Positions 1 to 34,259 of a stretch of DNA of 34,259 nucleotides are shown here, piece after piece. The translations under genes were made by a program, and so were the position numbers. The notes under the pieces were generated by a model that worked only from the letters and a program-made list of their open reading frames with translations, was not told the DNA's origin and searched no databases. Source of the stretch: Candidatus Zhuqueibacterota bacterium. GTDB taxonomy: Bacteria; Zhuqueibacterota; Zhuqueibacteria; Oceanimicrobiales; Oceanimicrobiaceae. How positions within the stretch are numbered: position 1 is the first letter of the stretch; every line of letters starts with the position of its first letter. The stretch spans positions 1 through 34,259 of the forward strand of contig JAJDAG010000158.1 of NCBI GenBank assembly GCA_029262005.1. Direction: 5' to 3'.

Positions 1-1700
1 CGATTCTGGAATTGCCATTTATGCAGCGCGGCGGCGTGATGTTATCGTTTCGACGCTCCTACTCGAATTATATTATTGAAGATTTATACGATAAAAATTT
101 TACGGCTTTTGCCAATTCCATTCCACGGCGCCAACCGATTAATTTTAATTCAGGGCAAAGGCCTCTTCCACAGACGGTTGATCCGGAAATCTCATTTTAT
201 GATTTTATCGGGAAAGCCAGCCTGGCCGTTGGCAGCCGCGATGAGCTTTCACTCAGTTTTTATGCCGGCCAGGACAATCTTGGCAGATTTGAGACAGCGA
301 ACATGCCGGGTGGCCAGAACAGGCATGCGCCGCACTCACACCAGGCAAGCAGTTTTATCAAGGAAGAAAATGCCGACTGGGGCAATCGCGGTTACAGCGT
401 TAAATGGTTTCGTCAATGGCGGCAACGGTTTCATTCTACAATTATGAGTACCTATTCGAAGTTTTCGAGCGAACAATCTTTTTTTGAAAATGTCCCTGCC
501 TTTGCACCGGATCCACGCTTTTCCAGACACATGGGGGCACCCGGCTCTGCAAAGACAGACAGCGTCGTTTTTGAGTTAAGCTCGAACAATGAGATCGAAG
601 ATTTGACTTTCAGAATTGACAACAGTTGGCAACTGCACAGAGCCGACAAATTGGAATTCGGCGCCTGGATTTCAGGCACACAAATTGAATACAGCAATAG
701 TGGTTTCCATGTGATAGATGACCTGCAGGTGCAAAGTCAGGCAACGCAGTACGCTTACTATTTGCAAAACACCTGGAGTTTGAATCGGCTGGTTACAGTT
801 GAAACCGGCTTGCGTGCGGCCTACTTCAATTTAACCGATTCCATTTATGTTGAGCCCCGCTTATCCGCAAGCCTGCAAGTTTTGTCCGGCTTGTCGCTGA
901 AAGCTTCATGGGGCAAAAATCATCAATTTGTGCGGCGGCTACCGGGATTCTTTCAATACACGCAAGGGCGCGATTTCTGGGTTTTGGCCGATGGCAAAGC
1001 CATTCAGCCGGGCGTTGCGGAACAATGGGCTGCCGGCTTCAAAATTGAAAACCGGAATGTGCTTTTCGATTTTGAGTTTTATGAAAACCGCCAGCAAGAC
1101 GTGATTGAAGGTATTCCTGCGGTGCAATACATGTCCTCTGCAGAAAGAACAGGTATTTATAAAAATAACAGCAGTCTCTCTCGCGGCATTGATGTGCTTT
1201 TACAAAAAACAAGCGGAAGGTTTGTCGGCTGGGCCGGCTATAGCTTTGGTCACACCGATATCAGGGCCACAGTTAAACAAGAATTTCAGGAGTTTGCCGC
1301 AAATCAGGATATGCAGCATAAATTGAATCTTGTGGGCAGTTATGCTCGCAACGGCTGGAATTTATCGGCCACCTGGACCTATGCATCGGGGGCACCATTT
1401 ACACAACCTCAAGTTGAAGCAGTGCGCTCAGAAGACTTCGGGGTGATCCAGCGACTGGTGCCACCCGCAGCGTTGAACAGCAACCGTCTGCCGGCAACCC
1501 AGAGGCTGGATGTTAGCGTCACCCGTGCCTTCATCAGCAAACATGTTTATGGCCACATCGGCTTTTCCATTTACAACCTGTTTGATCGTGAGAATATCTG
1601 GTACCGCAATTTTGTGTTGAAAAGTGGCAAGCTGGCGCAGGAAGATGTGACGACACTGGGTTTTACGCCGACGCTTGCAGTGGACTTGCGGATTCGCTGA
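1..1700 (+). CDS. TonB-dependent outer-membrane receptor, C-terminal part (5' truncated by window edge)
   Basis: The reading frame is open from the first bases of the window (in frame from position 3), so the true start lies outside. About 565 residues remain, and they look like the beta-barrel half of a TonB-dependent receptor: long alternating polar/aromatic strands, many Tyr/Trp/Asn turn residues, and a terminal strand ending in L-A-V-D-L-R-I-R at the stop. Near residues 510-530 is the YNLFDREN-type segment commonly found near the end of these barrels. Such receptors import siderophores, cobalamin or glycans using energy from TonB-ExbBD. The plug domain and TonB box are not in the window, so the substrate cannot be inferred. 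The next gene is on the opposite strand, so this one ends its transcription unit. Confidence 0.85.
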   Translation, partial: ILELPFMQRGGVMLSFRRSYSNYIIEDLYDKNFTAFANSIPRRQPINFNSGQRPLPQTVDPEISFYDFIGKASLAVGSRDELSLSFYAGQDNLGRFETANMPGGQNRHAPHSHQASSFIKEENADWGNRGYSVKWFRQWRQRFHSTIMSTYSKFSSEQSFFENVPAFAPDPRFSRHMGAPGSAKTDSVVFELSSNNEIEDLTFRIDNSWQLHRADKLEFGAWISGTQIEYSNSGFHVIDDLQVQSQATQYAYYLQNTWSLNRLVTVETGLRAAYFNLTDSIYVEPRLSASLQVLSGLSLKASWGKNHQFVRRLPGFFQYTQGRDFWVLADGKAIQPGVAEQWAAGFKIENRNVLFDFEFYENRQQDVIEGIPAVQYMSSAERTGIYKNNSSLSRGIDVLLQKTSGRFVGWAGYSFGHTDIRATVKQEFQEFAANQDMQHKLNLVGSYARNGWNLSATWTYASGAPFTQPQVEAVRSEDFGVIQRLVPPAALNSNRLPATQRLDVSVTRAFISKHVYGHIGFSIYNLFDRENIWYRNFVLKSGKLAQEDVTTLGFTPTLAVDLRIR

Positions 1701-1748
1701 GGCATAAAGCAAGACCATTGCTCTTCAGCAACTCAATCCATGGCAACA

Positions 1749-2036
1749 CTACATTTGCGACTCGAAGTAAAAGTAAAATAAAATTCCCAGCAAAAATGTA
1801 ATTGAAAACACGATGGTCAAAACCTGACGAATCTTCTTCCTTCTTGGCTCGTCTGCCTTGATTGCTCGTTCAAGCAATTTATCGATGGTGAGGTTTTGGC
1901 CGTCGCTGCCTTGAATGCTTAGCTGGTTATTTGTGGCGTATTCACTGAGTGCCTTCATTGTTTGCTTGCGCCCTGCGGCCACACCTGCGCCGATACCAAT
2001 AGCAAAACCAGCGCCAATAGCTGCTGAAAAACTCAT
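1749..2036 (-). CDS. small membrane protein of unknown function
   Basis: The 95-residue product has an N-terminal Gly/Ala-rich hydrophobic stretch (residues 5-22, with GAGFAIGIGAGVAAG), a polar middle (about 25-68) and a strong C-terminal transmembrane helix (about 70-91, ending FYFYFESQM). The start is well supported: a GGAGG ribosome-binding site (cctcc at 2041-2045 on +) sits five bases before the ATG at 2036. I do not recognise a family. The Gly-zipper-like N terminus could pack in a membrane or mediate self-association. The gene runs against the TonB receptor gene and follows the serine-hydrolase lipoprotein gene by about 107 bases on the same strand. Confidence 0.6.
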   Translation of the reverse strand: MSFSAAIGAGFAIGIGAGVAAGRKQTMKALSEYATNNQLSIQGSDGQNLTIDKLLERAIKADEPRRKKIRQVLTIVFSITFLLGILFYFYFESQM

Positions 2037-2143
2037 ATTTCCTCCAATCTCTAAACGTTGTTTTTGTAAATTTTTTGTTAATCTGAATTGTTCAAGCTGT
2101 ATAATTCGTTCAGTTAATCTTCTATGAATAGAATCGGTTTTCG

Positions 2144-3256
2144 CTAGGGCAGAGCCATCGCACCAGAGGTTTTAACAGACGGCAAAATGAAATTGGCAAC
2201 AACTTCGAGAGCTAACCGTTCCTGTTGATCCGCGGTATCCCAGGTAACAGTTGGGTTGCCCGTAATAGCAATAACCATTTCCAGTGAAGGGACAAGAATA
2301 ACAAATTGGCCACCGTAGCCGATGGCCAGGCGAACTGAATATCCATTTAATTCACCCAGCCACCAGAGATAGCCATACCCACCATTGTGTAGAGAGCCCC
2401 AGTTCCAGCCGGGACTGCCTGTGTAGTTTTGTAAGGAAGCCGCTACCCAATCGCCCGGAACAATCTTTTGCTTGTTCAGTACACCGCCTTTCAGGTAAAG
2501 ATAGCCAAACAGTGCCATATCTCTTGGGGTAAAATACATACTATTACCACCAAAATAGTAACCTTGTGGGCCTTGTTCCCAGCGATCGAGGGTGATGCCC
2601 AGAGGGTCTAAAAGATATTGTTTAGCGAAATCACGGGTACTCATTTTGGTGGCCTTGGTCAGAATTGCCGAAAGGAGATGTGTTTGAAATGTGTTGTAGG
2701 AAAATGTTTGGCCGGGCTCATAAAGTAGTGGCCATTCAATGGTCGTTTTAACCCAATTGTCACTGCGGTACAATTGGCTGTAGTTGTTGCGCTCATGGTC
2801 GATGCCGGCGCGCATCATGAGCAGGTCGCGGATGGTGATGTTGTGCTTTCTTTGATCGAGATCAGGCGTAACATACTCCGGAAAGAAATCCAGCATTCGC
2901 TGCTCAAGGCTGGTCACAAATCCTTCGCGTACCGCAATGCCCACCAGCGCGGAAAGGAAGCTTTTTGACACGGATTTAACATTGTGAAAATTATCTCTGC
3001 CATAGCCGTTGTAGTATCTTTCCCCAACAATAAGCCCGTTTTTAACCACAATAATGCTTCTGATAAAAGGCCGCTCATCGGCTTCATTCAGAGCAGCATC
3101 CAGAGCCTGGGAATCCAGGCCTTGCGCCTCAGGCGTTGACTCCTCCCAGATAAATGGCTCAGAGGTGTTCGGGCCGGTAGGGCTTGAACCGCAAGCACTA
3201 AAGTAAAGGAGCGAAACAAGCGCGCCAATCAGAATGTGTGTGTTCCGGGTTTTCAT
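2144..3256 (-). CDS. beta-lactamase-family serine hydrolase, lipoprotein
   Basis: The 370-residue product belongs to the class C beta-lactamase/esterase superfamily (PF00144). The nucleophile motif S-V-S-K is at residues 95-98 (SxxK) and a candidate catalytic Tyr is at 187 (FSYNTF). A G-Y-G-G-Q segment near the C terminus resembles the region equivalent to the KTG triad. The N terminus is a lipoprotein signal: a hydrophobic stretch at 8-19 followed by a lipobox ending F-S-A-C22, so the protein is probably membrane-anchored. I start it at the ATG at 3256 rather than at 3298, because GGAG lies six bases upstream and the signal peptide begins properly there. NylB-type amide hydrolases and EstB-type esterases share this architecture. 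The substrate is unknown. Confidence 0.82.
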   Translation of the reverse strand: MKTRNTHILIGALVSLLYFSACGSSPTGPNTSEPFIWEESTPEAQGLDSQALDAALNEADERPFIRSIIVVKNGLIVGERYYNGYGRDNFHNVKSVSKSFLSALVGIAVREGFVTSLEQRMLDFFPEYVTPDLDQRKHNITIRDLLMMRAGIDHERNNYSQLYRSDNWVKTTIEWPLLYEPGQTFSYNTFQTHLLSAILTKATKMSTRDFAKQYLLDPLGITLDRWEQGPQGYYFGGNSMYFTPRDMALFGYLYLKGGVLNKQKIVPGDWVAASLQNYTGSPGWNWGSLHNGGYGYLWWLGELNGYSVRLAIGYGGQFVILVPSLEMVIAITGNPTVTWDTADQQERLALEVVANFILPSVKTSGAMALP

Positions 3257-3444
3257 GGCAATCTCCGCGAGTGGGTGTTGGAACTTACGCCAGATCATTT
3301 TGTGTTTTAAGTATGAAAGTGGTGCTCTCGTTCAAATGCGATTTGGTTGTTCTATTTGCCGCCGGCAGATTCGAATTGGCCCGGCTTTATCTATCCTGTA
3401 TTTTTACAAAAACACATAACCTGAATGAATAATTCACAACATCT

Positions 3445-3515
3445 TTGTCATTCAGAAGGAATCCTTTTGATTCACAGCAGTTTACTTTATGACAAAGACG
3501 CCTTCTGAGTGACAA
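3445..3515. repeat. inverted repeat, 15-bp arms, REP- or MITE-like
   Basis: The left arm TTGTCATTCAGAAGG (3445-3459) and the right arm CCTTCTGAGTGACAA (3501-3515) are reverse complements with a single mismatch, separated by 41 bases. The arm sequence resembles dispersed TGTCATTC-AGAAGG-type intergenic repeats known from many bacterial genomes. Only one copy is present in the window, so mobility or copy number cannot be judged. Confidence 0.5.
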
Positions 3516-3609
3516 CCCGACTCATAATTTATGAGCGTAAATTGTCGATTTGTGAATTAATCAAGATAAGAGGTGTCTGAGTTAGTTATAACGACCTCCG
3601 ACACAATAA

Positions 3610-3657
3610 GGTTGCGGGCATTTCCCCCAAAAACCGTTGGGGTGAAATACTGCAACC
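3610..3657. repeat. imperfect 19-bp-arm hairpin
   Basis: GGTTGCGGGCATTTCCCCC (3610-3628) pairs with GGGGTGAAATACTGCAACC (3639-3657) across a 10-base loop. The outer six base pairs (GGTTGC/GCAACC) and an ATTTC/GAAAT core match. It sits about 140 bases past the patatin stop codon on the minus strand. It lacks a following T-run, so it is not a classical terminator. Confidence 0.4.
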
Positions 3658-3797
3658 AGCCAGATCCTTGCTACTCAAAACATGCAATCATGAATAATCC
3701 AGGTAAACGTCTTAACAGAAATATGCCTATGATAATAGTCTTATTTCTGACGAATGCGATTTTTGCCGATTCTATGACTTGCGACAAAACTAATTTC

Positions 3798-4883
3798 TCA
3801 GAGTGCCCTGATTTTTTCTGGAGCAAGCCCATGCTCAATGACCTCATGCAAGGCATCGGCCAGGCGCCGGCTTTCCGCGCTGACTGTGTTCCAATAAGAA
3901 ATTCGTTCCTGATCGCGACCCTGGAAGCGTTTAAAGTCGGCCCTATCCGGAATTTTCCCAAACGGCAAATTTTTCACGAAACTTCGTGCAGGTGCAACAA
4001 CCAGCACATTTTGCATATTTTCAGGCGTTGCTTTTCTCCACGGCAAATTTTTGTCAAACCAGCCTGGAATGATTCGGTCTGTGTAATGCGGGAAAAGGAC
4101 GATACCGTCATCAATGCCAAAAGGGATATCCAGGTGGTAATCTACGACGCCACCATCGCGATATACACCGGAACGCGCGCCCGGGATATCGCGAACGCCT
4201 GACATGGCCAGTGGGATTGAACCAGAAGCAAGAATTGCCGGTTTCAGGTTTTCTTTGCTTAGAGCAACTCTGTGTTTGGGAAATTCGGCTACTTGCACCC
4301 ACGGGGGTGTCGAGGTTTTATTGTAGAAAAGCGTCTGTTCAAAAAAGAACTTAAGGCTTTTGCGGCTGAAAATATTACAAAAGGCAGACGCGGCCAGACC
4401 GACTGTGAGGGGTAGCTTGCGCTCCGAAGCAGTTGCCATTTTGCTGCGCACAGCAAACATGTTGAGCTTAAGGTATGGATGGCCGAGCACCTCGTTAACA
4501 CCGTTTTCATCCAGATAGTGTTCGAGAATTCTGCGGCTTTCGGCTGTAACTTCAGAGGCAGAAGGGTTGGCCTCGTAAGTTTGATGAACGTAAGCCTCCT
4601 CAAGTTTTGCGATCGCATGCACCGGTTTTTTTTGCGCGGCAGCAGCAAAACGCCAGGCTGCGATTGAAGAGCCAATAAGAAAGAGCGGCTCGGTTCTGCC
4701 TTCAAACCAGTTCGAGAAAATCAATCGATCCAGTTGCGCGAGAACCAGCCATTTGGGACCTCCGGCTGCACCCGCCATGACTTTGATCATTTTCGAATGA
4801 AAGCCTTCACGCTTGATTTGCGCCAGGGCTTTAGCGCCTGCAAAAAATGTGAGTGGGAAAGAGTCCTGCGTGGAAATAGCCAT
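3798..4883 (-). CDS. patatin-like phospholipase family protein
   Basis: The 361-residue product has the three patatin hallmarks in order: a Gly-rich oxyanion segment A-G-A-A-G-G-P-K-W (37-45), a nucleophile elbow G-S-S-I-A (71-75, Ser73) and the catalytic Asp in Y-R-D-G-G (Asp243). Patatin-like enzymes use a Ser-Asp dyad to hydrolyse acyl esters of lipids. The elbow has Ala instead of the final Gly of the usual GxSxG, which small-residue tolerance should allow. No signal peptide is evident, so a cytoplasmic or membrane-associated role is likely. I prefer the ATG at 4883; the longer frame to 4979 would overlap the upstream membrane-protein gene by 74 bases and adds no recognisable sequence. 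The upstream gene stops 22 bases before this ATG, which suggests cotranscription. Confidence 0.8.
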   Translation of the reverse strand: MAISTQDSFPLTFFAGAKALAQIKREGFHSKMIKVMAGAAGGPKWLVLAQLDRLIFSNWFEGRTEPLFLIGSSIAAWRFAAAAQKKPVHAIAKLEEAYVHQTYEANPSASEVTAESRRILEHYLDENGVNEVLGHPYLKLNMFAVRSKMATASERKLPLTVGLAASAFCNIFSRKSLKFFFEQTLFYNKTSTPPWVQVAEFPKHRVALSKENLKPAILASGSIPLAMSGVRDIPGARSGVYRDGGVVDYHLDIPFGIDDGIVLFPHYTDRIIPGWFDKNLPWRKATPENMQNVLVVAPARSFVKNLPFGKIPDRADFKRFQGRDQERISYWNTVSAESRRLADALHEVIEHGLAPEKIRAL

Positions 4884-4905
4884 ACTGTCAGTCAGAGGCG
4901 TGCTG

Positions 4906-5244
4906 TCAAGTCTCTCGAGGAGACGCTTCGTTAATTTGTTTTCTGATTTTACGGATTGTTGAAATGGCGCCAAAAACAACCAGAGCTACTATAAAAACAT
5001 AAACCCAAATCGGCACATTTTTACCAACGACAATAAGATACAGATACGCTGAGATAAAAAAAAGCCCCGCCAAAAAGGCGGGCAATAAAATCGGTTTTTG
5101 TCTACGACAATTTCGAACCAGCCAGGTGATTGAGGCGGTGAAAAACGGAATGGCGCCAACATAAATTGAACCGAAAATGATCGGGTTGACGTTGTATTTC
5201 TGCCCCAATCCTAAAAACCATTCAACTATATTTTCAAAGTTCAT
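4906..5244 (-). CDS. three-helix membrane protein of unknown function
   Basis: The 112-residue product has three clear hydrophobic helices (about 20-42, 52-72 and 76-97) separated by basic loops such as R-N-C-R-R-Q-K, and ends with a charged tail. I do not recognise the family by name; similar short proteins exist in Bacteroidetes-type genomes as conserved hypothetical membrane proteins. It is followed closely by the patatin gene, and the two may form one transcription unit. No strong ribosome-binding site precedes the ATG at 5244. Confidence 0.6.
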   Translation of the reverse strand: MNFENIVEWFLGLGQKYNVNPIIFGSIYVGAIPFFTASITWLVRNCRRQKPILLPAFLAGLFFISAYLYLIVVGKNVPIWVYVFIVALVVFGAISTIRKIRKQINEASPRET

Positions 5245-5311
5245 TATTTACTCGAGGTGATTGTTTAGGCTATTTTCAGCTTTATGACAGTACGGGTTAC
5301 TAATTTTATTC

Positions 5312-5326
5312 AGTTTGACTCAAACT
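5312..5326 (-). terminator. possible weak terminator hairpin
   Basis: AGTTTGA-C-TCAAACT is a perfect 15-base palindrome that overlaps the stop codon of the minus-strand serine-hydrolase gene. On the minus strand it is followed by the AT-rich GAATAAAATT. The stem is short and A/T-rich, so any termination would be weak. Confidence 0.3.
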
Positions 5327-6701
5327 ACCGCAGTAACAAAAATTTTCTGGTTTCGATAGCGGCACCTCTTCGCATTTGATAAAAATAAACACCGCCGGCC
5401 AGACCACTGGCGTCAAAAATAACTGCGTGTTGACCTGCTGCTTTTTCCTCATCGAAGAGCAGGGCAACTTCTCTGCCCATCAAATCAAAAATCGCCAGGC
5501 GCACGTTCTGTTTTTCTGCCAGCGAAAATTGAATGGTGGTTGACGGGTTAAACGGGTTCGGGTAATTTTGCTCCAGGTGAAAACTGCGTGTTTGTGTGCC
5601 GGCCTCTTGCGCGACAGATGTAACGGAAGAATCAATAATCGCCCGCAGCATGCGCATCATCTTAAATTGTGTATTCAAATCTTTTTGTGAGCCGGCAGCA
5701 ATTCGGGTAAAGGTGATTCCGGTGAGATTGCGTTTGCGGTCTATCCAGGGAAATGTACCAAAAGCGCCCGGGCTACTGATTTCTTCCACGACATTTGTGA
5801 TGGGGTTCTCGGCAAAGACCCAGGCCCCGAATGCGTAGCGCAAAGTGCTAACACCATAAGCATAATCAGGATGATCCTCAGGCCAGAATGTGTAATAAAT
5901 GGGCAGACTCCCGGTTTGATTTATGAACATTTCCGCAATTGATTGTTGGTTGAGCACAGTTTGCCCGGCATAAACGCCATTGTTCGCCACCATTTTGAGG
6001 AACTTCATATAATCGTTAGCGTGGCTGCGGATGCCCCCGGCAATAGCGGGATTTTTTCCAAACACATTGTATGTTGTTTTTGTCATTCCACATTTATTAA
6101 GAATTTGCTCTTCTGCGACGGTCTGCCAGTCTTTGCCGGTGACAATTTCGGCAATACGCCCAACCGTTTGCATGCCGGCCCCTTCATAAGCGAGCATGCT
6201 GCCGGGTGCAAACACCAGAGGGACATTTTGTGCAATGAGGTTAACGGATTCTTCCAGTGTTATACCAATCTTTGTTTCGTATTGTTGGTTGCTGAAAAGA
6301 CCGGATGAGATGGAAAATGCCTGCCGGATAGTAAAATGGCCTTTGCCGTTCTCGGTGAAGATTGGCAGGTACTTCCCAACAGAATCCTCCAGTGCAAAAT
6401 AACCCTGCTCTGCAAGCGAAAGGGTTACAGCCCCGGAAATCCACTTGGTTGCCGAGGCAATGGCGCGGCGCGTGTCTTCATTAATATTGCCGGCCTGGAA
6501 TCGGTAAACAAGTTGCTCATTTTGTTTTATCAGAACAGTGACATTTCCATCAAAGGCTGTAACCAGTGAATCTTGCAGCAAATGATCGATTGCAGAAAAA
6601 TCGTAGGGCTGAGCCGTCAGGTATTGAGCAGAAAGTAGCAAAAATACAACGGTTCTAAAGGCAAGCATAGTACAGCCTGTTGTCAATTTTGCAGCGCTCA
6701 T
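5325..6701 (-). CDS. beta-lactamase-family serine hydrolase with type IX secretion sorting domain
   Basis: The 458-residue product has a signal peptide (hydrophobic core about 17-28, cleavage likely after T-A-Q near 31), a class C beta-lactamase-like domain with S-A-T-K at 83-86 (SxxK) and a Tyr at 172 (Y-E-G), then a C-terminal domain of about 85 residues. That domain opens with L-E-Q-N-Y-P-N-P-F-N-P and ends with G-V-Y-F-Y-Q-M and R-K-F-L-L-L-R, the usual layout of a type IX secretion (Por) sorting tail. It is therefore probably exported across the outer membrane and released or attached to the surface. The ATG at 6701 overlaps the upstream Nudix stop codon (ATGA), arguing for translational coupling; an internal ATG at 6668 would give a shorter, more typical signal peptide. 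The hydrolase substrate is unknown. Confidence 0.85.
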   Translation of the reverse strand: MSAAKLTTGCTMLAFRTVVFLLLSAQYLTAQPYDFSAIDHLLQDSLVTAFDGNVTVLIKQNEQLVYRFQAGNINEDTRRAIASATKWISGAVTLSLAEQGYFALEDSVGKYLPIFTENGKGHFTIRQAFSISSGLFSNQQYETKIGITLEESVNLIAQNVPLVFAPGSMLAYEGAGMQTVGRIAEIVTGKDWQTVAEEQILNKCGMTKTTYNVFGKNPAIAGGIRSHANDYMKFLKMVANNGVYAGQTVLNQQSIAEMFINQTGSLPIYYTFWPEDHPDYAYGVSTLRYAFGAWVFAENPITNVVEEISSPGAFGTFPWIDRKRNLTGITFTRIAAGSQKDLNTQFKMMRMLRAIIDSSVTSVAQEAGTQTRSFHLEQNYPNPFNPSTTIQFSLAEKQNVRLAIFDLMGREVALLFDEEKAAGQHAVIFDASGLAGGVYFYQMRRGAAIETRKFLLLR

Positions 6702-7174
6702 TTAGCGAGATGTTCCGCAAACGCCTGGAAAACTTTTTGATAAACAGGTCGCTTGAAATTTGCAACCTCATGCATTAACGCTTGCAATGTCGTCCACTTC
6801 CAGGCAATGAATTCAGTCTCATGGGCATTTTCAAGATCGATAGTGGAAGTGGAACCATGCAATCGCAAGACAAACCATTTCTGTGCCTGGCCGCGTGCGC
6901 CCCGGCGTTTTTCAATGGGAATCTCATAGGCCAGCCATTCCGGATGTTCGGCCACAAGTTCAAGCGCATGTTTGGGCAGACTGGTTTCTTCTTCAACTTC
7001 ACGGAACACAGCGTCCAGCGGCTCCTCATTTACTTTTATGCCGCCTTGCGGCATTTGCCAGGTTCCAGGCGCATCTTCACGTTCGAAAGCCAGTACCTTG
7101 CCCTCACCATTGATAATTACAGCGCCGGCATTTGCCCTAAAAGCGTTGGAATGCAGCGATTTCAATTCAGGCAT
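6698..7174 (-). CDS. Nudix hydrolase, RppH-like
   Basis: The 158-residue product carries a full Nudix box (G-x5-E-x7-R-E-V-x-E-E-x-S-L) in which Ser replaces the usual final Gly. Just before it is W-Q-M-P-Q-G-G-I, the signature seen in RppH/Ap4A hydrolase-type Nudix enzymes, which remove pyrophosphate from 5'-triphosphate RNA or dinucleoside polyphosphates. The metal-binding R-E-x-x-E-E residues are intact. I choose the ATG at about 7174 because GGAGG lies about 11 bases upstream; the longer frame begins with a TTG at 7249, lacks a ribosome-binding site and adds no domain. The gene overlaps the downstream secreted hydrolase by four bases, although the two products act in different compartments. 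Confidence 0.83.
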   Translation of the reverse strand: MPELKSLHSNAFRANAGAVIINGEGKVLAFEREDAPGTWQMPQGGIKVNEEPLDAVFREVEEETSLPKHALELVAEHPEWLAYEIPIEKRRGARGQAQKWFVLRLHGSTSTIDLENAHETEFIAWKWTTLQALMHEVANFKRPVYQKVFQAFAEHLAK

Positions 7175-7420
7175 AAAGGTTTCCGCCTCCGGAGTTTTTA
7201 TTGCGGTTTCAGTAAGGACTATGATAAGCGATCTGCACGGCAAAGTCAATGGAATATATGCTCAGCTCAAGGAAGAAGGCGCAGAAATTTAAAACGTTGG
7301 AATAGACAATAGAGGGGCCAAAAGAAAATTCGGCAGCCATCCCGCAGCATAATCTTGCCGCAGATCGCAAGGCTTAACGCAACGCTGCTTTCTGTGAATT
7401 TATGCTATGGATAAACCTGT

Positions 7421-7705
7421 TTAAGCTGTGAGCCTGCGCGCTATCAGTAAAGGGATAACAATATAAAGAATGGTATCTCTTAGCAAATAATAGAGAAAAA
7501 CGGTGAGAAAGACTTTCCAGCCGCGCTCTCTGAAGAGGGCTCTGAGGCCGTGTTTCTTTAAAATCAAAACATTGTCTAAGATGTGGTATTGATAGAGCCT
7601 GAATAGTCTATTACTTCTAATTAGATTGACGATCATGCTCGTTGCTTGAGAAGCCATAGTGGTAACTACCCTGATGATTGTACTTGCGCTGTCCTTTCGT
7701 TCCAC
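7421..7705 (-). CDS. small protein with C-terminal membrane helix, unknown function
   Basis: The 94-residue product starts at a GTG (7705); an alternative ATG at 7654 would remove 17 residues. The middle (about 30-62) is basic and amphipathic, and the C terminus has a strong hydrophobic segment (about 65-88, with FLTVFLYYLLRDTILYIVIPLL). I cannot assign a family. It lies alone between the Nudix gene and the chemotaxis promoter, divergent from cheA. It may be real because its composition suits a membrane protein, but there is no independent support. Confidence 0.45.
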   Translation of the reverse strand: MERKDSASTIIRVVTTMASQATSMIVNLIRSNRLFRLYQYHILDNVLILKKHGLRALFRERGWKVFLTVFLYYLLRDTILYIVIPLLIARRLTA

Positions 7706-7976
7706 TCTGTTTTAGGCAACTTTCGGCATGCCCGACGCCTCGTGTTTGAAGGCACTTGTTACAGTTGCGTTAACAATGTTATCTTCATGACCCGGTAATT
7801 CCAATCATCGGCACAGATAAAGAACTTTTTAGATGTTACATAAAAAAAATGTTGTTTTCTGTTTATGCGGTTATGTGCCTATACCCATTGGAAAACCTAA
7901 AGTAATGCACCTTTTTGACGATGTTTAATCGGGAAAATGGAGTTTCTTTTTGCCAGTATTTCAAGGGTCAGGAAAT
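7706..7976. other. divergent intergenic region in front of the chemotaxis cluster
   Basis: These 271 bases separate the minus-strand small membrane gene from cheA. They are AT-rich and hold the sigma-28-like promoter at 7898-7924. I see no open reading frame or RNA structure of note in the rest. Confidence 0.5.
7898..7924 (+). promoter_or_regulatory. sigma-28 (FliA)-like promoter for the chemotaxis cluster
   Basis: TAAAGTAA (7898-7905), exactly 11 bases, then GACGATGT (7917-7924). The bacterial flagellar sigma-28 consensus is TAAAGTTT-N11-GCCGATAA, so the -35 matches six of eight bases, the spacer is exact and the -10 matches five of eight including the CGAT core. It sits about 50 bases upstream of the cheA ATG. 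The motif is seen in sequence; its use is inferred. Confidence 0.55.
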
Positions 7977-10325
7977 ATGCCGGATGCAGAACAACAAGAG
8001 TTGCTGCTTGCCTTTGTAGAAGAAGGAAATGAGCTGCTCGACGAAACCGAACCGCTGTTGATAGAGCTTGAGTCGAGGGCAAATGAGTCCGGCGAAATTG
8101 ACTACGAAATCCTCAATATGATTTTTCGCCTTTTTCATTCCTTGAAAGGCGGCTCTAGTTTTCTTGACCTTCTCACCGTGCAAGGAGTGACGCACGAGGC
8201 TGAAACACTCCTCGACCTTTTCAGGAAATGTTCACGAGAAATCCACCGGGAAACCATCGACCTTCTGACCCGGACCTGTGATTTTTTACGCCAACTGCTT
8301 GGCAATATTCAGTCTCATTTCACCGATGAAGGGTTTGACGACGAGGCAGAAAAGATAATTATTGCCTTAAAGGCTCAGATAGCCGCAATCTCCGGTGAAG
8401 GTGATTCTGGTCAGGAAGCCACCCCAATGGCAACTGACTCTAAAAGACGAAAGACTGTCAGGGGGGACGGCGAAAAAGCCGGTATACCTACTCCGGACGC
8501 CTTAACACAAAACGATGTGCCGGAGACATTTCACTTCGCCATCACGCCTGAAATCGTCAAACAATTTGTGGCTGAGTCTGAAGATTTACTGTCATCAGCC
8601 GAGGAGTCATTCCTGAGACTGGACAAAATGCCGGATGATATGGAGCATATCGACGAGGCATTTCGAGCTTTGCACAGTTTCAAGGGGAATGCTGGTTTTC
8701 TTGGCTATGAAGATTTGGAAAAACTCAGCCACCAGGCAGAAACTATTCTCGATAAAATTAGAACGCAGGAACTTGAAAGCAGCAAAGAAATATTTTCGTT
8801 GCTGCTCAACGTGCTCGATTGTCTGCGAACCGGCATTAGCCAGGTTGCTGGCGGCAAAGAAATAGTTCTTCCTGCGGCGAAAACCGCAATCGCCGCAATG
8901 CATTCGGTGCTGAAAGCAATCAGCCCTTCCGCGCAGTCTCCTGTAGATAAGCAACTTGTTGCTGAGCAATCAAAGGAGAAACATGGCCAACAAAAAATGA
9001 CTTCGGGGACCATGGAAACCGACGAAACAGGCGCTGCAGAAGCCACTTCAGAGCCGATTGCCCTGCCTGGTCTCAAGTCGTCAGGTGCGCAGCAAACGGG
9101 GGCTGAGAGACATTCGATTCGGGTAGATGTAGAGAAGTTGGGGGCACTGCTGGAACTGGTGGGGGAACTGGTTATTGCAGAAGCGATGGTGGCCCAGAAT
9201 CCGGATTTGCGAAATGTGAAAACCTCGCTCGATAACTTTGAAAAAGCGTCTCTGCATTTGAATAAAATTACGCGCGATTTGCAGGATATTTCTACTTCCA
9301 TTCGAATGATTCCTTTATCCGGGACTTTTCGCAGAATGATCCGTCTGGTGCGGGATCTGGCGCAAAAAACCGGGAAAAAAGTGGATCTGATTATTACAGG
9401 AGAAAATACAGAAGTGGATAAAACGGTCATTGAGCAGATTGCAGATCCACTCGTTCATCTTATCCGCAATGCAATTGACCACGGTTTATCCACACCGGAA
9501 AAACGAAAAACGTTTGGTAAATCCGAAACAGGCCAACTTGTGCTGGGCGCAAAACACGTGGGAGGCGAAGTCTGGATTTCTATCATTGATGATGGACAGG
9601 GCCTTTCCCGGGAAATGATTCTTAGGAACGCAGTTGCAAGAGATTTGGTCAAAGGTTCCGGTGCGGAATTGACGAATGACGAAGTATGGCGTCTGGTCTT
9701 TGAGCCTGGCTTCTCAACTGCGGAACAGGTTACGGATGTTTCCGGCCGTGGAGTCGGCCTGGATGTTGTGAAGAGAAATATTGAAAATATTCGTGGCAAA
9801 ATAGACATTGTCAGCAAACCGGGGAAGGGAACCGAAGTCATCCTGCGAATTCCCTTAACATTGGCCATTATAGACGGGATGATCATCAGGGTCGGCTCAA
9901 GTCGTTATATTATACCAATTATTTCCATTGTTGAAACACTGCGGCCCAACTTTCAGGAGATAACCGTCACAATGGATGGCCATGAAATTCTCAACGTTCG
10001 CGGCAATCTCTGCCCGGTCGTTCGCTTGCATGAGTTTTATAATTTGGAGCCGAGTTCAACCGAACTTACGGAAGGCATCGTCATTTTAGTTGAAAATGCA
10101 GGTAAACGATTTGGGCTTTTTGTCGATGAGTTGGTTGGGCAACAGCAAGTCGTTATTAAGGGGCTGTCTGAATTTGTAGGCAATATTAAGGCCATTTCCG
10201 GTTGCACAATTATGGGTGATGGCAGAGTCTGTTTGATTGTCGATATCGCTGCTTTAGCTGATTTATTTTTCAATGGCTATCAAACGGAAGCTGCCTTGCC
10301 GGAACCATTAGAAGAAAAAATGTGA
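7977..10325 (+). CDS. cheA: chemotaxis histidine kinase CheA with two Hpt domains
   Basis: The 782-residue product is a CheA. It has an N-terminal Hpt domain with H-S-L-K-G (His54) and a second Hpt domain with H-S-F-K-G (His233). After a low-complexity linker (about 310-375) come the dimerisation helices (about 380-450), a HATPase with N box H-L-I-R-N-A-I-D-H-G (about 494-503), D-D-G-Q-G and G-R-G-V-G-L-D, and a C-terminal CheW-like domain (about 630-765). It phosphorylates itself on Hpt His and passes phosphate to CheY and CheB. I see no recognisable CheY-binding P2 domain between Hpt2 and the dimerisation region. I start at the ATG at 7977, preceded by AGGA, rather than the TTG at 7950. It is the first gene of the cluster. 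Confidence 0.95.
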   Translation: MPDAEQQELLLAFVEEGNELLDETEPLLIELESRANESGEIDYEILNMIFRLFHSLKGGSSFLDLLTVQGVTHEAETLLDLFRKCSREIHRETIDLLTRTCDFLRQLLGNIQSHFTDEGFDDEAEKIIIALKAQIAAISGEGDSGQEATPMATDSKRRKTVRGDGEKAGIPTPDALTQNDVPETFHFAITPEIVKQFVAESEDLLSSAEESFLRLDKMPDDMEHIDEAFRALHSFKGNAGFLGYEDLEKLSHQAETILDKIRTQELESSKEIFSLLLNVLDCLRTGISQVAGGKEIVLPAAKTAIAAMHSVLKAISPSAQSPVDKQLVAEQSKEKHGQQKMTSGTMETDETGAAEATSEPIALPGLKSSGAQQTGAERHSIRVDVEKLGALLELVGELVIAEAMVAQNPDLRNVKTSLDNFEKASLHLNKITRDLQDISTSIRMIPLSGTFRRMIRLVRDLAQKTGKKVDLIITGENTEVDKTVIEQIADPLVHLIRNAIDHGLSTPEKRKTFGKSETGQLVLGAKHVGGEVWISIIDDGQGLSREMILRNAVARDLVKGSGAELTNDEVWRLVFEPGFSTAEQVTDVSGRGVGLDVVKRNIENIRGKIDIVSKPGKGTEVILRIPLTLAIIDGMIIRVGSSRYIIPIISIVETLRPNFQEITVTMDGHEILNVRGNLCPVVRLHEFYNLEPSSTELTEGIVILVENAGKRFGLFVDELVGQQQVVIKGLSEFVGNIKAISGCTIMGDGRVCLIVDIAALADLFFNGYQTEAALPEPLEEKM

Positions 10326-10400
10326 TACAGCAGGTTTGACCGATTTTGTCCGCCGGGCTCATGTTAGTGATAGATTAAAATTTGCACCCTTCTTGCATAA

Positions 10401-10922
10401 ATGGTAAAGCTTATGACCGAGCAGGATATGCTGGAATTAAATACTGTAACCAATGTTGATGAGGACGCTCAGGAGGGAAAATATCTCACCTTCTCACTTG
10501 GTAAAGAAGCGTATGGCATCGAAATTCGCAATGTTACAGAAATCATCGGTATTCAACACGTTACAAAGTTGCCGGATACCCCACCTTTTGTCAAAGGTGT
10601 CATCAACTTGCGCGGCAAGGTCATTCCGGTCCTTGACGTAAGACTCCGATTTGACTTAAAAGAGAGGAAATATGATGACCGTACTTGCATTATCGTTGTC
10701 AATATTCGAAATATGTCAGTCGGCCTGATTGTCGATACAGTGTCTGAGGTTCTGGACGTTCCTTTCAAAAATATTGAGGCGCCACCCAAAATTAAAAACT
10801 GTTCCGGAAATCGCTACATCTTAGGACTTGGAAAAGTCGGCAGCCAGGTTATGATTATATTGGATAGCCACAAATTGTTATTTGGCGATGAGGTGGAGCA
10901 AATAGCGGATGCCATCGTTTGA
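10401..10922 (+). CDS. cheW: chemotaxis coupling protein CheW
   Basis: The 173-residue product is a single CheW domain: L-T-F-S-L-G-K-E-A-Y-G-I-E near residue 30, then L-P-D-T-P-P-F-V-K-G-V-I-N-L-R-G (about 56-71), the segment most conserved in CheW, and I-V-D-T-V-S-E-V-L in the second half. CheW links receptor tips to CheA in the chemosensory array. About 27 residues precede the domain; the start could be the ATG at 10401 or the ATG at 10413. Neither has a good ribosome-binding site. It lies 75 bases after cheA and 33 bases before the receptor gene. Confidence 0.95.
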   Translation: MVKLMTEQDMLELNTVTNVDEDAQEGKYLTFSLGKEAYGIEIRNVTEIIGIQHVTKLPDTPPFVKGVINLRGKVIPVLDVRLRFDLKERKYDDRTCIIVVNIRNMSVGLIVDTVSEVLDVPFKNIEAPPKIKNCSGNRYILGLGKVGSQVMIILDSHKLLFGDEVEQIADAIV

Positions 10923-10955
10923 TGGACGCTGAAGAAAAGTGAGTTTAATAGAATA

Positions 10956-13277
10956 ATGGAAACAACAAAAGAACACACGGTGAAGCTGAAAATGCGCTTC
11001 AGGCAGATGAGTCTCAAGACAAAAATGCTTATACTGTTTGTCTTTGCCGTCATTGTCGTGCTGACTGGCAACACTCTAATTACAAGCGAAGTAACCCGGG
11101 GTGCGCTCTCCGACAATATAAACTCTTCCCTGCAAGTGATAACGCAAATTGCAGGTGAAGCGGTTGCGACCGGCTTGGAGTTTGAGGATGACGATGCGAT
11201 TGCTGCTGCAGTAAAACCGTTCACTCACCAAACCCTGTTTTCGTATATTTGTGTATCCAACAAAGCCGGCGAAGATGCTTATTGCTTTAGACGACCGGGA
11301 TTTCCGCCTATTCAGAGGCTCAACGTGGGCACACTTGAAAACGAAATGTTCAGCGTCGGTAGTGTGACTTCTGATGGGCATGAAATAGGCAAAATCATGC
11401 TTGGCATCTCACTTGATGAGCGCAACAAAACGTTGCGCGCCGCATGGATATCGACTGCTTTGATGGCAGTGGCCTGCTTGCTGATATTTGTGGTAATAAC
11501 TTTATACATCGCAAATATGATTTCCAGACCAATCAAAAAAATTACTCAAATTGCCGGAAATCTTGCGGACGGAGATCTTGAGCAGGAGATCAATATTTAC
11601 CGCAATGACGAAATTGGCGCCCTGGCCGATTCTTTCCGCGCCATGGTGGATTCGCAGCGCGCAAAAGCAAATATTGCCAATGATATTGCCAGAGGGAATC
11701 TTGGTGTAAACATAGGAGCGGTTTCGGAAAAAGATATCCTGGGAATGGCTATTTTGACAATGAAGGAGGCCATTCAAGGTCTGCAAATCGAATTACAACA
11801 TGTTATTGATGCTCAAAAAGCCGGCAACATGGATGCGCGCTGTAACCCAGATGAGCACAACGGGGCTTACGCAGAACTCCTTGGTGGCATCAATGACGCA
11901 CTGGATGCTGTAACGTTACCCGTGCTGGAGTCTATCGAGATCATGCGTAAATATGCTGTTGGGGATTTACAAAACCAAATGCGGGAGTTGCCCGGCCAAC
12001 AGATCGTTTTGACCGAGAGCTTAAATGGGATTCAGAAAAACTTGCAGGCTTTGATTAACGAAGGAACAATGCTTGCCCAGGCAGGGAAGGCCGGCAATCT
12101 TGTTAGTCGCGGGCAGACGGATGCATTTCAAGGTGGTTATCGTGAGATCATTGAAGGTATGAACCAAACTTTGGAAAACGTCCTGGCGCCTATCAACGAA
12201 GTTGTTCACTGTTTGACCGGAATGGCCAAAGGCGAACTCTCTGTTTCAGTCGAAGGAGATTACGAAGGTGAGCATGCTGTCATGAAACAAGCCTTGAACC
12301 AAACTCTGGAATCTTTGCATGACATGCTTGCTCAAATTGACGTTGCCGCCAGTGATGTTGCTGTTGGGGCCGGACAAATCTCGGATTCCAGTCAATCCCT
12401 GTCTGAAGGTGCAACCAAACAAGCAAGCTCTCTGCAACAGATAACTTCTTCCATGAGCGAAATTGGCTCACAAACGAAGCAAAATGCAGAAAATGCCAGT
12501 CAGGCAAATCAGTTAACCGATGCAGCACGTGAAAATGCACATGAAGGCAACGAGCAGATGAAAAAAATGCTTGCTGCAATGGAAGAGATCAAGAAATCAT
12601 CCGATGAAATTTACAATATTATCAAGGCAATTGATGAAATTGCCTTTCAAACCAACCTTCTTGCCTTGAATGCGGCAGTCGAAGCTGCCCGTGCCGGTGT
12701 GCACGGAAAGGGCTTTGCCGTGGTCGCCGAAGAGGTCCGAAACCTGGCGCAACGCAGCGCCAAGGCCGCCCAGGAAACAACCGAACTTATAGAAAATTCG
12801 GTAAACAAAGTGGAGAACGGCACCAAGATCGCCAACATGACCGCCAGCTCTCTGGGACGAATTGTTGAAGACGTAACTCAGGTAACCGGTCTGGTGGCCG
12901 AGATCGCCAGCGCCTCCCATGAACAAGCGATGGGAATTGAACAGGTCAACTCAGGACTGATTCAAATCGACCAGGTAACACAGGCGAACATAGCCGGTGT
13001 TGAGCAAAGTGCTGCTGCTTCGCAAACATTATCCAATCAGGCAAACCAGGTCAAACAATTGTTAAGTAAATTTTCTCTACGTAGTTCAAATTCAACTGCA
13101 AGCGTTCCGGGGGCCCGTGGTGCAGGAGTGACCGTAGTCAAACAAGCACCGGCTCATAGCCCTCTCCGCGGTTGGGATGCGATGGATTCATCACAATCGT
13201 CGCAGCCCAAACCCAAAAAGGGTTCGGCACCGCCTGACTTCATTGCTTTGGATGATGATGAATTTGATGACTTTTAG
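10956..13277 (+). CDS. methyl-accepting chemotaxis protein with CHASE8-like sensor and repeated HAMP-like units
   Basis: The 773-residue receptor has TM1 (about 24-43), a periplasmic region (about 44-163), TM2 (about 164-188), a HAMP domain (about 189-235), a run of further HAMP-like units (about 240-455), then the signalling domain with the conserved hairpin tip (E-I-A-F-Q-T-N-L-L-A-L-N-A-A-V-E-A, about 561-577). The periplasmic part has the layout of CHASE8 sensors: a long helix with A-G-E-A-V-A-T-G-L-E-F-E-D, then an S-Y-I-C-V-S-N-K-A-G strand and a G-H-E-I-G-K-I-M-L-G strand. It has Cys99 and Cys110. The C terminus is a flexible Pro/Ser/Lys-rich linker ending in E-F-D-D-F, which fits the x-[FHWY]-x-x-[FHWY] pentapeptide tether for CheR/CheB. 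The next gene encodes a YfiR-like secreted protein. Confidence 0.93.
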   Translation: METTKEHTVKLKMRFRQMSLKTKMLILFVFAVIVVLTGNTLITSEVTRGALSDNINSSLQVITQIAGEAVATGLEFEDDDAIAAAVKPFTHQTLFSYICVSNKAGEDAYCFRRPGFPPIQRLNVGTLENEMFSVGSVTSDGHEIGKIMLGISLDERNKTLRAAWISTALMAVACLLIFVVITLYIANMISRPIKKITQIAGNLADGDLEQEINIYRNDEIGALADSFRAMVDSQRAKANIANDIARGNLGVNIGAVSEKDILGMAILTMKEAIQGLQIELQHVIDAQKAGNMDARCNPDEHNGAYAELLGGINDALDAVTLPVLESIEIMRKYAVGDLQNQMRELPGQQIVLTESLNGIQKNLQALINEGTMLAQAGKAGNLVSRGQTDAFQGGYREIIEGMNQTLENVLAPINEVVHCLTGMAKGELSVSVEGDYEGEHAVMKQALNQTLESLHDMLAQIDVAASDVAVGAGQISDSSQSLSEGATKQASSLQQITSSMSEIGSQTKQNAENASQANQLTDAARENAHEGNEQMKKMLAAMEEIKKSSDEIYNIIKAIDEIAFQTNLLALNAAVEAARAGVHGKGFAVVAEEVRNLAQRSAKAAQETTELIENSVNKVENGTKIANMTASSLGRIVEDVTQVTGLVAEIASASHEQAMGIEQVNSGLIQIDQVTQANIAGVEQSAAASQTLSNQANQVKQLLSKFSLRSSNSTASVPGARGAGVTVVKQAPAHSPLRGWDAMDSSQSSQPKPKKGSAPPDFIALDDDEFDDF

Positions 13278-13313
13278 TTGGACTATTGAGCCTATTAATA
13301 CGGGATTTATACT

Positions 13314-13847
13314 ATGAAGCGATTTAAGTTAGCACTTTTAGCACTGCTCGTGGTTGGGCAAGTTGGTCTTCTGCAAGCCTTGGAAATAACCCCGCTGCAG
13401 GTTTTTTATATTGTACGGCAGGGGTTTCCCGAACAAACAGAGGTTTCAGTTTTGATTACTGAGGCGGATTACCACCGTCAGGAGAAAAAAATTGGTCGTG
13501 CAGCAGCGCAAATGCAGCTTAAGGTAACGATTCATGTTGTTCGAAATTCGCTTGACGTGGGCAAAGCTGTCAAGAGGACGCCGAACAAATCAATTCTGGT
13601 AGTCTTTGACAATCCAGCACTCACAAGTAGCAAAACGAAGCTCTATGTATTATCCAAATGCAAAGATAAAAAAGTGTCAATTGTTACTACTTCGCAGGCT
13701 TATTCTGAGTCAGGGGCGCTTCTCGGGGTGTACAATGAGAAAGAGAATGTGAAAATTGTCTTGAATTTAAAGAAAAATAGCCACTTAAAAGCCATGTTCA
13801 GCGAAGAAGTTAAAACGAAACTGGGCGTCAGTGAGGTGTTGCTTTAA
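13314..13847 (+). CDS. YfiR-like periplasmic protein
   Basis: The 177-residue product begins with a clear signal peptide (M-K-R-F-K then a hydrophobic core to about residue 21; cleavage likely near L-Q-A). The mature part alternates strands and helices. Its C-terminal half (S-I-L-V-V-F-D-N-P-A-L near 93-103, V-S-I-V-T-T-S-Q near 120, S-G-A-L-L-G near 133, V-K-I-V-L-N-L near 146) follows the pattern of the YfiR/DUF4154 family and more distantly of ABC-type substrate-binding folds. YfiR in Pseudomonas is a periplasmic regulator of the CHASE8-bearing cyclase YfiN. The gene follows the receptor by 36 bases, so an accessory sensing role for that receptor is a reasonable inference. There is one Cys in the mature part. 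Family assignment is from pattern only. Confidence 0.55.
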   Translation: MKRFKLALLALLVVGQVGLLQALEITPLQVFYIVRQGFPEQTEVSVLITEADYHRQEKKIGRAAAQMQLKVTIHVVRNSLDVGKAVKRTPNKSILVVFDNPALTSSKTKLYVLSKCKDKKVSIVTTSQAYSESGALLGVYNEKENVKIVLNLKKNSHLKAMFSEEVKTKLGVSEVLL

Positions 13848-13910
13848 AGGAATGACAATTTGCCTGTTTAGTTTGTGCGAGCCTTTCCAATGCATGCCAC
13901 TATAATCCTC

Positions 13911-14432
13911 ATGAAGAATAAGTTCGTTATTCTAAGTCTATTAGTAACCCTGTTCATAGCATTGCAACCGAACGCTGCAGCGGGACAGGATTCATGCGCA
14001 ACTCAGAACGCCATTACCACACTCGGAGAAGAGTTAAAGCACCTCATCGCCGAGGAAACAAAACGACGTGAGGCGGAGACAAGTGCACTCAAAAAAGCCC
14101 TTCAAGTATTAGCTGCGCACCCAGATCAAGAGGTTGTGACCGGCATCACACGCCGGCAGTACATCGACCTGCTGCAACGCATTCAAGATATTAACAAGCT
14201 ATTTCAAAAAAGCGGTGAAGAACTCAATGACAAAATTAAGAAGCTTGAGAAGCACAACCGCCAAACCAGGTCCGCACCAGGTGACACAATATTTTTCGAA
14301 CAAAAAGCGATGCAACACTATCTCATTCAAGTCAAGGACGTTTTAGAGCGATTGAGCCCCGGAACTGTGCCTGGGAAGAACCTGAAATCTGCAAGTGCTC
14401 AGAAAGAAAAACAGGAACCGGGACCGCGCTAA
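13911..14432 (+). CDS. secreted coiled-coil protein of unknown function
   Basis: The 173-residue product from the ATG at 13911 has a signal peptide (M-K-N-K then hydrophobic to about residue 17; cleavage likely after A-A-A-G). A GTG at 13875 and an ATG at 13890 upstream would lengthen the n-region without benefit. The mature part is highly charged and helical, with heptad-like stretches (E-E-L-K-H-L-I-A-E-E-T-K-R-R-E-A-E and K-I-K-K-L-E-K-H), so a periplasmic coiled coil is likely. One Cys lies just after the signal peptide (D-S-C-A), but the preceding residues do not make a good lipobox. I do not recognise a family. Its place between the YfiR-like gene and cheR suggests a part in the same input module. 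Confidence 0.6.
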   Translation: MKNKFVILSLLVTLFIALQPNAAAGQDSCATQNAITTLGEELKHLIAEETKRREAETSALKKALQVLAAHPDQEVVTGITRRQYIDLLQRIQDINKLFQKSGEELNDKIKKLEKHNRQTRSAPGDTIFFEQKAMQHYLIQVKDVLERLSPGTVPGKNLKSASAQKEKQEPGPR

Positions 14433-14504
14433 GCACTCATATATCCATAGCAAGTCGTTTGCGATCCTTGGTTTACTGAAATTGAAAACAAGAAACAGTA
14501 TTTA

Positions 14505-15350
14505 TTGAAGGAAAGCATCTTGTCGGCCATCATCAGACTTATGGACAAAGAATTCGAGTTGATACGGGATTTGGTTTACACCAAGTTTGGCATCAATTTG
14601 ACCGAGCAAAAAAAATTTTTGATGGTGAGCAGACTTCAAAAGGAATTGCGTCGCCATAACTTTCTGTCTTTTTACCAATACTACAAATATGTTCGAGCCG
14701 ACAGGACCGGCGAGGCATTGGTTGCCCTAATCGATCGAATTTCAACAAATCACACATTCTTTTATCGTGAACCCGCACAGTTTAATTTTTTTGCCAACAC
14801 TGTTTTACCTGAATTGAAGGAGAGGTGTATTTCTTGCAAAAGTAGAAGAATCAGGATTTGGTGTGCAGGTTGTTCAACCGGTGAGGAAGCCTATACATTA
14901 TCAATGCTAATTCATGATTTCTTTCATTATGACATCAATTCCTGGGACATAAAAATTCTGGCAACCGACATATCAAGTCGTGTTTTAGATGTTGCAAGAA
15001 CAGGTGTTTACACGGATGAAAATGTTGCCAACTTGCCGAGGGAACTAAAGAGACGTTATCTGTGCAGGGTGTCGGAAGATGAATGGCGAATCACTGAGTC
15101 GGTTAAGAAACTCATTCATTTTGGTCGGTTCAACCTGATGCGGGAAAAATTTCCATTTAATGGTCGATTTGCAGCTATATTCTGTCGCAATGTAATGATC
15201 TATTTTGACAAGGAAACCAGGCATTCTCTCATTGAGCATTTTTTCGAGTTTACTGAAGAGAAGGGTTATCTTTTTGTCGGACATGCGGAGGCAATAGATC
15301 GAAAAAGATCTTCATTTTGCTATGTGGAACCGGCAATCTACAGCAAGTAG
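14505..15350 (+). CDS. cheR: chemotaxis protein methyltransferase CheR
   Basis: CheR methylates glutamates on the receptor signalling helices using S-adenosylmethionine. The product has an N-terminal helical CheR domain (to about residue 75), I-S-T-N-H-T-F-F-Y-R-E (about 85-95), the SAM-binding loop I-W-C-A-G-C-S-T-G-E-E (about 122-132), A-T-D-I-S (about 158), C-R-N-V-M-I-Y-F (about 229) and G-H-A-E-A near the end. The start is uncertain: the TTG at 14505 has no ribosome-binding site, whereas a TTG at 14520 has AAGGA eight bases upstream; an ATG at 14541 is also possible. The region that binds receptor pentapeptides in some CheRs is short here. The stop is eight bases before cheB. Confidence 0.95.
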   Translation: MKESILSAIIRLMDKEFELIRDLVYTKFGINLTEQKKFLMVSRLQKELRRHNFLSFYQYYKYVRADRTGEALVALIDRISTNHTFFYREPAQFNFFANTVLPELKERCISCKSRRIRIWCAGCSTGEEAYTLSMLIHDFFHYDINSWDIKILATDISSRVLDVARTGVYTDENVANLPRELKRRYLCRVSEDEWRITESVKKLIHFGRFNLMREKFPFNGRFAAIFCRNVMIYFDKETRHSLIEHFFEFTEEKGYLFVGHAEAIDRKRSSFCYVEPAIYSK

Positions 15351-15358
15351 AGACAATT

Positions 15359-16417
15359 GTGAGCAAAAAAAAAATCAGAGTACTTGTGGTAGATGATTCA
15401 ATAACAGCCTGTGGGGTGTTAACTCAAGGTTTGTCTGTTGATCCCGAAATAGAGGTAGTAGGCAATGCAGCAAATCCCTATATCGCGCGGGATAAAATAT
15501 TGCAATGCCGCCCGGACGTTTTAACGCTTGATGTTGAAATGCCAAGGATGGATGGGGTTGAATTTCTCAGGCGACTTATGCCGCAAAACCCACTCCCCGT
15601 TTTAATGGTAAGTTCACTGACCCATCGTGGAAAGCGGGTCACGTTTGAAGCGTTGGAAGCAGGGGCTGTGGATTTCATAACAAAGCCGAGTTCGTATGCC
15701 GGCAGTGCCCTGGATTCGATGCTTCATGAGTTACGGACTAAAGTAAAAAACGTCTCCACCGCTAATGTGAGTCATTGGCAGAACGTAAACTATCGCCCAC
15801 CGCAGGCACCCAAGCGAGCAGCAAAGCCTCCGGTAATACCCACGGATAAGATCATTGCAATCGGCGCTTCTACCGGGGGTACGGAGGCGATTCGTAATGT
15901 GCTCTGTCGGCTTGAGGCTGATACTCCGGGAATCGTAGTTGTACAACATATGCCGCCTGGATTTACAAAAATGCTTGCTCAACGTCTGAACGAACAATGT
16001 GCATTGGAGGTGAAAGAAGCCGTTTCTGGAGATGTGCTAATGATTGGTCAGGCATTGATTGCTCCCGGCGATTACCATATGACTGTGCAGCGTTCCGAAA
16101 ACGGTTACCGGGTTGAATGTAAAAGCGGCGACAAGGTTTGTGGGCATAGGCCGTCTGTTGACGTGTTGTTTCACTCCATTGCTGCATCGGCAGGAGCTAA
16201 TTCGACCGGGGTCATATTAACTGGAATGGGATATGATGGGGCTGAAGGACTCGTTTCCATGCGACGTGCAGGCGCAAAAACACTTGCGCAGGACGAAAGC
16301 ACATCTGTGGTATTTGGCATGCCTAAAAGTGCCTATGAACGCGGTGGAACCAAGGAACTTATTCCCCTCGACCACGTTGCGAAAAAAATAATGACTTTTA
16401 TATCGGAGCGTTCTTGA
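15359..16417 (+). CDS. cheB: protein-glutamate methylesterase/deamidase CheB
   Basis: The 352-residue product has an N-terminal receiver domain with the phospho-accepting Asp58 (L-T-L-D-V-E-M-P-R-M-D-G) and Lys109, a linker rich in Pro/Ala/Lys (about 140-163), and the methylesterase domain with the catalytic triad: Ser171 (G-A-S-T-G-G), His197 (V-V-Q-H-M-P-P) and Asp293 (T-G-M-G-Y-D-G). CheB removes receptor methyl groups when phosphorylated by CheA. I use the GTG at 15359, eight bases after the cheR stop; a longer frame back to 15317 runs inside cheR and adds no conserved sequence. cheD overlaps its stop codon. Confidence 0.95.
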   Translation: MSKKKIRVLVVDDSITACGVLTQGLSVDPEIEVVGNAANPYIARDKILQCRPDVLTLDVEMPRMDGVEFLRRLMPQNPLPVLMVSSLTHRGKRVTFEALEAGAVDFITKPSSYAGSALDSMLHELRTKVKNVSTANVSHWQNVNYRPPQAPKRAAKPPVIPTDKIIAIGASTGGTEAIRNVLCRLEADTPGIVVVQHMPPGFTKMLAQRLNEQCALEVKEAVSGDVLMIGQALIAPGDYHMTVQRSENGYRVECKSGDKVCGHRPSVDVLFHSIAASAGANSTGVILTGMGYDGAEGLVSMRRAGAKTLAQDESTSVVFGMPKSAYERGGTKELIPLDHVAKKIMTFISERS

Positions 16418-16902
16418 TGGACATTGTCTACGTGGGTGTTGGTGAATTTCTCACATCGAAAACACCGGGACAGACAATCAGGACCCTGGCCCTGGGTTCG
16501 TGCGTGGCGGTTATAACACTGGACCCGAAGAGCCGAACCGCCGGTCTGTTGCACGTTGCATTGCCGGATTCATCCATCAATAAAAAAAGAGCGGATGAGC
16601 GTCCAGGCATGTTTGCTGACACTGGTATTGTGAAGCTACTGGATGAAATGAAAGCCAGTGGTTTTGATGGCACAGGCGCGTTAACTATCAAGCTTGCAGG
16701 AGGGGCAAGTATCATGGGCATTAACAACACATTTAATATCGGCAAACGCAATGTTCTGGCTGTCAGAAAATGCCTATGGCGCTATCGTTTGGGTGCCGTC
16801 GCTGAAGAAGTTGGCGGCAATATCAGCCGAAGCGTTTCTGTGGATATAATGAGCGGCAGGGTTATTATTTCCTCACCAGGAATGGGAGATTGGGAAATAT
16901 GA
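16417..16902 (+). CDS. cheD: chemoreceptor glutamine deamidase CheD
   Basis: The 161-residue product matches CheD throughout: V-G-V-G-E at the N terminus, A-L-G-S-C-V with the catalytic Cys, L-L-H-V-A-L-P with the catalytic His, the F-A-D-T segment, and I-K-L-A-G-G-A-S for the conserved K-x-x-G-G-A. CheD deamidates receptor glutamines and in many bacteria also binds CheC-type phosphatases, which are represented downstream by two CheX-like proteins. The ATG at 16417 overlaps the cheB stop (TGATG) and has GGAG eight bases upstream, so translation is probably coupled. The HDOD gene overlaps its own stop. Confidence 0.95.
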   Translation: MDIVYVGVGEFLTSKTPGQTIRTLALGSCVAVITLDPKSRTAGLLHVALPDSSINKKRADERPGMFADTGIVKLLDEMKASGFDGTGALTIKLAGGASIMGINNTFNIGKRNVLAVRKCLWRYRLGAVAEEVGGNISRSVSVDIMSGRVIISSPGMGDWEI

Positions 16903-17756
16903 GTATTGCAGATGCCATTGCCAAGAAGATTGCCGAGCAGCCTATCCCTTCATTAATGGCTGTTCAGCTTCTCAAAGTGATTGAGGATGAAGACCATTCA
17001 TTAAAAGAGGTGGTTCGGTTGGTTGAGACCGATGCATCGCTTACAACAGAAGTTCTCAAGGTGGCCAACTCTGCTGCTTATTACCGGGGGCAGCCAGTAA
17101 CCACCATCAGTCGCGCCGTACTCTTGCTTGGAGAAATGATGGTTGTTGGTGTGGCCATTTGTGCCTCATCATCCATTGTGTTTCATGCCCCCCTGGACGG
17201 CTACAACAGCCAAAAGGGTGAAATGTGGGAGCATTCATTACGAACAGCAATCGCCGCACGTGAACTTGCCAGATATGCCCGAAAAAGTATTTCTCCCGGC
17301 CTGGCCTTCACTGCGGGCTTGCTGCACGACATTGGCAAATCTGTGATTTCAGGTTTTATTGCGGGTAGCACTGAAGAGATGGCACAATCCTGCCAGAACG
17401 GTGGTGTTACCGATTTTATCGAGGCAGAACGGAAGCTGCTTGGCACAGACCACGCGGAAGTTGGCTATGCTCTGGCACAGCGTTGGGGCTTGCCGGAGCT
17501 GCTGTGCGCTGCTATTCGCGACCACCATCAACCCGCGCAATCTGACGAAAAATACAAGGGGCTCGTATATACTGTTCACCTGGCCGATCTTATTTCCATG
17601 ATAGGCGGTTGCGGCACAGGTTCTGACAGCCTGGCGTATCGATTGGACAATAATTATGTAGAGTATATCAGGTTTGAGAAAGAAGAACTGGAACTTCTGT
17701 TGCTTAAAATTCAGGGAGATTTTGTAAGCCTAAAAACCGCTATTTTGGCTGACTGA
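16899..17756 (+). CDS. HDOD domain protein
   Basis: The 285-residue product is an HDOD-domain protein. The N-terminal helices include L-K-V-A-N-S-A-A-Y-Y-R-G (about 52-63) and I-S-R-A-V-L-L-L-G (about 69-77), both typical of HDOD, and the centre has A-G-L-L-H-D-I-G-K (about 141-149), which keeps the HD pair. D-H-A-E-V-G and R-D-H-H-Q-P follow. HDOD proteins are often found with chemotaxis and cyclic-di-GMP genes and mostly act as non-enzymatic adaptors or regulators. The retained H-D and D-H-H residues leave open a phosphohydrolase activity. The ATG at 16899 overlaps the cheD stop (ATGA). cheY follows the stop with one base between. Confidence 0.88.
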   Translation: MSIADAIAKKIAEQPIPSLMAVQLLKVIEDEDHSLKEVVRLVETDASLTTEVLKVANSAAYYRGQPVTTISRAVLLLGEMMVVGVAICASSSIVFHAPLDGYNSQKGEMWEHSLRTAIAARELARYARKSISPGLAFTAGLLHDIGKSVISGFIAGSTEEMAQSCQNGGVTDFIEAERKLLGTDHAEVGYALAQRWGLPELLCAAIRDHHQPAQSDEKYKGLVYTVHLADLISMIGGCGTGSDSLAYRLDNNYVEYIRFEKEELELLLLKIQGDFVSLKTAILAD

Positions 17757-17757
17757 A

Positions 17758-18147
17758 ATGATAGAAAAGGTGGTTATTGCAGATGACTCTTCGACAGCCA
17801 GGATGATTATTCGGCGTTGCCTGGAAATAGCAGGGTGCATCGATGTTGATTTTCTCGAAGCTGAAGACGGTGTGCAGGCGCTTCATTTTGTCCGCGAGGA
17901 TGATGTCGATTTGTTGGTGACCGATTTGAACATGCCAAACATGGACGGACGCTTGTTGCTTAAGCGTGTTAAGGGCAGTCCGAAACTTACAAACATTCCA
18001 ATTATTATCATCACCAGTGCCAGTAATGAGGCCATCAGGGAGGAACTCATTAAACAGGGGGCGCATGCGGTTGTTACAAAGCCTGTCTCACCGGCAAGTG
18101 TTGCCAAAGCACTTGAGGATTTGATGGACGAAAAGCAGTGGGGTTAG
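17758..18147 (+). CDS. cheY: CheY-like response regulator (first copy)
   Basis: The 129-residue product is a stand-alone receiver domain. It has the acidic pocket (A-D-D, 8-10), phospho-accepting Asp56 (V-T-D-L-N-M-P-N-M-D-G), the switch residue in I-T-S-A-S (86-87) and Lys108 (V-T-K-P). There is no output domain, so it acts by protein binding. It starts one base after the HDOD stop and is followed by a CheX-like phosphatase gene, giving one of two CheY-CheX pairs in the cluster. Either CheY could be the FliM-binding one; the other could be a phosphate sink or drive another output. Confidence 0.92.
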   Translation: MIEKVVIADDSSTARMIIRRCLEIAGCIDVDFLEAEDGVQALHFVREDDVDLLVTDLNMPNMDGRLLLKRVKGSPKLTNIPIIIITSASNEAIREELIKQGAHAVVTKPVSPASVAKALEDLMDEKQWG

Positions 18148-18148
18148 C

Positions 18149-18670
18149 ATGAACAAATGCCTGAGTAAACTAGATGGCGCTCTGTTCGCTGCGATTTCAA
18201 AAACTATGGAAAACATGACTTTTGAAGAGGTGCAAATCGTTCATCATAACAAAGAGGCGAACATCTTTGTCAAAGATGCAACCTGGGCAATATTACCGAT
18301 TGTTCGTCCATATTGTGGGCAATTGGTGCTTGAAATCACCCCTGGATGCGGGCATACATTTGCCGGAGTTGTTATAGGAAAGATCGACAAAAATGAAGTA
18401 TCTGATGAATGGATTCAGGATATGCTGGCGGAGATGGCCAATACCATTGCCGGGCGATTTGTCGCTGCACTGCTCCAGGATAATGAAGCCTTTGAATTGG
18501 GGCTTCCAACAACCGGGCAGGGGCCCATGCCGAAGCTCGCAACCTACATAACAAAAATTTCTTTAAATATTGGGGGGCATTCAATGGTCGCAAGTATTGC
18601 CGGTGATGCCTTCAGGCACTTTGCCGGTACTAAGCAAGAGGTGATTGAGAATGAAAATTCTTGTGGTTGA
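18149..18670 (+). CDS. CheX/CheC-like phosphatase
   Basis: The 173-residue product has a CheC/CheX/FliY-type phosphatase signature, D-x3-E-x2-N (Asp91, Glu95, Asn98), with a Pro 22 residues further on, as in the family consensus. The rest is weakly conserved and differs clearly from the second CheX in this cluster. Such proteins dephosphorylate CheY-P using the Glu and Asn. It lies directly after the first cheY (ATG one base past its stop), suggesting a dedicated partner. Its 3' end overlaps the second cheY by 20 bases. Confidence 0.8.
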   Translation: MNKCLSKLDGALFAAISKTMENMTFEEVQIVHHNKEANIFVKDATWAILPIVRPYCGQLVLEITPGCGHTFAGVVIGKIDKNEVSDEWIQDMLAEMANTIAGRFVAALLQDNEAFELGLPTTGQGPMPKLATYITKISLNIGGHSMVASIAGDAFRHFAGTKQEVIENENSCG

Positions 18671-19019
18671 CGACTCTGCGGTGATGCGAAAAATCATGAT
18701 CAAGGCGCTCAATGAAGGTGGTTACACAGATGTTGTTGAGGCTGCCAACGGTCTGGAGGCGCTCGAAAAATCTGCCGGGGTAGATTTGGTCTTCACGGAT
18801 TGGAATATGCCGGTAATGGACGGGTTGGCCTTTGTGAAAGAATTCAGAAAAACCACGCAAAAGCCGATAGTCATTATCACCACCGAGGGTGGCAAAAAAG
18901 AAGTTTTAGAGGCAATGAAATCAGGCATCAATGACTACATAGTTAAGCCATTTAGTGCAAACGTCATCTTGAGCAAAATCGAGAGTCTCCTGCAAAAATC
19001 AGGCTGCGGACCGGATTGA
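18651..19019 (+). CDS. cheY: CheY-like response regulator (second copy)
   Basis: The 122-residue product is a classical CheY: M-K-I-L-V-V-D-D-S at the start, phospho-accepting Asp50 (F-T-D-W-N-M-P-V-M-D-G), T-T at 77-78 and Lys99 (I-V-K-P-F). The ATG at 18651 has GAGGTGA six bases upstream, so I choose it over the TTG at 18645. The start lies inside the end of the CheX-like gene (20-base overlap). Of the two CheY proteins, this one looks closer to the motor-binding type because of the T-D-W-N-M-P segment seen in E. coli-like CheYs. Confidence 0.94.
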   Translation: MKILVVDDSAVMRKIMIKALNEGGYTDVVEAANGLEALEKSAGVDLVFTDWNMPVMDGLAFVKEFRKTTQKPIVIITTEGGKKEVLEAMKSGINDYIVKPFSANVILSKIESLLQKSGCGPD

Positions 19020-19025
19020 GGCTAC

Positions 19026-19547
19026 ATGAAAATGAGTAAACATTTACTTGGAAACGAAAGTTTCACTCAGGATTTTATTGAAGTGACGATTGAAGTTTTA
19101 TTCACCATGACGGGGCTGGATGTCGAATCCAGCGGCTTTTATGAGATCGAAGGCCATTCTCAAGGGCTTGATGTTACTTCCTGTATGGATATTACAGGCA
19201 TTCTGGGTTTTTCAGGTGGTCGGCGTGGTTCGGTCTTGCTCACATTTAAGGAAGAGACAGCTTTAAAAGCCGTAGGTGGTATGCTGGGAATGGAATTTAA
19301 AGAGATCGATTATTACGTCCGGGACGGCGTTGGTGAACTTGTAAATATGATAGCAGGCGGTGCCAAGGCAAAGCTGCAGCCCAAAGGACTGGATTTTGAG
19401 TTGTCAATCCCGAATACCATCAGTGGGCCGGCACATAAGTTGTCTGCTCCCGACTCTGCAGTCCGGACCAGACTTGATTTTACATCACCTGCGGGCATTT
19501 TTTTTGCTGAAATCTATCTGCAAGAAGCAGTGTTGCTGCCATTGTAA
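19026..19547 (+). CDS. cheX: CheX-type CheY-P phosphatase
   Basis: The 173-residue product fits CheX: the motif D-x3-E-x2-N is at Asp100, Glu104 and Asn107 (D-G-V-G-E-L-V-N), followed by the amphipathic helix and P-N-T-I-S-G. The middle has G-I-L-G-F-S-G, and R-R-G-S-V-L-L-T-F as in CheX/CheC. CheX is usually a homodimer that dephosphorylates CheY-P. It follows the second cheY by six bases and precedes fliM. The ATG at 19026 has GAGG four bases upstream; an ATG at 19032 is also possible. Confidence 0.88.
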   Translation: MKMSKHLLGNESFTQDFIEVTIEVLFTMTGLDVESSGFYEIEGHSQGLDVTSCMDITGILGFSGGRRGSVLLTFKEETALKAVGGMLGMEFKEIDYYVRDGVGELVNMIAGGAKAKLQPKGLDFELSIPNTISGPAHKLSAPDSAVRTRLDFTSPAGIFFAEIYLQEAVLLPL

Positions 19548-19606
19548 TCCCAGGCTGAATAATTACAAAAATAGACTTATAGCCGCAAAAAAGATATGGG
19601 TGTAAA

Positions 19607-20596
19607 ATGTCAACTGAAGCTTTATCGCAAAATGAAATTGATGCACTGTTAGCGCAGTCCCAAAGCGTCTCTGGTGCACATGAAGATTCCGGTAAACCGG
19701 GTAAATCGGTTTTTTCCTATAATTTCAGTAAACAGAGAAAATTCAACAAGAACGATTTCATCAGCATTGAGCACATTCATAAAAAGTTTGTTCGAAATAT
19801 TGAAATTTCACTCACCAATGTCCTTAACACACCGATAATGGGAACGCTCGCTGCTGCGACAGAGCTTTCATATGGTGATTGTTTGGATTCTTTTGCTTCA
19901 CCAACCTGCATTTACGTTCTCTCCATAAATGGTAATCAGGGAAAATTTATTTTAGAAATCGACCCGAACTTTGTTTTCTTTGTCATTGAAAGAATTCTTG
20001 GCGGCAACTCAAACGAGATTCATTTAATGGACAGAGAGTTGAGTCAAATTGAAGAGAGGATCATGCAAAGGGTGGTTAATTTTCTGCTGAAAGACCTGGT
20101 TCATGCCTGGGCGAGGGTGGAAAAGTTGTTGGTCGAACTCGATGTTTTTTACGCACAGCCCGACTATGTTCAGGTTGTTAGCAAATCCGAACCCGTCATC
20201 CTTGTGTCAATGGATATGCGGACCTCGGAAAAAAATCTGGGCTATCTGAATCTTTGCTTGCCTGGCAATGTGCTGGACGGCCTGAATTTGAGAGGAGAAA
20301 AGGAAGCAGATACCAGGCATGTTGCTGAATCCTCACCACAAGACCGCAGAAAATTAGAACAAAATGTCAATAATTCTATTTTACCGCTTCGGGTAATTTT
20401 GGGGCAAACAAACATGAGCGTAACAGACCTGCTCAGCCTGGGTTCCGGCGACATTATTAATTTAGATAAGGAAGATGGAGGCGTGGTTGACGTTTATGTC
20501 GGCAATCTTAAAATGTATAAAGCCATTCCATCGAAAAAGGACAATGCCCTTACAATTCAGATAGCGGAAGTAATCGCAGCCACAGAAGTCGCATGA
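19607..20596 (+). CDS. fliM: flagellar motor switch protein FliM
   Basis: The 329-residue product is FliM. The N terminus has L-S-Q-N-E-I-D-A-L-L-A (7-17), the conserved peptide that binds phosphorylated CheY. It is followed by a short linker, the middle CheC-like domain (about 45-230) and a C-terminal SpoA/FliN-like domain (about 250-325, with L-P-L-R-V-I-L-G and S-L-G-S-G-D-I-I-N-L). FliM sits in the C ring and sets rotation direction. No other flagellar structural gene is in the window. It closes the chemotaxis cluster, 59 bases after cheX, with a possible terminator just past its stop. Confidence 0.94.
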   Translation: MSTEALSQNEIDALLAQSQSVSGAHEDSGKPGKSVFSYNFSKQRKFNKNDFISIEHIHKKFVRNIEISLTNVLNTPIMGTLAAATELSYGDCLDSFASPTCIYVLSINGNQGKFILEIDPNFVFFVIERILGGNSNEIHLMDRELSQIEERIMQRVVNFLLKDLVHAWARVEKLLVELDVFYAQPDYVQVVSKSEPVILVSMDMRTSEKNLGYLNLCLPGNVLDGLNLRGEKEADTRHVAESSPQDRRKLEQNVNNSILPLRVILGQTNMSVTDLLSLGSGDIINLDKEDGGVVDVYVGNLKMYKAIPSKKDNALTIQIAEVIAATEVA

Positions 20597-20609
20597 AACG
20601 CACACCTTG

Positions 20610-20630
20610 AGCCAGATTGCACCTGGCTTT
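20610..20630 (+). terminator. possible terminator after fliM
   Basis: AGCCAG (20610-20615), a 7-base loop, CTGGCT (20623-20628), then TTT (20628-20630). The six-base-pair stem is perfect but the U-tract is short, so this is a weak candidate. It sits 14 bases after the fliM stop, where the end of the cluster is expected. Confidence 0.4.
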
Positions 20631-20688
20631 CCGCGCAGCAAGCCTGTTGACCTAAAGAAGATAAATTTCCAACTACAATCCGTTTGGC

Positions 20689-20717
20689 TTGACTTCACGG
20701 ACACATTTGTTTATATT
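20689..20717 (+). promoter_or_regulatory. sigma-70-like promoter of the regulator-men operon
   Basis: TTGACT (20689-20694), 17 bases, TATATT (20712-20717): an almost ideal housekeeping promoter. It lies 33 bases upstream of the regulator start codon. The palindromes at 20716-20738 begin inside its -10 box. Confidence 0.7.
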
Positions 20718-20738
20718 GTTCTGAACAAAGTTAACTTT
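20716..20738. promoter_or_regulatory. two palindromic operator candidates
   Basis: TTGTTC-T-GAACAA (20716-20728) is a perfect 13-base palindrome and AAAGTTAACTTT (20727-20738) is a perfect 12-base palindrome that shares two bases with it. They lie between the -10 box and the ribosome-binding site GGAGAG. Such a position suits a repressor that blocks initiation; the adjacent GbsR-type regulator is the obvious candidate to bind its own promoter. Confidence 0.5.
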
Positions 20739-20749
20739 CTTGGAGAGTC

Positions 20750-21259
20750 ATGGCTGACGTTTGCGTAGAAGAGAAGGTGAAAGAGCTGGCTGATGCAGTG
20801 GGCGAATTCATCAAGTATTGGGGATTCAAAGAAATACATGGCCGCATCTGGATACATATTTATTTGTCGGACGTGCCGATAACAGCAAAGGGCTTAACCC
20901 AGAATTTGGGTGTTACCAAAGGCCTGGTGAGTACCGCACTTTCTGAACTGATCGCTTATCAGGTAATTGAGAGAATTAGCCTGGGAGATGCGCGTTCGCC
21001 CGGCTACCAGTCCAACACAGATCTTGTGCAGGTCATTAACAACATTCTCCGCAATCGCGAGCTGCGACTTACCTCCAAAATTCAGGGCACATTGCGTGAG
21101 TTGGCCGATGGCAATCAGTTTGAAAAACCGGCAACCCAGGAAAAAATTCTTAAATTGCTGGAAATGACCGACTTTGCAGTGGACAGCCTGACCAAATTAT
21201 TGAACAACAAGAACATTTCCACAGACCGTTTTAAGGTTATTATGAAACTAATTTCATAA
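20750..21259 (+). CDS. GbsR/MarR-family transcriptional regulator
   Basis: The 169-residue product is a winged helix-turn-helix regulator of the GbsR branch of the MarR superfamily: helices with I-H-G-R-I-W-I-H-I-Y-L-S (28-39), a recognition region G-V-T-K-G-L-V-S-T-A-L-S-E-L (about 54-67) and a wing with G-D-A-R-S-P-G-Y (about 79-86), then a helical dimerisation tail. GbsR proteins are known repressors of choline/glycine-betaine genes in Bacillus; related proteins in other phyla regulate different targets. It starts at the ATG at 20750 (GGAGAG just upstream) and is followed 42 bases later by menF, so it probably heads and controls the menaquinone operon. Confidence 0.8.
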   Translation: MADVCVEEKVKELADAVGEFIKYWGFKEIHGRIWIHIYLSDVPITAKGLTQNLGVTKGLVSTALSELIAYQVIERISLGDARSPGYQSNTDLVQVINNILRNRELRLTSKIQGTLRELADGNQFEKPATQEKILKLLEMTDFAVDSLTKLLNNKNISTDRFKVIMKLIS

Positions 21260-21301
21260 TTGTCCTGGAAGAACCATTGAAAAGAGAGAGTGAAAACAAT
21301 C

Positions 21302-22579
21302 ATGGCTGATATTTGGCAAACAGCGCTTCGGGGCGTTAAAAAGAGCCATGTTCTGGAAAAAGTGTATGCAGCCGCAATCATCAATCAATTCCCGATAGCA
21401 GTTTGGCGTATGCCGGAATCGCCTGTCAAACAAGCTGTGGTAGATTTGTCCGGCAGCCTTGAAACGACTCCGGTTGATTTCAAGAATCTTCCCGCAGGCT
21501 TCAGTATTTCTCCATTTGAGAACGCAGGAAACCGGGGCCCGCTTTTCATTAAGGCCAATCTGCATTTGCGGGACTCTGAATGCCGCTTCACTCATGCGGG
21601 CGATAATTCTACACTCCTTCTTGAAAATAAAGAAAAACTGGAACGGACAATTTTTGATTTTCGAGCCAACGGTGTCGAAGCGGCTGCACTGAAAGCACCC
21701 TGGTTTGTCCATAGTCGTTCAGAAATTGATTTTAAAGAGCCGCTAAAGCCTGAATATTGTGAACTTGTAGAAAAGGCGGTGCAAGAAATCCATTCAGGTA
21801 ATTTTCAGAAGGTGGTACTATCACGTCTGCTTGAGGTGAAACTCGCCGAGACTTTTCACCCGCTTGTTATGTTTGATGCGCTGTGTGAAGCTTATCCGAC
21901 CGCGTTTGTCTCACTGGTTGCGCTGCCCGGCATTGGTACCTGGATCGGTGCCACCCCTGAGCTGCTTTTTAGCCTGAAAAACGATGAATTTTTGACAGTT
22001 TCTTTAGCTGGAACAAGGCCCGTAGCGCCCGGCAATAATGGTTGGGCGCGAACCTGGGGCGAAAAAGAAATTGTTGAACAAGAGATTGTTAGCGAGTTTA
22101 TTCGCGATTGTTTCAAAAAACTCGGCATTGATAACTATTCAGAACAGCCTGTACGAACTGTACAAATCGGCAATTTGCTGCATCTGCAAACGGAATTTAA
22201 AGCTCCTCATATTTCAGAATTCGGAAAAAAGACGGTCGAAAGGTTGCTGGGTTCCCTGCATCCGACGCCGGCAGTCTGTGGTGTGCCACAGAAGTTTGCA
22301 CGGGAATTTATTAAGAATGAAGAGTTCCACGATAGAGAGTTTTACACCGGATTTTTGGGGCCGGTAAACCTGCAAAATCAGTCACAACTTTTTGTTAATT
22401 TGCGCTGCCTGCAGTTGCTGCAAAATTCCGCGCTGGTTTATGTGGGCGGTGGCATCACTTTTGACTCGAATCCTGAGCAGGAGTGGCTTGAAACCGAACT
22501 GAAACTCGAGGCATTACTGAAATTCGTTTTTGGAAATCACCACAGCGCTTCGCTGCAACAACAGGCAAAAGCAATATGA
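21302..22579 (+). CDS. menF: isochorismate synthase MenF
   Basis: The product (425 residues from the ATG at 21302) is a chorismate-utilising enzyme that converts chorismate to isochorismate, the entry step of menaquinone synthesis. Visible family segments are F-Q-K-V-V-L-S-R (with the Lys of the catalytic loop), W-I-G-A-T-P-E-L-L, L-A-G-T-R-P, L-H-P-T-P-A-V-C-G-V-P, F-Y-T-G-F-L-G and Y-V-G-G-G-I-T, in the usual order in the C-terminal 250 residues. The N-terminal 150 residues are less conserved, as in other isochorismate synthases. A GTG at 21290 would add four residues. Its stop overlaps menD (ATGA). An entC-type role in siderophore synthesis is excluded by the operon context. Confidence 0.93.
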   Translation: MADIWQTALRGVKKSHVLEKVYAAAIINQFPIAVWRMPESPVKQAVVDLSGSLETTPVDFKNLPAGFSISPFENAGNRGPLFIKANLHLRDSECRFTHAGDNSTLLLENKEKLERTIFDFRANGVEAAALKAPWFVHSRSEIDFKEPLKPEYCELVEKAVQEIHSGNFQKVVLSRLLEVKLAETFHPLVMFDALCEAYPTAFVSLVALPGIGTWIGATPELLFSLKNDEFLTVSLAGTRPVAPGNNGWARTWGEKEIVEQEIVSEFIRDCFKKLGIDNYSEQPVRTVQIGNLLHLQTEFKAPHISEFGKKTVERLLGSLHPTPAVCGVPQKFAREFIKNEEFHDREFYTGFLGPVNLQNQSQLFVNLRCLQLLQNSALVYVGGGITFDSNPEQEWLETELKLEALLKFVFGNHHSASLQQQAKAI

Positions 22580-24285
22580 GCCAGTTCAGGCAAAGCATCC
22601 TGAGCATCGCTGAGATTTGCGCTCGCAAAGATGTTAAAACAGCCATTCTTTCTCCGGGCTCACGTTCAGCGCCATTATCGCTTGCCTTCCTGCGCCATCC
22701 CAAAATAGATTGTAAAACCGTCGTCGATGAACGTGCTGCAGCTTTTATCGGCCTGGGTGTTGCCCAGCAAACACGTCACCCGGTCGCACTTGTTTGTACT
22801 TCCGGCACGGCAGCGCTGAATTACGCGTCTGCAGTGGCTGAGGCTTTTTACCAGCAAATTCCCTTGATTGTTTTTACGGCCGACCGGCCCCCTGAATGGA
22901 TTGCCCAGGATGATGGTCAGACAATCGTGCAACCTCGTCTTTTCGAGCCACATTGCAACGCATCATTTGAGTTGCCGGTGGATGACCGGCATCCGGATGC
23001 GCACTGGCATTTCGAGCGTATTCTATCGGAGGCCATCACCCGAACATTGTACCCCGTGCCCGGACCTGTGCACGTGAACGTACCGCTGCGTGAGCCGCTT
23101 TACCCCGAAAGTACTTTCAAATATCCTGAAAAGCCGGGAATTACAAATGTCGTAAATATTCAAGCCGATCTGGACGCCGAAACCTGGCAGGTGTTGCGCG
23201 AGCAGTGGGTGCAAGCCGAGCGAAAACTCATCGTTGCAGGCCTGTCGAATTGTGGTTCTAAATTGACCTCGACCCTGCAACGCTTGCAATTACAAACCGG
23301 TGCCGTGCTGCTGGCAGACGTAACATCGAATTATAGAGAAAAGCAACTATGTCCACTTTTTGATATGGTTTTGGGAACGCGTTCACCTGAGGCTGCAGAG
23401 GCGTTGCAGCCGGATTTGCTATTGACTTTTGGTGGTCCGGTGGTGTCGAAACACTTAAAACTTTATTTGCGCAAATACAAACCGCAAAATCACTGGCACA
23501 TTCAAAATAGAGTGGGTTGGTCTGATCCGTTTCAGTCTACCAGCACCATCGTACCTATGTCGCCTGAAAGATTTTTCGGATTGTTTGTTGAACGACTGCC
23601 ATTGGACAAAAGCAATTGCGCTTCCGCCTATACCGGTGCATGGAAAGAGCGTCAGCAGAATGCCAACCGGATTTTAGCGACTTTTTTGCAGGAAGCGCCG
23701 CACTGTGAATTAACTGCCATGTGGCAGGTTTTAGAAAATTTACCCCGCAATACCGCTCTGCAACTCGGCAACAGCGCCATCGTTCGTCTGGCAAATTTTT
23801 TGTCTATCAATAAAAACATAAGTGTTTCAGTCAATTCCAATCGTGGCACTTGTGGTATAGATGGTTCCGTCAGCACGGCTGTTGGCGCCGCTTTGTCAAG
23901 TGAAAATCTGACAACGCTGATAACCGGCGACCTTGGTTTTTTTTACGATCGAAACGGCCTCTGGCATGATTATTTGCCGGCCAATCTGAGAATTATTATT
24001 TTTAACAATCAGGGGGGAGGCATTTTTCGTATTCTGGATGGCTGCCGGGATTTACCCGAACTCGACCGGCACTTCGAAGTTGCGCACGAACTTACAGCAG
24101 AAAATGTAGCCAAAGATCACGGGTTGGCTTATGCCGCTTGTGCCACGGGTGAAGGGCTCGCACGACACCTGCAAGATTTTTTCAAGCCCATGGACCGTGC
24201 GGCAATTCTCGAAGTCAAATTCGACAAAATTCTCAACTCTGAAATGTTTCTTCAGTTTAAATCCATGTTAAAGGAGATCCGATGA
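22576..24285 (+). CDS. menD: 2-succinyl-5-enolpyruvyl-6-hydroxy-3-cyclohexene-1-carboxylate synthase MenD
   Basis: The 569-residue ThDP-dependent enzyme joins isochorismate and 2-oxoglutarate, releasing CO2 and giving SEPHCHC. It shows S-P-G-S-R-S-A-P-L (about 27-35), the catalytic Glu in D-E-R-A-A-A-F (about 52), [16 protein letters not shown], and the ThDP motif in the C-terminal third ([15 protein letters not shown], then N-N-Q-G-G-G-I-F). The normal length is about 550-580. Its ATG overlaps the menF stop, and its stop overlaps menB by the same four bases, so the three are probably translationally coupled. Confidence 0.96.
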
Positions 24286-25109
24286 GTGCAAATAAAATTC
24301 AGTGGGAAGTCCTCAAAGAATTCGAGGATATTCTATTTCTTTATCATAATGGCATCGCCAAGATAAGCATTAACAGGCCACGCGTTCATAACGCATTTAG
24401 ACCCAAGACAGTTTTTGAGTTGTCCGAAGCCTTTGAGCTGGCTCGGCAAAATGGCGATGTGGGTGTGGTGATCTTGACCGGTGAAGGCGGCAAAGCGTTT
24501 TGCAGCGGCGGCGATCAGAGGGTTCGGGGCGAAGGAGGGTATGTTGGTGGTGATGGTGTCCCGCGTCTGAATATTTTGGATGTGCAAAAGCAAATTCGCT
24601 CCATTCCCAAGCCGGTTATTGCTATGGTCGCTGGTTGGGCAATTGGCGGCGGGCATGTACTGCATGTTATTTGCGACTTAACCATTGCTGCTGATAACGC
24701 CCGTTTCGGCCAGACGGGCCCCATGGTTGGCAGTTTTGATGGCGGTTTTGGTTCTTCCTATCTCGCCAGAATGGTGGGACAAAAAAAGGCGCGTGAAATT
24801 TGGTACCTCTGTGAAAAGTATGATGCCGCCGAAGCGTTACAAATGGGATTGATTAACAAAGTTGTGCCCCTGGCCGAGCTGGAAGGTGCGACCATTGAGT
24901 GGTGCAAAAAAATTCTTGAAAAAAGCCCGATGGCGTTGCGTTTGCTCAAATCGGCATTTAATGCTGAACTTGATGGCCAGGCCGGCTTGCAGGAATTGGC
25001 CGGCAACTCTACGCTGCTCTACTATCTGAGCGAAGAGGCCAACGAAGGTCGCAAGGCTTATGTTGAAAAACGCAAGCCGGACTTTTCAAAATTTAAAAGA
25101 TACCCCTAG
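24282..25109 (+). CDS. menB: 1,4-dihydroxy-2-naphthoyl-CoA synthase MenB
   Basis: The 275-residue crotonase-fold enzyme cyclises o-succinylbenzoyl-CoA to DHNA-CoA. It has the oxyanion-hole segments [10 protein letters not shown] and G-W-A-I-G-G-G-H, the [12 protein letters not shown] motif with the catalytic Asp, and the conserved C terminus P-D-F-S-K-F-K-R. The Gly in Q-T-G-P is the residue reported to bind the bicarbonate cofactor in type I MenB enzymes such as that of E. coli, so this is likely the bicarbonate-dependent type. A 121-base gap separates it from menA, unlike the overlaps elsewhere in the operon. Confidence 0.96.
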
Positions 25110-25230
25110 GTGGCTTTGTGGCTCCAGGTACTTCGGTTTGGGGCGTCATGAAAATGAAGAATTAAGCCAATTGTGAACGGGGAGCGGAGAAAAGGGGAAG
25201 GGGAAAAGATTGAGGTTGAAACTAGGCAAG

Positions 25231-26109
25231 ATGAAAAAATCAAAAGTTTGGATTTCTGCTTTTAGAATAAGAACTCTGCCGTTGGCGCTGGCAAGTATCT
25301 TGTTGGGCAGTTTTCTTGCGGCTGCTGAAGGTGCATTCAGTTGGCCTGTAGCGCTGCTCTGCGTTGCAACCGCAATCTTGCTGCAACTGTTGTCAAATTT
25401 GGCCAATGACTATGGCGACAGCGTACACGGCGCAGACAGCGATTTGAGAACCGGCCCACAGCGCGCAACCCAATCCGGGAAAATATCAGCCTCTGCCATG
25501 CGCGCAGCCATTCTTGTTTTTGTAGCACTTTGTCTTTCCGTAGGCTACATTCTCATCCGCAACGAAAGTATAGTTTTTCATATCGCCGGCCTGGCAGCCA
25601 TTGCAGCAGCTATAGCCTATACCGCGGGCCCCAAGCCTTATGGTTATGTTGGCCTTGGCGACATTTTTGTCTTTTTGTTTTTCGGCATCGTTGGTGTGAG
25701 TGGCTCTTATTTTTTGCACACACACCAATTGAACTACCTGACTTTGCTGCCGGCAACGGCCTGTGGCTGTTTCTGTGTAGCCGTTTTGAATATCAACAAT
25801 ATTCGCGATACCGCATCGGATGAAGCCGCCGGCAAGATCACCATCCCGGTTCGGCTTGGCGCCGACAAGGCACGACTCTATCATTGGGCGCTTTTGCTAC
25901 TCGGGTTTGGTGCAGCGGTCGTGCATCTTGTGATTACTTATCGAAATCCATGGCAGTTTTTGTTTTTTGTTAGCCTGCCTCTAATTCTAAAAAACGGCAT
26001 TGCCGTTTCCCGGCAAAAGGATAACGCGCAACTGGACCCTTACCTTAAGAAAATGGCGCTTTCGACCCTGCTTTTTTGCCTCAGCTTTGGCGTCGGGAAT
26101 TTGTTTTGA
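25231..26109 (+). CDS. menA: 1,4-dihydroxy-2-naphthoate polyprenyltransferase MenA
   Basis: The product (292 residues from the ATG at 25231) is a UbiA-superfamily membrane prenyltransferase. It has eight or nine hydrophobic helices and both Asp-rich motifs: N-D-Y-G-D-S-V-H-G-A-D (first) and N-N-I-R-D-T-A-S-D-E-A-A-G-K (second). It attaches the isoprenoid chain to DHNA at the inner membrane to give demethylmenaquinone. A TTG at 25210 would extend it by seven basic residues and has the purine-rich GGGGAAAAG upstream; the ATG at 25231 gives M-K-K-S-K before the first helix. The stop overlaps the menC start by four bases. Confidence 0.94.
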   Translation: MKKSKVWISAFRIRTLPLALASILLGSFLAAAEGAFSWPVALLCVATAILLQLLSNLANDYGDSVHGADSDLRTGPQRATQSGKISASAMRAAILVFVALCLSVGYILIRNESIVFHIAGLAAIAAAIAYTAGPKPYGYVGLGDIFVFLFFGIVGVSGSYFLHTHQLNYLTLLPATACGCFCVAVLNINNIRDTASDEAAGKITIPVRLGADKARLYHWALLLLGFGAAVVHLVITYRNPWQFLFFVSLPLILKNGIAVSRQKDNAQLDPYLKKMALSTLLFCLSFGVGNLF

Positions 26110-27176
26110 ATCAGCTAAAAGCTGTGTTTCGCGAATACGCGTTACAATTCATTTCTCCAATGGGCACGTCCCGCGGTCGCCTTCATCAAAGAACAATTTA
26201 CCTGATTCAAGCAAAAGACGGCGCCGGCAATTTGGGTGTTGGCGAATGCGCTCCCGTGCCGGGGTTGAGCCCGGACCATCAACCTGATTTGGTTGGTAAA
26301 TTACAATGGATTTGTAAAGAATTAAACCGGGGCGTGCCATTAAACAAACTTGAACTAACGTCATGGCCGGCCATCAAATTTGCACTTGAAATGGTAATTC
26401 TGGATTTACGAAACGGTGGCAAAGGCCTGTATTTCGATTCTGCTTTTACGCAAGGCCATGAAACCATAGCCACGAATGGCCTGATTCACATGGGCAGCGT
26501 TGAAACCATGCGAGCACAACTTTTGCAAAAGGTGAAAGCGGGTTTCAAATGTATCAAAATTAAAGTAGGGGCGCTTGATTTCGAAACAGAGCTTGCCTTT
26601 TTGCAGGAAGCCCGGGGCATTTGCCCGGCAGGGAAGTATGAATTACGCCTTGACGCTAATGGCGCCTTCGAATCTGAAACGGCAATGAACAAACTTGAGC
26701 AACTGGCCCGATTCGATATTCATTCAATTGAACAGCCACTAAGGCCAGGTCAGGGCGCCGATCTGGCTGAAATTTGCCGCAACAGCCCCATCCCTGTTGC
26801 TCTGGACGAGGAGTTGATTGGCGTGGTAACCACTGAAAAACAACAAGCGCTTCTCGAGCTCCTTCAACCGCAATACATTGTTCTTAAACCAACGTTACTG
26901 GGCGGCTTTTCCGCTGCAAAAAAATGGATTGACATGGCTGCAAGTTTGGGAATTGACTACTGGATTTCATCTATTTTGGAGTCCAATGTCGGGCTTTCTG
27001 CCATCGCCCAATGGACCAGCATTTTGCCGACTAACCATATTCAGGGTTTGGGAACAGGTCAACTTTTTTCAAAAAATTTCATCACTGACATTTCGCTTAA
27101 AGAGGGTGCTTTGCGACTTTCCACCGAAGCACCACTAAAGAAGACCGTTTCACTTTCAAGTTTGGAGCCAGTATGA
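26106..27176 (+). CDS. menC: o-succinylbenzoate synthase MenC
   Basis: The 356-residue product is an enolase-superfamily enzyme that dehydrates SHCHC to o-succinylbenzoate. It has the K-x-K motif (I-K-I-K-V-G), L-D-A-N-G for the first metal ligand, S-I-E-Q-P for the second, A-L-D-E-E for the third and V-L-K-P-T for the second catalytic Lys, in the right order. I start it at the TTG at 26106, which overlaps the menA stop (TTGA) and has GGGA seven bases upstream; the upstream frame to 26076 lies inside menA. Its stop overlaps menE (ATGA). Confidence 0.93.
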   Translation: MNQLKAVFREYALQFISPMGTSRGRLHQRTIYLIQAKDGAGNLGVGECAPVPGLSPDHQPDLVGKLQWICKELNRGVPLNKLELTSWPAIKFALEMVILDLRNGGKGLYFDSAFTQGHETIATNGLIHMGSVETMRAQLLQKVKAGFKCIKIKVGALDFETELAFLQEARGICPAGKYELRLDANGAFESETAMNKLEQLARFDIHSIEQPLRPGQGADLAEICRNSPIPVALDEELIGVVTTEKQQALLELLQPQYIVLKPTLLGGFSAAKKWIDMAASLGIDYWISSILESNVGLSAIAQWTSILPTNHIQGLGTGQLFSKNFITDISLKEGALRLSTEAPLKKTVSLSSLEPV

Positions 27177-28294
27177 AAAACGGCTTTGAGCTCAACTTAA
27201 ACGGTCGAAAGATCTCCACATCCTGGTTGCAAAAAAAACATGAAAAGTTCGAGCCGGGTGAATTCTCAGAACAAGAATACCGTGCACTGATGTTTTGTGC
27301 GAAGTGGCTGGCGGGCGAGCAAACATTTCAGGTGCAGACTTCCGGCTCAACGGGCGCGCCGAAATGCCTGGAGATAACACGGTCCCGCATGGAAGCCAGC
27401 GCTGCCATGACTGCCCGGGCTTTAGGGTTGGATTCAGGCGATTCGGCACTCGTCTGTTTGAACTGCAAACATATCGGTGGCCTGATGATGCTTGCGCGCG
27501 GATTGTATCTTGGCCTGCGTTTGTTTGTTGTGGAGCCCGAACGCAACCCAATTGCTGCGTTGAGAGATTGCTGCTCCGGGTGTATCGATTTAACGGCGGT
27601 TGTGCCTTTGCAATTAGCTGCCATGCTTGGCGCGGGTCAATCCGAGTTTGATTTTTTGAACAATATGAAGGTGATTTTGGTAGGTGGCGCGCCGGTAAGC
27701 AGGGCATTGCAGCAAAAGCTTCAGCATCTCATAACGCCTGTTTTTCAAACATTTGGTATGACTGAAACGGTGAGCCACATCGCTTTACGTCGTCTCAACG
27801 GCCAGGAGTCGTCAGCGACATACAAGGCCTTACCAGGTGTAAATATTGCGCTGGACAATCTGGGATGTTTAAAAATCAACGCCACTGTAACGGATGATGC
27901 CTGGCTAACAACCAATGATATGGTGGAAATGACTGCACCTGGTGAATTTACCTGGCTGGGCCGGTTCGACAATGTTATCAATAGTGGTGGTGTGAAGGTG
28001 TGTGCTGAAGAAGTCGAGCGTGTCATCGCCGCCGGCATTGCAGAAATGGGCCTGTCAACTCCGCCTTGTTATTTTGTTACCGGAATTCAAGATGACAAAT
28101 TGGGTGAGAAAGTGATTGCTGTTTTCGAAGGTGAAATATTGACTGTTGAAGTAGAAGCCTCTCTGCGGTCTTATCTTGCAAGCAAACTAATCAAATACAA
28201 ATTGCCGAAGGCCTATCTCAGTTTGCCGATTTTTTGTCGTGTCGGCAACGGCAAAATCGACAAATCTGCGACCCTGGAAAAGATGGGCATTTAA
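27173..28294 (+). CDS. menE: o-succinylbenzoate-CoA ligase MenE
   Basis: The 373-residue product is an ANL-superfamily adenylating enzyme that makes o-succinylbenzoyl-CoA for MenB. It has the P-loop-like T-S-G-S-T-G-A-P-K (about 60-68), F-G-M-T-E-T (about 198-203), a T-N-D-M segment where the A7 motif is expected, and N-G-K-I-D-K (A10) at the end with the catalytic Lys. It is shorter than the 450-500 residues of many MenE proteins; the N-terminal subdomain is compact, as in Bacteroidetes-type enzymes. It ends the operon. Confidence 0.9.
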   Translation: MKNGFELNLNGRKISTSWLQKKHEKFEPGEFSEQEYRALMFCAKWLAGEQTFQVQTSGSTGAPKCLEITRSRMEASAAMTARALGLDSGDSALVCLNCKHIGGLMMLARGLYLGLRLFVVEPERNPIAALRDCCSGCIDLTAVVPLQLAAMLGAGQSEFDFLNNMKVILVGGAPVSRALQQKLQHLITPVFQTFGMTETVSHIALRRLNGQESSATYKALPGVNIALDNLGCLKINATVTDDAWLTTNDMVEMTAPGEFTWLGRFDNVINSGGVKVCAEEVERVIAAGIAEMGLSTPPCYFVTGIQDDKLGEKVIAVFEGEILTVEVEASLRSYLASKLIKYKLPKAYLSLPIFCRVGNGKIDKSATLEKMGI

Positions 28295-28348
28295 CCTGAG
28301 TTATTTACAGGTGCTCGGTTTCTGCGGGAGCTACTTGCAAATGCGAAA

Positions 28349-29791
28349 TCAATTTTTTCTCATAAATCCGAAAATATTTACCTTTGTGCTGCCGTTTGGC
28401 CCTGAAACATTAATCGTTACTGTGGTCGCTTCACCCTCGATTTCAGCGGGTTTGGAGTTGGAAACACGAATGCGAAAAGTGGTGGCTTCACGTAGCAGGT
28501 TGTCATCCAGCGTCGTGTTGCTGTCACCGGTGATGCCGCCATTGTTTGTACTTACAACAATGTTGGTACCAGCGGCCAGGGGATTATTATTTTGGTCTTT
28601 GACGGAGAAGGTTATATCTTCAAATTCATCCGGGGCGAGATCAAATGCATTGGGGACCGGGGTTGTAATCAGCGCTCCCCCGGAAAAAAGTACCACCGTT
28701 TCCGCATAAATATCAGCGCCGAATTCATCGCTGGTTTTGGCGGTGACAAGGGCGTACCCTTTCTCCTGGAAATAAGACGGCAGAGTGTTTGAAGCAATTG
28801 TTCTTAGACTGCTGAAATTAATACCGGAAGGCTTCGGCCGTCCTGAAATGAGCTCAACAGCGGCCAGGCCATCCGCATTGGTGATGGCTGAACCCTGAAT
28901 GAGGCCGCCGGTGGTTTCAAAGTAAACGGCTGTTCCCGGCGGAACCGGATTGGAAAATTTGTCCCCGAGAAGAACAGTAATCTGGTCGCGCAGGTTGAGG
29001 ATATCGTATCCGGGAAAATTAAGCAAATTGGGGGCGATGCTGAAATGTGTCGCATCCGGCAGCCAACCGGTAATTGTAACGGGAATCGGGTCAGAATTAA
29101 TGGTGGTACCAATGACTTCCGCCTGAACTTGCACTGTTCCTGGAAGCGTGCCACTGTTCAAGGTCGTGGCAGCACGTCCATTCGCATCCGTTAAGACGGA
29201 GTCCGGGTTGACAAACTCGCCTCCATTGGGTCCGGTTACAATATTAAAACAGACCTTCACCTGATGCGCCAGGTCAACCGGAATGCCGTTTGCGTCGCGC
29301 ACCTCAAACGTAATAGTAGTGGTTTCGTTGCCACCGGAACTCTTTACGAACACGCTGTTTGTTTCTACATCAACGAGAATCACATTTGCGGCATCACTGC
29401 TGCTGCCACCAACCGGACCGCTTTTTTGCACCAAGCTCGCATCCGGGACAGTGGTCTTTTCACCATTTTGAATTGCCACTGTGACTGAGGACTCAAAAAA
29501 TCCATCTTTTGTAAAAGAAAGGGCGACCAGCTTTGAGCTTGAGTCAGCCAATTGCGCCTCAATACTATAAAGGCCTTCCTGGTCTGTTAAGGCCGTTTTG
29601 GCGAAAGAAAAGGAGCGCACCAGCACACCCTCAATTGGGCGCGCCGTGGTTGCGTTTAACACTTTCCCTTCGATTATTGAGCGATCTGATGGCGCCAGCG
29701 GATTGTCGCCGCAGTTCTGAAATACTGTAAAAAAACCAGCGAGCAAGAAAAAAACAGACAAGTTGTTTCTTCTGATATTGATAACTCTCAT
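28349..29791 (-). CDS. lipoprotein with carboxypeptidase-regulatory-like and Ig-like (Big_1) domains
   Basis: The 480-residue product has a signal peptide ending at V-F-Q-N-C (Cys near 28), consistent with a lipoprotein. A carboxypeptidase-regulatory-like domain follows (about 38-110: I-E-G-K-V-L-N-A-T-T, G-V-L-V, T-D-Q-E-G-L-Y-S-I). Three or so bacterial Ig-like repeats come next (about 125-470), each with a T-D-A-N-G-R-A- or N-A-D-G-L-A-type hairpin as in Big_1/invasin domains. It is probably a surface-anchored structural or adhesive protein. The ATG at 29791 has AGGAAGG six bases upstream; a start at 29812 would add seven residues. It converges on menE across a 54-base gap. Confidence 0.8.
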   Translation of the reverse strand: MRVINIRRNNLSVFFLLAGFFTVFQNCGDNPLAPSDRSIIEGKVLNATTARPIEGVLVRSFSFAKTALTDQEGLYSIEAQLADSSSKLVALSFTKDGFFESSVTVAIQNGEKTTVPDASLVQKSGPVGGSSSDAANVILVDVETNSVFVKSSGGNETTTITFEVRDANGIPVDLAHQVKVCFNIVTGPNGGEFVNPDSVLTDANGRAATTLNSGTLPGTVQVQAEVIGTTINSDPIPVTITGWLPDATHFSIAPNLLNFPGYDILNLRDQITVLLGDKFSNPVPPGTAVYFETTGGLIQGSAITNADGLAAVELISGRPKPSGINFSSLRTIASNTLPSYFQEKGYALVTAKTSDEFGADIYAETVVLFSGGALITTPVPNAFDLAPDEFEDITFSVKDQNNNPLAAGTNIVVSTNNGGITGDSNTTLDDNLLREATTFRIRVSNSKPAEIEGEATTVTINVSGPNGSTKVNIFGFMRKN

Positions 29792-30056
29792 TGCACCTTC
29801 CTGGATGAACATATTACTGCAAAATTACAATTTGCTTAATGTAAATACCTAACGAAACATGTACAGTCTATTGGATGATTTCGCAGAGGCAGAAAGACAG
29901 TCTGGCGAAGTCCGGGCTCACCATGGCTTAGCCTGTTAGCAGTTTGTGCAAATAACGACATGAATACTTGAATTACTTGAGCAGCATTTTGACCCTGTGC
30001 AAGGTCTATAAATAAAAAATATAGTTCAGAGAATCTCATTGTAATTGGTTCGATTT

Positions 30057-30085
30057 TTGACCATATTTCTACTCCAATTTAATAT
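30057..30085 (+). promoter_or_regulatory. distal sigma-70-like promoter
   Basis: TTGACC (30057-30062), 17 bases, TAATAT (30080-30085). It is close to consensus and lies in an AT-rich stretch. It would give the ThDP-enzyme gene a leader of about 160 bases, which contains the hairpin at 30146-30170. Confidence 0.5.
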
Positions 30086-30145
30086 TTTAATAAAAAAAAT
30101 TAACAAGATTAATGCCTCAATATTTTTCACTGTTGTAGCCGTAAG

Positions 30146-30170
30146 GGTATCAACGTTCGTGGAACATACC
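30146..30170 (+). other. hairpin in the leader of the ThDP-enzyme gene
   Basis: GGTAT (30146-30150) pairs with ATACC (30166-30170), and GTTC (30155-30158) pairs with GAAC (30162-30165) around a three-base loop. Four unpaired bases (CAAC) bulge on the left side. It could be an RNA element or a protein-binding site; nothing else supports either. Confidence 0.25.
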
Positions 30171-30190
30171 GGCGCAATCTAACAATGTTT

Positions 30191-30218
30191 TTGCGCTTGT
30201 GGCAGCAAAAGCTATATT
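30191..30218 (+). promoter_or_regulatory. proximal sigma-70-like promoter
   Basis: TTGCGC (30191-30196), 16 bases, TATATT (30213-30218). It would start transcription near 30225, about 28 bases before the ATG. The ribosome-binding site GGAG is at 30242-30245. Confidence 0.4.
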
Positions 30219-30252
30219 GACTGATTTTGGGTAACTTTAACGGAGAACCGGC

Positions 30253-32004
30253 ATGACGAAAACCAGCGGTGGCGCTATCATGGCGCAAATGCTCAAGCAG
30301 GAGGGTGTTGAAAAAGTATTTGGAATTATCGATGGCACTTACACCGAATTCTATAAGAGTTGTGTTGAGCAAGGATTTGAGTTGCTCACGCCGCGACATG
30401 AAACAACGGCCGCACACATGGCAGGCGCTTATGCCCGGCTAACTGGTAAACTCGGGGTTTGCATTGCCAGTAACGGTCCGGGCGTGGCTAATATTCTTAG
30501 TGGTGTCGCGGTGGAAAACACGGAGGGGCATCGTGTTTTGTTAATCACCAGTTGTCGTCGCAATCCGATTAGTTACCCTGATCGGGGTGGCTCATACCAA
30601 TGTTTCGATCAAGTTGGTGTGATTAGCGCAATGGCGAAATGGTCCTGTGCGGTGCCATCGCCTGAACGCCTCCCGGAGCTTCTGCGTAAAGCGTTGCGTG
30701 CTTGTTATCAGGGCCGCCCGGGTGTTGTTCACCTGGATGTGCCGGAAAATTTTATTAATGGCGCTGCAAGTCCGGTTAAGATGCTGCAGCCTGAGCAATA
30801 TCGAAACACCGAGCCGGTTGAGCCTTCGCCGGCGTTGGTTGCGCAGGCTGCAAATATGCTTGCGGCGGCAAAGCTGCCGCTTATTCATGCCGGCAGCGGT
30901 ATTGTGCATGCCCAGGCGTTTACTGAGCTTGCCACAATCGCAGAAATGCTTCAAGCACCGGTTACAACATCGTGGGCGGCAAGAGGTGTGCTGCCGGAAA
31001 CGAATTCACTTGCCTGGCCGATGATTCATCTCAAAGCAAATAATCAGGTGCGAAATGCGGCAGATCTAGTTCTCTGCCTTGGTTCGCGTTTAAGTGAAAC
31101 GGACTGGTGGGGCAAGGCGCCTAATTGGGCGACACCGGCGGCGCAAAAGTTGATTCAAGTCGATATTGACGAGGAAGCACTCGGCCGTAACCGTCAGGTT
31201 GACCTGGCAGTTCTTGCGGATGTAAAAACATTTCTGGCGCGGCTGATTCCGGTGATTCAGCAAAAAGTGAATGCAGAGAAGGTTGTTGCGCGCAAGAAAG
31301 AAGTAGCCAAATTGGCTGAGGAGCTGAATGCCGACAGGCTTAAGCTCGATAAAAAGTTGCAAGACAGGACCAGCCCCATGGTCACGGCGCACGTTGGCCA
31401 GGTGTGCCGTGAGGTTTTTGATGATGATGCCATCACTGTGATGGATGGCGGCAACGCGGCTGTTTGGGGAAATTTTTTTCACCAGGTTCGGGTTCCAAAC
31501 ACAATTCTCAGCACATTCCACATGGGCCATCTCGGTGCCGGCCCGGGTCAGGCATTGGGCGCTGCCGTGGCAAAACCCGGCAAACAAGTTTACTGTATTC
31601 TAGGCGACGGCGCCATGGGATTTCACCCGCAGGAAGTTGAGACGGCTGTGCGCTACAATTTGCCCATCGTGTTTCTGGTTTGCTGTGACAAGCAGTGGGG
31701 CATGGTTAAAATCAATCAGAGCTTCGCTTTTAAACCCGTTAAAACCATGATGAAAAAATCGCTGGATGCGGACGAGAATATCAATACGGACTTTGGTGAA
31801 ATTGAATTTGACAAGCTTGCCCAGGCTATGGGTGCGCACGGAGAACGCGTCAGCGATCCGGCAGAACTTAGGCCGGCCATCGAACGCTGTCTGGCCGGCG
31901 GCAAATGTGCGGTTATTCATGTGGATGTGGATCCGGTGAAACACATGTGGGCGCCGGGCCTGCTGCAGTTTAAAGAAATGCACCAGGAGCCCAAAGGAAA
32001 ATAG
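30253..32004 (+). CDS. thiamine diphosphate-dependent enzyme, acetolactate synthase/decarboxylase-like
   Basis: The 583-residue product has the three-domain fold of ThDP decarboxylases and synthases. The N-terminal PYR domain has the catalytic Glu50 (T-P-R-H-E-T-T-A-A), the middle domain has the M-I-H-L-K segment, and the C-terminal PP domain has the ThDP motif G-D-G-A-M-G-F (Asp452). The second metal-binding position, Asn in most family members, is Asp479 here (V-C-C-D-K-Q-W-G-M-V-K). The D-K-Q-W-G segment recalls the R-Q-W-G of sulfoacetaldehyde acetyltransferases more than the N-N-x-x-x-G of acetolactate synthases. There is no regulatory subunit gene nearby. It is followed by a strong terminator and then a BASS-type transporter gene. 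The substrate is probably a 2-oxo acid or relative, but I cannot name it. Confidence 0.8.
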   Translation: MTKTSGGAIMAQMLKQEGVEKVFGIIDGTYTEFYKSCVEQGFELLTPRHETTAAHMAGAYARLTGKLGVCIASNGPGVANILSGVAVENTEGHRVLLITSCRRNPISYPDRGGSYQCFDQVGVISAMAKWSCAVPSPERLPELLRKALRACYQGRPGVVHLDVPENFINGAASPVKMLQPEQYRNTEPVEPSPALVAQAANMLAAAKLPLIHAGSGIVHAQAFTELATIAEMLQAPVTTSWAARGVLPETNSLAWPMIHLKANNQVRNAADLVLCLGSRLSETDWWGKAPNWATPAAQKLIQVDIDEEALGRNRQVDLAVLADVKTFLARLIPVIQQKVNAEKVVARKKEVAKLAEELNADRLKLDKKLQDRTSPMVTAHVGQVCREVFDDDAITVMDGGNAAVWGNFFHQVRVPNTILSTFHMGHLGAGPGQALGAAVAKPGKQVYCILGDGAMGFHPQEVETAVRYNLPIVFLVCCDKQWGMVKINQSFAFKPVKTMMKKSLDADENINTDFGEIEFDKLAQAMGAHGERVSDPAELRPAIERCLAGGKCAVIHVDVDPVKHMWAPGLLQFKEMHQEPKGK

Positions 32005-32028
32005 CCGCACAGGTCTTGTTGTCGGAGT

Positions 32029-32054
32029 GCAACGCTTCAGCGTTGCGATTTTTT
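32029..32054 (+). terminator. rho-independent terminator
   Basis: GCAACGC (32029-32035), loop TTCA, GCGTTGC (32040-32046), then GA and six T (32049-32054). The seven-base-pair perfect stem with a tetraloop and a T-run is a clear intrinsic terminator, 25 bases after the ThDP-enzyme stop. It makes the transporter gene at least partly independent of the enzyme gene. Confidence 0.75.
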
Positions 32055-32184
32055 GCAAGAAAGTAAAACTGAAATTTTGCTCTTCGGGATTTCTCAGGTT
32101 TGACCAGTCGCTCGACTACTATTTAAGCTGCAATCGAATTCCTCTGCTTCTTTGGAGGAATGTGACTTTTCTCAAGGAAAACAG

Positions 32185-33093
32185 ATGGACTTTGCAACAA
32201 TCGACGCAATTCATCTCAACTTCAATCCCGGCGGCTTAACCGCTTTGAATGCCGTGATCGGGCTGATGATGTTCGGCATGGCGCTCGATTTGCGAGTGGA
32301 TGATTTTAGACGGATTTTGCTTTCACCGAAAGCGCCTGCAATTGGCTTGCTGGCCCAGTTCGTGCTTTTGCCGGCGTTGACTTTTTGTTTCACACTCTAT
32401 CTTGATGCGGCTCCCTCCATTCTGCTTGGCATGATCCTCGTTGCGGCTTGTCCTGGCGGTAATTTGTCCAACGTGATGACCTATCTGGCCAAAGGCAATA
32501 CCGCGGTTTCTGTCAGTATGACGGCAGTTTCGTCCATAGCAGCGGTGGTGATGACGCCTTTGAATATCGCGTTTTGGGGTAGTTTGAATCCAGAAACCGA
32601 GCCGATTTTGCGTGCGGTCAGTTTAAGTCCACTGGAAATGCTCAAGACGGTTTTCGTGATTCTCGGCTTGCCTTTGGCCGCAGGTATGCTCGTGTCGAAA
32701 CAGTGGCCAAAACTGGTCGATAAAGTGCGTCACCCGTTTAAAGTCCTCGCAGTACTGGTGTTTTTAGGCCTCATTGTCCTGGCTTTGGCAGCCAATCTGG
32801 ATATTTTTTTTGAAGCGCTGGGTGTTGTTATGTTGGCCGTTTTGTTACACAATGCCCTTGCCCTGAGCACAGGTTATTGCTCCGGCAGGTTGGCGCGGCT
32901 GCCCGACCGGGATGTTCGCGCAGTCACCATTGAAGTGGGTATTCAGAATTCTGCCCTTGGGCTGATTTTGATATTTAACTTTTTTGGCGGACTGGGTGGT
33001 ATGGCCATTACCGCCGGCTGGTGGGGCGTCTGGCACATTATTGCCGGGCTTTCGCTTGCCTTTGTCTGGTCCCGAAAATTACCGGAAAAATAG
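32185..33093 (+). CDS. bile acid:sodium symporter (BASS) family transporter
   Basis: The 302-residue inner-membrane protein has about nine or ten hydrophobic helices and the family signatures M-F-G-M-A-L-D-L (helix 1), A-C-P-G-G-N-L-S-N-V (the crossover helix with Na+-binding residues) and E-V-G-I-Q-N-S-A-L-G (second crossover, with Glu and Gln of the Na+ site). BASS proteins import organic anions with Na+; known substrates include bile acids, pyruvate and pantothenate precursors. I start at the ATG at 32185, with AAGGA six bases upstream; a TTG at 32152 would add eleven polar residues. It lies after the ThDP-enzyme gene beyond a terminator. Confidence 0.9.
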   Translation: MDFATIDAIHLNFNPGGLTALNAVIGLMMFGMALDLRVDDFRRILLSPKAPAIGLLAQFVLLPALTFCFTLYLDAAPSILLGMILVAACPGGNLSNVMTYLAKGNTAVSVSMTAVSSIAAVVMTPLNIAFWGSLNPETEPILRAVSLSPLEMLKTVFVILGLPLAAGMLVSKQWPKLVDKVRHPFKVLAVLVFLGLIVLALAANLDIFFEALGVVMLAVLLHNALALSTGYCSGRLARLPDRDVRAVTIEVGIQNSALGLILIFNFFGGLGGMAITAGWWGVWHIIAGLSLAFVWSRKLPEK

Positions 33094-33123
33094 TCTCGAG
33101 CTGACAGGAATGCGTGGAATGTG

Positions 33124-33171
33124 CCCATCGAGTAAAATGCATTTTCACACAGTCTGGGAGAGAGCGATGGG
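33124..33171. repeat. nested palindromes between convergent genes
   Basis: CCCATCG (33124-33130) and CGATGGG (33165-33171) form a perfect seven-base inverted repeat, and AAAATGCATTTT (33134-33145) is a perfect 12-base palindrome between them. The block lies between the stops of the transporter gene and the minus-strand propeller gene, where a bidirectional terminator might be expected, but it lacks a typical GC-rich stem with T-runs. Confidence 0.3.
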
Positions 33172-33211
33172 AGCGAGAAAGACGTTTTTATATACCACAA
33201 ATTTGCAAATC

Positions 33212-34259
33212 TTACCAACACACAACCCGGGTTACACAAGAATCAAGACTATCAATATCCCCCTCGGTATATAAATAATACAATCGTTCGTCCGGGCCAA
33301 TCGAAAACGATTTTCCCTTACCTGAAATGCTAGTGATTTCGACTAGGTCTTTCGGAATATTATTTATAATCGATATAAACTTTCCTGATTTTGTCATAAC
33401 GCAAAAAAACTGTTCATGTATCATGTATCCATGTTCGGTAAATCTGGCGTGTTTTCTAAGAGGCCTTGCCGACAATCTAACGTATAGCTTGTCACTATTA
33501 CCCGACCCAATAATTTCAGTTGCACGCATGTATTCATATCTTTCTCTTTTAGGCGTTGGTATCATATCTGCAAATCGTTTATGCGTTTGTGCGTTATACT
33601 TTAAATTCAATCGCTTATACTCTAGCATGCGCTCATCAATAAGTTTGGCTGTTGTTTCCTTGCTAGCGATATCCCCGAACGTTAAATCTATAGCCTGATT
33701 TTTATCAGATAGGAATACGGCTTTCCGGCTGGATTTCAGCGGCTGGCCGTGATATAAATTTTTTAGCGTGCATTCATATAAAGGAAAACCCAGGTATTTC
33801 ATAGATTTTTCGTTCATTTCCATGTTAGCCTCAGAAAGAACATTATAGTCTCTATCTGAACGGCTAATAACGCAATGGTTATCACCCGTAACCGAGATTC
33901 TCCTATTTCCAATCGGAGGTCCTTTAAGATAATACCCCGCCGTTATACTAATTCCTTCATCGTCGCCCTTGTTTTTTTCTACTAAATAGATATCATTTCC
34001 TACCAAAACATACAACTTGTCATCTGTGCCAACGGCAATATCATGAATCCTTCGAAAAAATCTCCGGGAGGTAATCGTTCTAAGATGTTTGCCATATTTA
34101 TTGTAAACTAAAATTTGGCTGCCGCCACCAATATAAATATCACCATTTTGATCAATATCAATCGCGTTTGGGCCAATAACAGTCCGGTGATCACCTACAT
34201 AATAGTTTGCCTTTTCTGCGGGTATTTCGAGCACGACCTTTGGGGACAAAGGCTGCGCA
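33212..34259 (-). CDS. beta-propeller (6-bladed, NHL-like) protein, N terminus cut by window edge
   Basis: The frame stays open to the last base of the window, so the start lies outside; about 348 residues are visible. They contain propeller-blade repeats such as P-N-A-I-D-I-D-Q-N-G-D-I-Y-I-G-G-G, I-H-D-I-A-V-G-T-D-D-K-L-Y-V-L and S-I-G-P-D-E-R-L-Y-Y-L-Y, each an alternating strand pattern ending in a Y-x-V/L strand. This is the layout of 6-bladed beta-propeller/NHL proteins, usually secreted or lipoproteins in FCB-group bacteria, often binding proteins or glycans. The sequence is visibly richer in A/T and uses more AT-ending codons than the men and chemotaxis genes. Function unknown. Confidence 0.7.
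   Translation of the reverse strand, partial: AQPLSPKVVLEIPAEKANYYVGDHRTVIGPNAIDIDQNGDIYIGGGSQILVYNKYGKHLRTITSRRFFRRIHDIAVGTDDKLYVLVGNDIYLVEKNKGDDEGISITAGYYLKGPPIGNRRISVTGDNHCVISRSDRDYNVLSEANMEMNEKSMKYLGFPLYECTLKNLYHGQPLKSSRKAVFLSDKNQAIDLTFGDIASKETTAKLIDERMLEYKRLNLKYNAQTHKRFADMIPTPKRERYEYMRATEIIGSGNSDKLYVRLSARPLRKHARFTEHGYMIHEQFFCVMTKSGKFISIINNIPKDLVEITSISGKGKSFSIGPDERLYYLYTEGDIDSLDSCVTRVVCW

Follow-up and report, generated by a model that had tools for sequence, protein, structure and literature searches.

Introduction

A periplasmic binding protein can present a ligand to a transmembrane receptor, as in the case of maltose-binding protein with Tar and LuxP with LuxQ. In the YfiR–YfiN(–YfiB) system of Pseudomonas aeruginosa and Escherichia coli, a CHASE8-type sensor (that of the CHASE8-HAMP-GGDEF protein YfiN, DgcN in E. 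coli) has a small periplasmic alpha/beta partner, YfiR (PF13689, DUF4154), encoded next door. The modular YfiR–YfiN core is already known [Malone 2012], the AAVVF patch of YfiN is the patch that binds YfiR, and YfiR was described in 2012 as having no functional homologues in other signalling systems [PMC3375315].

Single-domain substrate-binding proteins (SBPs) near chemoreceptor (MCP) genes are also known [Nam 2023, PMC10805632]. RmSBP of Rhodothermus marinus (PDB 5Z6V, 6K1W, 6K1Y, 8WGK) is a single alpha/beta lobe with a signal peptide, the gene of which was reported near an MCP gene; soaking it with amino acids and metals gave no specific ligand, and neither YfiR nor CHASE8 is mentioned in that paper [PMC10805632]. 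Here, we compare with these systems a locus from a Candidatus Zhuqueibacterota bacterium, lying in a window (i.e., the whole stretch of DNA analysed) of 34,259 nucleotides. The link of single-domain SBPs to YfiR–YfiN, together with an MCP output, appears to be new.

Results

Three genes lie in series on the + strand: a receptor gene (10956–13277), a gene for a 177-residue protein (13314–13847) and an open reading frame of 185 codons (13875–14432), with gaps of 36 bp and 27 bp, respectively. No terminator-like site was found on the + strand between the three genes, the single one being inside the second gene. Their order and coordinates are as the first-pass annotation gave them, and they are situated within a chemotaxis cluster, cheA-cheW ... 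cheR-cheB-cheD ... fliM. Also on the + strand are cheA (7950–10325; two Hpt domains, H-kinase_dim, HATPase and CheW), cheW (10401–10922; PF01584, 2.6e-39), cheR (14505–15350; PF01739, 4.9e-58), cheB (15317–16417; PF01339, 1.7e-63), a cheY-like response regulator (17758–18147; matched by blastp to receiver-only proteins that occupy this place in syntenic che clusters), and fliM, for the flagellar switch (19607–20596; PF02154, 1.9e-36). The presence of fliM indicates a flagellar output for the cluster. The neighbours of the receptor and the 177-residue protein are che genes, and ABC transporter genes are not next to them.

The third gene, for which ATG 13911 is the more likely start, appears to encode an orphan secreted protein that is probably helical. 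It opens with a segment resembling a signal peptide, no Pfam or NCBIfam match comes near a cut-off, and 64 relatives contain no homologue. The first-pass annotation had described it as a secreted coiled-coil protein; identity with YfiB, an OmpA/Pal lipoprotein, was rejected, as there is no OmpA-family match, the sequence ...NAAAGQDSC is without a lipobox, and homologues are lacking.

The receptor (773 residues) is the only PF00015 protein, and hence the only MCP, detected in the 98.7%-complete genome to which the window belongs. Its MCP signalling domain (residues 519–675, 12510–12980; PF00015, 1.6e-51), its HAMP domain (residues 185–233, 11508–11654; PF00672) and the che genes around it (cheA, cheW, cheR, cheB) identify it as an MCP. 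The first transmembrane helix covers approximately residues 24–44 (11025–11087; within helix 20–75 of the AlphaFold2 model) and the second approximately residues 164–186 (11445–11513; within AlphaFold2 helix 154–204), and a poly-HAMP linker (HAMP_N3, residues 326–364, PF18575; HAMP_2, residues 391–454, PF18947; 11931–12317) precedes the signalling domain. Between the two helices, residues 54–149 (11115–11402; own-genome match G000:C66:11115–11402) form a CHASE8-like periplasmic sensor of the single-Cache type.

Taken alone, the CHASE8 assignment is weak: PF17152 scores 17.0 bits on the whole protein, 20.1 bits (E 7.6e-4) on the periplasmic region and 20.3 bits in the genome search, all of which are below the Pfam gathering cut-off of 27 bits. 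The alignment is nevertheless nearly full-length (profile positions 4–101 of 102), between the two transmembrane helices and with HAMP following, and the assignment gains from its company. The first 232 residues match NF053592 (‘HK, YfiR-like protein-associated’) at E 1.2e-14 and 54.5 bits, far below its cut-off of 194 bits; thus, the N-terminal part resembles that of the NF053592 histidine kinases, the output here being an MCP rather than a kinase. The DgcN/YfiN model NF007423 also matches the N-terminal part including HAMP (1.9e-9), and, in the other direction, E. coli DgcN fits the sensor profile built here (23.9 bits). Among receptors paired with a single-lobe protein, 12 of 17 match CHASE8 at E 0.05 or better (best 8.7e-9), compared with five of 34 other MCPs (Fisher p 1.2e-4). 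In the window receptor, the motif G-L-E-F-E-D occupies residues 73–78 in a motif alignment with E. coli DgcN, and the F-x-D motif of the sensors aligns with the AAVVF patch of YfiN (Phe in 19 of 28 pairs, Asp in 27 of 28).

The second gene encodes a secreted SBP-like protein with a probable signal peptide at residues 1–22 (MKRFKLALLALLVVGQVGLLQA, 13314–13379; a low-confidence N-terminal helix in the model). Its predicted fold (pLDDT 90.8) has as its best structural match RmSBP structure 6K1Y, and RmSBP (5Z6V) matches the profile of its family at E 3.6e-32. PF04392 is matched by 14 of 18 family members, and comparison of the partner with the C-terminal lobe of PF04392 gives 99.6% in hhalign (E 2e-23). 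By profile and fold comparison, its nearest relatives are RmSBP and the C-terminal lobes of PF04392 solute-binding proteins such as 3LFT (with L-Trp), 3LKV and CD0873 (6HNI). Like RmSBP, to which it is about 15% identical in the fold alignment, it is a secreted single alpha/beta lobe of similar size that matches the PF04392 C-terminal lobe and has an MCP gene close by (36 bp away); having only one lobe, it forms no clamshell, unlike the PF04392 proteins. We consider it probable that this protein derives from one lobe of a PF04392 solute-binding protein and that, as a one-lobe binding protein, it serves as a periplasmic co-receptor gating a CHASE8 chemoreceptor that feeds CheA and the flagellar switch.

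The first-pass annotation had seen a YfiR/DUF4154 pattern in the C-terminal half of this protein, and the remote homology stands, whereas the family assignment does not. PF13689 gave no match to the window protein even at E 10 (E. coli YfiR, as positive control, scored 4.9e-31), so that membership of DUF4154 was rejected; within its family, five of 18 members match PF13689, the best at 5.8e-4. Residues 75–174 (13536–13835) align with YfiR/DUF4154 over 99 columns in hhalign (87.9%, E 3.2e-6; 0.5% for CheY as negative control), and profile–profile comparison via intermediates gives 94.5% (E 7.5e-8). Judged from these profiles, YfiR/DUF4154 is a remote homologue of the C-terminal half. A direct PDB sequence search with DUF4154 of the same genome reached YfiR at no better than E 0.09, and the 50 best fold matches of the partner model do not include YfiR; the link to YfiR thus rests on the profiles and on the published fold comparison. 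In that comparison, YfiR was set against the N-terminal lobe of 3LFT/3LKV [Yang 2015], whereas the sequence match to proteins of this type found here is to the C-terminal lobe; the two lobes share a core fold.

This homology bears on a stricter analogy with YfiR–YfiN, in which the 177-residue protein would be a constitutive repressor of the receptor without a small-molecule ligand; envelope stress or a redox change would release this repressor, and a partner in the outer membrane would sequester it. The CHASE8 sensor, the remote homology, and the Phe and Asp common to YfiN and the sensors would all suit such an arrangement, as would the genuine DUF4154–MCP pairs found in the same phylum as the window (G075, G080). 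However, the two cysteine pairs of YfiR (Cys71–Cys110 and Cys145–Cys152 in P. aeruginosa) are absent from the window partner, whose one mature cysteine (116) has a position that varies among 28 homologues; the partner family as a whole has no conserved cysteine. As the protein also escapes detection as DUF4154, is closest to SBP lobes, and is followed by a gene that is not yfiB, this analogy is unlikely.

The pair is not confined to this genome. Of 41 strong single-lobe loci, 34 have a CHASE8-like receptor on the same strand at most 261 bp away, often in che operons; about 23 of these 34 receptors were not used in building the sensor profile. Pairing occurs at 13 of 17 loci in the KSB1-type phylum of the window and at 21 of 22 in the class of G154, which includes a Calditrichota MAG; a narrower-alignment profile search of genome contigs returned five loci. 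The receptor gene precedes the partner gene in the window and in one sister genus, and follows it in the remaining 32 pairs; the pair has thus survived rearrangement. In the KSB1-type phylum, MCPs are present in 16 of 17 genomes with single-lobe genes and in 39 of 82 others (p 1e-5). Furthermore, full-length PF04392 proteins adjoin CHASE8-like receptors in other lineages, including in a che operon (L102) and beside a kinase (L103), and DUF4154 proteins above cut-off adjoin MCPs (L199, L149). Thus, similarity to CHASE8 and, remotely, to YfiR was found and the pairing extends far beyond this genome, which supports the proposal of a CHASE8-type sensor on an MCP beside a periplasmic partner with remote homology to YfiR. 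Because dozens of related genomes carry this pair, it is likely that the small protein assists the receptor in detecting some external stimulus.

At seven single-lobe loci, no receptor lies close by (G021, G042, G029, G038, G159 twice, and L225), and several CHASE8-like MCPs have no adjoining partner gene (G064, G007, G053); such receptors probably work without a partner or with another one. In G064 and G007, the receptor occupies the same che slot, which would be expected if the Cache-like domain sensed a small molecule directly, as do single-Cache domains such as CitA (among the fold matches), the single-lobe protein being a linked remnant of transport or scavenging with no signalling role. 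Against this, which we regard as improbable, stand the adjacency at 34 loci in two lineages and in both gene orders, and the covariation of partner and sensor distances (r 0.72; partial r 0.60 given HAMP, Mantel p 2e-4), although the latter also reflects shared phylogeny.

Within the family of the window, the slot between cheW and cheR is unstable: G002 has other MCPs there and G005 has lost the receptor. An independent co-loss in G005 was rejected, because a single deletion running from cheW into the partner gene, together with a frameshift, accounts for what is seen there. Such instability would fit a neighbourhood that arose by chance or by hitch-hiking within a single lineage, but this is highly improbable, being contradicted by the adjacency count, by the presence of the pairing in over 30 genomes from two or more lineages and also in versions with a full-length SBP or with DUF4154, and by an expectation of about 1% or less for a random gene to lie beside one of 1–17 MCPs among several thousand genes.

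Discussion

The co-receptor reading can be set out as follows. The secreted 177-residue protein would dock on the membrane-distal CHASE8 (single-Cache-like) domain of the receptor, in a geometry like that of YfiR on YfiN, where a CHASE8 sensor is contacted by a soluble alpha/beta protein from the periplasm; a small molecule or the status of the envelope would determine whether the 177-residue protein is in its bound or its unbound state. The signal would then pass through the second transmembrane helix to HAMP, the poly-HAMP stack, CheW/CheA, CheY and finally the FliM switch. The genes, their homology, the fold model, the pairing and the surrounding cluster point to such a partnership, in which the protein would bind the receptor physically, respond to a ligand, and act as either repressor or activator. 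Maltose-binding protein with Tar and LuxP with LuxQ likewise provide a periplasmic binding partner for a transmembrane receptor, but theirs have two lobes and act on other sensor domains. Compared with YfiR–YfiN, the output is an MCP rather than GGDEF, and there is no YfiB.

More generally, and as a tentative proposal that we hold slightly less likely than not, solute-binding proteins of one lobe (sometimes two) may be general periplasmic partners of CHASE8-type receptors across outputs (MCP, histidine kinase, diguanylate cyclase), with YfiR as a diverged member and with the pair, in some bacteria, as the only chemoreceptor input. In four near-complete genomes (G000, G003, G009, G014), the one MCP detected is the paired receptor; thus, in these bacteria, chemotaxis as a whole may be steered by one ligand or one envelope signal.

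If this is true, RmSBP-type proteins would be a “YfiR for chemotaxis”, and regulation by YfiR would be derived SBP-gated sensing. Two unexplained observations are joined here: single-domain SBPs beside MCP genes, and a YfiR for which no functional homologue had been described in other signalling systems. Should the pair work in the proposed way, existing structures would allow the function of RmSBP-type proteins to be tested directly, YfiR would gain an evolutionary origin, and the YfiR–YfiN module would gain an MCP output that was absent from the 2012 survey.

The Chemotaxis Cluster and Its Receptor

The window carries a flagellar chemotaxis cluster with every gene on the + strand: cheA (7950-10325), cheW (10401-10922), the receptor, an MCP (10956-13277), a secreted 177-aa protein (the partner, 13314-13847), an orphan secreted protein (13875-14432), cheR (14505-15350), cheB (15317-16417), then cheD, the gene of an HDOD protein, cheY-like genes and two CheX genes, and finally fliM (19607-20596). 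The gene order reported by the first-pass annotation, from the receptor through two secreted proteins, is thus borne out, on one strand and with gaps of 36 bp (receptor-partner) and 27 bp (partner-orphan). Just 5′ of fliM, a CheY-like protein is flanked by the two CheX-type proteins (18149-19547). After the cluster lie menaquinone-type biosynthesis genes (21290-27176; chorismate-binding, MenD-like, MenB-like, UbiA, MenC-like), which seem to follow the che cluster in the relatives G005 and G007 too.

The receptor is the single PF00015 match in its own genome, which is 98.66% complete. Its residues 54-149 cover the CHASE8 model almost fully, but the score of 20.1 bits is below the cut-off of 27, so that the CHASE8 sensor proposed earlier falls short in the profile search itself and is supported by its alignment and its relatives: 12 of 17 partner-paired receptors match CHASE8, whereas among other MCPs of the phylum 5 of 34 do (Fisher p 1.2e-4). 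The N-terminal 232 residues, with HAMP, match the NCBIfam "YfiR-like protein-associated" kinases (1.2e-14) and DgcN/YfiN (1.9e-9). A sensor-only profile scores E. coli DgcN, absent from its training set, at 23.9 bits, and aligns the DgcN motif AAVVF with TGLEF of the receptor. In P. aeruginosa YfiN this motif was mapped as the site of YfiR binding (PMC3375315); the Phe of TGLEF is conserved in 19 of 28 pairs, and an Asp two residues further in 27 of 28. The AlphaFold2 model (pLDDT 85.9) predicts a long helix and a small beta sheet, and its fold matches are single-Cache/PAS-like sensors (WalK, the LapD-type CdgS9, CitA).

Identity of the Partner

The partner had been described as YfiR-like in its C-terminal half. 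In the profile search the window protein has no DUF4154 match and a weak PF04392 match, and the best match of a 16-homologue family profile is RmSBP, the single-domain substrate-binding protein (SBP) of Rhodothermus marinus (5z6v, E 3.6e-32), followed by the second lobe of PF04392 solute-binding proteins (6hni, 3lft, 3lkv). The confident structure model (pLDDT 90.8) has as its top predicted fold matches RmSBP and PF04392 proteins also found by profile. What remains of the earlier description is remote homology: in profile-profile comparison the family matches full SBPs at 99.6% (E 2e-23), YfiR-like intermediates at 94.5% (E 7.5e-8) and DUF4154, over the C-terminal 99 columns, at 87.9% (E 3.2e-6), against 0.5% for a CheY control. 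The family profile also finds the genuine DUF4154 protein of the same genome (6.5e-6), and among 18 family members PF04392 is matched by 14 and PF13689 by 5. The nearest folds of YfiR are likewise 3LFT and 3LKV, but compared to their N-terminal lobe (Yang 2015, PMC4655355). No cysteine is conserved among the partner homologues; thus, the disulphide chemistry of YfiR is not common to the partner.

Pairing in Related Genomes

Loci were gathered from 82 genomes of the phylum, from 388 relatives and, for the class of G154, from 40 genomes, and their neighbour genes were read from the DNA. In public records, relatives appear as candidate division KSB1 and Calditrichota MAGs. The pair recurs: at 34 of 41 strong single-lobe loci a CHASE8-like receptor lies on the same strand, at most 261 bp away (13 of 17 in the phylum, 21 of 22 in the class of G154, 0 of 2 in G159). 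The receptor precedes the partner in the window and G003, and follows it in the remaining 32 pairs. Several pairs (L027, L028, L206, L211, L220, L221, L224) are flanked by cheW and cheR or sit within a che operon itself, and in G003, G009 and G014, as in the window's genome, the paired receptor is the single detected MCP. Partner and sensor distances are correlated (r 0.72; partial r 0.60 given HAMP; Mantel p 2e-4), which is supporting evidence only, since shared phylogeny contributes. At L111 (G072) the receptor gene extends past the contig end. In a Calditrichota MAG (L071:9094 / L206) the HAMP region of the MCP holds an in-frame TAA, a sequencing error or a split gene.

Single-lobe genes without a receptor nearby occur in G021, G042, G029, G038, G159 (two) and at L225, and CHASE8-like MCPs without a partner in G007, G053 and G064, the last in a syntenic che operon and with 49% identity to the window receptor. 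G005 retains a partner pseudogene (L030:9737-10150; residues 91-159 and a frameshifted end) in a receptor-less che operon. Independent co-loss of the pair was rejected here: a single deletion, running from cheW into the partner gene, took away the receptor together with the partner's first half.

Other Proteins Beside CHASE8-Like Receptors

CHASE8-like receptors also adjoin full-length PF04392 proteins at L098, L102, L103, L106 and L107; at L102 an MCP is followed by CheA and CheB, and at L103 the receptor is a kinase. Above-cut-off DUF4154 proteins adjoin MCPs with weak CHASE8-like sensors in two phylum genomes, G080 and G075, the genuine YfiR genes lying directly 5′ of the MCP genes (L149:884-3129, L199:7921-10024). 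In the window's own genome, a TonB-dependent receptor, a DUF4154 protein (153 bits) and a CHASE8 hybrid histidine kinase (contig C71, L040:3570-8674) form a true canonical YfiR-type module, distinct from the window pair.

Elsewhere in that genome (contig C43, L042:8101-11671) a porin and a 137-152-aa secreted protein precede a CHASE8-like kinase; the secreted protein, which faintly matches one half of PBP_like_2, is possibly another half-SBP partner. A 145-aa protein just 5′ of an MCP gene (L197:16010-16447), a half-SBP near a receptor, matches only positions 94-191 of PBP_like_2 (PF12849, 1.1e-8). Directly 5′ of a CHASE8-like MCP in G048 (contig C452) is a 190-aa secreted protein (L184:5387-5959) with no significant Pfam match, which by eye looks like the N-terminal SBP lobe, not the C-terminal. 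Two ORFs of 454 and 394 aa (L171 and L172, in G033 and G048) each carry two tandem DUF4154 matches, a double YfiR, and at L109:12795-15370 a phosphonate-type SBP (PF12974) comes immediately before a kinase-like protein whose sensor is CHASE8-like.

A Proposed Receptor-Partner Pair With Chemotaxis Output

Single-domain SBPs often lie close to MCP genes and have no known function, according to an account that makes no mention of YfiR or CHASE8 (Nam 2023, PMC10805632). The YfiR-YfiN[PAS] core has been proposed to act as a module that is coupled to GGDEF, GGDEF-EAL, Hpt or kinase outputs (Malone 2012); MCPs are absent from that list. In the part of the literature that was covered, no report linking YfiR to chemotaxis was found.

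A functional pair of receptor and partner best explains the recurrent adjacency, the restriction to MCP-bearing genomes, the occurrence of both gene orders and the co-variation of distances. The homology of the receptor to YfiN and of the partner to YfiR suggests a docking geometry like that of YfiR on YfiN. Because the partner is closest to SBP lobes, lacks the cysteines and has two-lobe versions, a co-receptor that presents a ligand seems likelier than a pure stress repressor, the ligand, the physical binding of partner to receptor and the sign of the effect all being putative. For YfiR, weak binding of VB6 and of L-Trp has been reported (PMC4887326). As a putative co-receptor, the partner would present a ligand to the receptor, which, judging from the operon content and the known pathway, would signal through CheA to the FliM switch.
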